64,000 nt of DNA from a virus. Positions 1 through 64,000 of the stretch are shown one piece after another. Position numbers and translations under genes: made by a program. The stretch covers positions 1 through 64,000 of the IMG/VR virus record IMGVR_UViG_3300008120_006169. One strand, 5' to 3'. A model generated the notes under the pieces. It had not been told where the DNA came from. It saw nothing but the letters and a program-made list of their open reading frames with translations, and did no database searches. Within the stretch, counting starts at the first letter, position 1, and each line of letters begins with the position of its first letter.

Positions 1-1
1 A

Positions 2-250
2 CTACACTACTCAGTTAGTCGTGAAGACTGCCTTGTTGACCACTCTCGCACAGTAAAGCCTGACTTGAGTGCGCTGTTGGCACAGGGCTACAAAAAGCAA
101 AAACTGCGAGCCCATAGTGACTTTTATTGGAACGAAGCAGTGAATGACTGGGCCTTGACATTTGCTGATCAATTCAACATTCAGTGCGAGGCCAAAGGCA
201 AGAACTTGGCCCGAGATCAATTGTACCAGCAATGGCTGGCCACTCGATGA
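2..250 (+). CDS. C-terminal part of an unidentified protein (cut by window edge)
   Basis: An open frame enters from the left edge and ends at a TGA at 248-250; about 82 residues are visible. It is rich in charged and aromatic residues and has no signal peptide or membrane segment in the visible part. I do not recognise a family. The next gene starts at 247 with an ATGA overlap, so the two are probably translated together. Confidence 0.6.
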   Translation, partial: LHYSVSREDCLVDHSRTVKPDLSALLAQGYKKQKLRAHSDFYWNEAVNDWALTFADQFNIQCEAKGKNLARDQLYQQWLATR

Positions 251-537
251 ACAACATTTTAACTGGCATCTTTGAATGGATCAAAAGTGATTACAAGACC
301 CACCCTTTTAGGTTTGTCATGGAAGTATTGGCTTGGGCTATCAGCATTGGTTGCAGTGTTGCAATGGCAGCCACTGTACCAACTCCACCCTTACTGGCTC
401 TTTACCCTGTGTGGATCACTGGTTGTGCTATCTATGCCTGGGCTGCTTGGACTCGCAGAAGTTTTGGGATGTTGGCTAACTATGTGTTGCTCACGACTAT
501 TGACACCATTGCGTTGATCCGAATGTTGACATTGTAA
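247..537 (+). CDS. Small integral membrane protein
   Basis: 96 residues starting with the ATG of an ATGA overlap with the upstream gene. After a short charged N-terminus there are about three hydrophobic segments (near residues 22-42, 46-66 and 74-92) with few loops, so it probably sits in the inner membrane. Function unknown. Its end reaches into the Pho-box-like sequence in front of pstS. Confidence 0.7.
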   Translation: MNNILTGIFEWIKSDYKTHPFRFVMEVLAWAISIGCSVAMAATVPTPPLLALYPVWITGCAIYAWAAWTRRSFGMLANYVLLTTIDTIALIRMLTL

Positions 538-549
538 CAAAATTGTAAT
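532..549 (+). promoter_or_regulatory. Pho-box-like operator upstream of pstS
   Basis: Two 7-base direct repeats, TTGTAAC and TTGTAAT, are separated by AAAA. This is the 7+4+7 layout of a PhoB binding site (family consensus CTGTCAT-N4-CTGTCAT), with substitutions. It ends 11 bases before TAAATA (561-566), the distance expected between a Pho box and a -10 element. The overlap with the end of the upstream reading frame is 6 bases. Confidence 0.5.
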
Positions 550-558
550 GTGATTCGG

Positions 559-566
559 CCTAAATA
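559..566 (+). promoter_or_regulatory. Late-type promoter CCTAAATA of pstS
   Basis: NNTAAATA element 24 bases before the pstS start codon. The same element at similar distance precedes tail-fibre and curli genes in this window and resembles the T4 late consensus TATAAATA. It could also serve as the -10 of a PhoB-activated promoter. Confidence 0.4.
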
Positions 567-590
567 GTTGTGAACTACAAAGGAGAAATC

Positions 591-1595
591 ATGTTCAAAC
601 ACTTACTGACACTACTGACCGCTTTCACGGTTACAGCACAAGCAGCCGACATCACAGGGGCAGGTGCAACTTTCCCTTATCCTATCTACGCTAAATGGGC
701 TGAAGCCTACAAGAAAGAAACTGGCGTGGGACTTAATTATCAATCAATTGGTTCATCAGGCGGCATTCGCCAGATCAACAACAAAACAGTGGCCTTTGGT
801 GCAACTGATGCACCAGTAAAAGGTGAAGATTTGGATCGACTAGGACAAGTGCAATTTCCTGCTGTTATTGGTGGCACAGTGCCGGTGATCAACTTGGAAG
901 GATTCCGCCCCGGTGAATTGCAAATCACAGGTGCAGTGATGGCAGAAGTGTTTATGGGCAACATTGTGAAGTGGAACGACCCAAAATTAGCGGCGTTGAA
1001 TCCCGGCAAAAAGTTACCTGATGCCAACATCACTGTAGTGCATCGTGCAGATGGATCAGGCACAACATTTAACTGGACAGACTATCTCACAACTGTCAGT
1101 CCTGAATGGGCCAGCCGAGTGGGCCGTGGTGCCGCAGTAAAATGGCCGGCTGCATCATCAGTGGGCGGCAAAGGCAACGAAGGTGTTGCAGCCAATGTGA
1201 ATCGTGTGAAAGGTGCCATTGGATATGTTGAGTATGCTTATGTTAAAAAGAACAACATGACATTCATGCAGTTGCAAAACAAGTCAGGCAAATTTGTCAG
1301 TCCAGATGACTTGACTTTTGCTGCCGCGGCTGCAGGCGCTGACTGGTTCTCAGTGCCAGGTATGGGCATTAGTATTGTGGACCAAAAGGGCGACACAGTG
1401 TGGCCTGTGACCACTGCTAGTTTTATTATCATGTACAAGGACCCAGCTGATAAAAAAGCATCGGCTGAAGTACTAAAGTTCTTTAACTGGTCATTCAAGA
1501 ATGGCAAGAAGATGGCTGAAGAACTGGACTATGTGAGTTTGCCTGATGTGTTGACCAAGCAAATTCGCGAGCGTGTGTGGAGTCAGATTAAGTAA
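591..1595 (+). CDS. pstS: Phosphate ABC transporter substrate-binding protein PstS
   Basis: 334 residues, the usual length of PstS. The ATG at 591 follows AAGGAG by 6 bases; an upstream in-frame GTG at 570 is less likely. A signal peptide of about 18 residues ends in AQA. The mature part opens with ITGAGATFPYP, the PstS hallmark, followed by the phosphate-loop motifs SIGSSGG, GATDAP and RADGSGTT. It binds phosphate in the periplasm and delivers it to the host PstCAB permease; no permease genes are present here, so it must use the host's. Phage pstS genes are known as phosphate-stress genes of marine myoviruses. A Pho-box-like site upstream suggests control by host PhoB, and a strong terminator follows. 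Confidence 0.95.
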   Translation: MFKHLLTLLTAFTVTAQAADITGAGATFPYPIYAKWAEAYKKETGVGLNYQSIGSSGGIRQINNKTVAFGATDAPVKGEDLDRLGQVQFPAVIGGTVPVINLEGFRPGELQITGAVMAEVFMGNIVKWNDPKLAALNPGKKLPDANITVVHRADGSGTTFNWTDYLTTVSPEWASRVGRGAAVKWPAASSVGGKGNEGVAANVNRVKGAIGYVEYAYVKKNNMTFMQLQNKSGKFVSPDDLTFAAAAAGADWFSVPGMGISIVDQKGDTVWPVTTASFIIMYKDPADKKASAEVLKFFNWSFKNGKKMAEELDYVSLPDVLTKQIRERVWSQIK

Positions 1596-1641
1596 ACAAA
1601 CCGACCTCAACGATTGAGAGGTGCTGGAACTCGTAACCAGC

Positions 1642-1670
1642 ATAATAGGACTACACAGTCCTATTATTTT
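1642..1670 (+). terminator. Intrinsic terminator after pstS
   Basis: An 11-bp perfect stem (1642-1652 with 1657-1667) encloses the loop ACAC and runs into TTT. Two weaker hairpins lie between the stop codon and this stem (around 1601-1620 and 1621-1642). Confidence 0.85.
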
Positions 1671-1685
1671 GGCTGTAAATAAGGC

Positions 1686-1916
1686 ATGTGGCCCACAATG
1701 TTTATGCTTGTGTTTGCGCCCATGCAATCATGGGCCGTAAACCTAAATGATTGCACCAAGATCAAAGATCCTGAGCAAAATGCCATGTGCATGGCTCAAG
1801 CAACAGTAAGTATTCATCACTGTGATAAAATCAAAAATCTGTCACTGAAAGAAGATTGTATGCATTGGGTGCGCAAAGAACAGCGCAGACTGGTCTGGAA
1901 CTATAACAAAAAATAA
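1686..1916 (+). CDS. Small exported cysteine-containing protein
   Basis: 76 residues. The first 17 form a signal peptide ending in SWA. The mature part is about 59 residues, charged, with four cysteines spaced as two possible disulfide pairs, so it probably folds in the periplasm. Starts at 1698 or 1704 are also possible because no clear ribosome site precedes 1686, and a TGTAAATA element at 1674-1681 would give a very short leader. Family not recognised. Confidence 0.65.
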   Translation: MWPTMFMLVFAPMQSWAVNLNDCTKIKDPEQNAMCMAQATVSIHHCDKIKNLSLKEDCMHWVRKEQRRLVWNYNKK

Positions 1917-1971
1917 ACAATTAACTTTATCATGTTTGAGCTCAATTAAATACTTCAAAAGGACACAGCCT

Positions 1972-2106
1972 ATGAGTTGGTTCAAGCACAAACCGCCCCG
2001 ATATCCTTCGACCCCCCGCCCCACTACTCCGCACAGATCAAGCCCGGCTTCAGAAAAAGCTAAACAAAAAGCCAAAGAATCTGCTCCAAACCCCCCCAAT
2101 AAATAA
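1972..2106 (+). CDS. Small proline-rich protein (44 aa)
   Basis: An ATG at 1972 preceded by AAAAGGA gives 44 residues beginning MSWFKHKPP. The middle is rich in Pro, Ser and Thr and the end is lysine-rich (SPASEKAKQKAKE). No membrane segment. The stop lies 3 bases before the cyclase start, so the two are likely co-translated. Short proteins of this style occur in T4-like aquatic phages; function unknown. Confidence 0.6.
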   Translation: MSWFKHKPPRYPSTPRPTTPHRSSPASEKAKQKAKESAPNPPNK

Positions 2107-2109
2107 TTG

Positions 2110-4158
2110 ATGTTGAAAAAAATTCTACTAAGTCCATGGACTGCTCTAATTACATTGGCACTTATTTTAAGTATAAGAATTGCTGATCCTAGCTTTGTAG
2201 AAAGTATAAGACTACGTTACTTTGACATGCTGATCACTGATCGTGCTGTTACAACAAGTGAGCAAATTCATGTGGTCAACATTGACGACCGTGCTATTGC
2301 TCAACGTGGGCAGTTTCCTTTTCCCAGAAATCAGTATGCTGACATTATTCGTCAGTTAGAAGATCGCAATGCAGGTGTGATTGTGTTTAACATATTCATG
2401 CCCGATGTGGATCGTTTTGGGCAAGACTCTGCACTGTCTCGGCAACTCAAAGAGAGTTTAGTAGTGTTGCCACACATGGCCACCAACGAAAACACTGTGT
2501 CCAAGTACGCACCTTACAGACCTGGTGTGTCTGTAATAGGCACTGGTTTGCCGGGCATAGCGTATCAAAGTATTCAACCCAACGTGAGGTCATTAAATGA
2601 AACAGCAAGCGGCATTGGCATTGTTAACACTTTGCCTGAAATCGACGGCGTTGTACGCCGAGTCCCCCAAGTCGTCACAGTTGGAGAACAAGTCTATCCC
2701 TCCATCAGTCTTGAAACGCTTAGAGTCCTTGCCGGAGATCCCAGCTTCCAGGTCCGAGTCAATGACGGAAGCGTTGAAGCAGTTAGAATTCCACAGTTTG
2801 GAAAAATTCCAACAGACAGTTACGGTAGAGTTTGGGTGGATTGGTCATCCCAACCGCAAGAATACTCCCTGGCTGATTTGCCAGAGGACTTCCAAGGTGG
2901 AATTGTCATTGTCGGACTCACAGCTCGCGGGCTCAACAACCCCGTCGCAACTGCAAGAGGAGAAGTCTATCCGCACTACTTGCAAGCCAGTGTACTAGAA
3001 ACTGTGGCAGCAGGCACCAATATTGTGCGTCCAGACTACGCTGATGGAGTTGAAATACTTGTTATCTTGGCAGCAGGCGTGTTATTATTAATTCTTACAA
3101 GGTGGGTGTATGTTGGTCTTATCTCGTTGGTTGGAATATGCGCTGTACTTGCGTATGGCAGTTACTTTAGTTTTGTCAATTACCTTTGGTTATTTGACGT
3201 TACCCTCCCAGTCGCGGGCATTGTCCTTGTCGGGCTACACGCCTACGGAGTCAAGTTTGTCTCAGAGTTCCTCCAAAAACAAGCAATCAAAAAACAATTT
3301 GCAGGCTACTGTTCCAAGGAAGTTGTAGAGCTACTGCAAAAAGATCCAGACTTGATCAAGCGTGGCGTGCGTAAAGACGTAAGTGTCATGTTCAGTGACT
3401 TACGTGGTTTTACACCAATTGGGGAACACTACGGCGATGATGTTGCTGGACTTGGCCGGTACATGAACGGCTACATGGACAGCATCAGCCGCCCTATACT
3501 AGACAACAAAGGCATGGTCATAAAGTATGTGGGTGATGCGAGTATGCACATACACGGTGCTCCAATTGAAGATCCTAACCATGCTAGAACTATTGTTCAA
3601 GTAGGATTAGAAATGTTGGATGCTGTAGATGCTTACACTAAAGAGATGGAAGCTCAGGGCTTACCACCAGCTGCAATGGGTTGGGGCTGTAACACAGGCG
3701 TCGGCTTTATTGGTGAGATGGGTTCAACAGAACGACACAGTTATGACATCTTGGGTGACATGGTGTCAACAGCCGCACGACTAGAAGCACGTTGTAAGGC
3801 TTATGGTGTGTTGGCCATTGTTGGTGCTGAGACATACAACAGAACTCGAGATGACTTCTTCTACTTGCTATTAGATAACTTACAACCCAAAGGCAAAACA
3901 GTAGCAGACTTGATCTACACCGTGCTACGCACTCGTGGTGAGGATTATACTAAAGAACGTGCTACGCACAACAAAATGCATGCCTTATACAAAGAAAAAC
4001 AGTTTGATGCGGCTGTTATCTTGTGTGAAGAATTGCACGGCAAGTTTGGTGGGCAAATGGACAAGTACTATAAAATGTGGATTGAACGTTGTGCGTTCAT
4101 GAAGCAACAGGACCTAGGCGACAACTGGAACGGTGAGTTTGTTGCCCATGAAAAGTAA
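2110..4158 (+). CDS. CHASE2-domain adenylate cyclase (class III), membrane bound
   Basis: 682 residues. An N-terminal membrane helix (about 8-24) is followed by a roughly 250-residue periplasmic CHASE2 sensor domain (for example HVVNIDDRAI and GVIVFNIFMPD), three membrane helices (about 315-380) and a class III nucleotide cyclase domain (about 420-600). Visible catalytic residues are the metal Asp in FSDLRGF (about D430), KYVGDA (K472, D476) and the adenine-selecting Asp in YDILGD. The transition-state Asn of the usual GDxVN is Ser (GDMVS), while the Arg of AARLE is kept; activity may be reduced. It would make cAMP in the cytoplasm in response to a periplasmic signal. CHASE2 cyclases often sit next to FecR-domain proteins, and one lies nearby on the other strand. 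Confidence 0.9.
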   Translation: MLKKILLSPWTALITLALILSIRIADPSFVESIRLRYFDMLITDRAVTTSEQIHVVNIDDRAIAQRGQFPFPRNQYADIIRQLEDRNAGVIVFNIFMPDVDRFGQDSALSRQLKESLVVLPHMATNENTVSKYAPYRPGVSVIGTGLPGIAYQSIQPNVRSLNETASGIGIVNTLPEIDGVVRRVPQVVTVGEQVYPSISLETLRVLAGDPSFQVRVNDGSVEAVRIPQFGKIPTDSYGRVWVDWSSQPQEYSLADLPEDFQGGIVIVGLTARGLNNPVATARGEVYPHYLQASVLETVAAGTNIVRPDYADGVEILVILAAGVLLLILTRWVYVGLISLVGICAVLAYGSYFSFVNYLWLFDVTLPVAGIVLVGLHAYGVKFVSEFLQKQAIKKQFAGYCSKEVVELLQKDPDLIKRGVRKDVSVMFSDLRGFTPIGEHYGDDVAGLGRYMNGYMDSISRPILDNKGMVIKYVGDASMHIHGAPIEDPNHARTIVQVGLEMLDAVDAYTKEMEAQGLPPAAMGWGCNTGVGFIGEMGSTERHSYDILGDMVSTAARLEARCKAYGVLAIVGAETYNRTRDDFFYLLLDNLQPKGKTVADLIYTVLRTRGEDYTKERATHNKMHALYKEKQFDAAVILCEELHGKFGGQMDKYYKMWIERCAFMKQQDLGDNWNGEFVAHEK

Positions 4159-4159
4159 T

Positions 4160-4864
4160 TTAAGTTCTTAATTTGGCAAGATACAGTGCTCTAAACACTG
4201 TGAGCCACATCCATCCTGCATCAAACTCAAACCAACGACGACTCAGTCGAGCGTTAGCAGGATCCAGATGATGGTTATTATGCAGGCATTCCCCACCAAC
4301 AATAATATCCCAAGGAACAATGTTTCTGCTGTGATCTTTAGTTTCACCATTTCTATATCCCCACCAGTGACCTAGACCGTTGATTACCCCTGCAGCCCAG
4401 AATGGAATCCAGATCATTTGTATGCCCCAGATTAAGATGCCCCACCAACCAAATATCAAGGTGTTGAGCACAAAGAGAATGCCAATGCCAAGTCTACTGT
4501 GAGGAGTGTATAAGTGAAGCTCCACCCAATCAGCAGGAGTACCAACACCGTATGCGTCAACCATGATTTTATCTTTTGATGCTTCATGATATAATCCTGC
4601 TCCTTTAAAGAAAACTCTCTTGATGCCATACACATGTGGGCTGTGTGGATCACCTGGTTGATCACTGTGCCTATGATGCTTGCGATGTATAGCCACCCAT
4701 TGCTTGGTAACCATGCCTGTTGTGAGCCATAACCAGGCTCGCATAAAGTGTTCGAGTATGGGATGAAATTCTATACTTCGATGAGCTTGTCCACGATGCA
4801 AATACAAAGTGACGCAAACTATGGTAATGTGTGTCATTACCAGGGTTGCTATTAGTTCTGTCAT
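4160..4864 (-). CDS. Membrane fatty-acid desaturase (acyl-CoA/acyl-lipid delta-9 type)
   Basis: 234 residues with the three histidine boxes of the membrane di-iron desaturase family: HRGQAH (23-28), HRKHH (60-64) and HNNHH (195-199). Hydrophobic segments lie around 3-20, 38-52 and 125-165. The enzyme would introduce a double bond into acyl chains in the inner membrane using O2 and an electron donor that is not encoded here. It is the last gene of the minus-strand block, 8 bases after the upstream gene, and converges on the cyclase with a 1-base gap. A second, more distant desaturase is encoded at 35327. Confidence 0.9.
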   Translation of the reverse strand: MTELIATLVMTHITIVCVTLYLHRGQAHRSIEFHPILEHFMRAWLWLTTGMVTKQWVAIHRKHHRHSDQPGDPHSPHVYGIKRVFFKGAGLYHEASKDKIMVDAYGVGTPADWVELHLYTPHSRLGIGILFVLNTLIFGWWGILIWGIQMIWIPFWAAGVINGLGHWWGYRNGETKDHSRNIVPWDIIVGGECLHNNHHLDPANARLSRRWFEFDAGWMWLTVFRALYLAKLRT

Positions 4865-4872
4865 TAAAGTAC

Positions 4873-5214
4873 TTAACTTCCGCCTGGCTTGGTAGTAGTT
4901 TTATCTTGCACTACACTCTTGAACGTTTTTTCAGCTTCATGATCTACTTTGTGTGCTTCCATCACACGATCACTTTCAATCATCTTGCCACGTAGGTGCA
5001 ACACTGTGTTGACCTTTTGATTCAAACGAATAAGATCATTGTCCAACATTCTAACGCGGTCAATGAGAGCAATCAACACAGTGTTGGCATCATTGATAAC
5101 AGGTTTGACTTCTTTTGTGGCCCATTCCCAAACATACTTGATGATGTAGCCCATGCCCACAGCCATCACAATAGGAAAGCCATATTTGTTTACTAGTTCA
5201 ACTACTTCGCTCAT
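4873..5214 (-). CDS. Membrane-anchored coiled-coil protein, paralogue of the one at 5396
   Basis: 113 residues: one N-terminal membrane helix (about 8-30), then a long helical, heptad-like region rich in V/L with D/N (about 45-85), and a charged tail ending in PGGS. Its layout and the GFPIVMAVGMGY stretch match GFPIAVALAGGY in the protein at 5396-5677, so they are paralogues. The start overlaps the upstream stop (ATGA). Holin-like size and topology, but function unproven. Confidence 0.75.
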   Translation of the reverse strand: MSEVVELVNKYGFPIVMAVGMGYIIKYVWEWATKEVKPVINDANTVLIALIDRVRMLDNDLIRLNQKVNTVLHLRGKMIESDRVMEAHKVDHEAEKTFKSVVQDKTTTKPGGS

Positions 5215-5396
5215 TTGACAGATCCTTCCAATACAAATTGGACCATGGGATCCACCTGGTGTAATCTTATTTTTCCATTGACTTCAATCATCTGCCAGAA
5301 CTGTCCAGGCTTCCAGCCCAGTCTTTCAGTGTCTAATTCTTTGTCTGGCACAATATATCCAGGGCCCAGGTCCCAGTTGTAATCAAGATGTAACAT
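5211..5396 (-). CDS. Small conserved phage-type protein (61 aa)
   Basis: 61 residues from the ATG of a TGATG overlap with the upstream gene. Contains KPGQFWQMIEVNGKIRL, which looks like a small beta-rich fold. It lies between the two membrane coiled-coil paralogues and overlaps both, so the three are a translationally coupled set. Function unknown. Confidence 0.7.
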   Translation of the reverse strand: MLHLDYNWDLGPGYIVPDKELDTERLGWKPGQFWQMIEVNGKIRLHQVDPMVQFVLEGSVK

Positions 5397-5677
5397 CAAT
5401 CTCTCCTTGCATCATTCTTACCATCTGCTCGTGCAATACGATCCACATCGGGTTTGAGGCCCAGCGCATTTGACACAATGGTATCAATGCGAACCACATC
5501 ATGATTCATGGTCTTTACGCGATTGTCGAGTGCTGTGATGATGCCAGCCATGCCTTTGATTGCACTTAGTACACCGGCTAACAACAGTTTGATTGTGAGA
5601 TAAACAAAGTATCCACCTGCTAATGCCACTGCTATTGGAAATCCTAGATCACCAATTAACTTGAAGATGTCCCCCAT
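5396..5677 (-). CDS. Membrane-anchored coiled-coil protein (first of a paralogous pair)
   Basis: 93 residues: a membrane segment (about 10-45, GFPIAVALAGGY then a second hydrophobic stretch) followed by a helical region with the repeated form LDNRVKTMNHDV and an RD-rich tail. Proteins of this type are common in T4-like phages of aquatic bacteria. A late-type promoter lies 24 bases upstream inside the 3' end of the FecR gene, so it can be expressed apart from the curli operon. Confidence 0.75.
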   Translation of the reverse strand: MGDIFKLIGDLGFPIAVALAGGYFVYLTIKLLLAGVLSAIKGMAGIITALDNRVKTMNHDVVRIDTIVSNALGLKPDVDRIARADGKNDARRD

Positions 5678-5701
5678 GTTGGCTCCTTATTTTTATAGTA
5701 G

Positions 5702-5709
5702 TATTTATT
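5702..5709 (-). promoter_or_regulatory. Late-type promoter AATAAATA
   Basis: On the minus strand the sequence AATAAATA stands 24 bases before the ATG at 5677. It overlaps the end of the FecR-domain gene. It matches the NNTAAATA late-type element found in front of several other genes here. Confidence 0.45.
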
Positions 5710-6781
5710 GACTTTGGACAATGGTAATTGTGGTGGTTCCACCTGTGTTGATTTTTTGATATACAGGAATGCCGTCCTGTTGGAGATCCAGTATTGCCCC
5801 TTGCTCTTTGGGAACAGTTAGTTCAAAAATATGAGTGCTGTATCTGGTTAAACCCAGCTGTTCTTGATCATCTACCCGCCATTTTAATCCTGAGCCAGCG
5901 TCATAGCCTGGCAGCATGCTCAGTGTAGTTGACATGGCTTCTTGCGTGGCCGACAAGGCTGCATTTACGGCATCCAACACATTGGGCAACAGCTCATCTT
6001 CTAGTTCATTGCGATCCAGTCGGTTGAATGCATCCAACCGATTGTCTAAATCTGCAGGTTTTAAAAAGTCTCGATCAAGAAAGTTAACGTCTAACGCTGT
6101 TCGAACATCTTTTTTGTTGTCTCTATGTTCTTCGCTAATTTCTCGGGGCCGGCTGATGATCAGCATGTTGTTGATGTTGGCCTGATCAATGGTCAACACA
6201 ACTGGTCTGGTTGGCGGTGTATCTACTGTGGAAACTAAAGTAGCTTGATAGGCCTGTGTCATTAGTATGCTACCAGATTGATTGGATACTTCAATAGCAC
6301 CTGTTACACATGTTTTGTCATCACAACTGGGCAACAGCATTATTAGACTGCGCCCAAGCTCGTCCACGGTCATTGAAAAGTCTGTGCCACGCACAGCAAT
6401 AGAAGCTGTGGGTGTGCTGACTGCAACCTGTTGTGGAGAGTTCTTGGCAATCTGTCCTGATGCATATCTAGCCGTGCCCAGAGCCACTTTCATGGCCAAC
6501 TTGCCTGTGCCTGACTTTGGGTCATACACAAAGTCATCAATTATCAGCTTTGACTGTTCAGTAATTTTGACTTTGGTAGCATCATCAAATGTAAGTTCAG
6601 CTCGGGATCGGGCTGTGACAATGGTGTCATTCATTTCCACTGCGGTATTTACAGCACTGGATATGCTTTTTCGAGCCCGTACTATTTCAGTAGGGCCAGT
6701 TTGTTCAGTGACCTTGCCTACTCCAGCCCAAGTATTAGTCAGACTGAATAATACTGATATTAATGTTATTGCCCGAAGCAT
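5705..6781 (-). CDS. FecR-domain periplasmic protein
   Basis: 358 residues from the ATG at 6781. A signal peptide of about 18 residues ends in TWA. Residues about 20-190 form a FecR domain: VGKVTEQTGPTEIVR, the DTIVTARSRAELTFDD core, and the TPTASIAVRGTDF signature. The rest (about 210-358) is a helical and beta region without a known motif. Proteins of this group sense or transmit signals across the periplasm and are often beside CHASE2 cyclases. Its start lies 47 bases inside the curlin-like gene, so it is coupled to curli gene translation. I infer it links curlin export or envelope state to signalling. Confidence 0.85.
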   Translation of the reverse strand: MLRAITLISVLFSLTNTWAGVGKVTEQTGPTEIVRARKSISSAVNTAVEMNDTIVTARSRAELTFDDATKVKITEQSKLIIDDFVYDPKSGTGKLAMKVALGTARYASGQIAKNSPQQVAVSTPTASIAVRGTDFSMTVDELGRSLIMLLPSCDDKTCVTGAIEVSNQSGSILMTQAYQATLVSTVDTPPTRPVVLTIDQANINNMLIISRPREISEEHRDNKKDVRTALDVNFLDRDFLKPADLDNRLDAFNRLDRNELEDELLPNVLDAVNAALSATQEAMSTTLSMLPGYDAGSGLKWRVDDQEQLGLTRYSTHIFELTVPKEQGAILDLQQDGIPVYQKINTGGTTTITIVQSQ

Positions 6782-7361
6782 TGACGGTTGCACTTTGAGT
6801 ATTCATACCACTCTGTGATACAGTGATTGCATTTGGGGTAGCACCTGAGCCTGACCCAGTAACATTGATTGTGGCTGAGTTGGCGCCTGATCCTGAACTG
6901 CTATGAGTCACATGGTTGTAGTCACCTAGCACTGTGATGTTACTGGTATGCGCTCCACCATTGGTACCTAGGATACTTTGCACATCATTGTTGTCACCTG
7001 TTATGGTATGCGTGATTGCAGATCCGCTACAGCTGGCGCTGATGCTGGTTCCGCATGTGATGGTCTGTTGGTTGCTGTCGCCTGTGATTGTTAACGTCAC
7101 ATTAGTGCCAGCGCCGTTGACCAACATGGCCAGTTGATTGCTACTGCCAGATTGTTCAACGTAAACTACGTTTTGGCCGCCACCAATAAAGGCCGGTGCT
7201 AGGGCAGAGCCAATGGTATTGTTGCTGCCTGCTTGTTTTAAAGTCACTGTGGCATTATCACCAACTTGCTCTATGTAAATTTCATTTGAAGCTTGAACAT
7301 GCGATAAAGCCATCATGCTCAATGCAAATATTGTCCCTTTGAGAGATCTTGTTATTTTCAT
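6735..7361 (-). CDS. Curlin-repeat (CsgA/CsgB-like) exported amyloid candidate
   Basis: 208 residues with a signal peptide ending VQA (about residue 24). The mature chain repeats the curlin pattern of beta strand, Gln, Gly and Asn at fixed spacing: IYIEQVGDNATVTLKQAGSNN, then VYVEQSGSSNQLAMLVNG and the C-terminal ITVSQSGMNTQ. The middle has degenerate Gly/Asn/Thr/Ser repeats (LTITGDSNQQ, HTITGDNNDV, ITVLGDYNH). Curlin repeats stack into an amyloid beta helix on the cell surface after passing CsgG. Two cysteines in the middle are unusual for curlins. It overlaps csgG by ATGA and the FecR gene by 47 bases. Confidence 0.85.
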   Translation of the reverse strand: MKITRSLKGTIFALSMMALSHVQASNEIYIEQVGDNATVTLKQAGSNNTIGSALAPAFIGGGQNVVYVEQSGSSNQLAMLVNGAGTNVTLTITGDSNQQTITCGTSISASCSGSAITHTITGDNNDVQSILGTNGGAHTSNITVLGDYNHVTHSSSGSGANSATINVTGSGSGATPNAITVSQSGMNTQSATVNASGNNINISIIQSD

Positions 7362-8182
7362 TTTTGTTTTGTGGGCAAGTTACTATCCTCATCCGCACTC
7401 CTTGGGCTTGTGCCCTTTTTGTATGACCAAAGTTTCCGTTTTGCTCCTTCTTGGATCATTTCGTACACCGCTTGCTCGATGGCTATTCGAACAGCGTATG
7501 TGGTGGGCTCGTTAATAGCAGCCCCGTTCTCAAGTTCAACACTGGTTGTGCCAAGGTCAACAAATTTGAGAACACCTTGATTGTGAGCTGTGCTAAACAC
7601 CGTCTTGCTCACAGCCGTATTCAGCAACACTTCTCCAGTGTTGACTGAAATCACTCGCATGGATATCACAATCTCGTCCACACGATATTGAGTACTGGCA
7701 CCAATGCCTAGCACTCTGGCTCCTCGACCACCAGACGTTATGTTGGTGTCATAACCAATGATGCCACCTTCAATCATGAGTCCAGCTACCAACAAAGGCT
7801 TGAGCGGCTTGGCATCTTTGCCTTCGTACACTTCACGTTGATTGCGAATCAGTTGACGCTCTTTGATCAAGTTGTCCAGGCCTACACGTTCAACCACTGT
7901 GAACCAGTTTGGGGTGTCTTGCAAGGCCTTGATCAAAAACACTTCAGCACCTTGTGTTACCGCTGTAGAAAATAACGCCAGCTTGTCGTTGTTTTTTTTC
8001 TGACCAGTCTTGTCCATGAATCCATATACAGCAACAGGTATTCTTGGACCATCTAACTCGGGCAACACAGCCAACAAATTTTGTCGTGGCACCAATTGAG
8101 GTGGCTGTACATCAAATTGAGTTTGATCCAAACTGGCACACCCAGACACAGCCAACAGCAATGATAAAAACAGTGCTTTCAT
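7358..8182 (-). CDS. csgG: CsgG, outer-membrane curli secretion pore lipoprotein
   Basis: 274 residues (E. coli CsgG is 277). A lipoprotein signal ends in VSGC with Cys15. Conserved CsgG stretches follow: VAVYGFMDKTGQ, FSTAVTQGAEVFLIKAL, FTVVERVGLDNLIKERQ, EGGIIGYDTN, GARVLGIGASTQYRVDEI and the final RKLWSYKK. CsgG forms a nonameric outer-membrane channel for unfolded curlin. In the pore constriction the Phe next to STAV is kept, but the Asn and the nearby Tyr of E. coli (Y51, N55) are replaced in KKNNDKLALF, so the channel bore may differ. Start chosen at the ATG overlapping the csgF stop (TGATG). Confidence 0.95.
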   Translation of the reverse strand: MKALFLSLLLAVSGCASLDQTQFDVQPPQLVPRQNLLAVLPELDGPRIPVAVYGFMDKTGQKKNNDKLALFSTAVTQGAEVFLIKALQDTPNWFTVVERVGLDNLIKERQLIRNQREVYEGKDAKPLKPLLVAGLMIEGGIIGYDTNITSGGRGARVLGIGASTQYRVDEIVISMRVISVNTGEVLLNTAVSKTVFSTAHNQGVLKFVDLGTTSVELENGAAINEPTTYAVRIAIEQAVYEMIQEGAKRKLWSYKKGTSPRSADEDSNLPTKQK

Positions 8183-8622
8183 CAAAATGCAAAACTCGCT
8201 AGTGGCACAGTGATCTCTGTGCGATTGCCATTGCTTTCTAGAATGGTCATGGTTACATCAGTAGAAGTTTTGACCCAACTGATGTTGGTGCCTTGGAAAT
8301 CCATGCTGCCTGTGGTGCCCCCACCGCTGAACAGCGAGTCTGCCAACTGTTTGCTCAACTGAGCGTAGATGCGACTTTCTACGTTGACTAGAAATTTAGC
8401 TATATTGGTTTGTTTGGCAGCAAGCTCGGCTTTGGCTATCCTGCTTGCTTCTTCTTCTCGTAGTTTCTGACGGCGTGTTGCCTCTAGTTGTTCGATTGTA
8501 AGGACGTGACTACTGTAACCGATACCACTGAACGACGGCGAATTAAATTGATGTACTAGTTCAGTGGCGGTGGCTCCAGCTGTAACCAGCATCAAGGCTA
8601 ATGTTGTTATTGTTGTTTTCAT
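8182..8622 (-). CDS. csgF: CsgF, curli secretion accessory protein
   Basis: 146 residues. After a signal peptide (about 1-19) the mature N-terminus reads ELVHQFNSPSFSG, matching the CsgF segment that plugs into the CsgG channel (FQFRNPNFGG in E. coli). A helical linker (about 45-95) and a C-terminal beta region (MDFQGTNISWVKTSTDVTMTI) complete the fold. First gene of the csgF-csgG-curlin-fecR operon; a CsgE gene was not found. A late-type promoter held in a terminator loop lies just upstream. Confidence 0.9.
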   Translation of the reverse strand: MKTTITTLALMLVTAGATATELVHQFNSPSFSGIGYSSHVLTIEQLEATRRQKLREEEASRIAKAELAAKQTNIAKFLVNVESRIYAQLSKQLADSLFSGGGTTGSMDFQGTNISWVKTSTDVTMTILESNGNRTEITVPLASFAF

Positions 8623-8626
8623 AGAA

Positions 8627-8655
8627 AAGCCCCATATAGTATTTACACGGGGCTT
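8627..8655 (-). promoter_or_regulatory. Terminator hairpin with a late-type promoter in its loop, ahead of csgF
   Basis: On the minus strand a 7-bp stem (AAGCCCC with GGGGCTT) encloses a 15-base loop, followed by a short T run. The loop carries TGTAAATA (8647-8640). By T4 late geometry transcription would begin near 8634, past the 5' arm, so late RNA could not form the hairpin while read-through RNA from 8677-8946 would. Confidence 0.5.
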
Positions 8656-8676
8656 CTATGATAATATAACGCGAGT

Positions 8677-8946
8677 TTATTGTTTAGGTGCTTTTTTTGC
8701 CCTAGGTTTAGCAGGTGCCTTGGGTGCAACAGCCTTCTTTACAGCAGGAGCTCGTTTGGCTTTTGGTGCTGACTCAACTGGTGCAGTGGCTTCTACCCTT
8801 ACATGGTCACCAACAGGTGCTGGTTCACTCACTTTAACAACTGGTGGTGGTTCAACTTTGTAAGGTGCAGATTCAGCTTTTACAACAGGTGCTTCTGTGC
8901 CTGGAACTGGCTTGCTGGTAAACCAATTAAAAATAGCTTTTAACAT
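8677..8946 (-). CDS. Lysine/alanine/proline-rich basic-tailed protein
   Basis: 89 residues. The N-terminus (LKAIFNWFTSKP) is weakly amphipathic; the middle is Pro/Val/Glu-rich and the C-terminus is a strongly basic Ala-Lys-Pro tail (KAKRAPAVKK, KPRAKKAPKQ) like histone H1 tails. It may bind nucleic acid or an acidic surface. A ribosome site (AGGAGA) and a late-type element precede it. Function unknown. Confidence 0.65.
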   Translation of the reverse strand: MLKAIFNWFTSKPVPGTEAPVVKAESAPYKVEPPPVVKVSEPAPVGDHVRVEATAPVESAPKAKRAPAVKKAVAPKAPAKPRAKKAPKQ

Positions 8947-8963
8947 TTCAATCTCCTATGTTG

Positions 8964-8971
8964 TATTTAGT
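8964..8971 (-). promoter_or_regulatory. Late-type promoter ACTAAATA
   Basis: Minus-strand ACTAAATA, 17 bases before the ATG at 8946. Same class and spacing as the elements ahead of csgF and the tail fibre genes. Confidence 0.4.
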
Positions 8972-9020
8972 ATGCCGTTTTTGGATTTGGTTTTTAGTGA
9001 CCATCCACTAGAAATAATTG

Positions 9021-9050
9021 TTGCAATGCAACATAATTATCATATATAAT
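9021..9050 (+). promoter_or_regulatory. Sigma70-type promoter of the phasin-like gene
   Basis: TTGCAA (9021-9026) and TATAAT (9045-9050) are 18 bases apart. The transcript would carry a leader of about 55 bases with GGAG (9102-9105) before the ATG at 9112. Confidence 0.6.
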
Positions 9051-9111
9051 AGCACATAGGACGCTGGATAGGCCGGGTCCTATCGCAACTTGCTTAATTA
9101 AGGAGAACACT

Positions 9112-9384
9112 ATGTTTACAGCAGACGCATTCATCGACACCGTACAAACCGGGAAAAGAACTTGGGTTAACACTTTCGTCACAAACGAATTGGTAAAAGA
9201 CGCAATGATCAAGTTCATTGACAATCAAGCCGAATACACCAAGAAAGCATTCAAAGCTACCACAGACGCCGCAACCACTGTTGCCAGCGAAACTGTCAAA
9301 GCCGTGCAAGAAACCACCAAATTTGACTATGTGAAATTTGGCGAAGGCATCATGAAGGCTTACACAGCAACTTCTAAAAAGTAA
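9112..9384 (+). CDS. Phasin-like small helical protein
   Basis: 90 residues, almost all helical, with Ala/Thr/Lys-rich amphipathic stretches (KKAFKATTDAATTVASETVKA) and a GEGIMKAYTATSKK end. The pattern recalls the short phasin family that coats polyhydroxyalkanoate granules, but similarity by eye is weak, and a generic amphipathic protein is an alternative. It has its own promoter, ribosome site and terminator, so it is a single-gene unit at the edge of the accessory region. Confidence 0.6.
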   Translation: MFTADAFIDTVQTGKRTWVNTFVTNELVKDAMIKFIDNQAEYTKKAFKATTDAATTVASETVKAVQETTKFDYVKFGEGIMKAYTATSKK

Positions 9385-9401
9385 TACTCAAGTATTACAA
9401 T

Positions 9402-9429
9402 AGCCCTACTGCATGTAGGGCTTTTTTTT
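9402..9429 (+). terminator. Intrinsic terminator abutting the next promoter
   Basis: 8-bp stem AGCCCTAC/GTAGGGCT with loop TGCAT followed by seven further T. Three bases (GGG) separate it from the next -35 box. It is part of a 119-base segment repeated at 26834. Confidence 0.9.
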
Positions 9430-9432
9430 GGG

Positions 9433-9461
9433 TTGACCGGAAATTCTCGATCTGCTATACT
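9433..9461 (+). promoter_or_regulatory. Early-type promoter TTGACC-17-TATACT
   Basis: TTGACC (9433-9438), 17 bases, extended -10 TGC then TATACT (9456-9461). Leader contains AAGGAG before the ATG at 9492. Confidence 0.85.
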
Positions 9462-9491
9462 ATGGACATGTTAACGCAAAAGGAGCCCAAA

Positions 9492-9818
9492 ATGCTTGCA
9501 CTAGACAATATTGAATCTGTCCATAACACTGCTACCGCCGCCGCAGAACGTGCCGAAGCAGACTTCCGTGCCCAACACGGTGAACCTGGTTACTGTGGTT
9601 TTGCCTGGGTGCATGTGAGCGAAAAGGCTTCGACCAAGTTGGGTCGTGCGCTCAAAAGTGTGGGCTTCCGCAAGAGCTACCACGGTGGCCTGGATCTGTG
9701 GAACCCCGGTGGTTCAGGCACCCAGAGCATGGACATCAAAGAAGCAGGCGCCCAAGCCTATGCTGACGTTCTGCGCAGTTTTGGTATCAATGCATACATG
9801 AGCTCACGTGCCGATTGA
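9492..9818 (+). CDS. Conserved phage protein of unknown function (108 aa)
   Basis: 108 residues from the ATG at 9492 behind AAGGAGCCCAAA; the in-frame ATG at 9462 lies in the promoter and is not the start. Contains CGFAWVHVSEKASTKLGRAL and YHGGLDLWNPGG, a soluble mixed alpha/beta protein. The TGA stop (9816-9818) lies inside the next -35 box. Looks like a member of a widespread phage family, without known role. Confidence 0.8.
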   Translation: MLALDNIESVHNTATAAAERAEADFRAQHGEPGYCGFAWVHVSEKASTKLGRALKSVGFRKSYHGGLDLWNPGGSGTQSMDIKEAGAQAYADVLRSFGINAYMSSRAD

Positions 9819-9843
9819 CCAATAAAAGCCAATCTGCTATAAT
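9815..9843 (+). promoter_or_regulatory. Early-type promoter TTGACC-17-TATAAT, leaderless
   Basis: TTGACC (9815-9820), 17 bases, TGC-TATAAT (9838-9843). Six bases separate the -10 from the ATG at 9850, so the mRNA should start at or near the start codon. The stop codon of the upstream gene lies in the -35 box. Confidence 0.8.
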
Positions 9844-9849
9844 TACATC

Positions 9850-10002
9850 ATGAAGACACTAAGTTTCAAGCTCGAAATACCTCGCCAGCGCCGTCGTGCG
9901 GTGGAGTTGTACTCACGCGATACCCCTTTCAGACTCAAAGTAGAAAGGTTGCGGGTGGCGTACACTCGCAAAATCAAACACCGTCAGCGCGATGAACACT
10001 AA
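9850..10002 (+). CDS. Small basic protein (50 aa), predicted leaderless mRNA
   Basis: An ATG six bases after a strong -10 opens 50 codons. The product is rich in Arg and Lys (PRQRRRAVELYSR, RKIKHRQRDEH), suggesting nucleic-acid or ribosome binding. Its end overlaps the start of the lipoprotein gene at 9992 by 11 bases. No homologue recognised. Confidence 0.6.
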   Translation: MKTLSFKLEIPRQRRRAVELYSRDTPFRLKVERLRVAYTRKIKHRQRDEH

Positions 10003-10243
10003 ACATCTGGCACCTTTGCTATTGATCACATTGATAGGGTGTGCATCAGCACCTAGACCCATGCCAATAGATGTGGCCATCATGCCAGATGACTGTGCCA
10101 ATAGGTCTGCCATTGCCAGGTGGATCGAAAGTCAAGATTTAATTCCTCGTCAATCATTTCAAAGTGAGCAAGATTATGCACGTCAGCGATCGCAAATTCG
10201 CCACCGTCTTTGGACTCTGCGTTACAATTGTCAGCCTGTGTAG
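9992..10243 (+). CDS. Small lipoprotein
   Basis: 83 residues. A lipoprotein signal with lipobox LIGC (Cys17) is followed by a Pro-rich linker and a charged helical domain ending RYNCQPV. Anchored in the envelope. It overlaps the next lipoprotein gene and belongs to a run of exported proteins (9992-11964). Family not recognised. Confidence 0.7.
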   Translation: MNTKHLAPLLLITLIGCASAPRPMPIDVAIMPDDCANRSAIARWIESQDLIPRQSFQSEQDYARQRSQIRHRLWTLRYNCQPV

Positions 10244-10520
10244 TGGGTGCGCCGTTACCAATGTCAGTCGCATGCCCATGTCCGAGCGTGATCTAAATTT
10301 TTTCCAGCCCAACTGTCGTATCAAAGAACAACAGATTGCGATGTTGCAAAGCATGAGGCAATCAGAAGATGAGATGCTGTTTGCTGGACTAGGAAACATT
10401 GGCAATTTTTGGACACAAATAACTGACCCAGACGGCTATCAACGCAGACAAGAAATTGCATCTGGTGCCATAAACAAACAGATAAATTGGAATCTGCAAC
10501 ATTTAAAACACTGCTCATGA
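10176..10520 (+). CDS. Lipoprotein of unknown function
   Basis: 114 residues from ATG 10176 (GTG 10164 is an alternative). The N-terminus has a hydrophobic run and lipobox CSGC (Cys near 24). The mature part is helical (KEQQIAMLQSMRQSEDE) with two further cysteines. It overlaps both neighbours, so it is co-expressed with them. Confidence 0.65.
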   Translation: MHVSDRKFATVFGLCVTIVSLCSGCAVTNVSRMPMSERDLNFFQPNCRIKEQQIAMLQSMRQSEDEMLFAGLGNIGNFWTQITDPDGYQRRQEIASGAINKQINWNLQHLKHCS

Positions 10521-11077
10521 AAAAACTAGTCATTGCTCTCATGTTACCTGCGGCAGTAGCAGCCGGTGAATGCGTTTTACAAAGCAAAACAGCCACTAAT
10601 GGTCGTGCGCAGATACTTGAGAGATCTGCGTTGACACAGACTGTAACTCCAGAAATTAATGGAAAGAAACGATGCATTGTGAGTTTCCGTGCAAGGATTG
10701 GAAACCAGTGGCTTACTGCTCACGGTGACCAGTCTTTTGATCTTTCTCAATCCGAACAGTCAGCATGCAATATTGCACTAACTCGAGCAGAAGCAGAAGT
10801 GCAAAGTCGAAGCGGACAAACGTCTGTAGCTACAGAATCCGTTGTGGTGTGTTCGGATAGACCCGAACACCAAACAATTCGAAAGACCACAGTGGGCACA
10901 GTGGGCCTGGTAAGCCAGTTTAGACCGCATCCAGACCGCAATAGAGAGTTTTGGCACAACGGCGCTCGGTGCCGTTGGTTTTTGGATACTGAATTCCAAG
11001 CACAAGACATTGCTGTGGTACAAGGAATCATTTGCCAAATGCAAGATGCAAAGTGGATAGTGGTTGACAAATTTTAA
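10517..11077 (+). CDS. Exported cysteine-containing protein
   Basis: 186 residues from the ATG of an ATGA overlap. A signal peptide (about 1-17, ends VAA) precedes a soluble domain with several cysteines (GECVLQ, KKRCIVSFRARIG, SACNIALTRAEAEVQSRSG, GARCRWFL). The central segment with regularly placed Ala (NIALTRAEAEV) recalls LPP20-type domains. Probably periplasmic. Its last codons carry the -35 box of the next gene's promoter. Confidence 0.7.
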   Translation: MKKLVIALMLPAAVAAGECVLQSKTATNGRAQILERSALTQTVTPEINGKKRCIVSFRARIGNQWLTAHGDQSFDLSQSEQSACNIALTRAEAEVQSRSGQTSVATESVVVCSDRPEHQTIRKTTVGTVGLVSQFRPHPDRNREFWHNGARCRWFLDTEFQAQDIAVVQGIICQMQDAKWIVVDKF

Positions 11078-11092
11078 TCAATCTGCTACAAT
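11064..11092 (+). promoter_or_regulatory. Sigma70-type promoter TTGACA-17-TACAAT
   Basis: TTGACA (11064-11069) within the coding end of the upstream gene, 17 bases, TGC-TACAAT (11087-11092). Drives the LPP20-like lipoprotein gene. Confidence 0.75.
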
Positions 11093-11124
11093 GCTTTATC
11101 CGTTAACTAACCTGAAAGGTGTGT

Positions 11125-11964
11125 ATGAAACTCGTTAAACTTTCTGTTGTGGCAATCAGTGCCGGTCTTGTGGCTTGTGCCAGTGCTCAAAAAGCCGAAG
11201 TGCCCGTGCCACAGGTGGTAGCACAACCAGCACCACAAGTGTATCAAGCCCCGGTACATCCGTATGCCATGCCAGCCCAGCCTCAGCGTGTGATACCCCG
11301 TGCGCCAGAATGGTTTGTACGCCTGCCTGAAGATACCGCAGAGATGACCTTTGCGGCTGGTACAGCAGTCAGCACAGACGAACAAATGGCCTACGACAAA
11401 GCTCGTATGGCAGCTGAACGCAAGTTGATTGAGCAGATGTATGCTCGTATTACCACACAGACCAATAACTTTAGATCTGATCGTGGCCAAGCTCTGGTTG
11501 AAAACTTCCAGCAGGTCACTCGCAAGAATGCCAATGGTGAGTTGAGTGGAGCTCAACGGGTAGACAGTCAAGCCACCCATGACGGGCAGTACTACAAGGT
11601 CTATGTGTTGTTGCGTCTGCCCCTTGGAGCCGCAAACACAATTCAAACTCGACGAGAACAAACTCAGTTGACACGCGAACTTGAAATCCGCAGTCGGGCC
11701 GCTGAACAAAACATGGATCGTAACGAAGCAGTTGAGCGCAAAACTCAGCAAGATACTGATGCCAATCTTGAACGTAGCTTGGTTCCGCAAAGTCGAATTG
11801 AACCTGTAAAAGTGGAAACGGAACCAAAACCGGCTCCTAGTGTAGTAAGCACCACACAAGGTGAACTAAAATTACTGGACGTGGACAATGAGGAATACAA
11901 GCGCAAACGAGCAGAAGCATTGGCCAAGCCTAATGCAGTGGTTGGACAAATTACCCTGCAATAA
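11125..11964 (+). CDS. LPP20-family outer-membrane lipoprotein
   Basis: 279 residues from ATG 11125. A lipoprotein signal ends LVAC (Cys18). A Pro/Gln/Val-rich linker (about 25-65) leads to an LPP20-like domain (about 68-175): PEWFVRLPED, FAAGTAVSTDEQMAYDKARMAAERKL. A charged coiled coil (about 180-235) follows, and the C-terminus ends VVGQITLQ. Relatives of this fold include FlgP and other surface lipoproteins. It has its own promoter and a terminator, and is the last of four exported proteins in a row; its role in a phage is unclear, possibly envelope modification with the curli system. Confidence 0.8.
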   Translation: MKLVKLSVVAISAGLVACASAQKAEVPVPQVVAQPAPQVYQAPVHPYAMPAQPQRVIPRAPEWFVRLPEDTAEMTFAAGTAVSTDEQMAYDKARMAAERKLIEQMYARITTQTNNFRSDRGQALVENFQQVTRKNANGELSGAQRVDSQATHDGQYYKVYVLLRLPLGAANTIQTRREQTQLTRELEIRSRAAEQNMDRNEAVERKTQQDTDANLERSLVPQSRIEPVKVETEPKPAPSVVSTTQGELKLLDVDNEEYKRKRAEALAKPNAVVGQITLQ

Positions 11965-11970
11965 ACGGCG

Positions 11971-11978
11971 TATAAATA
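11971..11978 (+). promoter_or_regulatory. Late-type promoter TATAAATA (perfect T4 late consensus)
   Basis: TATAAATA lies directly before the terminator hairpin at 11981-12000 and 36 bases before the ClpP-like start at 12015. A transcript starting six bases downstream would lack part of the hairpin's 5' arm. Confidence 0.55.
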
Positions 11979-11980
11979 AA

Positions 11981-12000
11981 GGCAGCTTCGGCTGCCTTTT
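11981..12000 (+). terminator. Intrinsic terminator with C(TTCG)G tetraloop
   Basis: 6-bp stem GGCAGC/GCTGCC closed by the very stable TTCG loop, then TTTT. It ends the lipoprotein transcript and stands only 14 bases before the next start codon. Confidence 0.85.
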
Positions 12001-12014
12001 CCTACATTCAAATT

Positions 12015-12590
12015 ATGACCACAGATAACTCCCTACAAATTGAGCAGACTCACACCCAAGCCTTGGCCGACGCTGGAATGTATGTTTTTATGGGCGAGGT
12101 TGATGATGATAACATCAAACCCATAATTGAATGGATCCTGCACGAGAACTTTGTGGCCAAGAAAAAACGCAAAGAACTCTTGCTAATGATTTGCTCAGAA
12201 GGTGGAGACATGAGTTCAGCATTTGCCTTGATTGATGTCATGCGCAGTTCGGTCATTCCAATCAAAGCTGTGGGGCTGGGGCAAATTGCCAGTGCCGGAT
12301 TGTTGATCTTTTTGGCAGGAACACCAGGACGCAGAACACTCACTCCTAATACGTCAATCATGAGTCACCAGTATGCCTGGGGCAGTGATGGCAAACATCA
12401 TGAACTATTGGCCACAATTAAAGAGTTTGAGCTCACACAAAAACGCATGGTACAGCATTATATAGATTGTACAGGTCTAAGCGAAGACCAAATCAAGCAA
12501 CATCTGTTGCCACCGCATGACGTTTATTTGGGTGCGGATGATGCCCTGCGGCTGGGTATCTGTGATCACATCAGCCAAGTGACTCGTTAA
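12015..12590 (+). CDS. ClpP-family serine protease (divergent)
   Basis: 191 residues in the ClpP/crotonase fold. The catalytic Ser is in GQIASAG (S93) and the His in MSHQYAWG (H118); the third residue lies in the C-terminal third. SEGGDMSSAFALIDVM matches the ClpP oxyanion strand (NSPGGS), with Glu for Pro. It is shorter at the N-terminus than ClpP, so ClpX/ClpA docking may differ. It may process phage proteins or pair with the canonical ClpP at 14219. A perfect late-type promoter upstream suggests late expression. It overlaps the end of the converging gene by 4 bases. Confidence 0.85.
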   Translation: MTTDNSLQIEQTHTQALADAGMYVFMGEVDDDNIKPIIEWILHENFVAKKKRKELLLMICSEGGDMSSAFALIDVMRSSVIPIKAVGLGQIASAGLLIFLAGTPGRRTLTPNTSIMSHQYAWGSDGKHHELLATIKEFELTQKRMVQHYIDCTGLSEDQIKQHLLPPHDVYLGADDALRLGICDHISQVTR

Positions 12591-14167
12591 TTACGTCTGC
12601 GTTCTCTGCCCAACACTTCAGCAGTCACCTGAGGTTGTGCTGGGTTTCTAGCTGTTTTCACGCCCGGACCTGTGAGTCTACCAACAGGCGCCACAGCAGG
12701 TGCCACAGCAGGTGCCACTGGCTGCACGGCCCCTCTTGGAACCAACTGTGGAAATTGGCGTTCTAGTGCAGGAATAATTTGCTCTTTTGGTGTTTTGTTA
12801 GCTATCATGTTCAAGGTTGACTTGGCAATTTGCGCTATTAACTTTTGATTGTTGATGCCACGTCTGCCTGCCAATGTCATGACCCAATCAGTCAACGCAG
12901 AATTGAATGTTGAAGCTGCCATAGGATTTTTTCCTTTGGACAACTGTGTCAATCCTTGTCGAGCCGCGTCACCACCAAATGATGTTTGTTGAACTCCAAT
13001 CTGTGGATACACTGATCTAACAGGATCTTTTGTGGCACTAATGTATGGAGTACTGGCGTGGAATCTCAGTCCTTGTGCCAGTAATTGTTCTGCATCATTG
13101 TAGTATATGAATACTTTGCTGTTCAAGTTAAGATAGAGCACGCCGTCGTCTTCTTTTTTGCTCATGTAATAATTGAAACTGGCCTGACTCCATTGTTGTG
13201 CAGCCGATCCGCTGTCGCCAGTTTCGATAGCTGTCATAATGCCATTTATATTTTTTTTCAATCTTGTGGCATACTCTTTTCTACTGCCTTTGATATTGCC
13301 AAATATGAGAGATATACACCGTTGAGTCAGTGCCAGGAATTTATCACTGTCTGCTGGAGAAAGAAGTTTGTTAAAGTCTATGGCCTGGTTCAAATTCATG
13401 CCGCTGCCGGACAATTTGCGTTTGAGATTTTTGTATGCCTTGTGAGATTTCACAAAATTATTCAACGTCACTGCGGATGCTTCAAATCCTTCTGCTGGCC
13501 TAACTTCTTGATCTCCAAATCTGGCAGCACCACCCATTTCAGTTTTTAATTCTACTTGGTAAACTTTACCACCTGACTTGATTTGTAAGTCACCCTTTTT
13601 AGATCCGCTGTCCTCGTCATTGTCTTGTTTTGAACTTTTGCCTGCCACAGTAATACTTTTGCTCAGTACGTTCAATCCAAATTCGCCTCGTCCCATGCCT
13701 AATTCCTGGATCATCATAACTTCGTCAACAAATTCTTTTGTGACTGGATTTTCAGTATAACCAGTGAATACCACAGGAAAGTCAACTTTTTCATTGCTCA
13801 GCAGGGCCTGGGTGTTGACCAACCGATCGCTTTTCCAGGTATTGAAAAAATCAGCACGTTGCAACGGCGTGGCACCAACTTCTTCCATGATGTTCATTGC
13901 TAGTCTTGCCAGAACTTTTTTAGCATCTTGCACAGCTTGATCTTGCACAGCTTCAATTTCTTTACTGATTGATCCCATTCTTCCACCATGTGAAATATGC
14001 GACAGCAGATCTTCAATTTCTTTAAGAGCTTTTGCAGTAGCAGGGTCGTCTGGAAGATCCTTGATTCTTCTAGAAATCACGTCTTTCATGCCTTCAAGTT
14101 CAGGGGCAAATTGAGCGTTGACTTCTTCAGTCAGTATGTTGTCGAGTAAATTGAGTAGATCACGCAT
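12587..14167 (-). CDS. Large phage protein with a possible PD-(D/E)XK-like motif
   Basis: 526 residues. The N-terminal 110 are helical; the middle holds [39 protein letters not shown]; the C-terminus has a Pro/Ala/Val repeat ([13 protein letters not shown]) and a basic tail. The GDL...VELK arrangement (about residues 193-209) fits the acidic-x(n)-ExK core of PD-(D/E)XK nucleases, though a structural protein is equally possible. Length and placement between two ClpP proteases raise the option that it is a substrate or virion component. The start at 14167 overlaps the clpP promoter. Not identified with certainty. Confidence 0.7.
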
Positions 14168-14195
14168 TGTTTTCTTCCGAGAATAATGCTATACT
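14167..14195 (+). promoter_or_regulatory. Sigma70-type promoter of clpP
   Basis: TTGTTT (14167-14172), 17 bases, TGC-TATACT (14190-14195), 23 bases before the clpP ATG. It overlaps the first codon of the divergent gene. Confidence 0.65.
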
Positions 14196-14218
14196 TATGC
14201 AATCAACCAGGAGACCCC

Positions 14219-14806
14219 ATGTCAAATCTAGTGCCAATTGTTATCGAAAACACTTCCCGAGGCGAACGCAGTTACGACCTTTACAGCCGCTTGCTCAAAG
14301 ATCGTGTGATCATGCTGGACGGAGAAGTCACCCAACACACAGCCAGCTTGATCTGTGCGCAGTTATTGTTTTTGGAAAGTGACAACCCCGACAAAGCCAT
14401 CAGCTTGTACATCAACTCACCCGGCGGATCAGTCACAGCAGGTATGGCCATTTACGATACCATGAACTTTATCAAGCCCAAAATTCACACTATTGTGATG
14501 GGGCAGGCTGCCAGCATGGGCTCGTTGTTGGCCGCTGCTGGCGACAAGGGCAATCGCTACATCCTGCCCAATGCACGCCACATGATCCATCAACCCCTGG
14601 GCGGCGCATCGGGTCAGGCCACAGACGTGGAAATTCAAGCTCGAGAACTATTGCGTTGGAAAACTGTGTTGACTGATATCTATGTCAAACACACTGGCAA
14701 ACCCCACAAACAACTCAAAGCTGATATGGAACGTGACAATTTCATGACTGCTGGCGAAGCAGTTGAATATGGCCTTGCTGATAAAATATTAATCAAACGA
14801 GATTAA
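14219..14806 (+). CDS. clpP: ATP-dependent Clp protease proteolytic subunit ClpP
   Basis: 195 residues, canonical ClpP length. N-terminal [21 protein letters not shown] is the standard axial region, with [18 protein letters not shown], Ser99 in GQAASMG and His124 in MIHQPLGG. It assembles into the 14-subunit chamber and would work with a host ClpX or ClpA. Start chosen at ATG 14219 behind AGGAGACCCC. The stop converges with a small minus-strand gene by 4 bases. Host-like sequence suggests acquisition from a bacterium, or exchange with host subunits to redirect proteolysis. Confidence 0.95.
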
Positions 14807-14907
14807 TAGTACCAGGTACGACTGGCGCGGCTCATTCTGTACTCATGCACAGTGTCGCCCCAGGCTACCAACAGTTCAAACACACGATTAAAAAATTTAG
14901 CAATCAT
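14803..14907 (-). CDS. Small protein (34 aa) coupled to the upstream gene
   Basis: ATG of an ATGA overlap with the gene at 14904-15071, with AAAGGA eight bases before it. The product of 34 residues starts [13 protein letters not shown] (amphipathic helix) and ends with aromatic residues. Unknown function; too short for homology by eye. Confidence 0.55.
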
Positions 14908-15071
14908 AAAAATCCTTTAAATTCTTGGCTGAACTCTTTTTGGAATCGTTCAACATCAAATACGTCACATGGACGTCTGCCGGCAATGTATGCTTCCAAT
15001 CGGGATTGGTAGCCCGAGCCTGGAAACATCTCGGCCAAGCGTTCTACTAATTTTTGCATTAGTTCTGACAT
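14904..15071 (-). CDS. Small helical protein, DUF3563-like
   Basis: 55 residues behind a strong AAGGAGAAAACC site; upstream in-frame codons to 15098 are leader. The core SRLEAYIAGRRPCDVFDVERF resembles the DUF3563 pattern of YLA..D..DLE in proteobacterial and phage proteins. Late-type promoter 17 bases upstream. Function unknown. Confidence 0.65.
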   Translation of the reverse strand: MSELMQKLVERLAEMFPGSGYQSRLEAYIAGRRPCDVFDVERFQKEFSQEFKGFL

Positions 15072-15088
15072 GGTTTTCTCCTTCTCAG

Positions 15089-15096
15089 TATTTACC
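15089..15096 (-). promoter_or_regulatory. Late-type promoter GGTAAATA
   Basis: Minus-strand GGTAAATA located 17 bases before the ATG at 15071. Confidence 0.45.
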
Positions 15097-15135
15097 ACTA
15101 GTACTAATGGTTTCTACTAATATATAACGGCCTGG

Positions 15136-15164
15136 TTGACCAATAATTCCCAATTTGCTATAAT
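15136..15164 (+). promoter_or_regulatory. Early-type promoter TTGACC-17-TATAAT
   Basis: TTGACC (15136-15141), 17 bases, TGC-TATAAT (15159-15164); leader with AAAAGGAG before ATG 15195. Confidence 0.85.
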
Positions 15165-15194
15165 TTGGGCATACAGACACAAAAGGAGCTGGCA

Positions 15195-15401
15195 ATGGGT
15201 TACAAAGTCTTTGAAGTTGACAACATGCGCGAAAAATACAGTGCTCGTGCCGGGCTAGAAGGCCCGTTCAACTTCTCAGGCAGAGTGTTGTATTATGACA
15301 ACAAAGAGGGTGCCTACTATGACCCCCGTACTGACTTCTACGTGAGTCAGGCGGAAATGGATGCGCTCAACCAGCAATTTTACGAAATCCTCAAAAAGTA
15401 G
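15195..15401 (+). CDS. Small conserved phage protein (68 aa)
   Basis: 68 residues from the ATG behind AAGGAG; the frame upstream runs into the promoter. Tyr- and Asp-rich (VLYYDNKEGAYYDPRTDFY). Its last codons and TAG stop lie inside the stem of the terminator. Function unknown; single-gene early unit. Confidence 0.75.
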   Translation: MGYKVFEVDNMREKYSARAGLEGPFNFSGRVLYYDNKEGAYYDPRTDFYVSQAEMDALNQQFYEILKK

Positions 15402-15423
15402 TACTACAAAAGTACTACTTTTT
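15393..15423 (+). terminator. 13-bp perfect-stem terminator containing the stop codon
   Basis: A 13-bp perfect stem (15393-15405 with 15411-15423) with loop ACAAA ends in TTTTT. The TAG stop at 15399-15401 is inside the 5' arm, and the next -35 box begins 2 bases after the stem. Confidence 0.9.
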
Positions 15424-15425
15424 GG

Positions 15426-15454
15426 TTGACCAATAATGCCCAAACTGCTATAAT
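15426..15454 (+). promoter_or_regulatory. Early-type promoter TTGACC-17-TATAAT, leaderless
   Basis: TTGACC (15426-15431), 17 bases, TGC-TATAAT (15449-15454); ATG at 15461 is only six bases on. Confidence 0.85.
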
Positions 15455-15460
15455 TAAGGT

Positions 15461-15694
15461 ATGAAATTAGATACTAACGAAATTTTGCAGTGGGCAGGTG
15501 CCGTGTTTATTGTAGCAGGGCACAGCCTCAACGCTATCGGGCCCGCGGCCTATCCCTACAATATCCTTACATTTTTTATAGGAACCATACTGTTTCTGAT
15601 ATGGTGCATCCGTGTTGCAAATAAACCACAGATGTTTGTGAATCTTGTAAGTGTAGCAATTGGACTTACGGGGCTTGTGAAAGCATTCGGTTGA
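15461..15694 (+). CDS. Small three-helix membrane protein, predicted leaderless mRNA
   Basis: 77 residues with three hydrophobic segments (about 10-28, 33-50, 55-75), inner-membrane topology. There is no room for a ribosome site between the -10 and the ATG. The stop TGA (15692-15694) sits in the next -35 box. Function unknown. Confidence 0.75.
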   Translation: MKLDTNEILQWAGAVFIVAGHSLNAIGPAAYPYNILTFFIGTILFLIWCIRVANKPQMFVNLVSVAIGLTGLVKAFG

Positions 15695-15719
15695 CCAATA
15701 ATGCCCGATTTGCTATAAT
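15691..15719 (+). promoter_or_regulatory. Early-type promoter TTGACC-17-TATAAT
   Basis: TTGACC (15691-15696), 17 bases, TGC-TATAAT (15714-15719); AAAAGGAG leader before ATG 15750. Upstream stop codon inside the -35 box. Confidence 0.85.
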
Positions 15720-15749
15720 ATAGCATAGTTTAACAAAAAGGAGCCCAAA

Positions 15750-16028
15750 ATGTCATACGTAATTGTCGCAAAAGGTACAGGTCTTATTGTTACAGACGGT
15801 CCTATTAAAAACCGTGCATACAAAACTTTTGGTGCCGCCCATGCCACTCGCACTCGTCTTTGCAATAAAGCAGGTTGGTCAGTGAATGATTTGAGCATTG
15901 TTGCTCGTGACACTTATGTTGCACCCAAGATCACTGTTCGCAATTTGATGTCAGGTAAGCCTGTAGAAATTGACGCAGACACTCCATGGTGTTGCAACCC
16001 TGCCAGCGAAACTTACTGGAGCATGTGA
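15750..16028 (+). CDS. Conserved phage protein of unknown function (92 aa)
   Basis: 92 residues behind AAAAGGAGCCCAAA. N-terminal beta-rich part (SYVIVAKGTGLIVTDG), then a basic helix (THATRTRL-like) and an acidic end with PWCCNPASETYWSM. First gene of a run of six short genes linked by overlaps to 17009. Confidence 0.75.
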   Translation: MSYVIVAKGTGLIVTDGPIKNRAYKTFGAAHATRTRLCNKAGWSVNDLSIVARDTYVAPKITVRNLMSGKPVEIDADTPWCCNPASETYWSM

Positions 16029-16029
16029 T

Positions 16030-16173
16030 ATGAAAGTTATCTATAACAGCGTTTTGGCAGGTTGGTTTATTGTGCGCGGCGCACACCAAACACCCATTAG
16101 TGGTAGATTTGAAACCAAAGAAGCCGCACTGGCCCATCTTCGCAAACGCAACCCTTTCCACACCGGACTCTAA
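16030..16173 (+). CDS. Small protein (47 aa)
   Basis: Starts one base after the upstream stop. MKVIYNSVLAGWFIVRG and FETKEAALAHLRKR look like a small alpha/beta fold. Ribosomes would reinitiate from the previous gene. Function unknown. Confidence 0.65.
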   Translation: MKVIYNSVLAGWFIVRGAHQTPISGRFETKEAALAHLRKRNPFHTGL

Positions 16174-16176
16174 ATA

Positions 16177-16293
16177 ATGACACTCTACACCATCCGCTGG
16201 ACACAGCCCTACACTGCCTGGGAACCCTTGGAGTTCGCCATCACAGACTTGAGCGCGGCGCAGGAAGTGTTGTCAAGGATCATGGCAAAATGA
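16177..16293 (+). CDS. Small protein (38 aa)
   Basis: ATG 16177 opens 38 codons ending in the ATGA overlap with the next gene. Trp-rich N-terminus (YTIRWTQPYTAWEP) then a helix (LSAAQEVLSRI). Supported by tight packing only. Confidence 0.55.
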   Translation: MTLYTIRWTQPYTAWEPLEFAITDLSAAQEVLSRIMAK

Positions 16294-16442
16294 AAGAACA
16301 ATTACTAGCCCTTGCTTACAAGCAGGAAGATGAAGTGTTTGGCTCTAGTGAGCGTGACGAGTTTAATTGCTTGATTGAATTGATTGAAGACGGCACCATT
16401 GATACCTTTGAAGAACTTTCCAAGTATGGAGTTGAAGAATGA
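16290..16442 (+). CDS. Small acidic helical protein (50 aa)
   Basis: ATGA overlaps on both sides fix the frame. Acidic, helical (CLIELIEDGTIDTFEELSKYG). Function unknown. Confidence 0.6.
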   Translation: MKEQLLALAYKQEDEVFGSSERDEFNCLIELIEDGTIDTFEELSKYGVEE

Positions 16443-16662
16443 CAAAATACGTACACATCGTTTATGTCCACCCCGTGGAACTTGGTGAACCCAACCTGTA
16501 CAAGGGGAAGAGTTTAACACCCGTGAAGATGCACTCATGTGGGCGGGATTCTACAACCAGCACCGTGATAACTGGAACATAAATGGTTGGCTTGAGAACG
16601 GCAACGGATTCGAGGCTGTCTACTACGGCAAGGTCAACGATGCAACAGGAGAATTGGTATGA
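16439..16662 (+). pseudogene. Gene split by a -1 frameshift at CAAGGGG
   Basis: The first frame from ATG 16439 reads MTKYVHIVYVHPVELGEPNLYKG, then continues into a 24-codon tail without phage-like character. A different frame without its own start continues from 16504 as EEFNTREDALMWAGFYNQHRDN to GELV, ending at 16660-16662 with an ATGA overlap to the next gene. Joining them at CAAGGGG (16501-16507) with a -1 shift gives a coherent 74-residue protein. It may be a sequencing error, a decayed gene or a programmed frameshift. Confidence 0.65.
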
Positions 16663-17009
16663 AATGGTTTGCCGAAACAACTGACTACCGGGATGCCATC
16701 AAGAACGGCGTTTACCTGTTGGATGACTCCAAGAGCAAGATGTATGCTTTCCGCAGTCCAGTGACCAACAGCATCAAAGTGTTTCGGAATCCCATCCGCA
16801 TGGACATGCGTGGGCGCAAGTTCATGGTGAATCCTGTGCAGTTTCCAACCCAAGTGGCTGAACCCGAGCCCGAAGGTCGCGTGATTGAAGTGCAGGGCAG
16901 CCGGGGAGATGTTTACAAATTGACTGAAATCAACGGCAACTGGTCTTGCACATGTTCAGGGTTCAAATTCCGTGGTGAATGTAAACATGTGAAAGAACTG
17001 CGCAGTTAA
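16659..17009 (+). CDS. SWIM zinc-finger protein
   Basis: 116 residues. The C-terminus holds the SWIM pattern CxCxnCxH: CTCSGFKFRGECKHV (about residues 99-113). The N-terminal part is beta-rich. SWIM fingers bind DNA or proteins; here the partner is unknown. Last gene of the cluster, followed by a terminator. Confidence 0.8.
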   Translation: MKWFAETTDYRDAIKNGVYLLDDSKSKMYAFRSPVTNSIKVFRNPIRMDMRGRKFMVNPVQFPTQVAEPEPEGRVIEVQGSRGDVYKLTEINGNWSCTCSGFKFRGECKHVKELRS

Positions 17010-17027
17010 TGACCAAACCCCACCATA

Positions 17028-17056
17028 ATCTGGCCTAAACGGGCCAGATCTCTTTT
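17028..17056 (+). terminator. Intrinsic terminator
   Basis: 8-bp stem ATCTGGCC/GGCCAGAT with loop TAAACG, followed by CTCTTTT. Confidence 0.8.
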
Positions 17057-17061
17057 GCTTC

Positions 17062-17101
17062 CTTAAATATTTGTCCGCAAGCCTTCGAGGCTTGTTTTTT
17101 T
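17062..17101 (+). promoter_or_regulatory. Late-type element followed by a terminator-like hairpin directly before a ribosome site
   Basis: CTTAAATA (17062-17069) is followed by stem CAAGCC/GGCTTG with loop TTCGA (17078-17094) and seven T, then AAGGAG and the ATG at 17116. The hairpin is either a terminator or, if transcription starts near 17075, a 5' cap hairpin that stabilises the mRNA. Confidence 0.5.
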
Positions 17102-17115
17102 AAGGAGTCTATTTT

Positions 17116-17346
17116 ATGGACAATGTGTTATCTAAGGCCAATGGCCTATTGGTCGGTATCATCGATATCGGCATCAAGCTGATTGCCGCTGGCGTGGTTC
17201 TGCAAATCCTTTTTGGTGCCGCAGTTCCGTTCTTGGCAATCGATGTGACCGCAAGTCTTATCAAATTCGTGGGTGCTTTAGGCTCTCAAGGTTTGGTTGG
17301 TTTGGTGGCATTGGCAGTGATCTATTGGTCCTTCAACAAGAAGTAA
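17116..17346 (+). CDS. Small two-helix membrane protein
   Basis: 76 residues behind AAGGAG. Two long hydrophobic stretches (about 11-43 and 48-72) with Gly-rich turns and a lysine end. Resembles short membrane proteins of T4-like aquatic phages; holin or virion membrane component are possible, unproven. Confidence 0.75.
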   Translation: MDNVLSKANGLLVGIIDIGIKLIAAGVVLQILFGAAVPFLAIDVTASLIKFVGALGSQGLVGLVALAVIYWSFNKK

Positions 17347-17364
17347 ACTCCGATAGCGCAAACT

Positions 17365-17394
17365 AAAAAGCCCCTTGCGGGGCTTTTCTTTTTT
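17365..17394 (+). terminator. Bidirectional terminator
   Basis: Stem AAAAGCCCC/GGGGCTTTT with loop TTGC and T runs on the plus strand; the A run gives T on the minus strand for the converging gene. Confidence 0.85.
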
Positions 17395-17620
17395 ACGCTT
17401 GGTCTATAAACTTCTTGAGTTCTTCTGCCTTGCTGATAATGTCCGTTGTGGACGGAAAGTCTGGCATGGTTGGGAACGGTAAGTGTTCACGGTTTGCGTC
17501 GGTCAACTTGGAATGATATTCATTGGTAAGTTCACTGCGTTTTTCGTAAATTGGCGCCTGGAGGATTTCCTTGGCCAAGGTAAGAAGTTCGAGACGGATC
17601 TCGTAAGGTGTTTTGCTCAT
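17393..17620 (-). CDS. Conserved phage protein (75 aa)
   Basis: 75 residues behind AGGAGAAAAAC. Helical N-terminus (TPYEIRLELLTLAKEIL) and C-terminus (IISKAEELKKFIDQA) joined by a Pro-rich loop. The N-terminal motif recurs in T4-like phages as I recall; function unknown. Confidence 0.75.
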   Translation of the reverse strand: MSKTPYEIRLELLTLAKEILQAPIYEKRSELTNEYHSKLTDANREHLPFPTMPDFPSTTDIISKAEELKKFIDQA

Positions 17621-17692
17621 GTTTTTCTCCTGTGTAATGTGTGTGTGATCAAGCCCCGCCCCTTGCAGGACAAGATTGCTACACGAGCAAAA

Positions 17693-18124
17693 TTACTTAT
17701 AGATGTAATTAACGGTGGTAGAATTTTCTCGCAGTTCTCGAGCACCATTCTTCAGGTGAAATTTTCGAGCCATTTCGGTCTTTGGACTTAGAGTCACATA
17801 AGTTTCAATGCCCGGAAACTCTGATTCAATGCTTTTAGTAGCTTCCAAGATCAATGTACGACCCGCGCCAGCAGTGTATGACCAAATAGTGTAAAATACC
17901 GCAGTTGTGGCACTCCCGACCAAGTCAACCATGTCGTCTACTGCGGCTGGAATGCTTTCCAAAAACTTCACACACACCACGGCCGCAGGTTGGTCATCCT
18001 GTTTCCAAACGTAAATTCTAGAGTTTGAATTCACACGATCACTGGCTGGAATTTCAGGACGCACTGGGTCATCTTTGATCAATGTGATCAAACCGTCATC
18101 GGGTGTTGTTATGGTATGCAACAT
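17693..18124 (-). CDS. GNAT-family N-acetyltransferase
   Basis: 143 residues. Acetyl-CoA-binding region around TAGAGRTLILEATKSIES (about 85-102) matches GNAT motif A, and the C-terminal SPKTEMARKFHLKNGARELREN is the typical last helix and strand. Start at ATG 18124 behind AGAGAG; GTG 18130 is an alternative. Would transfer an acetyl group from acetyl-CoA to an unknown amine. Late-type promoter 26 bases upstream. Confidence 0.75.
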   Translation of the reverse strand: MLHTITTPDDGLITLIKDDPVRPEIPASDRVNSNSRIYVWKQDDQPAAVVCVKFLESIPAAVDDMVDLVGSATTAVFYTIWSYTAGAGRTLILEATKSIESEFPGIETYVTLSPKTEMARKFHLKNGARELRENSTTVNYIYK

Positions 18125-18150
18125 AGTCACGCTCTCTTATGTTATAAGCC

Positions 18151-18158
18151 TATTTATA
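18151..18158 (-). promoter_or_regulatory. Late-type promoter TATAAATA
   Basis: Perfect T4-type late element on the minus strand, 26 bases before ATG 18124. Confidence 0.55.
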
Positions 18159-18182
18159 TCTTTGTATGTTAAACTAAAATGA

Positions 18183-18208
18183 CAAAGCCCGCCGAAGCGG
18201 GCTTTTTG
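18183..18208. terminator. Intrinsic terminator
   Basis: Stem AAAGCCCGC/GCGGGCTTT with loop CGAA and a T run; it lies downstream of the minus-strand gene ending at 18217, and can act in both directions. Confidence 0.8.
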
Positions 18209-18216
18209 GCAAAATC

Positions 18217-18435
18217 TTATGAAGTTACTTCACGAAACTTTTCCATGGCCCTGAGCCTTGCAATCCACAGTCTAACTGCCACATGGTCTGAAACTTCTTC
18301 ATCGTTGTCTGAGTCTTGTACCATTCTGGGTCTTGAATACCCACGGTGCAGACCAAATTCGCCATAATCAATTACTTCAGAATCATCTAGCAGATTGGGA
18401 TCAATGAGAACTAGGTGGGGCCTACGAACCAGGAT
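18217..18435 (-). CDS. Open frame without a standard start, in frame behind a TGA
   Basis: 72 sense codons follow the TGA of the alanine-rich gene in the same frame, with no ATG, GTG or TTG before residue 45. The product looks like a real protein: LIDPNLLDDSEVIDYGEFGLHRGY, then RPRMVQDSDNDEEVSDHVAVRLWIARLRAMEKFREV. Translation may begin at ATT (18406) or CTG, by TGA read-through, or the start was lost. Family not recognised. Confidence 0.5.
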   Translation of the reverse strand: MLVRRPHLVLIDPNLLDDSEVIDYGEFGLHRGYSRPRMVQDSDNDEEVSDHVAVRLWIARLRAMEKFREVTS

Positions 18436-18639
18436 TCACTTCTTGGCGTCGGCTTTCTTTTCATCTTTCTTGGCAGCTGGTGCAGGAGCGGCAGCAGGAG
18501 CGGCAGCAGGAGCGGCAGCAGGTGCCTTGGCTTCAACCTTGTCAGCAGGCTTTTTGGCTTCTTCTTTTTTGGCAGCAGGTGCCTGGGCAAAAGCGGTAAC
18601 TGCAACGGCAGCGGCAATGAGAGCGATCAATTGTTTCAT
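18436..18639 (-). CDS. Exported alanine/lysine/proline-rich protein
   Basis: 67 residues from ATG 18639 behind AAGGAGATACC. A signal peptide (about 1-19, ends FAQA) is followed by low-complexity AP and K repeats (three AAAP units, AAKKDEKKADAKK). Probably periplasmic or surface linked. Encoded by a 12-base GC-rich tandem repeat at 18488-18530, which may vary in number. Confidence 0.7.
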   Translation of the reverse strand: MKQLIALIAAAVAVTAFAQAPAAKKEEAKKPADKVEAKAPAAAPAAAPAAAPAPAAKKDEKKADAKK

Positions 18640-18779
18640 GGTATCTCCTTGAGTTAGAAACTTGTAGACCAAGACCTTCCTGGCTACACATATATAACGC
18701 GGCAGCCTGGCAAAGGGTTTACTGAGTTTGGGCATGTTGCCAATCTAAAATACTTTGGCAAATGACTTGCCAAACTGTG

Positions 18780-18808
18780 TTGCATTTACAACAAGGATCC
18801 TATATAAT
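18780..18808 (+). promoter_or_regulatory. Sigma70-type promoter TTGCAT-17-TATAAT
   Basis: TTGCAT (18780-18785), 17 bases, TATAAT (18803-18808). Leader of about 35 bases with TAGGAG before ATG 18851. Confidence 0.7.
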
Positions 18809-18850
18809 AGTGAAATGCTGACGCAACAGCTACACTTATAGGAGATAAAA

Positions 18851-19117
18851 ATGCGTATTAGTGAAACCACCAAAACCTTTAAATTGTTCACCGCCTTGCA
18901 AAATGGCGAAGCAATTACCCCTGCTGCCGCTGAAAAGCGATTTGGCATCAAGAACATGAGTGCTGAAGTCAGCCGTGTTCGTCAAGCCGGCTTTGCCGTG
19001 TATGCCAACAGCCGTAAAGCCGGCAATGGCCTGCAAGTTACCGAGTACGTGATTGGCAAGCCTTCACGCAAGTTGGTAGCCGCTGGTTACAAAGCAATGG
19101 CTCTTGGTTTGGCCTAA
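18851..19117 (+). CDS. Winged-helix/HTH-like DNA-binding protein
   Basis: 88 residues. ETTKTFKLFTALQNGEAITPAAAEKRFG then NMSAEVSRVRQAGFAVY fits helix-turn-helix followed by a recognition helix and a wing (VTEYVIG). Short regulators of this kind occur in many phages. It has its own promoter and terminator; a role in early gene control is inferred. Confidence 0.7.
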   Translation: MRISETTKTFKLFTALQNGEAITPAAAEKRFGIKNMSAEVSRVRQAGFAVYANSRKAGNGLQVTEYVIGKPSRKLVAAGYKAMALGLA

Positions 19118-19155
19118 ACCAAACTCGCTGTCCAAATCCCACTGGACACACTGAC

Positions 19156-19185
19156 AAAAGCCCTACTTACGGTAGGGCTTTTTCT
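19156..19185 (+). terminator. Intrinsic terminator
   Basis: 11-bp stem AAAAGCCCTAC/GTAGGGCTTTT with loop TTACG. Same GCCCTAC core as the terminators at 9402 and 26857. Confidence 0.9.
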
Positions 19186-19199
19186 TGACTGAAATTGAC

Positions 19200-19610
19200 A
19201 TGGACCGTGTGAATGGTGAGCCGTATTTGGAACGCTACTATGTGTTTCTCAAGGATCGAAAACGATTCCCATTCAATGTGTTTGTACACAAGTTTCTAAA
19301 GTCAGATCCAGACGATGTGCATGATCATCCATGGCCCTATGCCACCTTGATCCTCAAAGGTGGATACTGGGAATGGCGCCCACAGTTTGATGAGAATGGT
19401 ATGAAGATCAACGAAGTGGCTCGTTGGTGTGGTGCGGGCAGTTTTAGATGTGCAGGTGCCAATACCTATCACAGAGTTGAATTGGATCCGGCGGTAGAAT
19501 GTTGGACCTTGTTCATGCCCGGTATCAAGCAAAGAGACTGGGGCTTCTTGGTTCGTAATCAATGGGTGCAGTGGGAACAATATTTGGCAAACAGAAAGGC
19601 TGGCGTATGA
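19200..19610 (+). CDS. Cupin-fold protein
   Basis: 136 residues from ATG 19200 (TTG 19185 is an alternative; no clear ribosome site). Cupin motif 1 is seen as HDHPWPYATLILKGGYWEW (about 44-62), and motif 2 as GSFRCAGANTYHRVEL. The His residues could bind a metal. Substrate unknown. Overlaps the next gene by ATGA. Confidence 0.7.
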   Translation: MDRVNGEPYLERYYVFLKDRKRFPFNVFVHKFLKSDPDDVHDHPWPYATLILKGGYWEWRPQFDENGMKINEVARWCGAGSFRCAGANTYHRVELDPAVECWTLFMPGIKQRDWGFLVRNQWVQWEQYLANRKAGV

Positions 19611-19921
19611 TTAGGTACATTTGGAGTTTTATCATGAAGTGGGGTTGGGATTTCAACCGTGATCTCCGCGATGGCAACGTGCCAGTAGACACTGTGCGTG
19701 GAAGCAAAGTATCTCGACTGCTAAGAGGATCCGATGATATAGACAGTGAGCAAGGACTCAACATCACAGTGCGCAACGCCATGGGCGGCAAGATCATTAC
19801 ATTCCGCACTTATGATCACAAGACTGATCGCCACACGCACAGACTGTATGTGATTCACGACGAACTGGACTTTGAGCGTGAATTGGGCAAGATGATCACC
19901 CTAGAATCCATGCGAGGCTGA
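19607..19921 (+). CDS. Conserved phage protein (104 aa)
   Basis: 104 residues. Short hydrophobic N-terminus (IRYIWSFIMKWGW), then DFNRDLRDGNVPVDTVRG and a beta-rich region with HKTDRHTHRLYVIHDELDF. Coupled to the cupin gene by ATGA. Function unknown. Confidence 0.7.
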   Translation: MIRYIWSFIMKWGWDFNRDLRDGNVPVDTVRGSKVSRLLRGSDDIDSEQGLNITVRNAMGGKIITFRTYDHKTDRHTHRLYVIHDELDFERELGKMITLESMRG

Positions 19922-19934
19922 AAGTAAATATACT

Positions 19935-20342
19935 ATGGAAATTGCTGAATTTTTAATGTGGTTGGGCGAAGTGGCAATGGTAACGGCCCTGGTCATTATG
20001 GCATTCAACTTGTTGGTGTTTTGGATAGCCCGACGAATTGAGGCTCGAATTGAAGCCCGAATGGCGGAAGAACTGGGTGACATTGCCCAGGACCTTGAAG
20101 AGGAAAAGCTAATTGCACTCACAGTAGAGGTTGACGGAGATCAATTTTTGTGCTACAATGCACAGACCATGGTGTTTGTGTGTCAGGGTCGGGACTTGGA
20201 AGAAATACGCGAACGGTTCCGTGAACGGTTCCCCAGCAAAAGTGCCGCAATTTACAATGGTGATGAGTCAGCCCTAACAGTGCTCAAAAAGCAATTGAAA
20301 GAAATGAATGAAAATAGCAGTAGCGTCGGATCTGCATCTTGA
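19935..20342 (+). CDS. Membrane-anchored protein with coiled coil
   Basis: 135 residues: membrane helix at about 13-33, then RRIEARIEARMAEELGDIAQDLEEE (charged coiled coil) and a C-terminal domain with FLCYNAQTMVFVCQGRDLEEI. The gene end overlaps the phosphoesterase start by 35 bases. Function unknown. Confidence 0.7.
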   Translation: MEIAEFLMWLGEVAMVTALVIMAFNLLVFWIARRIEARIEARMAEELGDIAQDLEEEKLIALTVEVDGDQFLCYNAQTMVFVCQGRDLEEIRERFRERFPSKSAAIYNGDESALTVLKKQLKEMNENSSSVGSAS

Positions 20343-21195
20343 ATTTGGAGACTTGTATTTTGACAACAAGGACCATGCTGATGTGTTGATCCTGTCAGGC
20401 GACATTTGTGTTGCGGCTGATATTAGCCGCCCGGACCCGCATGGCATTTTGGAAAGTGCTAGAAGCAATAGAATTGTGGATTTTTTCAAACGTTGTTCGT
20501 TTCAGTTTCCGCATGTGATTTATATCTTGGGCAACCACGAACACTACCATGGAGACTTTGCTACCACTTACAACAAGATCAAGAGCATGTTGGAGTCAAA
20601 CATGCTGAGTAATGTTTACCTGTTGGACAATGAAATCAAACAGATTGATGATGTCACTTTCATTGGTGGCACCTTGTGGACAGACATGAATAAAGAAGAT
20701 CCCACCACACTGTATCACATGAAGAGCATGATGAATGACTTCCGCTGTGTAACCAACAGCAACAGAGTTGTCAACTACAAAACCTACGAGCAGATCAACG
20801 GTGTGGACAATAGAGAACGACCTGTATTCCGTGAGCGTGTGGGCAAGTTTTCGCCTGAGGATGCTGTGGATGAATTTAAAAAGTTTACCAGTTATATTCA
20901 GCAAATTGTCGAAGGCAAGTTTGATCAAAAGTTTGTGGTGGCAGGACATCATGCACCCAGCAGGATGTCAACTCATGCGCGGTATGCAGATGATGCCGTC
21001 ATGAATGGTGGCTACTCCAGCAGTCTAGATGACTACATCATCGATCATCCACAGATCAAACTGTGGACACATGGGCACACACATCACGACTTTGACTACC
21101 GGATTGGGTCAACCCGTGTGGTGTGCAATCCCAGAGGCTATATTAACTATGAGGAATCAGCAGACAGATGGCAACTGATCACAGTAGATATCTAA
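20308..21195 (+). CDS. Calcineurin-like metallophosphoesterase
   Basis: 295 residues with all five metal-binding blocks: SDLHLE (8-13), SGDIC, GNHEHYH, AGHHAPS and THGHTHHDFDYR. It would hydrolyse a phosphoester with two metal ions in the cytoplasm; substrates for phage relatives range from nucleotides to proteins. Start at ATG 20308 inside the upstream gene. Overlaps the next gene by 28 bases. Confidence 0.9.
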   Translation: MKIAVASDLHLEFGDLYFDNKDHADVLILSGDICVAADISRPDPHGILESARSNRIVDFFKRCSFQFPHVIYILGNHEHYHGDFATTYNKIKSMLESNMLSNVYLLDNEIKQIDDVTFIGGTLWTDMNKEDPTTLYHMKSMMNDFRCVTNSNRVVNYKTYEQINGVDNRERPVFRERVGKFSPEDAVDEFKKFTSYIQQIVEGKFDQKFVVAGHHAPSRMSTHARYADDAVMNGGYSSSLDDYIIDHPQIKLWTHGHTHHDFDYRIGSTRVVCNPRGYINYEESADRWQLITVDI

Positions 21196-21374
21196 AGTGG
21201 ATTCGATACAGTGGTGCCGCAGTGATTGTTTCACTGAACCCACTGCATTGGAGCTTGATGCCGCGGGCTCGCCGTGAATATAATGATGGCTGGCCCAGTC
21301 CCAACGAACGCACCTGGCGTGCAAGTTGGTTGTTTGTGACTGTGCGTTTTTGGGTAGATGATGGAAGCTGGTAA
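21168..21374 (+). CDS. Small conserved phage protein (68 aa)
   Basis: 68 residues with a hydrophobic middle (SGAAVIVSLNPLHWSLMP) and NERTWRASWLFVTVRFWVDDGSW. The tryptophan-rich end is typical of a conserved family in T4-like phages. Overlaps both neighbours. Function unknown. Confidence 0.7.
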   Translation: MATDHSRYLKWIRYSGAAVIVSLNPLHWSLMPRARREYNDGWPSPNERTWRASWLFVTVRFWVDDGSW

Positions 21375-21571
21375 TGTTGCCTCGTGAACAAAGTTTTTGC
21401 TATCTCAAGCAGTATATTGTGGCTCAAACAGCAACGCCTTGGATTGCCAAGATGAATCACGTAGAAGATCGAGCTCGTTGTGCTTTACAACACTTGGGTG
21501 GCATGGCAGGAGATTGGTTTCCTTATCGTCATGAATGTCAATATTATTATCCGCAAAAGGTAAAAGAATGA
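21374..21571 (+). CDS. Small protein (65 aa)
   Basis: TAATG overlap with the previous gene. Contains VEDRARCALQHLGGMAGDWFPYRHECQYYYP. Function unknown; part of an overlapping run from 19200 to 21669. Confidence 0.65.
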   Translation: MLPREQSFCYLKQYIVAQTATPWIAKMNHVEDRARCALQHLGGMAGDWFPYRHECQYYYPQKVKE

Positions 21572-21669
21572 AGTATCACACTGCAAAAATGTATTGCCCC
21601 AAGTGTTGGGATCGCTTCTCTCAAACGCTCCGAGACGGAACATGGCATTCAAATCACAAGTGTAAATAA
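21568..21669 (+). CDS. Tiny zinc-ribbon-like protein (33 aa)
   Basis: ATGA overlap with the previous gene. YCPKCWDRF with later His and Cys (HSNHKC) could bind one zinc ion. 33 residues, so support is from packing and the CxxC motif. Confidence 0.55.
   Translation: MKYHTAKMYCPKCWDRFSQTLRDGTWHSNHKCK
21661..21668 (+). promoter_or_regulatory. Late-type promoter TGTAAATA
   Basis: 16 bases before ATG 21685; overlaps the upstream stop codon. Confidence 0.4.
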
Positions 21670-21684
21670 TTAAGGAGTTAACAA

Positions 21685-22413
21685 ATGAAGGTTTACATTA
21701 GCGGTTATAGAGATCATTGGATCTCACCTTACACCATGCTAGACTATGCGTTTTTCTGGACTGACTGGTCAAAGTGTGCTCGTGATAAAACTGTGATCCG
21801 TTCACTAGAAGAAGAACGCAAACACAAATACATTGAACGTCCAGAGTGGGCGGAAAAGTGGGCGGACCGCCTTACACCCGTCAGTCGTGCAATTCAATGG
21901 GTATGGGATCGTGTGCATCCGGCTATCAAGTATGTGAAGATTGATCGCTATGACACCTGGAGCATGGATCACACTCTTGCTGATATTGTGTTGCCCATGC
22001 TGAAACAACTGAAAGAAAAACAACACGGCGCTGGATTTGTGGATGATTCAGATGTGCCCGAAGGAATTGGCCTACGCAGTACCGAAGCGGCCCCCAAAGA
22101 AAACGAGTATGACACTGATAGCAACCACTTTGCTCGCTGGAACTGGGTCATGGATGAAATGATTTTTGCGTTTGAATGCAAGGTAGATGACTCATGGCAA
22201 GATGCGTTCCGTGAAGGTGAGCATGACATACTGTGGGTGCCTGTGGATGCAGACGGTAATGAAGTGCCCAAAGGTGAACACAAGTACACTGAAATGAGAC
22301 ATGGTCCTAATGATACCTACAAATGCGATTACGATGGTATGAAAAAAGTAGAGGAGCGTATTCAAAACGGCTTCCGCTTGTTTGGTCGGTACTATCAGAA
22401 TCTCTGGGATTGA
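21685..22413 (+). CDS. Conserved phage protein of unknown function (242 aa)
   Basis: 242 residues behind AAGGAGTTAAC. Motifs KIDRYDTWSMDHTLADIVLPMLKQLKE-like, KQHGAGFVDDSDVPE and SNHFARWNWVMDEMIFAFE recall a protein common in T4-like phages of aquatic bacteria. Soluble, acidic, no catalytic motif recognised. Confidence 0.8.
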   Translation: MKVYISGYRDHWISPYTMLDYAFFWTDWSKCARDKTVIRSLEEERKHKYIERPEWAEKWADRLTPVSRAIQWVWDRVHPAIKYVKIDRYDTWSMDHTLADIVLPMLKQLKEKQHGAGFVDDSDVPEGIGLRSTEAAPKENEYDTDSNHFARWNWVMDEMIFAFECKVDDSWQDAFREGEHDILWVPVDADGNEVPKGEHKYTEMRHGPNDTYKCDYDGMKKVEERIQNGFRLFGRYYQNLWD

Positions 22414-22435
22414 TTTTTTAACTCTAAAGGTGTGT

Positions 22436-22690
22436 ATGGGCGAAACTGTGTTTGCAAATATGGTCAATGACATGACTACAGAATATCATTTACCAACTGA
22501 AGACAATAGTGTCAGCATAGAACTCTATGAACAATGGCAGCGTGAATACACTTGGGACGCATTGGTCAATATCAGATATGGACAAAGTTTCTGCAATCAC
22601 TTCAACATACAAGACAATCGACTGTATTACGAACGAGATTGGGTCAAGTGCGATAGCATTATCCGAGCGGACTGGCTTGCAAGACCCTGA
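22436..22690 (+). CDS. Small acidic protein (84 aa)
   Basis: 84 residues from ATG 22436 (AAAGGTGTGT upstream). Rich in aromatic residues (YEQWQREYTWDALVNIRYGQ). Overlaps the next reading frame. Function unknown. Confidence 0.6.
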   Translation: MGETVFANMVNDMTTEYHLPTEDNSVSIELYEQWQREYTWDALVNIRYGQSFCNHFNIQDNRLYYERDWVKCDSIIRADWLARP

Positions 22691-22919
22691 TTTTTCACAC
22701 GGAGCACACCTGGCCTGGGGCAGACCCTACGACACCATAACCAAGTGGGACGAAGTGGCCACATGGGGTATTGAAACGTTTGGCCTGCCCGGTGATCGTT
22801 ATATCACTGAAATCAATGTGAATGAAATGGTATGGTGGTTCCGTGATCCACAGGACCGCATGTTGTTTGTGTTGAGAAATGGACAGGCCCGATGCATAGA
22901 GTTGTCATTACAGACATAG
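22677..22919 (+). CDS. Small protein of the F/W-rich paralogue group
   Basis: 80 residues if TTG 22677 is the start; ATG 22578 would give 113 but overlaps the upstream gene heavily. WGIETFGLPGDRY and NEMVWWFRDPQDRMLFVLRNG match WxFRDxxDxxxFxLRW of the proteins at 23101 and others. Confidence 0.55.
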   Translation: MQDPDFSHGAHLAWGRPYDTITKWDEVATWGIETFGLPGDRYITEINVNEMVWWFRDPQDRMLFVLRNGQARCIELSLQT

Positions 22920-23104
22920 AACCCATCGAAGCCTTATGGTTGAAAGACCAACTGGTGCGTGATGGCTTGGTCATGCATGAAGATTTTGAGTGGGAATGGC
23001 ATCCGCCCATGTGGGATGGCTTCACTCAAGAACGCTCTAAGCATGTGACTTTTATTTTCCGCAGTCCGTCCTTGGCAACATTTTATCAGTTGAAATGGGC
23101 ATGA
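22892..23104 (+). CDS. Small protein of the F/W-rich paralogue group
   Basis: 70 residues, overlapping both neighbours. Ends HVTFIFRSPSLATFYQLKWA, the C-terminal signature shared with 23101, 24268 and 34766 genes. Function unknown. Confidence 0.65.
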   Translation: MHRVVITDIEPIEALWLKDQLVRDGLVMHEDFEWEWHPPMWDGFTQERSKHVTFIFRSPSLATFYQLKWA

Positions 23105-23442
23105 ACATAGAACAAGATATTATTGAAACAGCCGCCAAACAACTTGCCGCCGAGATTGACCGCAGTGTATTGAAAAGTATGGGCTACTACAAAGATGTGC
23201 AATTGGTGCGTGATACTGGCACAGTGTTTGGCACTCAATATCACACAGTGGAACCACGCAATCTTGAATGGCAAGACAGTCGCCGACTGTGGGATGATAT
23301 GATGCTGTGGTGCAATCATGCATTTGGAGAATTATCTTCACCTTGGCAGACTGAACCCAATGGGCGTTGGTATGCCAACAATGCTAAATTTTGGTTTAGA
23401 GATGAAAAGGACCTGGCTTGGTTCATGTTGCGTTGGGCATAA
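23101..23442 (+). CDS. Small protein of the F/W-rich paralogue group
   Basis: 113 residues from ATG of an ATGA overlap. Helical N-terminus (QDIIETAAKQLAAEIDRSV), ends NAKFWFRDEKDLAWFMLRWA. Clear example of the FRD-x(5-6)-F-x-LRWA ending. Function unknown. Confidence 0.7.
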   Translation: MNIEQDIIETAAKQLAAEIDRSVLKSMGYYKDVQLVRDTGTVFGTQYHTVEPRNLEWQDSRRLWDDMMLWCNHAFGELSSPWQTEPNGRWYANNAKFWFRDEKDLAWFMLRWA

Positions 23443-23449
23443 GTAAATC

Positions 23450-24268
23450 ATGCGATGGATTTTGATACTTGCGATGATGGCAAATGTGGCTGTGGCCAAG
23501 CCTGTCCGGCCCACACCAAATTCAGAATCAGTACTACTACTAAACACCAGTACCAATCATATTGAACTCTCTCGCAATGCGGATCGTGTGCGAGCCATTG
23601 CGTCAATCACCAAGATCATGACTGCCATGGTTGCCTTGGACTATGACAAGGATCTCAGCAGACGACTCACACTGACCAAGCGTGTGGGCAGTTATTTGCC
23701 CAGGCAACAATACACTAGAGAACAACTGCTGGAAGCCATGTTGGTAAAATCTGACAACGCGGCTGCCGAAACTCTAGCAGAAGATTATCCTGGCGGCAGA
23801 ACTGCTTTTATTGCACGAATGAACAGTCAAGCTCAGGCTTGGGATCTCAAACACACACAGTTTGAAGATGCTTCGGGACTGGGTGCTGCCAACACCTCCA
23901 CAGTGCATGATGTGGCTGCAATGATAACTTTGGCTTCCAACTATTGGTTTATCCGTGAGACCAGTACTAAAAAACAAGTGGCCTTGGAAACACGGCACAA
24001 AAAACAAATCCGAACCATTCGGTTAGACCACACTTCGGGCAACATCTTGTTCACATTCGACAACATTGTGGTAAGCAAAACTGGACTGACTTCGGCTGCT
24101 GGGTGGTGTGTGGGCTTGGTTGCCAATCAACGTGGACAACAGTATGTGATTGTGGTACTGGGCAGTAGAACAAAAATTGATCGATTGAACACAGTTAAAA
24201 ACATCATGTACAATCATGTGCTGGATCAAAATTTGCAACCACAGGAATTTGCCAATACATACTATTGA
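23450..24268 (+). CDS. Peptidase S11 (D-Ala-D-Ala carboxypeptidase/endopeptidase, PbpG-like)
   Basis: 272 residues, signal peptide about 1-16 (ends AVA). The three penicillin-binding motifs are present: SITK (52-55), SDN (101-103) and KTG (210-212). The size fits PBP7/PbpG-type endopeptidases without the C-terminal membrane anchor domain. It would cut peptidoglycan cross-links or trim stem peptides in the periplasm. In a phage it could help wall weakening, adjust the wall during infection or block superinfection. It starts 7 bases after the paralogue gene and overlaps the next by TGATG. Confidence 0.92.
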   Translation: MRWILILAMMANVAVAKPVRPTPNSESVLLLNTSTNHIELSRNADRVRAIASITKIMTAMVALDYDKDLSRRLTLTKRVGSYLPRQQYTREQLLEAMLVKSDNAAAETLAEDYPGGRTAFIARMNSQAQAWDLKHTQFEDASGLGAANTSTVHDVAAMITLASNYWFIRETSTKKQVALETRHKKQIRTIRLDHTSGNILFTFDNIVVSKTGLTSAAGWCVGLVANQRGQQYVIVVLGSRTKIDRLNTVKNIMYNHVLDQNLQPQEFANTYY

Positions 24269-24510
24269 TGAACCTGCTAAGACATCATTCTTCACAAGAA
24301 ATACGCCCAGGGGACAGCTTCCGCTATGCTCGTGAAATTCTCAAACCCTACGGCGAACTGGATCGTGTGCTGGCTTGGTGCAAAACTGAACTGATAGATG
24401 AGTGGCGTTGGCAACTGATTGATGGCAGTTCGGATCACCGCCCTGGCAGATACATTTTTTACTTTGACTCTGACCGCGACTTCTTTGCGTTTGTGCTACA
24501 CTGGGCATAA
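24268..24510 (+). CDS. Small protein of the F/W-rich paralogue group
   Basis: 80 residues from the ATG of a TGATG overlap. Ends RYIFYFDSDRDFFAFVLHWA, the shared C-terminal signature. Function unknown. Confidence 0.7.
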   Translation: MNLLRHHSSQEIRPGDSFRYAREILKPYGELDRVLAWCKTELIDEWRWQLIDGSSDHRPGRYIFYFDSDRDFFAFVLHWA

Positions 24511-24529
24511 ACTAATACTTCAGTAGTAC

Positions 24530-24558
24530 TTGACTAATAATCTCATTCATGCTATACT
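24530..24558 (+). promoter_or_regulatory. Early-type promoter TTGACT-17-TATACT
   Basis: TTGACT (24530-24535), 17 bases, TGC-TATACT (24553-24558); TAGGAG leader before ATG 24584. Confidence 0.8.
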
Positions 24559-24583
24559 TAAAGCATGTTTTTAGGAGATTTGA

Positions 24584-24808
24584 ATGAACGACTGGGACCG
24601 CGACAATCTTAACTTCTTGATGAACGCCAGCAAAGAAACGCTAGAAGAATGGCATTTCTACGCTGATGCAGATGATTACAAATATGCATTGGAACTGCTT
24701 CAAGCGGCTCGTACAGAATTGGCCATGCAAGAGCTGGCGCTGGTAGACGACCAAGCAGTGGAAGACATAACCGAAGCGCAAGCCGTGTTGGCAAGGTTCC
24801 GACTGTGA
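24584..24808 (+). CDS. Small acidic helical protein (74 aa)
   Basis: 74 residues, acidic and helical (ALELLQAARTELAMQELALVDD), with ATGA overlap to the next gene. Early promoter in front. Function unknown. Confidence 0.7.
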   Translation: MNDWDRDNLNFLMNASKETLEEWHFYADADDYKYALELLQAARTELAMQELALVDDQAVEDITEAQAVLARFRL

Positions 24809-25131
24809 AACACAATCGCTTTGCTGTGATGTGGGACTGCAATGGCCTTGAGGCCGTGGAACAACTGCCCGATCCTGCTGAAACCACCTTTGCCTTGCTC
24901 AAAGGTACAGAACCGCCTAAACTTCCCAACATCTTGCACTGGCGCCTGCGGGCTCGGTACAACTCTCAGCGGCACTATGAAATCTATGTGTTTGAAACTG
25001 TGAAAGGCATCACAGCCGAGGACATTCGCGAAATGTTTGAGGCATCGCCACAGCATGCCGCTGACACCATTCGAGAGATTGGCACGGTGTTCCACAGTGA
25101 TCGCCAAACGCAAAAAGCGGCCATTGTCTAG
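24805..25131 (+). CDS. Conserved phage protein (108 aa)
   Basis: 108 residues; NRFAVMWDCNGLEAVEQLPDP, PKLPNILHWRLRARYNSQRHYEIYVFET and a helical C-terminus. Co-translated with the previous gene. The TAG stop is followed after one base by the next -35 box. Function unknown. Confidence 0.7.
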   Translation: MKHNRFAVMWDCNGLEAVEQLPDPAETTFALLKGTEPPKLPNILHWRLRARYNSQRHYEIYVFETVKGITAEDIREMFEASPQHAADTIREIGTVFHSDRQTQKAAIV

Positions 25132-25132
25132 G

Positions 25133-25161
25133 TTGACCAATATTTCCCAATTTGCTATACT
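25133..25161 (+). promoter_or_regulatory. Early-type promoter TTGACC-17-TATACT
   Basis: TTGACC (25133-25138), 17 bases, TGC-TATACT (25156-25161); AAGGAG leader before ATG 25189. Confidence 0.85.
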
Positions 25162-25188
25162 ACATACATCTTAACCAAGGAGCCTTTG

Positions 25189-26313
25189 ATGATCCCAGCC
25201 TACGAAGAAGTTGTGCGCAAGCCGAATAAACTGAAAAATCTCAATCCTTTAAAAAATACCATTGCCACTGTGGTAGACCTTGAGACCAGAATTACTGAAC
25301 TCCAGTCGTACAAAGAGTGGGTCAAGCTGATGGAATCATATCAGACTTCGGGAATTAAACTTAGCCCAAGTCTGCGTCCTATGATTAAAATGGTTAAACT
25401 TGGTTTATTGTTGATTGATGAAGACATCCAACGTGCATTGGATCCCAAGCATTGTCGCAAGATTTCTACCATTGGTATATTTGATCCTAGACTTCTCCAA
25501 GTTGTGTATTGTATTAAAGCGCCGGGACTAGATGAATATCATGCAGTAGATGGTCAACATACTGCCACAATTGTAGCCGCTATGGTAGCCGCCGGCGTAT
25601 TTGAAGGTGAAACAGATTGGCGCAACGTTGAAGTTCCGGTGTTATACATCGAAACAGACAACAAGGCGTTTGCTCGCAAAGCCTTTGCATTGATCAACGG
25701 CAAAGGCAAAAAGAAAATTAGTCCCTGGTATGAGCACCGCACCAAAGTTATGAGTGTGCGAATCGATGGCAGTGAAGATGAAGATGACGTAGATGCAGAG
25801 CGTAAACAAACCATTTGTGAAAAGTACAATTGTTATGCAGTGGACGAGGATAGCCCACATGCCGGTACTACTCCTGGCGCTTTCACCCACATGAAGGCAT
25901 TTAGTTTGCCCGATGCTACACTAGAATTGGCTTGTAAGTTTCACAATGAATATTTCCACTACGATCCTATCAATGGTTCTTTGTGGTTTATGTTTGACGA
26001 CATTAAAACTGGGTTTGATGCGGCTAATATTAAAATTACCGACAATTTCTTAGGTGAGTTAGCAGGTCTACTGCAAGGGTGTTTTGCTGGTTTGGCAGAA
26101 TTCCACGAAGCAGTTCATGCCGCTCACAAGCGTTGGGGCAAGGCAGTATACAATATTGAAAAGTTTCCTTGGCAAGATGACGCCATTGCGGTAGTGTTGT
26201 TGCACATGTATCAACGCATGGGGGGCACACAACAATTGCCACAACACATGTTGGACAGGTTTGAAAAGATCATGGATTTTATCGACGACGACATCAAAGC
26301 ATTGTACGAGTAA
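25189..26313 (+). CDS. ParB/DndB-like (DGQH motif) protein
   Basis: 374 residues. The motif VDGQHTATIVAAM (about 120-132) is the DGQH signature of ParB/sulfiredoxin-like and DGQHR domains; NGKGKKKISPW follows about 45 residues later as in that family. The C-terminal half is helical without known motif. ParB-like domains bind or cut DNA or hydrolyse nucleotides; the function here is open. Strong early promoter. Confidence 0.65.
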   Translation: MIPAYEEVVRKPNKLKNLNPLKNTIATVVDLETRITELQSYKEWVKLMESYQTSGIKLSPSLRPMIKMVKLGLLLIDEDIQRALDPKHCRKISTIGIFDPRLLQVVYCIKAPGLDEYHAVDGQHTATIVAAMVAAGVFEGETDWRNVEVPVLYIETDNKAFARKAFALINGKGKKKISPWYEHRTKVMSVRIDGSEDEDDVDAERKQTICEKYNCYAVDEDSPHAGTTPGAFTHMKAFSLPDATLELACKFHNEYFHYDPINGSLWFMFDDIKTGFDAANIKITDNFLGELAGLLQGCFAGLAEFHEAVHAAHKRWGKAVYNIEKFPWQDDAIAVVLLHMYQRMGGTQQLPQHMLDRFEKIMDFIDDDIKALYE

Positions 26314-26316
26314 ATT

Positions 26317-26625
26317 ATGTACTTTTATATTTTACCAGGACCTTATAGATTGGGCTTTGGCATTACATCCAATCATGAGCGCCGTGCCAAAGACTACACA
26401 GGTGCGTGGGGTGGTGAAGCAGAATTCAAATATCTGTTTGAAGGACCTACTGCACATGTTAAGCGTTTAGAAAACGTCATTAAAACTATTCATAGAGATA
26501 TGCTTTGGAGACTTGATGAGTGGCAAACCGAATGGTTAGACAACGGATGGAGTGCCGAGCAACTGCTAGATTTTGTTAAAGACATTGTGCAAGAACGACA
26601 TCTCAAAGTAACGCAAATTAGATAG
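26317..26625 (+). CDS. GIY-YIG-like (T5orf172/MUG113 type) protein
   Basis: 102 residues starting MYFYILPGPYRLGFGITSNHERRAKDYTG: YIL and GIT replace GIY-YIG, with a following conserved Arg, as in the T5orf172/MUG113 subgroup. These are small nuclease domains found in phages. The Glu expected in the second half may be in EWQTEW. Follows the ParB-like gene by 3 bases, so the two may act together. Confidence 0.65.
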   Translation: MYFYILPGPYRLGFGITSNHERRAKDYTGAWGGEAEFKYLFEGPTAHVKRLENVIKTIHRDMLWRLDEWQTEWLDNGWSAEQLLDFVKDIVQERHLKVTQIR

Positions 26626-26632
26626 TACCAAC

Positions 26633-26842
26633 ATGAGCATTTTACAATTTAACTCTCGACCGTACACTGTGTTTGATCCTGCCAACCGAGAACATCGACG
26701 TTGGTACAATCAATTTGTCACGCACAAGTCTTGGGGACGATGCCCATATCGTTTTATTGTGCCCGAGGACCATGGGGACTTGATCACCATGTGCCAGCGA
26801 GCCTTGGTCAAGTACTATGTGCAACGCGAGTTCAAAAAGTAA
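26633..26842 (+). CDS. Small basic protein (69 aa)
   Basis: 69 residues; RPYTVFDPANREHRRWYNQF and ALVKYYVQREFKK. Basic. Its last codons begin the 119-base cassette copy 2. Function unknown. Confidence 0.65.
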   Translation: MSILQFNSRPYTVFDPANREHRRWYNQFVTHKSWGRCPYRFIVPEDHGDLITMCQRALVKYYVQREFKK

Positions 26843-26856
26843 TACTCAAGTACTAC

Positions 26857-26888
26857 AAAAGCCCTACAGATTGTAGGGCTTTTTTTTG
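26857..26888 (+). terminator. Intrinsic terminator
   Basis: Stem AAAAGCCCTAC/GTAGGGCTTTT with loop AGATT and a run of T, ending 3 bases before the next -35 box. Confidence 0.9.
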
Positions 26889-26890
26889 GG

Positions 26891-26919
26891 TTGACCAATA
26901 ATTCCCGATCTGCTATACT
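26891..26919 (+). promoter_or_regulatory. Early-type promoter TTGACC-17-TATACT
   Basis: TTGACC (26891-26896), 17 bases, TGC-TATACT (26914-26919). Confidence 0.85.
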
Positions 26920-26949
26920 ATGGACATATTAACGCAAAAGGAGCCGCAA

Positions 26950-27135
26950 ATGGAAATCACTATCACTGTACCTAAGTCTGCTATCGAAGCTGTCAAAGAG
27001 TATGCCAAAGAACTCACAGGCAAGACTCCCTCCAAGAAAGAACTAAAAGCCTTCTTTGAGCAAGACATCCCAGGCTACTATTCGGACACCTTTGAGGAAG
27101 GCATTGAAGGTGCCGTTGACAACTATTTTGGTTGA
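26950..27135 (+). CDS. Small acidic protein (61 aa)
   Basis: 61 residues from ATG 26950 behind AAAAGGAGCC. Helical and acidic: PKSAIEAVKEYAKELTGKTPSKKELKAF. The stop TGA (27133-27135) lies in the next -35 box. Function unknown. Confidence 0.7.
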   Translation: MEITITVPKSAIEAVKEYAKELTGKTPSKKELKAFFEQDIPGYYSDTFEEGIEGAVDNYFG

Positions 27136-27160
27136 CCAATAAATCCCAATTTGCTATAAT
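27132..27160 (+). promoter_or_regulatory. Early-type promoter TTGACC-17-TATAAT
   Basis: TTGACC (27132-27137), 17 bases, TGC-TATAAT (27155-27160). With its leader to 27191 it is nearly the same as 27461-27521. Confidence 0.85.
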
Positions 27161-27188
27161 AGAGACTAGTTAACACAAAGGAGCCAAG

Positions 27189-27464
27189 ATGAAAGCACTG
27201 CAAGCCTACATTGATCGTCAGAACAAATACCAGGCCTTGTTCCGAGGTCAGCGTACAGAACCCTTGTACGAAATTCAAACTGAGGCAGGCCGCCTGCGAG
27301 TGGCCAAAATGATTGACTGCGCTCTTAGCCCTGAGAATCTCAGCTGTGACGGTGAACTGCCTCGTGCAGAAGTCAATCGACGCTATCGCGAGCTTAATGC
27401 GGCCGCAACTGCCCTGGTTCAATTGGATCCCAGCATGGCCCAGCACATGTATGAATTTGGTTGA
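27189..27464 (+). CDS. Conserved phage protein (91 aa)
   Basis: 91 residues behind AAAGGAGCC, helical (MKALQAYIDRQNKYQAL, RAEVNRRYRELNAAATALVQL). Stop TGA inside the following -35 box. Function unknown. Confidence 0.7.
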   Translation: MKALQAYIDRQNKYQALFRGQRTEPLYEIQTEAGRLRVAKMIDCALSPENLSCDGELPRAEVNRRYRELNAAATALVQLDPSMAQHMYEFG

Positions 27465-27489
27465 CCAAAAAATCCCAATTTGCTATAAT
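27461..27489 (+). promoter_or_regulatory. Early-type promoter TTGACC-17-TATAAT
   Basis: TTGACC (27461-27466), 17 bases, TGC-TATAAT (27484-27489); AAAGGAG leader before ATG 27519. Confidence 0.85.
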
Positions 27490-27518
27490 AGAGACTAGTT
27501 AACACAAAGGAGTCCAAA

Positions 27519-28016
27519 ATGGGTACACGTTCAAGAATTGGTGTTATGCACGGTGACAAAGTCAAATCAATTTACTGTCACTGGGACGGCTATCTAGAGC
27601 ACAATGGTCAGATCCTACAAAATCACTATGATAGTGCTCGCGCCAACCACTTGGTGTCTCTGGGTGACATGTCAAGCCTGGGCCCAGTGATAGGTCAAGC
27701 ACATCCGTTCTCCCAGTTTGAGATCAAAGAAGATGACCCTGAGCGTGAAGCCAAATTGGCCTTGATGGAACTGGTCAAGAGCGAAGGCTGGTGCACCTTT
27801 TACGGTCGCGATCGCGGCGAGACTGGCTGTGAGTGGAAAGTAGCCGACACCTTTGAAGAGTTCCTTGAGCAGGCTGATGGGTGTGGTGCTGAGTTCTACT
27901 ACATCATGAAAGATGGCGTGTGGTATGTTGGTACTACATACGAAAACACCCACCCCCTTAGCAAGCGCCTAACTCTGTTGAGCGAGGCTCTGCAGGCAGA
28001 AACGGTTGACCAATAA
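27519..28016 (+). CDS. Conserved phage protein (165 aa), GTRSxIG family
   Basis: 165 residues. Begins MGTRSRIGVMHGDKVKSIYCHWDGYLEHNG-type sequence, the signature of a protein common to many phages and some bacteria, with a C-terminal region AEFYYIMKDGVWYVGTTYE. Function unknown. Its last codons (VDQ, stop) are read through the next -35 box. Confidence 0.85.
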   Translation: MGTRSRIGVMHGDKVKSIYCHWDGYLEHNGQILQNHYDSARANHLVSLGDMSSLGPVIGQAHPFSQFEIKEDDPEREAKLALMELVKSEGWCTFYGRDRGETGCEWKVADTFEEFLEQADGCGAEFYYIMKDGVWYVGTTYENTHPLSKRLTLLSEALQAETVDQ

Positions 28017-28034
28017 TTGCCAAAATGCTATAAT
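28006..28034 (+). promoter_or_regulatory. Early-type promoter TTGACC-17-TATAAT
   Basis: TTGACC (28006-28011) inside the end of the upstream gene, 17 bases, TGC-TATAAT (28029-28034). Confidence 0.85.
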
Positions 28035-28064
28035 ATGGACATGTTAAGCAAAAAGGAGTTCAAA

Positions 28065-28310
28065 ATGGAAATTGAAATTGAATACAACTTGACAGGCGGC
28101 ATCAAAGACTATGCTATGTTCACCGAACTTGGCAACGCCGCAGTTCATGCCGTGGTTGTGTCGGCTCGTGAAAACAAACTCACCTGGCCCCAGACTTATC
28201 GTGCCTTGTGTGCATTGAGTGAGCAGGCAGAATTTGGCGAAGCCACCGACACTGCTGTGCGCGAATGTGTGTACTCCGCCCTGGGTTTCCGCACACCTTT
28301 TTATTGCTAA
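28065..28310 (+). CDS. Small conserved protein (81 aa)
   Basis: 81 residues from ATG 28065 behind AAAAGGAG; upstream in-frame codons are promoter. Helical with AVVVSARENKLTWPQTYRALCALSEQ. Function unknown. The following gene starts 10 bases later. Confidence 0.7.
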   Translation: MEIEIEYNLTGGIKDYAMFTELGNAAVHAVVVSARENKLTWPQTYRALCALSEQAEFGEATDTAVRECVYSALGFRTPFYC

Positions 28311-28320
28311 GGAGCAGAAC

Positions 28321-29112
28321 ATGATGGCAGGTTTTATTGACGTCACTGGCTGGAGCACTCGAGAAGTGCAACGTCTAGGTCATGCTGATGATGACACCCC
28401 TGATGAGCTTCGCCCACGTCGTGGCGCACGCCGTTCTGTGCAAGTCACACCCGGTGGCGGGCATCCTGGCTATGCTGTAGAAAATGTGTGGGCCGCTGCC
28501 TGTGCCGCTCAACGCATCAATGGTGAGTACCTGAAAGAGGGTCGCAACATCATGGGTGAGCAAGGCGAAGTGCTGAGTACCACGCCACGTAACCGTGATG
28601 TCATGTTGCAATTCCTGCATCACCCTGAATGCCTGTTGCCAGAAGATATTGCACAAGGTGCGGAGTGCCAGAATTTCCTGCGCAATGATCTTACCTTCCG
28701 TGCGCTCAAGGGTCAGCTGAATGACTTTGATCAATCCACTCAGAAGGTGCTGGCAGTAACAGATCGCTTCTTTCCGCAACAACATCGATATGAACTGGCA
28801 GTGATTGCCTGCTTGCCCCAAAGCCATCTGCGCAGTATGGCTCGTCAAGAACAGCAAGCCCGCTTGAAGAAAGCAACTGGTGGCACAGTTGGCTCCGTGG
28901 GTGACAAGGTAGGCATGGATGTAGAAGTGGTGAGTGCCAGTTACAGCCAGAACTTCAACATCTACTGGGTCAATGCTGTGAATGACGCTGATCAGCCGGT
29001 GTTCTTTAGTTACAAGGTCGCACTCAAGGCCGGTGATCGTCATACCATTACTGGTACTGTCAAGGGCTACCGCGATGGTAAAACTCAACTGAACCGTGTT
29101 AAAATTGTATAA
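28321..29112 (+). CDS. Conserved phage protein (263 aa)
   Basis: 263 residues from ATG 28321 (GGAGCAGAAC upstream). Arg-rich segment RPRRGARRSVQVTPGGGHPGYAVENVW, a middle with NRDVMLQFLHHPECLLPEDI, and a C-terminal beta domain (VDAVNDADQPVFFSYK-type, GTVKGYRDGKTQLNRVKIV) that resembles an OB fold. Co-transcribed with the previous gene. May bind nucleic acid; not identified. Confidence 0.75.
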   Translation: MMAGFIDVTGWSTREVQRLGHADDDTPDELRPRRGARRSVQVTPGGGHPGYAVENVWAAACAAQRINGEYLKEGRNIMGEQGEVLSTTPRNRDVMLQFLHHPECLLPEDIAQGAECQNFLRNDLTFRALKGQLNDFDQSTQKVLAVTDRFFPQQHRYELAVIACLPQSHLRSMARQEQQARLKKATGGTVGSVGDKVGMDVEVVSASYSQNFNIYWVNAVNDADQPVFFSYKVALKAGDRHTITGTVKGYRDGKTQLNRVKIV

Positions 29113-29121
29113 GGAAACATC

Positions 29122-29250
29122 ATGAGCAAACTCATAATTGGATTCATTTTAGGCTTGGTGGTCAGTGCTGTCGGCTTTTCGGGCATTGCTCGAATGTTTG
29201 ACAAAGGTGTGCAAACCATCCAAACCCAAAGCAAGGAACTGGCCCAGTGA
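29122..29250 (+). CDS. Small single-helix membrane protein (42 aa)
   Basis: ATG 29122 behind AAGGAAAC. MSKLIIGFILGLVVSAVGF is a membrane helix, followed by a polar tail ending KELAQ. Function unknown. Confidence 0.65.
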   Translation: MSKLIIGFILGLVVSAVGFSGIARMFDKGVQTIQTQSKELAQ

Positions 29251-29286
29251 TTTGGGCAAATCAAATCAAAATTATTGCAAAAGTGG

Positions 29287-29315
29287 TTGACCAGAATCTG
29301 CTCTTTTGCTATAAT
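29287..29315 (+). promoter_or_regulatory. Early-type promoter TTGACC-17-TATAAT
   Basis: TTGACC (29287-29292), 17 bases, TGC-TATAAT (29310-29315). Leader of about 60 bases to ATG 29384 contains GAAAGG. Confidence 0.85.
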
Positions 29316-29383
29316 ATTGATATGTTGAGCAGCGATGCAAAACATTTTTTAAACTCTGTAAGTAAACTTTGAAAGGCAACATT

Positions 29384-29668
29384 ATGTCCGCAACTGAAAA
29401 AACTTTTACCGTGGCTGGTACCGCAATCAACGCCGATGGCACCGTTAAGGCTCGTTTTGCAAACGACCTGGTAGCCCGCATCAAGATCCTAAACAAGGCT
29501 GGATGCACTGAGATCAACTTGGTTGAGTTGCCCCGTGCAATGACCAAGATGGCCGAACGTGCCAAAGTCGCCAAGAAAGGCGAAGTCAAAGTGGCTGCTA
29601 AAGGTGTCAAAGCCAAAGCCACCAAGTCTGTTACTGCCGAGCAATTGGTTGAGGCTGCCAAAGCCTGA
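29384..29668 (+). CDS. Small protein with basic Lys/Ala tail
   Basis: 94 residues: an ordered N-terminal domain (TFTVAGTAINADGTVKARF, ARIKILNKAGCTEINLVELP) and a basic tail with KVAKKGEVKVAAKGVKAKATK, histone-tail-like. Own promoter and terminator. Possible DNA-binding protein. Confidence 0.7.
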   Translation: MSATEKTFTVAGTAINADGTVKARFANDLVARIKILNKAGCTEINLVELPRAMTKMAERAKVAKKGEVKVAAKGVKAKATKSVTAEQLVEAAKA

Positions 29669-29687
29669 TAGTACACAGCACAAAAAC

Positions 29688-29716
29688 AGCGGCTCGAATT
29701 GGGCCGCTTTTTTTTA
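29688..29716 (+). terminator. Intrinsic terminator
   Basis: Stem AGCGGC/GCCGCT with a 9-base loop and eight or more T. Confidence 0.85.
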
Positions 29717-29734
29717 TTTGTGCTAATTAATACT

Positions 29735-29992
29735 ATGCAAGACGAAGACGACAAAGTCTACCATTATGCAAAGAACATGCTGTTGGAGATCATGGCAGTG
29801 CTGTATGTTAATGGCCGACGAACCATGCATGTGGGTGCCGCTATGAGACTCATGGGTGTAGACGATGAAACTGCCAGCAAACATGATTCAGAGCGCATCG
29901 AAATAGAAGAAAATTTTGGTGAGATTGCCGCGCAATTAAATATTGTTGAACGCCTAGCACCGCAAATTCCCAAAGGTGCCATAATCCACTAA
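29735..29992 (+). CDS. Conserved phage protein (85 aa)
   Basis: 85 residues from ATG 29735, with no ribosome site. MLLEIMAVLYVNGRRTMHVGAAMRLMG reads like a small helical DNA-binding region. Starts shortly after the terminator; no promoter recognised. Next gene follows without gap. Confidence 0.65.
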   Translation: MQDEDDKVYHYAKNMLLEIMAVLYVNGRRTMHVGAAMRLMGVDDETASKHDSERIEIEENFGEIAAQLNIVERLAPQIPKGAIIH

Positions 29993-30238
29993 ATGTCTAT
30001 AACTCAGTTTCGTACAGCCGAACCGCTGTACATTGTGATTGTACGAAACAACAATCAAGCAGAAAGCCAGCTCAAGGCTTGGATCAAAGAACATAGAGTT
30101 GATCACGCCACCGTGTCAGGCAATCGAATGATGCTACATCATCAACAAGCGTTTGATAGATTTTTAATTTCGTGGACACACAATTGGGACGCAGTGACAG
30201 TATGGGACACTTGGAACCGGCGCCACATCTACATCTAG
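29993..30238 (+). CDS. Small protein (81 aa)
   Basis: 81 residues, begins at the base after the upstream stop. YIVIVRNNNQAESQLKAW and a Trp-rich end (FLISWTHNWDAVTVWDTW) suggest a distant member of the F/W-rich group. Function unknown. Confidence 0.6.
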   Translation: MSITQFRTAEPLYIVIVRNNNQAESQLKAWIKEHRVDHATVSGNRMMLHHQQAFDRFLISWTHNWDAVTVWDTWNRRHIYI

Positions 30239-30265
30239 GTGGAGTGCCAAAACTCCAAGTTTTTC

Positions 30266-30294
30266 TTGACATTGTGAGACGCACAATGTATAAT
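30266..30294 (+). promoter_or_regulatory. Sigma70 promoter TTGACA-17-TATAAT with an operator palindrome
   Basis: TTGACA (30266-30271), 17 bases, TATAAT (30289-30294). The spacer is filled by ACATTGTG-AGACG-CACAATGT (30269-30289), a perfect 8-bp inverted repeat overlapping both boxes. It looks like a repressor site and resembles lac-type operators. A short hairpin GGAGT/ACTCC with a T run (30241-30265) ends the upstream gene. Confidence 0.75.
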
Positions 30295-30318
30295 TAGTAT
30301 TTTACAAAGGAAACATCT

Positions 30319-30504
30319 ATGACCAATCATGAACAACTCAAAACCGCTTTCGAAACTTATATTTCAGAGAACGAAAAATTTACTGGCAAGGGTGTGAAAG
30401 CCGCTGCCGCTCGTGCCCGCAAGGCCTTGCAAGAGATGAGCAAAGCCATCAAAGAGCGCCGTAAAGAAATTACCGCTGAGAAAGAAGCACTAGCCGCAAA
30501 ATGA
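30319..30504 (+). CDS. Histone H1/Hc1-like small basic protein
   Basis: 61 residues: ENEKFTGKGVKAAAARARKALQEMSKAIKERRKEI matches the N-terminal pattern of Hc1-type histone-like proteins (helix, KAAA.R.RKAL). Likely binds DNA. Expressed from the operator-controlled promoter and coupled by ATGA to the next gene. Confidence 0.7.
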   Translation: MTNHEQLKTAFETYISENEKFTGKGVKAAAARARKALQEMSKAIKERRKEITAEKEALAAK

Positions 30505-30689
30505 CCAAGGATAAGGAACAGCAATTACATAAACCACATGAGGAATCTTGGCCCATGTTTATGTCCCGAGAGCAACGCGAGCAATTGATTCAAAACAAAT
30601 TTGCTCGGGCTCACCATTATAGTAAACTTCGAGGAGAACATCATGTACGAAGCAACCATACAGGAAACATCTTACAGAACAGCAGGTGA
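30501..30689 (+). CDS. Small hydrophilic protein (62 aa)
   Basis: ATGA overlap with the histone-like gene; 62 residues rich in His, Gln and Arg (SREQREQLIQNKFARAHHYSK). Its end overlaps the start of the next gene by 47 bases, so the C-terminus may be shorter in function. Unknown. Confidence 0.5.
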   Translation: MTKDKEQQLHKPHEESWPMFMSREQREQLIQNKFARAHHYSKLRGEHHVRSNHTGNILQNSR

Positions 30690-31338
30690 AGTCAATTCGG
30701 CCATGTTGCGTGTGTACAATCATATGCTCATGGCCATTGTGACCAGTGCCGTAGTAGCTGGATTAGTAGCATCCAGTCCAGCCGCAATGGCATTCTTTTT
30801 CACTGGAGTGATGAAATGGATCACGCTGTTCTTGCCCTTGGTAGCAGTATTTGGAGTTAGTTATGCACTGGCCAACAACCCACCACACCGAGTGGCTGTG
30901 GGACTGTTGCATGGATTCGCAGGTGTAATGGGCCTGAGCATGGGCGCCATTGTGCATGTTTATACCACAGGTAGTTTGGTAATGGCGTTTGCTTCAAGTG
31001 CCATTCTGTTTGCTACCATGAGTTTTTACGGATACTTTACCAAACGCAGTTTGGAGAGCTTTGGGCAATTTTTGATCATAGGACTTGTTGCCATAATCAT
31101 TGCAAGTATTGTGAACATCTTTATTGGCAGTTCAGTGATGACCATGGTTATCTCTGCCATTGCGATCATTATATTCCTGGGCCTCACAGCCTACGACACA
31201 CAACAAATCCGTGAAATGGTATCCACAGATGACGCAGATACACCTGCAGAAATCTTAGGTGCGCTCACATTGTACATGGACTTCATCAACATTTTTGTGA
31301 ACCTACTGCAACTGTTTGGCATCAAAAATGATGACTAG
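30643..31338 (+). CDS. Bax inhibitor-1 family membrane protein
   Basis: 231 residues from ATG 30643 behind GAGGAGAAC. About seven membrane segments from residue 28 to 225, with the BI-1/YccA marks AYDTQQI and a C-terminal LYMDFINIFVNLLQLFG. Bacterial members (YccA, YbhL, YetJ) are calcium channels or FtsH regulators; YccA protects SecY from FtsH. In infection it could steady the inner membrane or modulate FtsH. Bacterial-type gene. Confidence 0.92.
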   Translation: MYEATIQETSYRTAGEVNSAMLRVYNHMLMAIVTSAVVAGLVASSPAAMAFFFTGVMKWITLFLPLVAVFGVSYALANNPPHRVAVGLLHGFAGVMGLSMGAIVHVYTTGSLVMAFASSAILFATMSFYGYFTKRSLESFGQFLIIGLVAIIIASIVNIFIGSSVMTMVISAIAIIIFLGLTAYDTQQIREMVSTDDADTPAEILGALTLYMDFINIFVNLLQLFGIKNDD

Positions 31339-31495
31339 GACTGTACAGGTAATTGAGGATCCCAACAACCCTGAAGAACTGTTGTTGGATCTTGGCACTG
31401 AATTGTGCGCCGAACTAGGCTGGGCCGTAGGCGACACCGTTCAGTGGATTGACAACAAAGACGGAACATGGCAACTTATAAAAACGACTGGGTAA
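31328..31495 (+). CDS. AbrB/MazE-like small protein (55 aa)
   Basis: 55 residues starting inside the end of the BI-1 gene. LLLDLGTELCAELGWAVGDTVQWIDNKDGTWQL is the swapped-hairpin AbrB/MazE pattern (LG-W-x-GDxV). Could act as a DNA-binding regulator. No toxin partner is adjacent. Overlaps the next gene by 28 bases. Confidence 0.65.
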   Translation: MMTRTVQVIEDPNNPEELLLDLGTELCAELGWAVGDTVQWIDNKDGTWQLIKTTG

Positions 31496-32004
31496 ACCTC
31501 AACCTCAAAGAATACGAATATAACGACCTAACAACCGACCCTTCTTACGGTGCTATTCCCCCATTGGTAAGTGCATTTGATGCAAATACCATGCCAACTG
31601 TAATCATAAGTGATACCACCAACATCACTGGCGGATACACCATTGGTGGACTCAACGGTGCCACTGGCTCCAACACTGTTTGGACCACAAACAACACAAC
31701 CACAGGCAGTTTTACAATTGGTGCAAATTACAGTGCAGTAGGATCTACGATTGAACAAGGTGGCAAGATGAGTCTTAGAGGGGACAAAGCTGATCTTGAC
31801 ATCAATGGCAAGAGTCTTAAAGACTGGATGGAAAAGGTTGAAGAACGCCTGAACATTCTCACACCAAATCCTGAACTGGAACGAGAGTGGGATGATCTGC
31901 GCCGACTGGGAGAACGCTATCGCAAGCTGGAAAAGAAATGCAAGGAAAAAGCAGAAGTATGGAACAAACTAAAAGCAATGCCCAAGCCGGAGGTCAAATG
32001 GTAA
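31468..32004 (+). CDS. Probable virion/tail-associated protein
   Basis: 178 residues. N-terminal Gly/Thr/Asn-rich part (TNITGGYTIGGLNG, TTTGSFTIGANY) like fibre repeats; then MSLRGDKADLDINGKSLKDWMEKVEERL and a charged coiled coil to the end. This combination occurs in T4-like phage structural proteins as I recall. Overlaps nadE by 7 bases. Confidence 0.65.
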   Translation: MATYKNDWVNLNLKEYEYNDLTTDPSYGAIPPLVSAFDANTMPTVIISDTTNITGGYTIGGLNGATGSNTVWTTNNTTTGSFTIGANYSAVGSTIEQGGKMSLRGDKADLDINGKSLKDWMEKVEERLNILTPNPELEREWDDLRRLGERYRKLEKKCKEKAEVWNKLKAMPKPEVKW

Positions 32005-32810
32005 CACCAAAGCAACGTATCAAGCACATTGTAAAATGGATCCGACAATACGCAACAAAAAACAAGATCTCTACACTAGTTGTAGGGATCTCAGGTGGGA
32101 TTGACTCATCTGTTGTGAGTGCATTATGCGCCGAAACAGGACTCACAACCATTGTGGTGCAAATGCCCATCCGCCAAAACAAGAAGCTGGACAATCGCAG
32201 TTCAATGCAGGCTACCTGGTTGATGGAACGCTACAAAAACGTCACACACATGAGCATGGATTTGACGTCTGTGTTCTCTGCGTTTGAAAAGAAAACTGTG
32301 CCATTTTGTGATGCAGAAAATGCATCACAAGTTGAACTGGCTTTTGCCAACTCACGTGCTAGATTGCGTATGATGACCTTGTACCAAATTGCACAATGCC
32401 ATGGTGGTATTGTAGTAGGCACCGGCAACCGAGTGGAAGACTTTGGTGTGGGCTTCTTTACCAAGTATGGTGATGGTGGTGTGGATATCAGCCCCATCGG
32501 CGACTGCATGAAAACAGAAGTATGGGATATGGGTAGAGAGTTTGGGCTGCCACAAGAAATCATTGATGCCGCACCCACCGACGGCTTGTGGGATGATGGG
32601 CGCACAGACGAAGGTCAACTGGGCATGAGCTACCCAGATCTTGAGCGCATGATGGCCTTGGACTTTTTGCAACGATGCAAGGCTGTGGACTCCGACATGC
32701 CTGGCAGCGCCAAATTGTCAGCAGATGATAGAAAAAAACTCAAGCGGTACCAAGACATTCGTGCTAGAAACATGCACAAGATGCTGCCAATACCGGTCTG
32801 CAAGTTTTGA
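31998..32810 (+). CDS. nadE: NH3-dependent NAD+ synthetase NadE
   Basis: 270 residues (E. coli NadE 275). ATP-pyrophosphatase loop SGGIDSS (32-38), GTGNRVEDFGVGFFTKYGDGGVDISPIGDC and PTDGLWDDGRTDE are family marks. It converts deamido-NAD+ with ATP and ammonia to NAD+ in the cytoplasm. Start chosen at ATG 31998 behind GGAGG; an in-frame ATG at 31959 is possible. No other NAD gene is seen in the window, so it tops up the host pathway. Followed by a weak hairpin (GCCGTTT/AAACGGC, 32823-32842). Confidence 0.95.
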   Translation: MVTPKQRIKHIVKWIRQYATKNKISTLVVGISGGIDSSVVSALCAETGLTTIVVQMPIRQNKKLDNRSSMQATWLMERYKNVTHMSMDLTSVFSAFEKKTVPFCDAENASQVELAFANSRARLRMMTLYQIAQCHGGIVVGTGNRVEDFGVGFFTKYGDGGVDISPIGDCMKTEVWDMGREFGLPQEIIDAAPTDGLWDDGRTDEGQLGMSYPDLERMMALDFLQRCKAVDSDMPGSAKLSADDRKKLKRYQDIRARNMHKMLPIPVCKF

Positions 32811-32897
32811 TAGTTAACTGCGCCGTTTGTTTAAAAACGGCACCATTTTGGCCCGGTAATTCCGGTGATAGCAACCATTCCAGTAAGTAAAACTACC

Positions 32898-33473
32898 ATG
32901 AAAGAAAAAACTATCTCTCTCAACAGGTGGGCCACATGGAGCTCACGCATCCTGAAAGCCCTAGGCTTCTGGTTGGTCGTTGCCACTGTGATTGCAGTGT
33001 GTCAAAGCCGACTGGATGCCTTGCGCGAACAAACAGGAAATCTACCAGCAGGCTATGTGTCTGCTGCCGAGCGCACTCGACAACTGGACTGCCTTACCCG
33101 TAACATCTACTGGGAAGCAGCCTCAGAGCCTTTTGAAGGCAAAGTGGCAGTGGCTCAAGTCACAATGAACCGTGTGGAATCTGGACGTTTTCCTGATTCC
33201 GTGTGTGGCGTGGTTTATCAAAAAAATGTGTTTTATGAAAAGGTAGTATGCCAGTTCTCCTGGTACTGCGAAACCAATCACAAAACACGAGCAGTTTATA
33301 CTCCACTGTGGCGCGAAAGCGAAGAAGTGGCCAAGAAGGTGCTGTTGGAAAACTTCCGATTGCCTGGCTTGAAAAACGCCCTATATTATCATGCAGACTA
33401 TGTGAATCCCAACTGGGGCAAACCGCGTATTGAAAAGATTGGCCGACACATTTTTTACGGAGATAAACGATGA
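32898..33473 (+). CDS. SleB-type cell wall hydrolase with N-terminal membrane anchor
   Basis: 191 residues from ATG 32898. A membrane helix at about 20-38 could be a signal anchor, then the hydrolase_2/SleB domain: LTRNIYWEAASEPFEGKVAVAQVTMNRV (catalytic Glu in YWEA), FCGVV-type SVCGVVYQK, CQFSWYC, and ALYYHADYVNPNWG. It cuts peptidoglycan and is the best endolysin candidate in the window, coupled by ATGA to a membrane protein. Confidence 0.88.
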   Translation: MKEKTISLNRWATWSSRILKALGFWLVVATVIAVCQSRLDALREQTGNLPAGYVSAAERTRQLDCLTRNIYWEAASEPFEGKVAVAQVTMNRVESGRFPDSVCGVVYQKNVFYEKVVCQFSWYCETNHKTRAVYTPLWRESEEVAKKVLLENFRLPGLKNALYYHADYVNPNWGKPRIEKIGRHIFYGDKR

Positions 33474-33784
33474 AATTTGACTTGCAACACACAGCCGAAA
33501 TCCTGCAACTTTGGCTGAAAGATCACTTGCCAAAAATCTCCGCAGAAACACTAGGTTGGCTAGCGGCCATTGTGATTCATGCCGCAACCATTCCCACACT
33601 TTTGGCGCTGATGACCGGACTTAGTGATCGCACACCCAGTTTGGACATTGTGCTGTTTATGTGGGCCGGCCTGGTCCTGCTGTTCTTACGGGCAGTGGTG
33701 CTCAAAGACATGCTCAACATCATCACAGTGGGTGCAGGATTCATTGTGCAAGCGGTTTTGATGGCCTTAATACTTTTTAAGTAA
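33470..33784 (+). CDS. Three-helix membrane protein, holin candidate
   Basis: 104 residues: membrane segments at about 28-48, 57-75 and 82-102, with a charged N-terminus. ATGA overlap with the wall hydrolase suggests a lysis pair, but there is no sequence match to a named holin. The stop is directly followed by the next -35 box. Confidence 0.7.
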   Translation: MKFDLQHTAEILQLWLKDHLPKISAETLGWLAAIVIHAATIPTLLALMTGLSDRTPSLDIVLFMWAGLVLLFLRAVVLKDMLNIITVGAGFIVQAVLMALILFK

Positions 33785-33813
33785 TTGACCAATAAATCAG
33801 GATATGCTATACT
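33785..33813 (+). promoter_or_regulatory. Early-type promoter TTGACC-17-TATACT, leaderless
   Basis: TTGACC (33785-33790), 17 bases, TGC-TATACT (33808-33813). ATG 33820 is six bases downstream; an earlier ATG at 33816 hits a stop after three codons. Confidence 0.8.
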
Positions 33814-33819
33814 GCATGC

Positions 33820-34050
33820 ATGATTAAGATTTCTGCAAGCCGCCCCCACAAAACACTGCGTCAAAATGATTCAGATTTCACATTCTCGCCCGATGGCATT
33901 CGAGTAGTGCCTAGGGCTGGATTTGAAGTTAGTAATCATTGTCCTGCACAATATAAACAAGTCATTGCAGAATGCATCAACAACGGCTGGCTCAAGCCTG
34001 TTGCTCACATGCGAGATGTTGAGTACACCATGGAACTCCTACGCAAATGA
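33820..34050 (+). CDS. Small protein (76 aa), predicted leaderless mRNA
   Basis: 76 residues: ISASRPHKTLRQNDSDFTFSPDGIRV and a helical C-terminus. First of five genes joined by ATGA overlaps (33820-34773). Function unknown. Confidence 0.65.
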   Translation: MIKISASRPHKTLRQNDSDFTFSPDGIRVVPRAGFEVSNHCPAQYKQVIAECINNGWLKPVAHMRDVEYTMELLRK

Positions 34051-34229
34051 TACGTGACACATTGATAATGCTGGCTGTGGTTGCTCTGGCCATTTTGATG
34101 TTTGTTTTTATTGTGTGGAGTAATTCCTTGCAATCAAGTGAACGCAGGATTGACTGCACTTGGAGCGAAATCAGCCCTGATTTTTCAACTGCCATGCGCG
34201 AAGCATGTAGAAAGGCCAGAAGCAAATGA
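34047..34229 (+). CDS. Small membrane-anchored protein (60 aa)
   Basis: One membrane helix (about 5-26), then ERRIDCTWSEISPDFSTAMREACRKARSK, a motif I associate with conserved small proteins of T4-like phages. ATGA overlaps on both sides. Function unknown. Confidence 0.7.
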   Translation: MIRDTLIMLAVVALAILMFVFIVWSNSLQSSERRIDCTWSEISPDFSTAMREACRKARSK

Positions 34230-34378
34230 TCAATGATGAAAAAGACACTGCATATTCTGCGGAGCATGACGCTTACTACAATCCAGTGATCAATGAATGG
34301 ATTGACTCCAAGTGTGACGATCCCACCTGTGAATTTTGTACCACCCGCCCTGAGCGACCTTTGAAAGACCTACCATGA
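34226..34378 (+). CDS. Small zinc-binding-like protein (50 aa)
   Basis: 50 residues with KCDDPTCEFCTTRPERP, three cysteines in C-x4-C-x2-C, possibly a metal site. ATGA overlaps on both sides support it as a gene. Confidence 0.65.
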   Translation: MINDEKDTAYSAEHDAYYNPVINEWIDSKCDDPTCEFCTTRPERPLKDLP

Positions 34379-34773
34379 GCATGCACCTCCACCACCCCAG
34401 TCTCAGTCTTGGCGGCAAGCGCAAAGGCAAAGTCAAGTTTCGCAACGCCGAGGAAGCAAAAAAAGCCCGCGAGCTTGATGCTTCGTGGAAAGAACTGCAA
34501 AAGAAGTGGGAAGTGGATGCTGACCAAAAGCGCCGCACTCGTGCCATGAAAGCACCTGCACTGGACTACAAATTGAGCACACCTATAGGCCGTCCCACAG
34601 GACACAACATTCCTAGTCGTGCTGACTCTGTGTTGGGCCCTGTGTCCAGCAAGGCAATTCCGCAGTACACTGGCACCAAGATGATTGGTGTGGGTACCAT
34701 GCACAAGTCCAATGCTGTGCCCATCTTCTCAAATGAAGAAGCACATGATATAGCAACCATGCGCCGTGGCTAA
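34375..34773 (+). CDS. Conserved phage protein (132 aa)
   Basis: 132 residues: basic N-terminus (LSLGGKRKGKVKFRNAEEAKKAREL), coiled helix, and C-terminal KAIPQYTGTKMIGVGTMHKSNAVPIF, which I recognise as a conserved stretch of unknown role in T4-like phages. ATGA overlap upstream. Confidence 0.75.
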   Translation: MSMHLHHPSLSLGGKRKGKVKFRNAEEAKKARELDASWKELQKKWEVDADQKRRTRAMKAPALDYKLSTPIGRPTGHNIPSRADSVLGPVSSKAIPQYTGTKMIGVGTMHKSNAVPIFSNEEAHDIATMRRG

Positions 34774-35032
34774 CAACGACTTGTATTCAACGCCGGAAAA
34801 AAGACTAGACACCATTCTAGGTGATGCTGGCTTTTGGGTACGAATGCAAAAGTGTCGACAGTCAGAAGAAGGCAGAACGCATTGTAAAACTGATATGGAT
34901 ACAATAGCATGGTTCCGGGACACATACGGCATCCGGTTGTTGCCATCGGACACTCACATGAATGGATACAGTCGAGAAGTTGAGATTGTGGATGAGAAAA
35001 AGTATCTTGTATTTTTGTTAAAATTTGCATGA
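34766..35032 (+). CDS. Small protein of the F/W-rich paralogue group
   Basis: 88 residues from GTG 34766. AGFWVRMQKC, then VEIVDEKKYLVFLLKFA at the C-terminus, matching the shared FxLRWA ending. Overlaps the upstream gene by 8 bases. Confidence 0.65.
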   Translation: MANNDLYSTPEKRLDTILGDAGFWVRMQKCRQSEEGRTHCKTDMDTIAWFRDTYGIRLLPSDTHMNGYSREVEIVDEKKYLVFLLKFA

Positions 35033-35051
35033 AATTATAGAAAGGTAAAAC

Positions 35052-35330
35052 ATGACACGCGACGAAGTCAAAACAGTTATTTTGAGGATTTGCAAAAAAC
35101 AGTACGATCTAGACATTGACAACTTTGCAGAGGATGCACCTCTTGCAGACTTGCAAAATATCAATCCCAAGATTGATTCACTGTCTGTGATTGAAATGAT
35201 ATTTGATGTTGAAGATGAACTTGGCATCAAAGTAAACTCTGCTGACATGAGTCAGCCAGCTAACTTGGCAGAAATCATTGACAGTTTGACCGAAGCTGTG
35301 AACGATCCGGTCAATCGTGTTAAAAAATGA
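35052..35330 (+). CDS. Acyl carrier protein
   Basis: 92 residues, acidic, four-helix ACP pattern with the phosphopantetheine site DSLS (Ser43) followed by VIEMIFDVEDELGI. A host phosphopantetheinyl transferase would load it. It starts a three-gene operon with a desaturase and a ketosynthase, each linked by ATGA, so it probably carries the acyl chain they act on. The sequence is diverged from FabD-associated AcpP (longer N-terminal loop with ADLQNINPK). Confidence 0.92.
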   Translation: MTRDEVKTVILRICKKQYDLDIDNFAEDAPLADLQNINPKIDSLSVIEMIFDVEDELGIKVNSADMSQPANLAEIIDSLTEAVNDPVNRVKK

Positions 35331-36076
35331 TTTGGCAAGGTGATCCTGACAGAACCAAACAGGTTCTCTCAGTTCAATTGATTGTTGCGATGCTGGGCAT
35401 ACCAGTATTGGTATATCAATGGCATTGGTGGTACGCAATATACCTTGTGTTCTTTTACAGTTTTTTGTTGTTCATCTCACACCATGCAGGATTGCATAGA
35501 TACTTCTCACACCGCAGTTACACAGTCACTCCGTTTTGGCATGCATTTTTGTGTGTGAGTTCTTGTTTGGCCTGTTTTGGGTCACCAGTTGGTTATTCCA
35601 TCATCCACCGAGCCCATCATGTACACACAGACACTGCACAAGATCCACATGCTCCAGACATTGGAATTCTCAATGTGATACTGTTCAATTGGAACTTGTC
35701 CAATCTCAGCATGTGGGATGGCATTAGAGATCTAAGAGATCCTTGGATGAAGTTCACTCACAATTATTACGCATTGATTGTTTTGACGTTTGCATTGGTG
35801 CTATTGGCCATTGACCCCGTATTGTTTTTGTGCTATAGTATTGCTAATGCAGGAGCATTGTTGGCCATGGGTTTTGTGAACACCGTGTGTCACACTCACG
35901 GTTTGACCACCTATCAGAATCATGCCACAAAGGATACCAGTTCAAATAGCTATCTAGCCCTAGTCATTGGAGAATGGCACAACAATCATCATGCCAATCC
36001 ACAACGGTGGAATCAACGTGAGCAGTGGTGGGAAGTTGACTATGCGGCACAATTTATTCGACTGATCAAAACATGA
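35327..36076 (+). CDS. Membrane fatty-acid desaturase, second copy
   Basis: 249 residues. Histidine boxes HRYFSH (57-62), HRAHH (94-98) and HNNHH (near 220) and four membrane segments. It differs strongly from the desaturase at 4160. Located between ACP and ketosynthase genes, it may work on ACP-bound or newly elongated chains, which would be unusual for a membrane desaturase; acyl-CoA or lipid substrates remain possible. Confidence 0.92.
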   Translation: MIWQGDPDRTKQVLSVQLIVAMLGIPVLVYQWHWWYAIYLVFFYSFLLFISHHAGLHRYFSHRSYTVTPFWHAFLCVSSCLACFGSPVGYSIIHRAHHVHTDTAQDPHAPDIGILNVILFNWNLSNLSMWDGIRDLRDPWMKFTHNYYALIVLTFALVLLAIDPVLFLCYSIANAGALLAMGFVNTVCHTHGLTTYQNHATKDTSSNSYLALVIGEWHNNHHANPQRWNQREQWWEVDYAAQFIRLIKT

Positions 36077-37233
36077 ATAGAGTAGTTATTACAGGAGTGG
36101 GTTGCATTACTCCATTGGGCAATAGTTATGATCAAGTTGTTGCTGCCATGTATGCAGGAACATCAGGCATCATTTTTAGTGAAACTCTCCAGGCCAACAC
36201 TGCCAAGGTTGGATTAGGACACAGCAACATCAATGATCAATTTGATCGTTATGATACTGCGGCCACAAGTTTGTTTGCTCGCGCCACCATGCTGGCATAC
36301 CAACAAGCAAAAGCAGATGCAAAAACCAGTGTGGATGGTGTTTACATTGGTACAGGCGCAGGTGCTGCCTACGAAGTGAACAACACCATTCTTGAATTCC
36401 AGGATAAAGGTCGAGTGCGTCCAAACAGTTTGGTATCATCAATGAGCAGTGGCGCAGCCAGTTTTATTGCGTCAAAAGACAACATCACAGGTCCTGTGTT
36501 CACACACACAGCGGCATGTGCTTCCAGCAGTGTGTCTATTGGAGAAGCATACAAAGCCATCAAACATGGCGAGGTCAGCGTTATGGCAGCCGGCGGCGCC
36601 GAATTTTGCCTCAGTCCCATTTTAGTGGACCAATGGCGGGCCATGCGGGCCATGGGCACAAAGTCTGCACCATTCAGTGCCACACGAGATGGCATCATCT
36701 TGGGCGAAGGCAGTGTTGTTTATGTTCTAGAAAGTTTGGATCATGCGCTGGTTCGAAATGCTGTGATACATGCAGAAATTGTGGGATATGGTATCAGTTG
36801 TGGCAGCGAAACTCTAACCAAGCCCAGTGAACAAGGTCAGATCTCTGCCATGCAATCTGCACTGAATGGTATTGATCCAAGTCGTGTGACCTATATCAAC
36901 GCACATGGCACAGGCACACCTGTTGGAGACTTGGTTGAATTAAGTAGTATACAAAAAGTATTTGGCAGTGGCGTTCCCATCAGTTCAACCAAGGCACTGC
37001 ACGGGCACTTGTTGGGCAACTCTGGAGCCATGGAACTGCTGGCTTGTTTGGCTGTGCTAAAAACAAATCAAATTATTCCCAATTGGAATCTAACTGATCC
37101 TGATCCTGCAATTCCTGAAGGTGTGTACCTACCAACTGAGGTTGTTGAGCATGAACAAGATGTGTGTTTGAACAACAGCTTTGCATTTGGTGGTACCAAT
37201 GTGGTGCTGGCATTGACAAAATTTTTAGCATGA
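36073..37233 (+). CDS. Beta-ketoacyl-ACP synthase (FabF/KAS II-like)
   Basis: 386 residues (FabF about 413). N-terminal VVITGVGCITPLGN; active-site Cys149 in TAACASS; His278 in NAHGTGTPVGD; Lys307 and His312 in KALHGHLLGNSGA; and FAFGGTN near the end. All catalytic residues of a Claisen-condensing KS are present. It would extend the chain on the ACP by two carbons using malonyl-ACP. No ketoreductase, dehydratase or enoyl reductase is present, so the host supplies them. ATGA overlaps link it to both neighbours. Confidence 0.95.
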   Translation: MNRVVITGVGCITPLGNSYDQVVAAMYAGTSGIIFSETLQANTAKVGLGHSNINDQFDRYDTAATSLFARATMLAYQQAKADAKTSVDGVYIGTGAGAAYEVNNTILEFQDKGRVRPNSLVSSMSSGAASFIASKDNITGPVFTHTAACASSSVSIGEAYKAIKHGEVSVMAAGGAEFCLSPILVDQWRAMRAMGTKSAPFSATRDGIILGEGSVVYVLESLDHALVRNAVIHAEIVGYGISCGSETLTKPSEQGQISAMQSALNGIDPSRVTYINAHGTGTPVGDLVELSSIQKVFGSGVPISSTKALHGHLLGNSGAMELLACLAVLKTNQIIPNWNLTDPDPAIPEGVYLPTEVVEHEQDVCLNNSFAFGGTNVVLALTKFLA

Positions 37234-37271
37234 AGAAAAAACGTCAATTAACTTATAGAGGAGAACTCCAA

Positions 37272-37658
37272 ATGGATATGGCTACATGGGAAAAACAAGA
37301 AGTGGTGCGACTGCTCAAGGGAGCGCCAGGCACACAATATCAAGAGGCAGATGATGTCAACAAGGCCATCATCCGTGATTGGATCAAGAGCCTGCTACAA
37401 AAAAGTACCATCAAAGTGACCTTTGTCAAAGCAGATGGCACCGATCGCGAAATGCTTTGCACACTCAACTGGGATTTCATTCCCTCAGCTGCAATAACTC
37501 CAGTATTACCAGTGGATGGTATTGTTAAAGAAAGCAAAAAACCGCGCAAGGAACCTGATCCACATAGCCTTCGTGTGTTTGACCTAGAAAAACAAGAATG
37601 GCGCAGTTTCCGTTTTGATCGACTGAAGAAGATCACTGCGGAATTGAAATTCGAATAA
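37272..37658 (+). CDS. WYL_2/DUF2693-like SH3-barrel protein
   Basis: 128 residues from ATG 37272 behind GAGGAG (an ATGA start at 37230 is an alternative). STIKVTFVKADGTDREMLCTLNWDFIP is the DUF2693 pattern and HSLRVFDLEKQEWRSFRFDRL the WYL-like end. This Sm-like barrel is common in tailed phages and may bind nucleic acid. Confidence 0.8.
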   Translation: MDMATWEKQEVVRLLKGAPGTQYQEADDVNKAIIRDWIKSLLQKSTIKVTFVKADGTDREMLCTLNWDFIPSAAITPVLPVDGIVKESKKPRKEPDPHSLRVFDLEKQEWRSFRFDRLKKITAELKFE

Positions 37659-37670
37659 GTAAACACTTAT

Positions 37671-37892
37671 ATGGCCAAACAAGAAGAAACAATCAGTATG
37701 GAAGGAACAGTAGAGGAGATTTTGCCTGCCGCTATGTTTCGCATCAGATTAGATAGCATAGATAATGTGGTGATTGGATACCTGTCAGGGCGTATGCGGA
37801 CCAACAACATCAAAGTTCTTCTTGGCGATCGAGTAGAAATTGTATTCAGCCCATACGATCTATCACGAGGTCGTATCACAAGACGCAAATGA
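37671..37892 (+). CDS. infA: Translation initiation factor IF-1
   Basis: 73 residues (E. coli IF-1 is 72). The S1-type OB fold is clear: ISMEGTVEEILPAAMFRIRLDS, IGYLSGRMRTNNIKVLLGDRVEI and FSPYDLSRGRITRR, each aligning with E. coli IF-1 (PYDLSKGRI). IF-1 fills the ribosomal A site during initiation. A phage copy could shift initiation toward leaderless or weak-site mRNAs, which occur in this genome. It has no clear ribosome site and overlaps the next gene by ATGA. Confidence 0.93.
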   Translation: MAKQEETISMEGTVEEILPAAMFRIRLDSIDNVVIGYLSGRMRTNNIKVLLGDRVEIVFSPYDLSRGRITRRK

Positions 37893-38557
37893 TAGTTTCA
37901 AAAACCAACACAATACCAACTGTAGATGGATTGATCTTGTTGGATTGTTGGGAGCCTGCAGGCGGGCAATTTTTTAAAGACTATTTTTATGCAAATCTCA
38001 TACATCAGTTGCGAGAATACAATTTCAAATGTATAGTCAACAGCCTAACACACAATCGATTTGACTGGAACGATCGGAGTCTGCGTAACACTTTTCAGCG
38101 GTACTGTTGGACTTACAATAATGATCTACGAAACAATCCAACAGAAACACCAACAGACGCAGATCTTTGGGTTGCATTAAATATCTTAAAAAGTTCAGGA
38201 CAACATGAGCAAACATCACATCTTGTGCAACGATATTTGTTAGACAACGAACAAAGTATTTTTTTTAACAATGATGTTGATTTTTTACATCACACTTCCT
38301 TGTTACCGGAGCCTTGTAGACATTGGATAGTGGCCGGGCACAGTTGGCAGATGTGTACTCACAATCATGGCCTGGGGCTTGAAAGATTAGCAAACATAAG
38401 TTATTTTACTGGAATGAATTTTTACGCAACAGAATATAGTTTTTGCAAACTGCATGGTGGCACAGCCATGCGAGAAGACTTTGAAGCAGACTCAATGTCA
38501 TGGGAATTTGTCAAAGGTCTAGGTTATCGATTAATGCCAACAAAGAGGGAACAATAA
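37889..38557 (+). CDS. Conserved phage protein of unknown function (222 aa)
   Basis: 222 residues; GLILLDCWEP near the N-terminus begins a possible Rossmann-like strand order, later RHWIVAGHSWQMCTHNHGLGLERL. Soluble. ATGA overlap with IF-1 and 1-base overlap with the next gene. Not identified. Confidence 0.7.
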   Translation: MIVSKTNTIPTVDGLILLDCWEPAGGQFFKDYFYANLIHQLREYNFKCIVNSLTHNRFDWNDRSLRNTFQRYCWTYNNDLRNNPTETPTDADLWVALNILKSSGQHEQTSHLVQRYLLDNEQSIFFNNDVDFLHHTSLLPEPCRHWIVAGHSWQMCTHNHGLGLERLANISYFTGMNFYATEYSFCKLHGGTAMREDFEADSMSWEFVKGLGYRLMPTKREQ

Positions 38558-39558
38558 TGTCAGTAAAAGAAAGCATACAATATCTTACCGATCAAAAAAA
38601 CGGTCCAAGCTACATAGTTCGCAAATATGGAACCGGCTGGCTTGAAACCATGCCTGATCTCAAAATGTATTATTTGACTGGGATTCCCCAGGCGTTTTAT
38701 GATTCATATGTAGAAACTTGTTTCAACAGTGTGGTCAAAACTGCAATAGAGTCTGATGATGCTGATGCGTCAAGAAAAATTAGCAAAATAAACGACATGA
38801 CATACAAGTACCGCCGAGAAAAGTTTTTCTTTCCTCCATTTGTGATGTGTGACACCGGCGATGTTACTGTGGGCAACAATCGACTGGCAGCGTTGATCTT
38901 GAATGGATTGCCAGCTGAAAATATTCCAGTAATTGTGTACGGTACTCCTAAATCAAATTTTACGCAATGGGGACCTGGTACGTTGATCGAGTCAACTGAA
39001 CATTTTGAACAGATGTTGGGACTAGACAATGTTGACCATGGAATAGAAATGCATTTTGATGATGTGGCTCAACAAATGCGCCTGGACCGTACAATTGTTC
39101 GTCATACCAAATACGATCCAGAATACATTCCTCAGTTTTTACAAACACAGTTGGCCACGGGCATGCAAATACAAACCTGGTGGCGTCGTTTTTGTAAAGA
39201 CTGGACTGAACAAAAACCCACACCCATCACCATCGAAGTGCATTGCACTGAAGAAACTGTGCCATTGATTAGATACAATCCAGAAGTTTGGAAAGTAAAT
39301 TTTGTGCATCGAAAACCACAAGAGTGGAGTTTTAGTTATGGCATGTTGTTGGGGCAGTGGAACAGAGATTCAGTTAGATTGAAAAACGAACCTGTACAAG
39401 CATGGGTCTACAACATTGAAGAACCACTGGATTTAGAAAAACTAGTACCTTGGGTGGACCCACAAAAAAGTTGTTATAAAACCCCTAACGAAAAACTGGT
39501 GTTTTTTTACACTGGCGAAATAACTGAGATTGCAGAAATTGCCGACATTGCAAAATAA
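38557..39558 (+). CDS. ParB-like domain protein
   Basis: 333 residues. GDVTVGNNRLAALILNGLPAENIPVIVYG (about 101-129) matches the ParB/Spo0J G(E/N)xRxxA core. The rest, including a repeated TEI/AEIAD tail, has no known motif. Possibly modulates DNA or phage packaging; function open. Second ParB-like protein of the window. Confidence 0.65.
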   Translation: MSVKESIQYLTDQKNGPSYIVRKYGTGWLETMPDLKMYYLTGIPQAFYDSYVETCFNSVVKTAIESDDADASRKISKINDMTYKYRREKFFFPPFVMCDTGDVTVGNNRLAALILNGLPAENIPVIVYGTPKSNFTQWGPGTLIESTEHFEQMLGLDNVDHGIEMHFDDVAQQMRLDRTIVRHTKYDPEYIPQFLQTQLATGMQIQTWWRRFCKDWTEQKPTPITIEVHCTEETVPLIRYNPEVWKVNFVHRKPQEWSFSYGMLLGQWNRDSVRLKNEPVQAWVYNIEEPLDLEKLVPWVDPQKSCYKTPNEKLVFFYTGEITEIAEIADIAK

Positions 39559-39566
39559 ATAAGTTT

Positions 39567-40115
39567 ATGGAAATTCGCAATCACATCAATCTTGTAGAAG
39601 CAAGCACACGTCCGGCAAAACTGGAAACCACTCCTTTGCCCTACGGCATCAAGGATCTTGAGCCTGTGATGAGCCGAGCCACAATAGACTATCACTTTGA
39701 CCACTTGGCCAAAGGCTATGCAAAGCGTTACAACGCAGGAGAAGGCAATGCGGATTTTAATCGTGCTGGCAGTTTTTTACACAATAAGTTCTTCCCTCAG
39801 CTTAGGGCTCCTAAAGCTACCAACCGTCCCCGCGGCGCAGTACTCGCGTTGATAGAAGAAAAATTTAAAACTTGGGAAGACTTCAAGGAGCAGTTCAAAG
39901 AAACTGCCATGAAGATCCAAGGATCAGGTTGGGTGTATTTGAGTACTGGTGGTGACATCAAGACCATCGCCAATCATGCTGTACGCACAGACATCTGCTG
40001 TTTGGTAGACTGGTGGGAACATGCATGGGCGTTAGATTATCAAGCGGACAAAGAAGGTTATCTCAACAACGTGTGGAAGATAATCAACTGGGACGTTTGC
40101 AACGAAAGACTATAA
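39567..40115 (+). CDS. sodB: Iron-type superoxide dismutase
   Basis: 182 residues. N-terminal [33 protein letters not shown] and metal ligands His43, His72 (SFLHNKFF), Asp148 and His152 (DWWEH) define Fe/Mn SOD; the pattern favours Fe but metal choice cannot be certain. It converts superoxide to O2 and H2O2 in the cytoplasm, protecting iron enzymes. Ends in a 1-base overlap with the Fe-S carrier gene. Confidence 0.92.
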
Positions 40116-40435
40116 TGAATTTAGAAACTGGTGCTGTGTCAAAATTACGCGAACTGATTGCTGAAGAAAATAACCCTAATCTCATGCTCAGAGTGTTTGT
40201 GCAGGGCGGCGGCTGTTCAGGATTCAGTTATGGATTCACATTTGAAGAAACCAAAAACGAAGATGATTTTGACTTTGCATATGATGAAGTCAAGGTAGTT
40301 GTGGATGCTATGAGCATGCAATATCTCAACGGCGCATCAATTGACTACAAAGAAGATTTGATGAGTGCCAGTTTTGTAATCAACAATCCACAGGCTTCTT
40401 CAACCTGTGGTTGTGGATCTAGCTTTGCAGTTTAG
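40115..40435 (+). CDS. A-type iron-sulfur carrier (ErpA/IscA/HesB family)
   Basis: 106 residues from ATG 40115. The three conserved cysteines are in GGCSGF (Cys34) and STCGCG (Cys98, Cys100). It passes [2Fe-2S]/[4Fe-4S] clusters to target proteins; the two radical SAM enzymes in this window are possible clients. Co-translated with SOD. Confidence 0.92.
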
Positions 40436-40664
40436 ATCGATTTTTTGGGTTTGATGCCCAAGCCTTATACTGCAACAGAATTGAACTGTTTTTGGCCCAC
40501 ACAGGAACACCACCATCACCTTGCAGTATGTAAAGAAATAATGGGACGTTGGGTATAATTTCATTATACTGAGCTGCGTTCTTGGTCACCTGTTCAAACA
40601 CCTTGTCTTTTGTGCTGTCATCAAGCGCATGAAATTTCTGTGTAAGTTCTTGTATGGTAAACAT
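40419..40664 (-). CDS. Conserved phage protein (81 aa)
   Basis: 81 residues from ATG 40664 behind AAGGAA. N-terminal helical [20 protein letters not shown]-terminal [19 protein letters not shown]. Overlaps the Fe-S carrier end by 17 bases (converging) and follows the tail-fibre gene on the minus strand. Confidence 0.7.
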
Positions 40665-40665
40665 A

Positions 40666-42873
40666 TTATTCCTTGTAATCAATAGTACTGGTCTTTTTAA
40701 TTTTCTTTACAATATAACCAATGGCTTTGTTAACTGCAAGACCCACAGTCACACATGCCCATCCTCCAATGCTGAATGGAATGTTGTGCCCAGCACGTCG
40801 AGCAATTTCTTTAGAGAATGCGCCACCGATGACTCGTGCTAGTGATATGGCCAACTGCTGACTCAATCGTTGTTGTTCATCAGCGGTTTTCCAGAATAAC
40901 AATTTAGGCAACATGGGTCGACCTTGCCCTTTGACATATTGTACAAGTACATCAGCCCAGGCTCTGTAGCCACGATAAGACACAAAATCATTTTGATACA
41001 ACCATAAACCATAGGCTTGGTCGTATTCAAATATTTCTTTTTCCATGTAGCCAAGTTCGTACAGTGCTGTACAGATCACTTTGCCACCACCACCTCCTCC
41101 ACCACCGTCCCAACCGCCATACCCATCTCCGCCGCCACTTGGTGGAGGAGGTGGTGGTAATTCTTCAAAATCTGCTGGCAATGGATTTGTTCCAAGGCCA
41201 AGATAATTTGCAAACACCGGACTGGTTGATGCAATTGTTGGTACCCATTCGCCGTTTATTTTTATAAATTTTTTCTTAGCCAAGCGCCATAGTCCAGTAT
41301 ATTTTACAAAAGTTTTGGTCACTGGATTCCATGTGCCAGCAGTTTTTACATGTATGTCCGGCACTTCAAACACAAATACCGCATAGCCGTTTCTGCCATT
41401 TCCTTCAAGATTGCCAACAACGGCTTGAGACTGTCCACCTAATGCAACACCTGCTCGATAATAAATGTTGGTTGTGCCACCAGGAGTTCTACCCGAAGGA
41501 TTTTGCACTTCAATTCCAGTGCTGCCACCAAATGATCCTGATGTGCCGCCGTCGCCGCCTGCACCTGGGGATGCACCACCACGGCCACCTGTGATGCCGC
41601 CACCGCCTCCGCCGCAGCCACCGCCATTATAATACACTCTGCTGGTGCCATTTTGACCAGCAAAAAATCCTGCGGCATTCTGACCGCGTGCGCCCGGAGC
41701 ACTAGCACCTGCACTGGTGATACCACCAGCTCCGCCTCCGCCTCCGCCACCGGCTGCACCAATTATCACATCATTCTTTAAAATTATTGTAGCGCCGCCG
41801 CCACCCCCGGCTCCGCCACCACCTGCTATTCCATCACCGCCCCGGGCACCGGCATAATTAACACCAGATCCAATAACTAATGCAACGGCGCCTCGTTTGC
41901 CGGTAGCAGCAGTTGACACTATTCTAATAGTTCTATTGCCAGCTGTAACAATAACTCCCACAGTCCAGGGAATTTGTGGATCATAACTGAATGCCGCAAA
42001 TTCACCATCTACATAAAAATCTGCTCGTCCATTAGAGCATATGGTAAATTGATAGTTGCCAGTCGACGGAAATGCCACGGTATATGTTCTGTCAAACACT
42101 GATGCCGAAGGCGGGTCTACCCAAACTCCGTAATTGTTTAAAAATGTGCAGTAGGTCGGACTGAATTCACGATAAACAGGTGGGGAGGCAGTGTTAGTAA
42201 CAGTGTTAAAAAGACTCGATGTAAGTAAACCAGCACCAGCTTCGCCGCCTGGTGTTATTCCAGAGGCCAATGCAGTGACGCCGCCGGCACCACCACCTTG
42301 TCCTACTGCAACATCAAGTATGTCACCTTCGTTGATGGTAAAATTAACCTGTGCATACGCACCGCCGCCGCCGGTGCCGCCTACTGCTGCGCCACTTGTG
42401 TACGTGGTATAATCAAAATCGTAAACTTTCACAAAATACGGAGACTGTACTCCATTTTGTGTGTATATTGTTACGCCTTGAAACGTTGTTGGGTTAGCCA
42501 GGATTGTGGGTGGTGGATTATTAAGTCTGGCTGGATTTGGTGCAGGTGGCGGTGGCGGAACTGGAGAACCATAAACTATAATTCCATTTATTACCACAAC
42601 CCATGCTATTGGGTAATAGGTTTCTGGTCCTTCGTTAAAAACGTTATAACCAAGTTCATAATAACCAGATTTATTTGGTATCAGTGGACCAAACCAAGGA
42701 TCCTGCTGAATATCGCCTTGATAACTGGTTGTAAATGACCCAGTTGGCGCCCTAGCGCCGCCTGCACCACCACCGCCCCACAAGTATGCAGTCACAGGCA
42801 CAGCGTTGCCATGCACCCAGGTCAATCTCTGGACAAACCCAGTGTACCCTGCTTCTCTTATTACTTCTGCCAT
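40666..42873 (-). CDS. Glycine-rich tail fibre / adhesin protein
   Basis: 735 residues. Long poly-Gly stretches (for example GGGGAGGGGG around 355-365) alternate with variable loops, as in the receptor-binding domains of T-even adhesins. A PA14-like segment (VFDRTYTVAFPSTGNYQFTI, ADFYVDGEFAAF) lies near 265-320. The last 200 residues include KVICTALYELGYMEKEIFEYDQAYG, a tail-fibre end motif. It probably binds the host surface. Starts 3 bases after the fibre gene stop on the same strand. Confidence 0.85.
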   Translation of the reverse strand: MAEVIREAGYTGFVQRLTWVHGNAVPVTAYLWGGGGAGGARAPTGSFTTSYQGDIQQDPWFGPLIPNKSGYYELGYNVFNEGPETYYPIAWVVVINGIIVYGSPVPPPPPAPNPARLNNPPPTILANPTTFQGVTIYTQNGVQSPYFVKVYDFDYTTYTSGAAVGGTGGGGAYAQVNFTINEGDILDVAVGQGGGAGGVTALASGITPGGEAGAGLLTSSLFNTVTNTASPPVYREFSPTYCTFLNNYGVWVDPPSASVFDRTYTVAFPSTGNYQFTICSNGRADFYVDGEFAAFSYDPQIPWTVGVIVTAGNRTIRIVSTAATGKRGAVALVIGSGVNYAGARGGDGIAGGGGAGGGGGATIILKNDVIIGAAGGGGGGGAGGITSAGASAPGARGQNAAGFFAGQNGTSRVYYNGGGCGGGGGGITGGRGGASPGAGGDGGTSGSFGGSTGIEVQNPSGRTPGGTTNIYYRAGVALGGQSQAVVGNLEGNGRNGYAVFVFEVPDIHVKTAGTWNPVTKTFVKYTGLWRLAKKKFIKINGEWVPTIASTSPVFANYLGLGTNPLPADFEELPPPPPPSGGGDGYGGWDGGGGGGGGKVICTALYELGYMEKEIFEYDQAYGLWLYQNDFVSYRGYRAWADVLVQYVKGQGRPMLPKLLFWKTADEQQRLSQQLAISLARVIGGAFSKEIARRAGHNIPFSIGGWACVTVGLAVNKAIGYIVKKIKKTSTIDYKE

Positions 42874-42876
42874 ATA

Positions 42877-45144
42877 TTAAATTTGATACCAAACGTCGCC
42901 GTCATTACCACCAGTTGGAAGATCAAACGAAATGTATCTTACACCATAGCCATTGCTGTTTGTTGCAATACTGAGTGTGAGATCAGATGCCAAGTTGCCG
43001 CCTCCAGCCAGCCCATTGCCTGTATTGATAGCTCTAGTTAATGGAGGAACCCCTAGACTTGTTCTTGCGGCTGCTGCTGTGGCTCCATTTGTTCCACCAG
43101 ATTCGATAGGTATTGGTGCAGTCAATGTAGTTATGTAGCCGCCAGTGATGGCCACACTATTGGCATTTTGAGTGGCCATTGTCCCTACTGTAGTAGTAGC
43201 GCCAGACTCTAACTGCAATGCAGTTCTTGCACCGGCCGCAGTGGTGGCACCTGTACCACCATTTAGAAGAGACAGTGGGAAATCAGGAATGCCAAGAGCT
43301 GCTCTAGCATTGCCTGCTGTGGACGCTCCGGTACCGCCATTGGGAATTGTCAATGGAGTGATACCAGTAATAGAACCGCCTTCAATAGTTACTGCATTGG
43401 CATTTTGAGTGGCCATGGTGCCTACGTTTGTGGTAGCACCAGTTTCCAATCCCAAATTACTTCTAGCGCCGGCCGAGTCTGATGCACCGGTGCCACCTTG
43501 TGCAATTGACAACGGAGTGATGCCTGTGATGGTACCGCCAGTGATGGTGATGTTTGACGAATTTTGAGTGGCCATGGTACCAAGGCCCAAATTGGTTCTG
43601 GCTTGCACCTCAGTGGTTGCGCCAGTTCCGCCAGATACAATTGCAATAGCACTGATACCGCTTATTTGACCACCAGTAATAGTGACATTGTCAGAAGCCT
43701 GTGTGGCCATGCTGTTAAGACCCAGATTAATTCGAGCATTAACATTACTGGTTGCACCAGTTCCGCCGCTGGCAATAGGCAATGGTGTTGCTAAACTTTG
43801 TATGGTTACACCTTCAATTGCACCACCAGTGATTGCAACTGCATTGGACTGCTGAATAGCAATAGTACCAAGTCCAAGATTGTCTCTAGCAGAAACAACG
43901 TCGAATCCCCCAGTACCACCTGCACTTATGGCCAATGGAGTGATGCCTGTAATTGTACCACCTGTGATGTTTACAGCAGTGGAATTTTGTGTGGATATTG
44001 TTCCTAGTCCCAAATTGGTTCTGGCGCCAGCTGCGGTACTTGCCCCAGTGCCGCCATCGGCCACTGCCAAGTCAATAATGCCAGTTATCTCGCCACCTGA
44101 AATTGCAACTGCGTTGGCATCTTGTTGTGATACTGATCCAAGTCCTAAACTGGATCTAGCTGTGGCAGCAGTGTTTCCGCCGGTGCCGCCATCAATAATA
44201 GCCAGTGGAGTGATACCTGTTATTGTTCCACCAGTGATTGCAATAGCGTTGGCATTTTGCTGACTGGCTGTTCCCAAGTTACCAGTTACACTGTAAACAA
44301 ACCCAGTGGTGGCCAATTGAGTGTTGGCTGTGCCTACCACTGCGGTTGGTGCTGTGGGCACTCCCAAAAATGCTGGACTTACTTTTTCGCCTTGAACAAA
44401 AGCAGTAGTGGCCAACTGCGAAGTGTTGGTTCCAGCGGCTGCGGTAGGCGCAGTGGGAATCCCAACCAACGCTGGACTGTCTTTTTGATTTTGCACAAAC
44501 TCAGTGGTAGCCAATTGAGTGTTGTTAGACACATTTGCTGGTGTTGGTGCAGTGGGTATGCCTGCAAAGGCTGGTCCAGCAGTTACAAATGCTGTGGTTG
44601 CAATCTGTGTGGTTGCTGTACCCGATGAGGCAGTGGGTGCTGTGGGCACACCACTCAATTGTGGACTGTTGGAAACAAATGCTGTGGTTGCAATCTGTGT
44701 GGTTGCTGTGCCAGCCGCAGCAGTAGGAGCAGTGGGCACGCCACTTAATTGTGGACTGTTGGAAACAAATGCAGTGGTTGCTAATTGTGTGTTGGCTGTG
44801 CCGGCAGCGGCTGTGGGTGCTGTGGGAACTCCAGTAAAAGCAGGACTGATTTTTTGAGCTTGCACATAATCTTGGCTGGCCAATGCAGTGAAAGTATTGC
44901 CAGAACTGTATACAGAAATAACATCAGTACTGGAATTGTACCAAAGTTGTCCTAAAATTGGTTGCAATGGTCCAGTATCATTGGCAAAGTTTTCCAACAA
45001 AAACACATAGTTTTCGTTTTCTGCCGTGCCATAACTAGACACAGCACGACCTACTAGATTCAAACTAGTGCTAGTGGTGTTAATAGTGCCGTCTGGGACC
45101 ACAGCAATTGTTTGTCCTCTGCTGTTATTGATGATATATGACAT
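42877..45144 (-). CDS. Long tail fibre protein with two kinds of tandem repeats
   Basis: 755 residues. The N-terminal region (about 1-95: INNSRGQTIAVVPDGTIN, GQLWYNSST) is the virion attachment type seen in T4-like fibres. Eight units of about 25 residues follow (pattern GVPTAPTAAAGTANTQLATTAFV), then about ten 40-residue units (ITGGTITGITPLAI, GGTGATTAAGARTNLGLG). Such repeats build triple beta helices. The repeats may allow length variation by recombination. Confidence 0.9.
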   Translation of the reverse strand: MSYIINNSRGQTIAVVPDGTINTTSTSLNLVGRAVSSYGTAENENYVFLLENFANDTGPLQPILGQLWYNSSTDVISVYSSGNTFTALASQDYVQAQKISPAFTGVPTAPTAAAGTANTQLATTAFVSNSPQLSGVPTAPTAAAGTATTQIATTAFVSNSPQLSGVPTAPTASSGTATTQIATTAFVTAGPAFAGIPTAPTPANVSNNTQLATTEFVQNQKDSPALVGIPTAPTAAAGTNTSQLATTAFVQGEKVSPAFLGVPTAPTAVVGTANTQLATTGFVYSVTGNLGTASQQNANAIAITGGTITGITPLAIIDGGTGGNTAATARSSLGLGSVSQQDANAVAISGGEITGIIDLAVADGGTGASTAAGARTNLGLGTISTQNSTAVNITGGTITGITPLAISAGGTGGFDVVSARDNLGLGTIAIQQSNAVAITGGAIEGVTIQSLATPLPIASGGTGATSNVNARINLGLNSMATQASDNVTITGGQISGISAIAIVSGGTGATTEVQARTNLGLGTMATQNSSNITITGGTITGITPLSIAQGGTGASDSAGARSNLGLETGATTNVGTMATQNANAVTIEGGSITGITPLTIPNGGTGASTAGNARAALGIPDFPLSLLNGGTGATTAAGARTALQLESGATTTVGTMATQNANSVAITGGYITTLTAPIPIESGGTNGATAAAARTSLGVPPLTRAINTGNGLAGGGNLASDLTLSIATNSNGYGVRYISFDLPTGGNDGDVWYQI
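43020..44860 (-). repeat. Protein-coding tandem repeats of the tail fibre
   Basis: Two repeat arrays inside the fibre gene: a 40-residue unit (about 43020-44280) and a 25-residue unit (about 44290-44860). They are imperfect and in frame; they are not CRISPR repeats. Confidence 0.85.
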
Positions 45145-45163
45145 TGTTTACTCCGAGCTGGTG

Positions 45164-45171
45164 TATTTAGC
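45164..45171 (-). promoter_or_regulatory. Late-type promoter GCTAAATA for the minus-strand fibres
   Basis: 19 bases before ATG 45144; paired divergently with the element at 45187. Confidence 0.5.
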
Positions 45172-45186
45172 GGTGCACAGAGTTTT

Positions 45187-45194
45187 GGTAAATA
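45187..45194 (+). promoter_or_regulatory. Late-type promoter GGTAAATA for the plus-strand fibres
   Basis: 18 bases before ATG 45213. With 45164-45171 it forms a 70-base divergent late control region. Confidence 0.5.
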
Positions 45195-45212
45195 GCTTAC
45201 TAGGACTGGATT

Positions 45213-48200
45213 ATGGCACAACAATTTATTGATACTGGCAATACTGCCAACGACGGCACCGGATCACCACTGAGAACAGCGTTCACAATTGTCAATGACA
45301 ATTTTACAGAACTCTACAATATTGGTGGTATTTCGGGCATTGCTAACGGTACTTCAAACATTCAAATTGTTGAAAATTCAACAGTTAGTGTGAGTGCAGC
45401 CAACGTTGCAAACGTGCTGGTTGTTTCGGGCACAGGTGCCACAGTAAAAGGCACATTATTAGCAAACTCAGCAATCAGTGCCACTGGCAACATCAGCGCC
45501 GGCGGATTTTATATTGGTAACGGCAGTCAACTTACTGGTGTGGTTAGCCAGGCCAATGCAGCATTATTGACTGGAAATGTACTCAGTGCCAACGTAACTT
45601 CGGCCAGTTTTACCACAGTTGGCACACTGGCCAATCTCACTGCTACTGGAAATGTGGTTGGCGGGAACCTAACCACAGCTGGAGTAGTTTCTTCATCTGG
45701 CAATATTATTTCACAAAACATAAACACTGGTATTGTGAATGCATCTGGCAATTTAATAGGTGACAGTGCAATTTTGTCAGGTAGTGTGTTGGCCACTGGC
45801 ACAATCAGTGCCGCAGGCAACGTTACAGGTGCATACGTCATTGGTAACGGCAGTCAATTAACAGGCATCAGCGTTAGTTCAAATGCTGCGTTGCTTACAG
45901 GAACCACACTCAGTGCTAACGTGATCAACTCAAGTTTGACCACGCTTGGTGATTTAAATTCATTGGTGGTAAGCAATGCGCTTGGTGGATCAGGAAATAT
46001 TACCAGTAACAACTTGTCAACCAGTGCAACTGTATCAGCAACAGGTAACATCATTGGCGCCAACTTTGTTACTGTTGGATTGATATCTGTTGGTGGCACA
46101 ATCACTGCCAGCGGAGACATAACTGGCGCCAATATAGTTGCCAATGCCAACGTAACTGGCAACAACATCAGCTCAACCAACAACATCACCAGCACTATTA
46201 TATCCGCAAGTGGCAACGTCACAGGCGGTAATTTAAGAACAGCTGGTCAAGTTAGTGCCACAGGCGACGTCACTGGTAACAACATAATTGGGTTGGGATC
46301 TGCAAACATTGTGAACAGTGTGGTGGTAGGATCCACGTTGAGTGCAGTGAGCAATATCACTGGTGGCAACTTGCTTACTGGTGGAACTGTAACAGCAAGC
46401 GGTAACATAACTGCTCCAAATTTCATTGGCAATGTGGTTGGTAACATATCTGGAAATCTTTCAGTTGCTGGATCAAACACACAAGTTCTTTTTAATGATA
46501 ATGGTTTGGCCAACGCCAGTGCTGGAATGACTTTTGACAAGACTTCCAATGTGTTTACCATAAGTGGTAACATAATTGGCGGCAATATTTCTACCGCAGG
46601 CAATGTAAATGGTGCCAATGTTGTGACTTCGGCGGGTCTTATTGTGGGCGGTGACGCAGTAATTGCTGGTAACCTAACTGTGTCAGGCGACACAGAATAT
46701 ACCAATGTTACCACTCTAGCAGTTGAGGATCCAATCATTGGTATTGGTAGAGCTGCAAACAATCAACCATTGGTAACCAATGATGGTAAGGACCGTGGTG
46801 AACAACTTTGGTATTTTACCACAGCTGAAAGATCAGCATTTATTGGTTACGACAATTCTGCAGACAAATTGATTGCCGCAGTTCAAGTTACTATTGCCAG
46901 TGAAGTTGTTACTGTCAACAACTATGGAAATTTAGTTGTGGGCAACATTGACGCACAGGGCACAGTCAGCGCCACAGGTGATGTGCAAGCTGCTGGCGCT
47001 ATTTCTGGCACAGGCAACGTAACTGGAGGAAACATACGAACTGCTGGGTTGATCACGGCTACCGGTAACATCATTGGCGGAAATATTTCTGCTACAAATC
47101 ACACTGGCACAACTGTCAGCGTGACAGCCAATGTGATTGGTGGAAACTTAACCACAGGTGGACTAATCACATCCACAGGTAACGTCACCGGCGGCAACAT
47201 AAACACCGGCGGGGTAGTATCAAGTACAGGCAACGTGATTGGTGGCAACATTGTTACAGGTGGTAGCATGTATTCATCTGGCGTGTTTAGCTCTACAGGC
47301 AACGTGATTGGTGGTAATGTAACCACTGTGGGATTGGTCACTGCTACTGGAAACATTACTTCAGCTGCAAACATCAGTGGTGGCAATTACACCGCTACTG
47401 GTCAGATTTCTGCTGCTGCCAATGTTATTGCACCGTTGTTTGTGGGTAATATTATAGCTACTACCGTCACAGGTAATTTGACAGCACCTGGCGGTAATAC
47501 GTTTGTGCTGTTCAATGACAACAACACAGCCAATGCCACATCTGGATTGCAATTTAATAAAATAACCAATAATTTGCTAGTGACTGGCAACATCAATGGT
47601 GCCAATATTGTCACCGGCGGTAGTGTTTCAGCATCTGGCAACTTGTCAGCGTTAGGAAATGTGATTGCCAATAATGTTTCAGCAACCCAGGTCAGCGGAT
47701 TACTAACTACATCAATACAGACCAACATCACACAATTAGGCACATTGGCCAATTTATCCGTTACTGGTAATGTCACTGGTGGCGGATTTGTTACCACAGG
47801 CGCTACTGGTAATATCACCGGCGCCAATGTAATCAGTGGTACTACTATTTCAGCCTCTGCTAACGTAGTGGCAGCTCTATTCATTGGCTCAGGCGCTGGC
47901 TTGTCTTTCATTCCTGGTGCTAATGTTACTGGATCAGTAGCCAATGCTATTTTTGCAGCCAGTGCGTCATCTGCTACCACTGCTACTTCTGCTACTTCTG
48001 CTACCACTGCTGGTACAGTGACCACTGCGGCACAACCCAATATTACTTCTGTAGGAACACTGACTAGCCTAAGTGTCACAGGTGAGACAAGTGCTGGGAA
48101 TGTCACCGGTGGAAATGTACAGGCCACATCCAGAATGATTATACCCGTTGCGTCTAGCGATCCAGCAAGCCCTGTTACAGGCCAACTTTATTACAGTACC

Positions 48201-48254
48201 AGCTTTGGCGCTTTGAGATTATGGACCGGGTCTGCTTGGGACCAAATAGCTTAA
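45213..48254 (+). CDS. Tail fibre protein with TGN repeats
   Basis: 1013 residues. The N-terminal QQFIDTGNTANDGTGSPLRTAFTIVNDNFTELY is the conserved head of fibre proteins in T4-like aquatic phages. About 25 irregular units with SATGNVTGGN follow, and the C-terminus ends with a tip-like domain (YYSTSFGALRLWTGSAWDQIA). Likely trimeric beta helix. Confidence 0.9.
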   Translation: MAQQFIDTGNTANDGTGSPLRTAFTIVNDNFTELYNIGGISGIANGTSNIQIVENSTVSVSAANVANVLVVSGTGATVKGTLLANSAISATGNISAGGFYIGNGSQLTGVVSQANAALLTGNVLSANVTSASFTTVGTLANLTATGNVVGGNLTTAGVVSSSGNIISQNINTGIVNASGNLIGDSAILSGSVLATGTISAAGNVTGAYVIGNGSQLTGISVSSNAALLTGTTLSANVINSSLTTLGDLNSLVVSNALGGSGNITSNNLSTSATVSATGNIIGANFVTVGLISVGGTITASGDITGANIVANANVTGNNISSTNNITSTIISASGNVTGGNLRTAGQVSATGDVTGNNIIGLGSANIVNSVVVGSTLSAVSNITGGNLLTGGTVTASGNITAPNFIGNVVGNISGNLSVAGSNTQVLFNDNGLANASAGMTFDKTSNVFTISGNIIGGNISTAGNVNGANVVTSAGLIVGGDAVIAGNLTVSGDTEYTNVTTLAVEDPIIGIGRAANNQPLVTNDGKDRGEQLWYFTTAERSAFIGYDNSADKLIAAVQVTIASEVVTVNNYGNLVVGNIDAQGTVSATGDVQAAGAISGTGNVTGGNIRTAGLITATGNIIGGNISATNHTGTTVSVTANVIGGNLTTGGLITSTGNVTGGNINTGGVVSSTGNVIGGNIVTGGSMYSSGVFSSTGNVIGGNVTTVGLVTATGNITSAANISGGNYTATGQISAAANVIAPLFVGNIIATTVTGNLTAPGGNTFVLFNDNNTANATSGLQFNKITNNLLVTGNINGANIVTGGSVSASGNLSALGNVIANNVSATQVSGLLTTSIQTNITQLGTLANLSVTGNVTGGGFVTTGATGNITGANVISGTTISASANVVAALFIGSGAGLSFIPGANVTGSVANAIFAASASSATTATSATSATTAGTVTTAAQPNITSVGTLTSLSVTGETSAGNVTGGNVQATSRMIIPVASSDPASPVTGQLYYSTSFGALRLWTGSAWDQIA

Positions 48255-48264
48255 GAAATAACAT

Positions 48265-51200
48265 ATGGCACAACCAACTTGGATCACTCCAGCAGGCGAC
48301 CTAGGGGTCATACCCGAAGGTGTATTTTACCAGCAGTCCATGCGGGCAACCACACCACCAGTGGGCGACCCAATAACTTGTACTACTACCACAGCTACTA
48401 CCAATCTCATAACTTGCGACAGCACCACTGGTATGATAGTTGGTCAGGTTATTGTTTTTAATGGTACTAGTTTTGGTGGGTTGACGCAACTGGCACAATA
48501 CTATGTTTTTACAATCAACAGCGCAACACAATTTTCTGTTGCAACCACTGCCACTGCCACCACTGCTGTAGCATTGACCACTGCTACTGGCTTGCTGGTA
48601 GCCAGACTGTACAAACCATTGTACTACAGAATGATTGCTGGCACACTGCCAGCAGGTGTTCAATGCAGTGCCACTGGATTGATTGCTGGAGTTCCGCAGG
48701 CTGTTGCCAGCTTACAAGGTGTTCCTACAGAAGTCAACGAGGATGTTACCAGTAAATTTACGCTAAGAGCATATACAGAAAAAATGGTAAACGGCATCGA
48801 AGTTCCTGACCGTATTGCAGATCGAACGTTTGAAATTACTGTGAGTGGCAATGATATTCCAGAGTTTGTGACTCCTGCTGGTGCGTTTGCAGACAATAAT
48901 ACTGCGAGCTTTATTGGCAGCATTTCAGGAACCACACTAAACGTTACTTCATTGGTGTCTGGAACTGTGCAACTGGGCATGAGTCTCAAAGGGCCTGGCA
49001 TCGAAGTAGGTACCACTATCATTGGGCTAATCAACGGTGTGGGCGGAACTGGTACCTACGCAGTTAGTATCAGCCAGTCAATGACCAGCACTCCAATCAA
49101 CGGTGTGGTTGGTGAATACTATGATGGCGATAGAGTTGAATTGCAAATTGAATACACCACTACTGATAACAATGAGGCTGTGATAATTAGAAAAATTGCT
49201 GGTGAGTTGCCGCCAGGATTGCGACTGAGCACCAGTGGATTGATTTCAGGATATATTGCACCTGCACCCAACGAAGACGAAACTCCAGGATACGACCTCA
49301 CACCTATAGCCACAGTACCTTTTGACTTTATCAGTGCAGCAGTGAGTCGTAACTATCAATTTACATTGGAAATCACTGATGGTAAAACCAGCAACATAAG
49401 AACATTCACTATATTTGTTTACAATCGTGAAGACCTTGTGGCTGATGACACATACATTACTGCTGACTCGGTGTTTGTTACTGCTGATGAAACTCCCGAA
49501 CGTGCTCCGTTCTTGTTGAATTATGATCCTAGCGATCTTGGCATTGCTCGAGGAGACAATTACTATGCATACAGATTCATTGGACAAGACTACGACAAAG
49601 ACGAACTTGACTACGTCATTTCGGTCAATCAAGGGTTTGGACTACCACCAGGATTGACATTGGATCCAAACTCAGGATGGTATTATGGCTTTATTCCTGA
49701 TCAAGGTGTTACAGAAGTAACCTACAGTTTTAATATTCAGGTACGGGCAAAAAGTGTAATTTGCACAGCAACCACAGCTGGCACAAACATAATAACTTGC
49801 AACAGTACTGCAAGAGCAGATTTTTATATTGGTGCCGAAGTGGTTTTTGAAGGAACCAGTTTTGGCGGAATCACTGCTGGCACCACATATTATGTTGTGG
49901 CCATTCCAACCACTACCACTTTCCAAATTGCTACCAGCATTGTTGGATCGCCCATTACGCTGTCAACTGCCACTGGCGAACTTAAAGGCGTGCCAGTTGA
50001 CATTCCACAAAGTCAGTTATATCCATTTACACTCACTATCTCAGGAGCAGTTGATGCCGAAGTTACCTGGCTCACTCCAAGCGATCTTGGATCAATAGAA
50101 AATGGATCAACCAGCTTGCTCAAAGTTGAAGCTGTGAATCGTGGTGGCGTAGAACTACTGTACAGACTCAAGAGTGGCGCATTCAATGAGTTGCCACAAG
50201 GTCTAGTATTGCTGCCGTCAGGAGAAATAGCAGGCCGTGTTACATTTAATACGTTTGCTATTGACTTAGGAGAAACCACATTTGATCGCAGCCAAAGCAC
50301 CATATCAGGCACTCAAGAAACCACTTGGGACAGCTCGTTTACATTCACAGTAAATGCCTATGCTGAAGACACTGAACAAATTATATACAAAGTCAGTGAA
50401 GTTATTGTCAACAGCGGCGGCATTGGTTACAGTTCGCCAACTATAGAATTTAGTACTCCAATTGGTGCCACTGCGGTTCAAGCAGAAGGTACACTGACTG
50501 CAAGCGCAGGAGCAATTACTGCTGTGACAATTACTGAACAAGGTGCTGGATATACTAGCCCAGCAACATTCACAATAACAGGTGCAGGATCAGGAGCAAA
50601 CCTCTCAGTAGTCATGGCACCCACTGGCACAAGAGACGTGATTTCTGTGTTTAAAACATTCACAGTTCGAGTGATAAGAGAGTACAACAAACCCTACCAA
50701 AATCTCTTTGTGTTGGCTATGCCTCCACAGAATGATCGTGCGTTACTCAGACAACTGCTGACCAATACAGATATTTTTGTTCCTGACTATATATTTCGCC
50801 CAGACGATCCTAACTTTGGACTTAGCACTCGTGTGAAATACGAACATGCATTTGGACTTGCTCCTGACAGTTTTTCAACTTATGTGGAAAGTCTGTATTT
50901 AAATCACTATTGGAAAAATCTAGTGCTTGGTGAAATTTCTACTGCACAAGCAGTTGATCCAGTCACTGGTGAAGTTGTATACGAAGTGGTTTACAGCAAA
51001 ATTATTGACAATCTAGTGAATGCCAGTGGACAAAGTGTTAACAAGATAGTAACACTGCCGTATGCTATTATAGATCCCTTAGATGGCAGCACACAATTGA
51101 CATCAGTGTATCCCAACAGTTTGATCAACATGAGAGATCAAGTGATTGATGTTGTGGGGCAAATTTCTACCAAACTACCACTGTGGATGACTTCCAAACA

Positions 51201-52884
51201 ATCCAATGGTCGTGTGTTGGGATTTACACCTGCCTGGGTGATCTGTTATGCCAAACCAAATCGCAGCAAACAAATTGCATATTACCTTGAAGAATACTTT
51301 GGCAATCAACTGAACAAAATTGATTTCAAAGTTGATCGATATGAGCTTGATGCAACACTAAGCCGTAACTGGGACACTACCACACAAGACTGGACTCCGC
51401 AACCAAATCTTACCACGTTTGATCGTGTGAACACCACTGGATTTACTGATCTTGGTCTAGTGAACGGCGCAACTGAACTGGCATTTGCAGATGTTAACGG
51501 TCGCACCTTGGCCGAAATCAACGCCCTAGGTGGTATAGATGGTACTACCGAAGTCATAATTGGCAGCTTCCCTGCGCCTGATGCTGAGGTGTATTTGGAA
51601 GATGGCAGCATAATAATATTTGTCAAACAAGAAGGCTACAGTGGATCACCTGGCAGCAACTACAGTGATCTCAACCAGGCTTGGTCCAACAACATTGACA
51701 GTTTTGACGAAGAAGGGTTTGACAGCGCCGCAAGCTCAGCTGTGGCCATTCCAGGAACTTATGACTATGGTCCATTGGTAAATGAAGGATATGCACAAAC
51801 CTGCACAGCCACAACTGCCTCCACAAACGTAATTACTTGCGACAGTACACTAGGCATGACAGTTGGAGACAAAGTGTGGTTCACTGGCACCACGTTTGGT
51901 GGCATTGACAATGAAAATAGCAATGCACAAACAGAGGTATACTATGTAAGAACTGTGAGCAACGTTACCGCTAGTGCTACTTTAACAGGGTCAAATCGAA
52001 TCACTGTGTCTAGCAGTACTCCGTTTGCAATAGGTGATGAAGTTTGGTTCAGCGGCACAGTTTTTGGAAATATTTCTCGATACGCCGCCACTGGACTGCC
52101 CAAACCCTATTATGTGGTTGACGTTCCTACAGCAACCACAATTGTAGTCAGTGAAACTCTAGGCGGATCAGCATTGGGATTGAGTTCAGCTTCGGGATCT
52201 ATGACTGTTTATTATGGAGCGTTTACAGTTACAGCCACAGCAGGATCCAGTACTGCTGTGACGTTGAGCACAGCGGCAGGCACCATGACTGCAAATTATG
52301 GCAATGACCGTATGAGCATGTACACTGTGAATCTTGAAAATACCGGCGGAGATATAATTTGTACAGCAACCACCAGCATTGGAAATTGGATTACCACTGG
52401 TAGCATTGGGTTGCTTGGTATAAATTATCAAATTTATTTTACCGGAACGTTGATTGGCGGCATCAGCAGTGATCAACTGTATTACATTGTGTCAATAGAC
52501 GCAAGCAACAATCGATTTGCAATTAGCAATGTTCAAGGTGGGCCCACAGTAAATTTGGTTACTGCTACCGGAGTCATGAATGCCGAAGCCATAAACTACA
52601 TTGTAAACCTAACAGAATACACGCAAACTGTGACCAATGATTATGTGACCACCACGCAAGGGCAAAAATACACTGGTGGCACATACCTCTATAGACCTGG
52701 CAATGCACCGCAGGATCTAATCTATGTAAAATGGCTGCCTTTGATCACTGCTACCACTGTGGTTAGCACAGAAACAATATTTGATCAAGGTAGTTTGCAA
52801 TTTATCGAACCAGTGGATATGTACGATCCGTCAGACCGCTCAGATAAATATCTCGTATTTCCCAAAGCCAATATTTTGGCTTAA
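48265..52884 (+). CDS. Very large structural protein with Ig-like and repeat modules
   Basis: 1539 residues, largest gene of the window. Four putative Ig-type (He_PIG-like) modules are seen by LPxGLxLxxxGxIxG: LPAGVQCSATGLIAG, LPPGLRLSTSGLISG, LPPGLTLDPNSGW and LPQGLVLLPSGEIAG. About five copies of a 70-residue unit (CTATTAGTNIITCNST, VFEGTSFGGI, YYVVAIPTTTTFQIAT) are interspersed. The region about 800-1130 is not repetitive and resembles a baseplate or fibre-connector core. Virion surface role. Confidence 0.85.
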   Translation: MAQPTWITPAGDLGVIPEGVFYQQSMRATTPPVGDPITCTTTTATTNLITCDSTTGMIVGQVIVFNGTSFGGLTQLAQYYVFTINSATQFSVATTATATTAVALTTATGLLVARLYKPLYYRMIAGTLPAGVQCSATGLIAGVPQAVASLQGVPTEVNEDVTSKFTLRAYTEKMVNGIEVPDRIADRTFEITVSGNDIPEFVTPAGAFADNNTASFIGSISGTTLNVTSLVSGTVQLGMSLKGPGIEVGTTIIGLINGVGGTGTYAVSISQSMTSTPINGVVGEYYDGDRVELQIEYTTTDNNEAVIIRKIAGELPPGLRLSTSGLISGYIAPAPNEDETPGYDLTPIATVPFDFISAAVSRNYQFTLEITDGKTSNIRTFTIFVYNREDLVADDTYITADSVFVTADETPERAPFLLNYDPSDLGIARGDNYYAYRFIGQDYDKDELDYVISVNQGFGLPPGLTLDPNSGWYYGFIPDQGVTEVTYSFNIQVRAKSVICTATTAGTNIITCNSTARADFYIGAEVVFEGTSFGGITAGTTYYVVAIPTTTTFQIATSIVGSPITLSTATGELKGVPVDIPQSQLYPFTLTISGAVDAEVTWLTPSDLGSIENGSTSLLKVEAVNRGGVELLYRLKSGAFNELPQGLVLLPSGEIAGRVTFNTFAIDLGETTFDRSQSTISGTQETTWDSSFTFTVNAYAEDTEQIIYKVSEVIVNSGGIGYSSPTIEFSTPIGATAVQAEGTLTASAGAITAVTITEQGAGYTSPATFTITGAGSGANLSVVMAPTGTRDVISVFKTFTVRVIREYNKPYQNLFVLAMPPQNDRALLRQLLTNTDIFVPDYIFRPDDPNFGLSTRVKYEHAFGLAPDSFSTYVESLYLNHYWKNLVLGEISTAQAVDPVTGEVVYEVVYSKIIDNLVNASGQSVNKIVTLPYAIIDPLDGSTQLTSVYPNSLINMRDQVIDVVGQISTKLPLWMTSKQSNGRVLGFTPAWVICYAKPNRSKQIAYYLEEYFGNQLNKIDFKVDRYELDATLSRNWDTTTQDWTPQPNLTTFDRVNTTGFTDLGLVNGATELAFADVNGRTLAEINALGGIDGTTEVIIGSFPAPDAEVYLEDGSIIIFVKQEGYSGSPGSNYSDLNQAWSNNIDSFDEEGFDSAASSAVAIPGTYDYGPLVNEGYAQTCTATTASTNVITCDSTLGMTVGDKVWFTGTTFGGIDNENSNAQTEVYYVRTVSNVTASATLTGSNRITVSSSTPFAIGDEVWFSGTVFGNISRYAATGLPKPYYVVDVPTATTIVVSETLGGSALGLSSASGSMTVYYGAFTVTATAGSSTAVTLSTAAGTMTANYGNDRMSMYTVNLENTGGDIICTATTSIGNWITTGSIGLLGINYQIYFTGTLIGGISSDQLYYIVSIDASNNRFAISNVQGGPTVNLVTATGVMNAEAINYIVNLTEYTQTVTNDYVTTTQGQKYTGGTYLYRPGNAPQDLIYVKWLPLITATTVVSTETIFDQGSLQFIEPVDMYDPSDRSDKYLVFPKANILA

Positions 52885-52896
52885 CAAGGACAAAAA

Positions 52897-54393
52897 ATGG
52901 CAAGTAATATTAACCCAAACAACATTGACGGATCATATCCTGTAGCTGGACAAGACAACAACAGTCAAGGATTCCGCGATAACTTTACCAACACCAAGCA
53001 GAATTTCCAGTATGCTGAAGACGAACTTAACGATCTCCAAGCCAAAGCAATTCTTAAAGCAGCCTTAACTGGACAAACCCTGGACAACAATATGGGTGGC
53101 AATCTGTTGTATGCTGCCCTGATAAAAGACTTTGCAGCCACTAAAGTAGCTATAACTGGTACTTCGGGTGCTCTCACTGTTAATTACGCAACAGGACATT
53201 ATCAAACTATATCTACCACTGGCAGCATCAGTTTATCATTCCAAAATTTTCCAATATCGGGCGAGTATGGATACATGCGTATACAGTTTAATATCACCAA
53301 CATTGCACACACTCTCACACTGCCGGCTGCGGTGAGTTTGGGGCTGAGTGGTATTCAAGGCATCAGCCCTGGCACATCTGGAGTGAGCAATACCATTACA
53401 TTTGGTGCCACAGGTTATTATGAGTTTGCATTTAGCACATCTGATGGCGGCAGTACCATCACACTGTTTGACTTGAACCGTGCGCTGACCAACTTTACCA
53501 GTGCTGACATCAACACTGATGACATTACTGCTACAGGTAATATTACCGCAACTGGCGCAGGCAAAGTTGCTGCTTTTACCACAGTAACTTCTACTGGTAA
53601 TATCACTGCTACTGGCAACACAGCAGGTGGCAACTTGATCACAGGCGGCCGAGTAGTTTCTACTGGCAACGTAGTTGGTGGCAACTTGACCACTGGTGGA
53701 TTGATCACTGCCACAGGCAATATCAGTGGCCTAAACATCAACGGTTACATGTATCCCAGCGCCGGCACAACATCAGCGGCAGCATTGGATTTTACAGCTG
53801 GATCATTGCTGACCACTCCAATAGCCGGTGCATTTGAATATGACGGCACAGTGTTTTACGCAACACCAGTAGCCAGCCAGCGCGGGCAGTTGCAAAGTCA
53901 ATTTTTACGAGTGCAAGTGTCCAACAACACGTTGACTGACACCACATCAGCACAAGCAGTATTTTCATCTCCAAGTGCAGTGAGTCTTGCTGCGTCAACC
54001 ACATACGAATTTGAAGCGGTGTATTATATCACTCGAGCAGCTGGTACTACCAGTCATACCACATCCGTGTTGTTCAATGCATCCAGTGCGTTGACCAGTA
54101 TTACATACACTGCAGATGTTACCACATCCACAGGTGTTGCATTGACTGCTGTCAGCAGAATCTACGGCACATCAACCACAGCATTGGTGGTAACTGGAGC
54201 ATCAACGTCGGCCACTGAGAACCTTGTGATCACTCTCAAAGGCATTATGAAAACCAATGCTGCCACAGCAATCACACCACAGTTCCTATATTCGGCGGCA
54301 CCCGGCGGCGCACCAACTGTGTTGCCAAACAGTTACATCAAATTGATTCCATTAGGCAATAGTTCGATGATATCTGTGGGCAACTGGGCTTGA
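52897..54393 (+). CDS. Structural/fibre protein
   Basis: 498 residues behind AAGGACAAAAA. N-terminal NIDGSYPVAGQDNNSQGFRDNFTNTKQNF is a conserved phage fibre head; then TGNITATGN repeats (about 210-285) and a C-terminal beta domain. The TGA stop lies in the -35 box of the next promoter. Confidence 0.88.
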   Translation: MASNINPNNIDGSYPVAGQDNNSQGFRDNFTNTKQNFQYAEDELNDLQAKAILKAALTGQTLDNNMGGNLLYAALIKDFAATKVAITGTSGALTVNYATGHYQTISTTGSISLSFQNFPISGEYGYMRIQFNITNIAHTLTLPAAVSLGLSGIQGISPGTSGVSNTITFGATGYYEFAFSTSDGGSTITLFDLNRALTNFTSADINTDDITATGNITATGAGKVAAFTTVTSTGNITATGNTAGGNLITGGRVVSTGNVVGGNLTTGGLITATGNISGLNINGYMYPSAGTTSAAALDFTAGSLLTTPIAGAFEYDGTVFYATPVASQRGQLQSQFLRVQVSNNTLTDTTSAQAVFSSPSAVSLAASTTYEFEAVYYITRAAGTTSHTTSVLFNASSALTSITYTADVTTSTGVALTAVSRIYGTSTTALVVTGASTSATENLVITLKGIMKTNAATAITPQFLYSAAPGGAPTVLPNSYIKLIPLGNSSMISVGNWA

Positions 54394-54418
54394 CCTTGAT
54401 GGTAATGCATGTTATAAT
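54390..54418 (+). promoter_or_regulatory. Early-type promoter TTGACC-17-TATAAT, leaderless, inside an inverted repeat
   Basis: TTGACC (54390-54395), 17 bases, TGT-TATAAT (54413-54418); ATG 54424 five bases on. AATGCAT (54404-54410) and ATGCATT (54417-54423) form an inverted repeat across the -10, an operator candidate. Confidence 0.75.
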
Positions 54419-54423
54419 GCATT

Positions 54424-54660
54424 ATGGAACATCCACTAATCGGTGACATATCACATTTGACTCAAGAACAACTGAGTCAAACCGTGAGCGATTTACAAAA
54501 AAAATTGGGCATGGCACAAAGAACTGGTAACGGGCATGTTGCCGATCAGATACGCATGGCCCTTGAAACATACTACAATGCATATCAGGCCCGCCTGGCA
54601 GAAAGCTATAAAAAAGCAGCCGGCGATAACGACTTTTCAGACAAAATTAATATCGGATGA
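54424..54660 (+). CDS. Small helical protein (78 aa), predicted leaderless mRNA
   Basis: 78 residues, helical: LTQEQLSQTVSDLQKKLGMAQRTGNGHVADQI. Resembles a conserved small protein of T4-like phages. ATGA overlap with the next gene. Confidence 0.75.
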   Translation: MEHPLIGDISHLTQEQLSQTVSDLQKKLGMAQRTGNGHVADQIRMALETYYNAYQARLAESYKKAAGDNDFSDKINIG

Positions 54661-55274
54661 ATGTACGACTACAATATGATCTAGAGTTCTTGGCAGGCAT
54701 CTACTACGAAGACCAGTTGCAACTTAACAGTTATTCAGTTAGTGTGAGTTTGCTAACTCAAACTGAAGATGCTGCCAGCAGTAACATTGCATTAGAAAGA
54801 CTCAAATGCTTTGTGTATCACGACTTGGCCAATACTGTGTTCTTTGGTCCGTCAGATCATGACAAAGCAGAAATGTTTCAAATGCTAGGTACCAATGTCA
54901 CCACCCTGCCTGAAGCACCAGTTGACCAGATTGTTGGCATGATGTTATACTGCAAACTCAATGCTATCATGGAAGGCCGAATGACTGTGACCAGTTTGGA
55001 TATCTCTAGTGTGCTGGGTGATTCTGTTTGGTACTCGCATGACGACGAAGACAATCTTGGTGTGTTTGCACACTGGCCAGTGGCAGAAGATGCTTGGTGG
55101 CACAATCCTTCTGTTCAACACCATACCTTGGAAACAGAATCAACGCCCGACAATGTGGTCAAAGTCACACCAAATGTTTGGCACGAATATGGCCTCATGT
55201 GGCCAGAAGATCGCATTGAACCCACTGGTAATACTGTAATCTATCCCAACTTTCGCAAGCATGAAGCAAAATAA
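54657..55274 (+). CDS. Conserved phage protein (205 aa)
   Basis: 205 residues; ERLKCFVYHDLANTVFFGPSDHDKAEMF and WHEYGLMWPEDRIEPTGNTVIYPNF. Soluble, acidic. Co-translated with neighbours. Function unknown. Confidence 0.75.
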   Translation: MNVRLQYDLEFLAGIYYEDQLQLNSYSVSVSLLTQTEDAASSNIALERLKCFVYHDLANTVFFGPSDHDKAEMFQMLGTNVTTLPEAPVDQIVGMMLYCKLNAIMEGRMTVTSLDISSVLGDSVWYSHDDEDNLGVFAHWPVAEDAWWHNPSVQHHTLETESTPDNVVKVTPNVWHEYGLMWPEDRIEPTGNTVIYPNFRKHEAK

Positions 55275-55779
55275 TCACGGTGAACTGATATTCAACGAAG
55301 CAGACCTAGTTGACCTAGTCATGCGTGGGTTTGACCCGTCGGGCTTTGACGGCATGATAGTGGACTCGTCAGTGGACCTGGAAACAGCCGCACTCATGTT
55401 GGACAATGTGCCCAAGTTAATTGCCTACAATGACTTGATGGACATCATGCCCACAGAGGAATATGACCGAGAGTGCCAAAGCCGGTGGTACATGAGTGAT
55501 CAATATCAGCAAATGGACATAGCAGAACATGTGCTGAGTCTATGCACTACAGATGCTGAACTACAACGATGTGGTGAAGAACTGTTGTTGTTTCAAGAAC
55601 GCGACTTGTTTAATCTCTTGCGTTATCTCAAATACCTTGTGGATGTAATGACACAAAACAATTTGATTTGGGGCGTGGGCCGGGGATCTAGTACAGCCAG
55701 TTTTGTGCTGTACAAATTGGGTGTGCATCAAATCAACAGTTTATACTATGAATTAGATCCTGCGGAGTTTTTGCGTTAA
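55261..55779 (+). CDS. Protein with a DnaE-like palm fragment motif
   Basis: 172 residues. The C-terminus, WGVGRGSSTASFVLYKLGVHQINSLYYELDPAEFL, aligns with the GPGRGSAAGSLVAYAL...FERFL stretch of bacterial replicative polymerase DnaE. The PHP domain and catalytic Asp region are absent, so it is not a full polymerase. Function unknown; placement among replication genes fits a replisome role. Confidence 0.65.
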   Translation: MKQNNHGELIFNEADLVDLVMRGFDPSGFDGMIVDSSVDLETAALMLDNVPKLIAYNDLMDIMPTEEYDRECQSRWYMSDQYQQMDIAEHVLSLCTTDAELQRCGEELLLFQERDLFNLLRYLKYLVDVMTQNNLIWGVGRGSSTASFVLYKLGVHQINSLYYELDPAEFLR

Positions 55780-55782
55780 ATA
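55775..55782 (+). promoter_or_regulatory. Late-type promoter GTTAAATA
   Basis: 18 bases before ATG 55801; includes the TAA stop of the upstream gene. Confidence 0.45.
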
Positions 55783-55800
55783 TTGTTTTAGGAGATAATC

Positions 55801-56004
55801 ATGACAAAAAGTTTATATAAAACAGCTCAAGGAAAATCAATTGACATGGGCGCATTGCGTCTGCAAAACGAAAAAGTTCGTGCAGTGGGCAATATGAAAG
55901 TCAACGCAAGAGGCGATGTAGTTGACGATCGCGGCGGTGTGGTTAACAGCAAGACAGCACAAGTCAATCGACAGTACAACCGGACACACAAGAAATCACC
56001 ATGA
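55801..56004 (+). CDS. Small basic conserved phage protein (67 aa)
   Basis: 67 residues behind AGGAGATAATC; GKSIDMGALRLQNEKVRAVGNMKVNARGD and QVNRQYNRTHKKSP. Conserved in T4-like phages as I recall; function unknown. Confidence 0.75.
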   Translation: MTKSLYKTAQGKSIDMGALRLQNEKVRAVGNMKVNARGDVVDDRGGVVNSKTAQVNRQYNRTHKKSP

Positions 56005-56399
56005 AACTAGCATATTCCGCACATCAATTAAACAAGAATCAAATCCATCCACTGAATGATTCAGTGATTGTGACTGACATGACCTTTGACGAACGTTTTA
56101 CCACAGGTGGTATTGTGTTGCTGAACGACAACGGCAAAAGCACCGGTATCCGTCCACGCTGGGGACAAGTGTATGCTGTGGGTCCAGAACAACATGAAGT
56201 CACTGTGGGACAATGGGTGTGTGTGGCACATGGTCGTTGGACCAGGGGCATTGAAGTAGAAGATGAAACTGGCAAGCAAACCCTACGCAGAGTAGATCCA
56301 AAAGACATCATGCTGGTGAGTGACGAACAGCCGCAAGATGAAACATTTTCGGGTGCCATTCACGTGGAAGCCAAACCTAGTCATATGCAACACAACTGA
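56001..56399 (+). CDS. GroES-like co-chaperonin (gp31-type)
   Basis: 132 residues. HPLNDSVIVTDMTFDERFTTGGIVLL matches the GroES start and mobile loop (TAGGIVL), then GIRPRWGQVYAVGPEQHEVTVGQWV and DPKDIMLV close the barrel. Longer than GroES (97), near T4 gp31 (111). It would cap host GroEL to fold phage proteins such as the capsid protein. ATGA overlap upstream. Confidence 0.85.
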   Translation: MKLAYSAHQLNKNQIHPLNDSVIVTDMTFDERFTTGGIVLLNDNGKSTGIRPRWGQVYAVGPEQHEVTVGQWVCVAHGRWTRGIEVEDETGKQTLRRVDPKDIMLVSDEQPQDETFSGAIHVEAKPSHMQHN

Positions 56400-56400
56400 C

Positions 56401-56631
56401 ATGATAATCAACTGGGACGTGGACAAGGTCATTGCTGACTGTCAAAAAATGTACTATGGTGCAAACGACAATTATGAAACTGGTTGGAACAATTGGCCTT
56501 GTAAACAAGACTTGTATCGTGTGAAATTTGCTGTGGAAGAAATGCTCAAAGACACTGCTACCTTTACTGGTGAACAAGAGTGGCTGGAACAATTGGAAAA
56601 AGAAAAAATGTGGAAGGCTCTGAAGAAATGA
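56401..56631 (+). CDS. Small protein (76 aa)
   Basis: 76 residues from ATG 56401; INWDVDKVIADCQKMYYGANDNYETGWNNWPCKQDLYRVKF. Acidic helical end. ATGA overlap to the next gene. Function unknown. Confidence 0.7.
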   Translation: MIINWDVDKVIADCQKMYYGANDNYETGWNNWPCKQDLYRVKFAVEEMLKDTATFTGEQEWLEQLEKEKMWKALKK

Positions 56632-56819
56632 GCAAAGGATCAAGACCACGACAATCAACTGTCAGTCAAGAAGAACTAGCGGCCAGACATACTGAGATTT
56701 TTGGCAAAAAAGAACCCAAGCCGCGTTGGGTTCCGCCACCTTTACCTGATGAACTACAAACACAAAGTTCATTTGAGCGGCAATTGGGTACCAACAAACT
56801 ACCGCCAGGACGCACATGA
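56628..56819 (+). CDS. Small proline-rich protein (63 aa)
   Basis: 63 residues; KGSRPRQSTVSQEELAARHTEIFGKK then RWVPPPLPDELQ. Likely disordered. ATGA overlaps on both sides. Function unknown. Confidence 0.65.
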   Translation: MSKGSRPRQSTVSQEELAARHTEIFGKKEPKPRWVPPPLPDELQTQSSFERQLGTNKLPPGRT

Positions 56820-57022
56820 TGTTTACCGATCCGGATGCAAACTATCAGTGTTTCTGCTATAATTGCAACAAGGACAGAGAAACAGAATCAGGTTGGTCCT
56901 GGGTGCTAACCAGAATGATTGTTTGTCCCACGTGTGGCAACAAACGGTGCCCGCACTCCACAGATCACCACTTACAATGCACCGGATCAAATGAACCCGG
57001 ACAACCAGGAAGCAGATACTAA
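56816..57022 (+). CDS. Zinc-ribbon phage protein (68 aa)
   Basis: 68 residues with two cysteine pairs and a His: CFCYNC and CPTCGNKRCPH. Ends CTGSNEPGQPGSRY, a stretch conserved in many phages as I recall. Binds zinc; overlaps the clamp loader start by one base. Confidence 0.75.
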   Translation: MMFTDPDANYQCFCYNCNKDRETESGWSWVLTRMIVCPTCGNKRCPHSTDHHLQCTGSNEPGQPGSRY

Positions 57023-57945
57023 TGAAAGAACTATGGGTAGAAAAATATCGTCCTAGCACAGTCGATGGCTATGTGTTTGTGGATGATGCACAACGTGAGC
57101 AAGTACAACAATGGATACGAGACAAAAGCATTCCACATTTGATGCTGTCGGGGTCGCCGGGCACAGGTAAAACCACACTGGCCAAACTGCTGATCAATGA
57201 ACTGGGCGTGGATCAATTTGATGTGATGTACGCAAACGGATCCAAGGAAGCTCGCAAGGTTGAGTGGGTAGACAAGCTGATCTCTTTTTGTCAGACCATG
57301 CCATTTGGAACTTTCAAAGTTGTGCTGATTGACGAAGCTGACTACATGAACGTGAACTCAGTTCAGCCTGCACTACGTAACCTCATGGAAGACTACTCAC
57401 AAACTGTGAGATTTATATTAACTTGCAACAGTCCCAGCAAGATCATGAAACCCATCCACAGTCGATGCCAGAGTTTTCATATCATCAAAACTGATCACAC
57501 AGAGTTCACTGCTCGAGTGGCCACGGTGTTGGTCACCGAAGGTGTGGAGTTTGATTTGGACACCTTGGACACGTATATCAAAGCAACATACCCTGATCTG
57601 CGCAAGTGTTTGAATTTGGTACAGCCCAACAGTCAAAGTGGCACGTTGTTGCCACCAGGTCGAGCAGATGTTGGCACACAAGACTGGAGACTGAAATCAG
57701 TTGAACTGTTTAAAGCAGGACAGGTGCGCCAGGCTCGCACACTGATTGCACAAAGCACCAGCCCGGACGATGCAGACGAAGTGTTTACTTGGATGTACAA
57801 CAACTTGGATCTGTGGGGCGACACACCTGAACGTCAGGATCAAGCCATTGTGATCATACGCAACGGCATGGTGAATATTCCATTGAGTGCAGATCAGGAA
57901 ATCAACTTGAGTGCCACTTTAATTGAACTGAGTAATATTGAATGA
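57022..57945 (+). CDS. Sliding-clamp loader large subunit (gp44/RFC-like AAA+)
   Basis: 307 residues. Walker A GSPGTGKT (44-51), Walker B LIDEADYM and the SRC arginine-finger motif (HSRCQSF) in order, with the RFC start LWVEKYRPSTVDGYV. It opens and loads the clamp onto primed DNA at the phage fork using ATP. T4 partners are gp62 and gp45; neither was recognised in the window. Confidence 0.95.
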   Translation: MKELWVEKYRPSTVDGYVFVDDAQREQVQQWIRDKSIPHLMLSGSPGTGKTTLAKLLINELGVDQFDVMYANGSKEARKVEWVDKLISFCQTMPFGTFKVVLIDEADYMNVNSVQPALRNLMEDYSQTVRFILTCNSPSKIMKPIHSRCQSFHIIKTDHTEFTARVATVLVTEGVEFDLDTLDTYIKATYPDLRKCLNLVQPNSQSGTLLPPGRADVGTQDWRLKSVELFKAGQVRQARTLIAQSTSPDDADEVFTWMYNNLDLWGDTPERQDQAIVIIRNGMVNIPLSADQEINLSATLIELSNIE

Positions 57946-58208
57946 GATACCTAATCCTGACCTACTATAAGAAGCCTACTGGCCAAATTGATGAAGTTAT
58001 GGCTGTGGCCAAAAATCTCAAAACAAGAGATCATGCCACTGCCAATGTTATTCTTGATTTTAAAAAGCTAGAGGTAGTGAAGTGCAGTATGGGCGGAGTG
58101 CAAGTTCCTAGAGACTTTAACAAAATTGTAGAATACTACATGAAACACTATGAATCAACCATAACACGGTTGTTCAACGAGAATGGATATGAAATTGTTG
58201 AGCCATAA
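57942..58208 (+). CDS. Conserved phage protein after the clamp loader (88 aa)
   Basis: 88 residues, ATGA overlap. YLILTYYKKPTGQIDEVMAV, NVILDFKKLEVVKCSMGGVQVPRDF and YYMKHYESTITRLF. Size and place recall small conserved genes near gp44 in T4-like aquatic phages; function unknown. Confidence 0.75.
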   Translation: MRYLILTYYKKPTGQIDEVMAVAKNLKTRDHATANVILDFKKLEVVKCSMGGVQVPRDFNKIVEYYMKHYESTITRLFNENGYEIVEP

Positions 58209-59340
58209 GAAAAAGTTTTTCTTATTCAAAGAGTCAAAACATTTTTGTGCAGTACCATGGAACCATTTTCAAATTTTTTCTGATGGTGCTGTTCGCACTT
58301 GCAGCAAAGGAATTCCGTTTGGCAATATAAATGATCAACCGCTGGATCAAATCTTACAGTCAGCAGATATACAGGCAATCAAACAAGATTTATTACAAGA
58401 TACTTTCAATCAAAACTGCACAGCTTGTCATCGCCTGACCACTGGTACTGAGCACTTTGATTTACGCAATCATTATAATCCCATGTTTAAAAACTTTGAT
58501 ATCAACTATGAAGATATCACTGCATTTGAACTTAATGGCGTTGATTTACATTGGGACAATACCTGCAATTTTAAATGTGTGTATTGCAATCCGGCTCAAA
58601 GCAGTTTGATTGCACAAGAACAAGGCATAACAACCAATCGAAGTGACAACAAGAATATTGATGACATTATTGCTAGGATTGAACAAAATCAGTATGTCAT
58701 GAAAGAGATATATCTTTCTGGTGGCGAACCGTTGTTGATCAAACACAATGTTAAATTACTCAAAAAACTTGTCAATACAGAACTTCCAATAAGAATCAAT
58801 TCAAACATCAGTCAAGCCACTGACTCTAATTCAGTGTTTGTCGAACTCAAACGATTTAAAAATGTTCTTTGGACTGTGAGTGCAGACTGTATAGAAGATA
58901 AATTCAATTATGTAAGACAAGGCGGCAACTGGAATCAGTTTCTTAACAATCTCAAAACTATCAAAACACTTGGTCATGACATACGATTAAATCTAGTATG
59001 GTTTGTGGGCAGTGTATCTGACTTGACTGATACTATCAAATATTTTGTGCAAGAGCACGGAATTACAGACATCACAATCAATCAACTGTACAAACATCAA
59101 TATCTACGTGCCAGGCATGCACCCACTGCAATCAAGCAACTTGCTTGCACACAGATAAATCAATTGTTGACATCTGGACTGATTGAAAACAAATCAAACT
59201 CCTGGTTCAATATTGCAAGATGTACACAAGAATTAGAAACAGTAGAGTCTGATCCTTCGGGATATGTCAAATATTTTGATCATTTGGACCAGCTGCGGGG
59301 CACCAATTGGCGCCGGGTGTTTCCGGAGCTGGTAGTATGA
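58189..59340 (+). CDS. Radical SAM protein with N-terminal twitch-like cysteines
   Basis: 383 residues from ATG 58189. The SAM cluster motif is CNFKCVYC (Cys126, 130, 133), then LSGGEPLL and the strand NSNISQA. The N-terminus carries FCAVPWNHF, DGAVRTCSKG and NCTACH, cysteines resembling a SPASM/twitch auxiliary cluster placed ahead of the SAM domain. Would cleave SAM to act on an unknown peptide, sugar or RNA. Overlaps its neighbours, including an SDR by ATGA. Confidence 0.9.
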   Translation: MKLLSHKKKFFLFKESKHFCAVPWNHFQIFSDGAVRTCSKGIPFGNINDQPLDQILQSADIQAIKQDLLQDTFNQNCTACHRLTTGTEHFDLRNHYNPMFKNFDINYEDITAFELNGVDLHWDNTCNFKCVYCNPAQSSLIAQEQGITTNRSDNKNIDDIIARIEQNQYVMKEIYLSGGEPLLIKHNVKLLKKLVNTELPIRINSNISQATDSNSVFVELKRFKNVLWTVSADCIEDKFNYVRQGGNWNQFLNNLKTIKTLGHDIRLNLVWFVGSVSDLTDTIKYFVQEHGITDITINQLYKHQYLRARHAPTAIKQLACTQINQLLTSGLIENKSNSWFNIARCTQELETVESDPSGYVKYFDHLDQLRGTNWRRVFPELVV

Positions 59341-59999
59341 AAACTTGTTTGATCATGGGCGGCGGATCAAAATTTGGCGCCAAATTGACTGAACAACTTG
59401 TGGCACACGACTATCATGTGTATCTTGTGACCAGCAATGCTAACGCTTGGGTCCACACCCCCAACGTGACTGTGATACCAGTTGAATGGAAAAAAATGCA
59501 ATTGGCAAACATTCGACAATGCATTCCAAATTTACAGCATATTGACTTGGTATTTTTCAATCACAATGCATCAGCGTTGAGCGAATCAAAATTTAAAAAA
59601 TCTACTGTGCAAAATCCTAGAGATTGGCAACAGAGTTATTTTGTATCTTGTCAATTTCCATTTTATCTTGTGCATGCGTTGGGCAATCGGATTGATCATA
59701 GTACCAAAATTGGTTGGATGTTGAGTGAGTTAATTGTGCAACCAAAACTCAATCATGTTGGTTACGCAGATTACATTGGCAACAAGTTTACCAATGCTTG
59801 TATCATGAAGTCGTTTGCAATGAACTTTCCTGCTTGTTTTTTTGGTGTGCATCCTGACGGTGGGTTATCAAATCAACTTGACAACAAAGCCCGAGATATA
59901 GTACACTTGATTAACACAAAATCAACCACAGAACTAAACGGAAATATTTTTTCCACACAAGGCGAAATACTCAGACTCTATGAAAAAATACAACCCTAA
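59337..59999 (+). CDS. Short-chain dehydrogenase/reductase-like protein
   Basis: 220 residues from ATG 59337. NAD(P) loop GGGSKFGAKL (8-17), FFNHNASAL as the NNAG-like block, and YIGNK (YxxxK) as catalytic pair. Likely reduces a carbonyl. ATGA overlap with the radical SAM gene and 20-base overlap with the HAD gene. Confidence 0.8.
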   Translation: MKTCLIMGGGSKFGAKLTEQLVAHDYHVYLVTSNANAWVHTPNVTVIPVEWKKMQLANIRQCIPNLQHIDLVFFNHNASALSESKFKKSTVQNPRDWQQSYFVSCQFPFYLVHALGNRIDHSTKIGWMLSELIVQPKLNHVGYADYIGNKFTNACIMKSFAMNFPACFFGVHPDGGLSNQLDNKARDIVHLINTKSTTELNGNIFSTQGEILRLYEKIQP

Positions 60000-60576
60000 A
60001 CAATTGATCCTAGTTGACGCAGATGGCGTGCTCCTTAACTGGGAGTATGCATTTGCCATCTGGATGGAACAGCACGGGCACGAACAACAGGCCGGCGGCG
60101 AATTTGTGTACGATATTGGTGACCGCTATGGCATCTCAAAAGACCAAGGCCGCAAGCTGATCAAACTGTTTAACGAGTCAGCTGCCATTGGGTTCTTGCC
60201 ACCCTTGAGAGATGCCATGTACTATGTGAAACGCCTGCATGAAGAACATGGCTATCGATTTCACTGCATCACAAGTCTAAGCTCAGATGTAAATGCACAG
60301 CGACTGAGAGAAATGAATCTTGCCAAACTGTTTGGAAAAACAGCGTTTGAACAGATTGTTTGTTTGGAAACTGGTGCAGATAAGAATGAAGCACTGGAGC
60401 CCTACAGAGATTCCGGCTGTTGGTGGATAGAAGACAAACCGGAAAATGCTGAAGTTGGACACAAATTAGGGTTACGTAGCATCCTGGTGGAGCACGGGCA
60501 TAATATGAATCATGTCAACGAACAAATTCCGGTCGTCAAAAATTGGCGGGAAATTTACGCGATAATCACCTCCTAA
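59980..60576 (+). CDS. HAD-family phosphatase
   Basis: 198 residues. Motif I DADGVLLNW (13-21), motif II ITSLS, lysine region and motif IV WWIEDKPEN. Nucleotidase-type HADs are common in T4-like phages, but its place behind the radical SAM and SDR genes suggests a shared pathway. Converges on phoH with a 4-base overlap. Confidence 0.88.
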   Translation: MKKYNPKQLILVDADGVLLNWEYAFAIWMEQHGHEQQAGGEFVYDIGDRYGISKDQGRKLIKLFNESAAIGFLPPLRDAMYYVKRLHEEHGYRFHCITSLSSDVNAQRLREMNLAKLFGKTAFEQIVCLETGADKNEALEPYRDSGCWWIEDKPENAEVGHKLGLRSILVEHGHNMNHVNEQIPVVKNWREIYAIITS

Positions 60577-61343
60577 TCTGCGTACAACTTCAACACTGAC
60601 CCAATTATCCGGTGACGTTGAACGTCCCGTGTTTCCATCTTACACACAGCAATACCATTCACATCACGATTCTGCAAGCGATTGCACAGATCCAATAGTC
60701 CATTATTGACAGTGCTACGATCAGCTTGCTCCACATCACCTGTGATCACAATCTTGCTGTTTTGCCCTATTCTAGTCATCAGCATTTTGGCCTGTGCGGG
60801 AGTTGCATTTTGCATTTCGTCCGCGATTATATAACTGTTTTTAAAGGTTCGACCTCGCATGAATGCCAGTGGCGAGATTTCGATAGTACCTTCTTCTATC
60901 ATGGCCGTAATGTCTGCTGGGCGGTAAAATTCCCGCATGACGTCAAACAAAGGTCTTGTCCATGGCTCCATTTTCTTTTCAAGAGTGCCAGGTAAGAATC
61001 CTATTTTTTCACCTTCTACCTCAACGGCAGGTCGTGTTAGTACTATGCGATCGCATACTCCTTCTTTAAGTGCTTTTACTGCGGCCAACATGGCTAGGTA
61101 AGTTTTACCTGTACCAGCTGGTCCAGCAGTGACAACAATATGTTGATCAGGATCCATGAGAGCCAACACAAGAGCTTCTTGATTTCGTGTTCGAGGGATC
61201 AATTCTACTCTGCGTTGGGCCGCTTTGGGTGCTTGTGAAAAGCTGATGGTGTTTTCTACCGCCTGATTCATACGTTTTGCTTGTGCTTTTGCTGCTCGAT
61301 TTCTGCTCAAAGTTTCTATACTCCTTTTGTCCTTGATGGACAT
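60573..61343 (-). CDS. phoH: PhoH-like ATPase
   Basis: 256 residues. Walker A GPAGTGKT (74-81), VLTRPAVEVEGEKIGFLPG, ADEMQNATPAQAKMLMTRIG and TGDVEQ are classic PhoH. N-terminal 45 residues are basic. PhoH proteins are RNA-related ATPases, frequent in marine phages. CGTAAATA stands 3 bases before the start, too close to judge as promoter. Confidence 0.95.
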   Translation of the reverse strand: MSIKDKRSIETLSRNRAAKAQAKRMNQAVENTISFSQAPKAAQRRVELIPRTRNQEALVLALMDPDQHIVVTAGPAGTGKTYLAMLAAVKALKEGVCDRIVLTRPAVEVEGEKIGFLPGTLEKKMEPWTRPLFDVMREFYRPADITAMIEEGTIEISPLAFMRGRTFKNSYIIADEMQNATPAQAKMLMTRIGQNSKIVITGDVEQADRSTVNNGLLDLCNRLQNRDVNGIAVCKMETRDVQRHRIIGSVLKLYAD

Positions 61344-61401
61344 GGATATTTACGGCCAGCACAACTTCAAGATATGTGGACTGATCTGGATGGATTCAAT
61401 C

Positions 61402-61409
61402 ACTAAATA
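61402..61409 (+). promoter_or_regulatory. Late-type promoter ACTAAATA
   Basis: 19 bases before the TTG start at 61429, in the short divergent region between phoH and the second radical SAM gene. Confidence 0.45.
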
Positions 61410-61428
61410 CTGACCAGGCGGAATTGCA

Positions 61429-62343
61429 TTGAAATACACATTTGAAAACAAAGTAGAATTCTACATCACCAACGTATGCAATTTGACATGTGAAAATTGC
61501 AATCGTTTTAACAATCATCGATTCACTGGTTGGCAACGCTGGAGTGACTATGCTGACACCTATCGACGCTGGGGCGAATATATTGAATTAAAAAACATTG
61601 TGATCCTGGGTGGCGAACCCACCCTAAACCCCACACTGTCAGAATGGGTTGTGGGATTAAATGATATTTTTAAATGCAACATACAGATTCTTTCAAATGG
61701 ATTGCAGTTAAAATCCAATCCTGATTTGTACAATGCTCTTGCCAATATAAAAGCCGACAACGGCCTGGCCTGCGGCAATATTGAAATAAGCCTGCACAAC
61801 TTGGACCATTTTGATCAAATACGAAGCAATATAAAAAGTTTTTTACAGCCAATCAATGAAGAATATGGCACAGCAATTGATGTGGTTGACAAATACAACT
61901 CAGACAATCATGCTTTCTATTCAGCACGAGATGTGAACAATGTGCTGGTCAGAATGCATTTGGCCAACAGTTTTCACGATGCAGCAGTGTACAGAAACAA
62001 TCAAGGACAATTTGCACTGCATGATTCAGACCCTTTTTTTGCACATCAAGCCTGCGGGTTTGCTCAGTACAAATGCTATCATTTCATTCGTGGCCAACTG
62101 TACAAATGCGGGCCAGTGGCCCTGATGCCTGAATTTGACCAACAGCACAATCTAGCAATCAGCGACCAAGATCGACTGTTATTAAACAGCTATCAACCGC
62201 TGACAGTGAATGACTGGCCAGGTCCTGCTGTGGACTGGCTGGCACGATTAGATGACCCTATTGCACAGTGCAAATTTTGCCCTACTATTACCAAACAAAA
62301 CATCACAATTTACCCCACGGTCAAAGGCCGCAATGCATCATAA
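61429..62343 (+). CDS. Second radical SAM protein
   Basis: 304 residues from TTG 61429 with AGGCGGA upstream. SAM motif CNLTCENC (17-24), LGGEPTL, then a C-terminal cysteine set (QACGFAQYKCYHF, LYKCGP, CKFC) typical of SPASM-like auxiliary clusters. It differs from 58189 by having auxiliary cysteines at the C-terminus. Substrate unknown. Confidence 0.88.
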   Translation: MKYTFENKVEFYITNVCNLTCENCNRFNNHRFTGWQRWSDYADTYRRWGEYIELKNIVILGGEPTLNPTLSEWVVGLNDIFKCNIQILSNGLQLKSNPDLYNALANIKADNGLACGNIEISLHNLDHFDQIRSNIKSFLQPINEEYGTAIDVVDKYNSDNHAFYSARDVNNVLVRMHLANSFHDAAVYRNNQGQFALHDSDPFFAHQACGFAQYKCYHFIRGQLYKCGPVALMPEFDQQHNLAISDQDRLLLNSYQPLTVNDWPGPAVDWLARLDDPIAQCKFCPTITKQNITIYPTVKGRNAS

Positions 62344-62385
62344 AACCAAAAACCACAACACAGTGTTTTTGCCATAAATAATCAC

Positions 62386-62982
62386 ATGCAAACCAAGAAC
62401 GCACACGGCATCAACGACAAAGAACTGTTCAAAAATCACGAAGATTATTGGCAGGTAGCCGACAATATTCGCAACATCTACATGAGCGACGGCAGTCTTA
62501 CCACGCTGTTGGACTTTGAGCGTGTGCTGGACGAATTAGATATCTATGCATTTCGCAACTGGGCCATTGGCGAACTGGTACAAGGCCCGGATATTGGCAA
62601 GTACACAGTGGGCTGTATTTTCATGTGGCCTGAAAAGCTCATGCCCGACCCACGTGGTGGTCGACGCTTGTTGCCATTTGACTGCGAAATAAAGTACAAA
62701 AAGCAAAAGATCAAGATTCCCATCAAAATTACAGACCCATCAGACTACCGCCCGGGTACCAAAAAAGCCAAGATCATGGAACGTGATGTATGGCTGGTAG
62801 AAATAGTCATGCCCAAGGCCTTAATGAGTGAAATACGTACAGGTTCCATTGAAATGGAAGACGAGGACATTGACCTCGGAGATTTAGATGATGCCTACGA
62901 GCAGGATCTAGATCAAGAAGCCAATCAAAGTGATTCACAAGCAAATGATGCACAACAACAACTCTCACAACCCTCTGCTTGA
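62386..62982 (+). CDS. Conserved phage protein (198 aa), acidic tail
   Basis: 198 residues: ELFKNHEDYWQVADNIRNIYMSDGSL, VGCIFMWPEKLMPDPRGG, then a strongly acidic tail (EMEDEDIDLGDLDD) and Gln/Ser end. CATAAATA lies 5 bases before the ATG. Widespread in T4-like aquatic phages as I recall; structural or assembly role possible. Confidence 0.75.
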   Translation: MQTKNAHGINDKELFKNHEDYWQVADNIRNIYMSDGSLTTLLDFERVLDELDIYAFRNWAIGELVQGPDIGKYTVGCIFMWPEKLMPDPRGGRRLLPFDCEIKYKKQKIKIPIKITDPSDYRPGTKKAKIMERDVWLVEIVMPKALMSEIRTGSIEMEDEDIDLGDLDDAYEQDLDQEANQSDSQANDAQQQLSQPSA

Positions 62983-63502
62983 AGGTCTACAGTATCGTGA
63001 CCTCGACGGCATAATGAAGCCCACTATTCACGTGGATGAATTCAGCTCAAAAATGGGCGACGACGAAGACATCATTGTGCTGAGCTTTTTTGTGCGTGAC
63101 AAAGCCGCTGCCAAGGATCTTGTGGCGTGGTTTGAAAAAGGCTATGATTTTGTGCTGGACGCTGACCGTTCACCCGGCGAAATCAAACCCAACAGATACT
63201 TGGTTTATCTGGAAATACGCAGACGCAGTTCAGCCCCACAGCATGTGCAAACACTGCTGGATGATCTTTCCACGCTCACAGAGTATGAACCCGACGACTG
63301 GATGGTACACTACAACAATGGCAAATTTTCCTGGGACGAACAGGTGTTTGCTGACACTGTGCCACTCACGCCAGACGCTTATAGAAAAAGCACAGATCAG
63401 GATCTAAATGAATGGCGAGCAGCCGCTGGCCTGCCTGAAAAACAAATTCACGCAGTCAAGCGTGATCTGCGCGAACTTCAAGCCGCTGCTGGTTTGCTGT
63501 AA
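62945..63502 (+). CDS. Conserved phage protein (185 aa)
   Basis: 185 residues from ATG 62945 (ATG 62948 also possible). PTIHVDEFSSKMGDDEDIIVLSFFVRDK, DLVAWFEKGYDFVLDADRSPGEI and RYLVYLEIRRRS are a conserved stretch in T4-like phages. Overlaps the previous gene by 38 bases. Function unknown. Confidence 0.8.
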   Translation: MMHNNNSHNPLLEGLQYRDLDGIMKPTIHVDEFSSKMGDDEDIIVLSFFVRDKAAAKDLVAWFEKGYDFVLDADRSPGEIKPNRYLVYLEIRRRSSAPQHVQTLLDDLSTLTEYEPDDWMVHYNNGKFSWDEQVFADTVPLTPDAYRKSTDQDLNEWRAAAGLPEKQIHAVKRDLRELQAAAGLL

Positions 63503-63657
63503 ACAAAATAAAGACGCCCCAATTCAGCGGGCTCTTTTTTGAACGTTTCCAATCGCAAATTGTAGCGTTCAGCAAATGCATTTACTATTTCAAATGTCCA
63601 CAAAAAAGATTGTGATTCGTACAGCTGATGTGCCGCCTTTTCTGTCAGTGTTTTCAT
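63478..63657 (-). CDS. Possible small protein (59 aa) on the minus strand
   Basis: MKTLTEKAAHQLYESQSFLWTFEIVNAF and RYNLRLETFKKEPAELGRLYFVYSKP read like a real small alpha/beta protein. It conflicts with the plus-strand gene starting near 63594; one of the two starts may be shorter. No good ribosome site. Confidence 0.4.
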   Translation of the reverse strand: MKTLTEKAAHQLYESQSFLWTFEIVNAFAERYNLRLETFKKEPAELGRLYFVYSKPAAA

Positions 63658-64000
63658 ACATAAAATTACGCACCAACATTGAACGACTGTTTCGACGCCT
63701 GCCCCAACCAGCAAATCAAGTGCATGAGTGTGAGTTGAATTATCCTGTTGGCGCACTGCAACAGGCAGCTGAACAGGCTCTTGCACTGTATGGCAGCTAC
63801 GGCTGGTTGAGCAGGCAAGGACGATCACGCAGTTCATATCAGTCACTGAGTTTGACACACAATCCCCACATACGTGATCCTGCTGTGACAGAATTCAATT
63901 CCACCCTGGGTTCAAGTTTTATTAACAATCAATCATTTTTTTATGGCAACGTGCGCACTTGGTTGGCCTTGCGTGGTCGTTTAAAAAATTCATACTATGA
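63594..64000 (+). CDS. Unidentified phage protein, N-terminal part (cut by window edge)
   Basis: An open frame from ATG 63594 (ATG 63576 possible) runs off the window: KKIVIRTADVPPFLSVFSYIKLR, then LSLTHNPHIRDPAVTEFNSTLGSSFINNQSFFYGN. The second part resembles phage proteins sometimes annotated as hydroxylase-like; I cannot confirm this. Its first 64 bases overlap the minus-strand candidate. Confidence 0.65.
   Translation, partial: MSTKKIVIRTADVPPFLSVFSYIKLRTNIERLFRRLPQPANQVHECELNYPVGALQQAAEQALALYGSYGWLSRQGRSRSSYQSLSLTHNPHIRDPAVTEFNSTLGSSFINNQSFFYGNVRTWLALRGRLKNSYY

Follow-up and report, generated by a model that had tools for sequence, protein, structure and literature searches.

What use could a phage make of the genes for a bacterial amyloid-secretion system? 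The question is raised by a 64,000-nucleotide stretch of viral DNA (positions 1 to 64,000 of IMG/VR record IMGVR_UViG_3300008120_006169; hereafter the window), in which a preliminary description had recognized csgF, csgG, a curlin gene and fecR as overlapping genes on one strand, with a CHASE2-domain cyclase on the other. CsgG and CsgF form an outer-membrane amyloid pore. We tentatively favour, at slightly less than even likelihood, that the locus encodes a sensed type VIII (curli) secretion module coating the infected cell, in which the FecR protein would be a fibre-linked periplasmic part reporting to the CHASE2 cyclase.

The csg locus and its genomic setting

The gene arrangement was confirmed (Table 1), with overlaps of 4 bases for CsgF/CsgG, 4 for CsgG/curlin and 59 for curlin/FecR (47 if FecR starts at ATG 6781). 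The four genes are thus real, but they are only part of the operon: missed by the preliminary description, the minus-strand run goes on past FecR through small proteins A and B and the short ORF between them to a desaturase gene. The latter converges with the cyclase gene on the plus strand, their stop codons lying one base apart; a desaturase cluster was found in 17 of 83 CsgG loci. Profile searches bore out the proposed identities of CsgF, CsgG and FecR (all over cut-off) and of CHASE2.

Table 1. Genes of the csg operon and the convergent cyclase gene in the window.
Product	Position	Strand	Evidence and remarks
CsgF	8182-8622	minus	Signal peptide, then CsgG-binding segment F-x-S-P-x-F-x-G; PF10614 E 1.1e-14
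CsgG, outer-membrane pore lipoprotein	7358-8185	minus	PF03783 E 4.5e-52
Curlin-repeat subunit, CsgA/B-like	6735-7361	minus	PF07012; solenoid-type model
Secreted FecR-domain protein, curlin-like C-terminal tail	5705-6793	minus	PF04773 E 1.8e-10
Protein A (93 aa), a small, probable membrane protein	5396-5677	minus	phrog_18771 E 5.5e-29 (function unknown)
Small ORF between proteins A and B	5211-5399	minus	Only in part of the lineage; recognized in 47/80 protein A loci
Protein B (113 aa), likewise small and probably a membrane protein; paralog of A	4873-5214	minus	phrog_18771 E 6.2e-29
Fatty-acid desaturase, operon end, facultative neighbour	4160-4864	minus	PF00487 E 7.3e-14
Class III cyclase with a CHASE2 domain, facing the end of the csg operon	2107-4158	plus	PF05226 E 1.6e-37; PF00211 E 8.1e-15

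Three longer records of 215, 286 and 364 kb match positions 1-8000 and 52897-64000 of the window at 100% identity and, since they carry both window ends, the phage appears to be jumbo-sized. In two of them (215 and 364 kb) the csg region is internal, and in the 286 kb record it sits at the end; loci L002-L004 agree with the window over 18,185 bases at 99.945%. As the three longer records may come from related samples, we also relied on locus L006, a different phage that is approximately 81-93% identical over the longer matching stretches and keeps the same flanking genes. Together, these records make a host-phage chimera, the concern raised in the preliminary description, unlikely. The window start is the end of its record, and a tRNA search of the window found none.

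Pore proteins and curlin substrate

Secretion by CsgG, CsgF and curlin is well supported by their sequence matches, in line with the curli-type export first proposed for the locus. CsgG matched the PDB sequence of CsgG (3x2r, E 4.2e-48) and its lipobox Cys16 was invariant (12/12), while phage CsgG proteins diverge down to approximately 44% identity. CsgF scored 55.1 bits against a PF10614 cut-off of 25.8; a phmmer search of PDB sequences with it returned no relative and a single unrelated match (E 0.19). Among 80 aligned phage CsgF proteins (of 106 distinct), the consensus keeps F, S, P, F and G of the segment F-x-S-P-x-F-x-G, read as CsgG-binding after PMC12311626, at 90% or more. Aligned by eye to the positions given in that paper, the window CsgF keeps Phe26, Pro29, Phe31 and Gly33 and has Ser at the positions of Asn28 and Gly32, both described as loop residues without variation in bacteria. 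The gate protein CsgE was found in none of five phage records, which may be fragments, in a search with a positive E. coli control; it is missing as well from the pelagiphage modules according to PMC9599517.

The assignment of curlin was borne out, although the repeat match is weak for the whole protein: Curlin_rpt (PF07012) exceeded its cut-off at the curlin gene in a six-frame search, but reached only 16.8 bits (E 0.0067; cut-off 20.7) with the complete protein. In the predicted structure, beta-strands repeat regularly (pLDDT 87.8; alignment of 36 rows out of 81 distinct candidates, the Melnitz and HTVC008M rows excluded), and VIA aligned this model with the CsgA fibril 8enq (Z 13.8, 111 aligned, rmsd 8.5). 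This solenoid match is not specific, since SufB/SufD, the top VIA match, scored higher (Z 16.4). In Foldseek the SufB-SufC-SufD complex was also best (E 0.022), and CsgA was absent among the 50 matches listed. In the 138 kb and 364 kb records, a single gene gave curlin repeats. With a CsgG/CsgF pore and a curlin substrate, the infected cell could export amyloid.

A secreted FecR-domain protein with a curlin-like tail

The FecR ORF begins with GTG; an in-frame ATG at 6781 gives, by inspection, a cleaner signal peptide and is the likely start. The FecR domain (PF04773, over cut-off) directly follows this hydrophobic signal-type N-terminus, again by inspection, and was the sole Pfam model common to all 22 FecR proteins examined, for none of which Pfam listed an anti-sigma N-terminal domain or called a curlin repeat. 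An assignment as FecI/FecR-type anti-sigma regulator is not supported, given the signal-type N-terminus and the lack of a listed anti-sigma domain before a membrane span among these 22 members. Built on an alignment of 55 FecR rows from 101 distinct candidates, again excluding the Melnitz and HTVC008M rows, the structural model matched the PupR signalling domain 6ovk (Z 15.2), and its N-terminus showed a possible resemblance to the anchoring-domain fold 5ix9, from an adhesin retention module of LapA/MpAFP type (Foldseek E 6.7e-3, 61 columns, rmsd 0.9; VIA Z 6.7, 73 aligned, rmsd 2.4). The only hit of the FecR profile among PDB sequences was 2ru1 (E 0.32), and the available text of PMC8277102 had no passage on retention modules.

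The C-terminal tail resembles the end of curlin. A model of the first curlin repeat scored at least 5 bits in 64 of 104 FecR C-termini, while shuffled sequences reached this score in 41 of 2080 cases and internal segments in 5 of 529; a model of the last repeat separated less well (12/104 tails versus 45/2080 shuffles at the same threshold). In 91 of the 104 proteins Gln is one of the four C-terminal residues, and a strict regular expression for the tail matched only 15. Compared as profiles, tail and curlin matched co-terminally with a score of 28.7 (P 1.9e-4, probability 47.8%), while 11 control segments scored 13.1 or less. One of 400 column shuffles (including an earlier 200 with the same seed) reached 28.7, namely a 7-column artefact scoring 131.2, and the next best scored 22.8. 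Under other settings the probability was only 8% (P 0.0011), and the modelled tail also matched Ig-like folds weakly (Z 2.8-2.9). The one bacterial chromosomal relative found, from Hyphomonas (locus L175), has no Gln-ending tail. New for this protein would be a signal peptide, a FecR domain and, at the C-terminus, a likeness to the curlin end.

The CHASE2 cyclase and its pairing with FecR

Class III cyclases use two metal-binding Asp residues, a substrate Lys, and a transition-state Arg and Asn. In 80 aligned relatives of the window cyclase (of 104 distinct), Asp431, Lys473, Asp477 and Arg558 were kept without exception, and 52 had Asp547 and Ser554. We take Ser554 to occupy the position of the usual transition-state Asn and, with Ser in its place, cyclase activity may be low.

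That FecR and CHASE2 proteins are common partners, as the preliminary description had supposed, is supported by neighbour counts: a FecR domain lay within 3 kb of 36 of 113 CHASE2 matches, whereas approximately 0.6 would be expected by chance. This count covered 113 CHASE2 and 129 FecR places in 50 genomes from the class of a Hyphomonas; it omits G471 and G498, two of 52 genomes with CHASE2 matches, and a few weak or fragmentary CHASE2 rows. FecR and CHASE2 are thus a recurrent pair, and neighbouring genes for a FecR-domain protein and a CHASE2 sensor have been described in bacteria (PMC5192318).

Two small companion proteins

Proteins A and B are paralogs according to profile comparison (probability 98.4, E 5.8e-15), and B was present in 77 of 80 protein A loci. 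Both, probably membrane proteins, are overlooked parts of the module. Protein B weakly matched the holin family phrog_4898 over residues 1-23 only (E 1.2e-4), and protein A had no PHROG holin match at E up to 0.01; neither holin models nor HisKA/HATPase were listed by Pfam for 42 small proteins at E up to 5. The C-terminal side carried more Lys/Arg in 36 of 46 B proteins versus 4 of 45 A proteins; the charge bias of protein A does not suggest a C-in topology. Membership in the YvrJ family was considered and discarded, as the matches stay below the Pfam cut-off (17.1 versus 29.5 bits for the window protein A; matches in 4/22 A and 4/20 B members, with best E values of 0.0041 and 0.29). Judged by gene position only, these are likely the proteins published under the name histidine kinase (PMC9599517), a name that gains no support from the 42 members, for which no kinase domain was listed.

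Seven families recur together

A neighbourhood search in viral records found the families together in dozens of contigs, a recurrence that argues against chance grouping. Counts were made after removal of the window's own copy (L001) and, for the 39- and 38-locus counts, of loci with short flanks, and family alignments contained up to 80 distinct sequences (of 106 CsgF, 90 CsgG, 105 FecR, 104 cyclase, 109 protein A and 117 protein B). With CsgG as query, CsgF, curlin, FecR and the cyclase were present in all 39 loci with enough flank (33 clusters at 95% CsgG identity) and the small pair, after whole-record search, in 37. With the cyclase as query, the six partners occurred in 38/38 loci flanked by 9 kb or more on each side (33 clusters at 95%), and the small-protein query retrieved CsgG in 30/30 records of at least 65 kb. 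The small pair was found in six of 50,697 phage records, each of which also bears CsgG. In Melnitz and HTVC008M it precedes csgF, in the window it follows FecR, and elsewhere it is on the opposite strand; as gene order and strand vary, the linkage is more than simple synteny.

Among the best 80 CsgG loci from a collection of bacterial genomes, two had the cyclase and two the small pair, the latter on contigs that were phage or very short, and protein B was detected in none of 398 sampled genomes from the phylum of a curli-bearing Hyphomonas. Two of the seven families therefore look phage-specific. A CsgF-CsgG-curlin-FecR-cyclase cluster was found among bacterial-type neighbours on a 705 kb Hyphomonas contig (L175).

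Interpretation and alternatives

In the sensed secretion module that we favour, CsgG and CsgF would form the outer-membrane pore and curlin its solenoid substrate. The N-terminal FecR domain would remain periplasmic, followed by a flexible linker, with the curlin-like tail joining or capping curlin; from there the domain could contact the CHASE2 domain of the inner-membrane cyclase, such that the export of fibres, or a pore that is blocked or loaded, would be read out as cyclic AMP. Proteins A and B would be regular phage-specific parts of this machine, most likely partners of the cyclase in the inner membrane, with a holin-like role as the alternative. Relay and benefit are what we infer from these parts; the likeliest benefit would be remodelling of the infected-cell surface, which could serve to exclude superinfection or to hold cells together and would give feedback on the state of the host. 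The specific relay in which the tail sits in or caps the fibre at CsgG, the FecR domain is kept in the periplasm like the retention plug of an adhesin and reports the state of fibre or pore, and the small pair serves as regular subunits, for a cAMP readout of the host surface, is doubtful as a whole. If it is real, the virus would construct an amyloid organelle on its host and also monitor it.

The main rival, unlikely but to be taken seriously, is that CsgG, with or without CsgF, was repurposed as a pinholin- or secretin-like pore for lysis timing, with the small proteins as holin-like helpers. This was already suggested for Melnitz (PMC9004378) and would suit the two probable membrane proteins that accompany the module, the weak holin match of B, and the occurrence of the pair, among the 80 bacterial-collection CsgG loci, only on two contigs that are phage or very short. 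A bare pore, however, needs no curlin, FecR or cyclase, and their retention with CsgG in 39 of 39 loci speaks against it, as do the lack of Pfam holin matches and the location of a cell-wall hydrolase/endolysin-type gene 24 kb away (32865-33473). Moreover, PMC9004378 describes Melnitz as lacking csgA and csgB, yet two genes in the record of this phage are annotated as curlin-repeat genes, each exceeding the Pfam cut-off. We consider improbable that an ungated CsgG admits larger solutes together with a PstS-like protein, an uptake role suggested in PMC7029224. The undetected CsgE gate and a PstS-like gene 0.5 kb from the cyclase (PBP_like_2, E 1.6e-34) would fit, but that gene occurs in just 6 of 83 CsgG loci (L002-L004, L006, L065 and the window), and curlin and the FecR-cyclase pair are left unexplained.

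Very improbable is a purely regulatory role, in which FecR would act as an anti-sigma regulator responding to iron and the operon would be controlled by a histidine kinase, as the names in PMC9599517 imply: the FecR fold does match the periplasmic domain of such regulators (6ovk), but the signal-type N-terminus stands straight before it, and neither anti-sigma nor kinase domains were listed for the respective 22 and 42 proteins. Least probable of all is that the module is mere cargo, a curli cassette of bacterial type that serves no selected function. The Hyphomonas cluster is a plausible donor type, but the four catalytic residues kept in 80/80 cyclases and the retention of seven families across phages as divergent as described for CsgG speak against this reading. 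The published accounts that we found, as far as their available text goes, agree on no function for viral curli. With seven families acting as one unit, two of them phage-specific-looking and FecR apparently fibre-linked, function becomes testable with named parts, and the module is now placed in jumbo-sized phages.

Comparison with known systems

With the csg system of E. coli the phage module has CsgG, CsgF and the curlin solenoid in common; FecR, the CHASE2 cyclase and the small pair are additional, and CsgE was not found (0/5 records). A route from the outer membrane to CHASE2 cyclases and cAMP is known from Sinorhizobium meliloti, where the outer-membrane barrel NsrA signals to such cyclases (PMC13001267) and a FecR-domain gene lies near cyaD1; in the available text of PMC13001267 and PMC5498481, curli parts are not mentioned, and no need for the FecR-domain protein in perceiving the signal was found (PMC5498481), a point against the proposed relay. 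In the Burkholderia BiofilmReg operon (PMC5192318), a periplasmic LysM-FecR protein is paired with a CHASE2 histidine kinase; here the output is a kinase rather than a cyclase, and the word curli is absent from the main text.

Among phages, the csgG and csgF genes in marine phages mentioned in the preliminary description are indeed on record (PMC7029224, PMC9004378), whereas the combination of curlin, FecR and cyclase, thought to be possibly new, had been published for pelagiphages in 2022 (PMC9599517). According to that paper, viral curli proteins occur at all 65 ocean stations examined, and the pelagiphage module likewise runs CsgF-CsgG-CsgA/B and then FecR, often supplemented by an adenylate cyclase and a second curlin; ahead of it come one or two genes under the name histidine kinase. 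The window differs in that its cyclase lies on the opposite strand, the small genes follow FecR, one curlin-repeat gene was found (138 and 364 kb records) and the genome looks jumbo-sized; no kinase domain was seen in the small proteins, nor does the FecR protein have an anti-sigma-like build. Clumping, which the preliminary description had offered as a role beside nutrient entry and superinfection exclusion, was not seen in Melnitz infections according to the available text of PMC9004378. In the curli operons of Methylophilales phage Melnitz and Pelagibacter phage HTVC008M the whole gene set lies on one strand, unlike in the window, and includes a second curlin-repeat gene, which in HTVC008M is annotated as hypothetical yet exceeds the Curlin_rpt cut-off; the first HTVC008M curlin (L083:8800-9483), named curlin-associated in the record, lacked the Pfam curlin repeat at E up to 0.1. 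Both operons nevertheless consist of the same families as in the window, the two small proteins included, with CsgG proteins 47-48% identical to that of the window.

Gene order and domain content of the csg region

The genes for CsgF, CsgG, curlin and the FecR-domain protein overlap consecutively on the minus strand, and the run goes on past FecR with three small genes and then a desaturase, whose stop codon meets that of the CHASE2 cyclase on the opposite strand. The CsgF, CsgG, FecR and CHASE2 assignments of the preliminary description all received clear Pfam support; its curlin call passed the Curlin_rpt cut-off in a six-frame search, but was weak in a whole-protein scan. CsgF, CsgG, FecR, the cyclase and the small proteins A and B (probable membrane proteins) match PHROGs families of unknown function, A and B falling into the same family.

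Genes of the csg region in the window
Feature	Position	Strand	Profile support
CsgF	8182-8622	-	Pfam, clear
CsgG	7358-8185	-	Pfam, clear
Curlin	6735-7361	-	Curlin_rpt, weak on whole protein, past cut-off in six-frame search
FecR-domain protein	5705-6793	-	Pfam, clear
Small protein A	5396-5677	-	
Small gene between A and B	5211-5399	-	
Small protein B	4873-5214	-	
Fatty-acid desaturase	4160-4864	-	
CHASE2 cyclase	2107-4158	+	Pfam, clear for CHASE2 and cyclase domain

The window encodes two fatty-acid desaturases and one beta-ketoacyl synthase (4160-4864, 35327-36076 and 36073-37233); PMC7029224 describes fabF and a desaturase from freshwater fonsimyophages, phages that have no curli. Small lipoprotein-like and secreted reading frames cluster beside the operon (9992-11964). 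Two of them show weak similarity that stays under the Pfam cut-off, one to LPP20 and the other to the 17 kDa surface antigen.

Composition of the module

Unsupervised clustering of 83 CsgG loci (80 viral loci, Melnitz, HTVC008M and the window) placed CsgG in 83, CsgF in 81, curlin in 79, FecR in 74 and the cyclase in 63. One small-protein family, with 120 members, occurred in 62. Clusters of antisense or overlapping reading frames were also frequent (72, 53, 45 and 40 loci); after the module families, the most frequent remaining gene cluster reached 39. Restricting the set to loci with 7 kb or more before CsgG and 8 kb or more after it left 39 (33 clusters at 95% CsgG identity); CsgF, curlin, FecR and the cyclase were each present in 39/39. 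A lay within reach in 30 of these and B in 34. When whole records were searched for the nine loci lacking A, it turned up in seven, with a second, weaker match that we take for B; the two without it are fragments, 25 and 37 kb long. A thus belongs to 37/39 loci, and so does B if the weaker match is taken as B.

Other members were also used as queries. Among the best 80 of at least 575 places matching A, B was within reach in 77, the cyclase in 69, FecR in 53 and CsgG in 49; whole-record searches recovered CsgG for 12 of the 31 remaining loci (total 61/80). By record length, CsgG was present in 30/30 records of at least 65 kb, 16/19 of 30-65 kb, 11/15 of 10-30 kb and 4/16 below 10 kb. For the best 80 of 271 cyclase places, with any flank, B was found in 71, A in 69, curlin in 67, FecR in 62, CsgG in 61 and CsgF in 60; when each side had 9 kb or more, every family was found in 38/38 (33 clusters at 95%).

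Profile comparison identifies A and B as paralogs, with a strikingly conserved segment at the C-terminal end of A and in the middle of B. Residues 1-23 of B weakly match a PHROG holin family, and a Pfam scan listed no kinase domain for members of either. Judged by position, we infer that the genes called histidine kinase in PMC9599517 are A and B.

Distribution in phage and bacterial records

The window, the opening 64,000 bases of a record 138,077 bases long, carries clear phage genes (clamp loader, PhoH, endolysin-type hydrolase, virion protein). Its first 8 kb recurs at 100% identity in three other records (214,935, 286,229 and 364,404 bases), as does the stretch 52,897-64,000; two of these records hold the csg region away from their ends, while the 286 kb record has it at its end. 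Because the longest matches both parts at 100%, and provided that it is sound, the window's phage measures 364 kb or more. CsgG-bearing records of 200 kb or more number fourteen in the CsgG and small-protein sets, three of them this same phage.

Elsewhere in the window are a Bax1-I (YccA-like) membrane protein (30601-31338, E 5.9e-54; no PHROG match at E 1e-5) and two ClpP-like genes, 12015-12590, named by inspection, and 14186-14806, matching head-maturation proteases, with a 526-residue protein lacking a PHROG match between them.

Across 50,697 phage records, A and B were each found in the same six (four Melnitz strains, HTVC008M twice). CsgG was found in those six and in one more, a record of 1.5 kb that bears the label Salmonella phage. 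Of the best 80 CsgG loci listed from the bacterial genome collection, two alone contained A and B: the 3.9 kb contig L198, and L234, in which the genes for DNA polymerase, clamp loader, processivity factor and endolysin have phage-family matches. FecR and cyclase together were found in L234 and L175; the latter, a Hyphomonas contig of 705 kb on which the neighbouring genes are of bacterial type, lacks A and B. B was not found in any of 398 genomes searched in the phylum of L175's genome, while the genomes of L163, L164, L198 and L234 gave a match and three others none. L163, L164, L198 and L234 are phage-type curli contigs apparently binned into MAGs labelled Pirellulales, Pelagibacter, Flavobacteriales and Sphingobacteriales, phage genes being confirmed for L234 alone. 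Such contigs would be a source of false bacterial curli records.

The phage curli literature found comprises PMC9599517, PMC9004378 and PMC7029224; the last two contain the csgG/csgF reports in marine phages to which the preliminary description referred. Among the literature matches listed and the passages covered, we found no description of the small pair as such, of curli modules in jumbo phages or of a curlin-like FecR tail.

The proposed pore and fibre, and the FecR protein

Phage CsgG and CsgF may have lost their pairing, as PMC9004378 argues, and the window CsgF has Ser at both positions of Asn28 and Gly32, unlike the bacterial protein, in which these are invariant across 35 sequences (PMC12311626). 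We nevertheless favour a CsgG-CsgF pore on sequence grounds, because across 80 aligned phage CsgF the consensus retains F-x-S-P-x-F-x-G; aligned by eye, this corresponds to the segment that PMC12311626 and PMC7304575 describe as binding CsgG. The FecR protein has a signal-type N-terminus followed by the FecR domain; a linker that is modelled poorly then leads to a tail of six strands closed, as in curlins, by a strand and Gln. Gln stands among the last four residues in 91/104 FecR proteins, 76/104 first and 41/47 second curlins, compared with CsgG 34/112, CsgF 12/107, cyclase 3/123, A 0/110, B 12/118, desaturase 4/25, ClpP 5/20 and, in a tiny set, PstS 4/4. A model built on the first curlin repeat supports a curlin-like tail, as do permuted controls and profile comparison. 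Against it, Pfam calls no curlin repeat in the 22 FecR proteins scanned, structure comparison gives weak Ig-like matches, and a last-repeat model performs less well than the first-repeat one; the Hyphomonas relative (L175) lacks such a tail. Anti-sigma regulators have a periplasmic domain that the FecR-domain model matches (6ovk, Z 15.2; 4m0h, Z 13.7); it matches more weakly 5ix9 (Z 6.7), the cell-surface anchoring domain of the Marinomonas adhesin. Adhesin retention modules are located in the periplasm (PMC13090378). On our reading, the FecR protein would be a fibre-linked part with a periplasmic head.

In nine loci, including L017, L036, L056 and L081, a gene is inserted between csgF and csgG; its product has some 670 residues, a start of signal type and a C-terminus that looks barrel-like, and two members scanned gave no Pfam match. 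HTVC008M gp018 (10567-11889, annotated hypothetical) is a second curlin-repeat protein with both Curlin_rpt (33.1 bits) and PA14 (27.7 bits) over cut-off, which points to a phage curlin with a sugar-binding head.

Comparison with known FecR-CHASE2 systems

Cyclase catalytic residues are mostly kept in an alignment of 80. Asp547 occurs with Ser554 (52 each), and Thr (26) or Ser (2) with Asn (28); the two variants may mark two lineages. Of 113 CHASE2 matches in 50 genomes from the same class as the Hyphomonas genome, 36 had a FecR domain within 3 kb, versus about 0.6 expected. In S. meliloti, CHASE2 cyclases are fed by an outer-membrane barrel (PMC13001267), but according to PMC5498481 perception was not found to require the FecR-domain protein whose gene lies near cyaD1, which counts against a simple ligand role. 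In Burkholderia, a LysM-FecR protein is paired with a CHASE2 kinase (PMC5192318).
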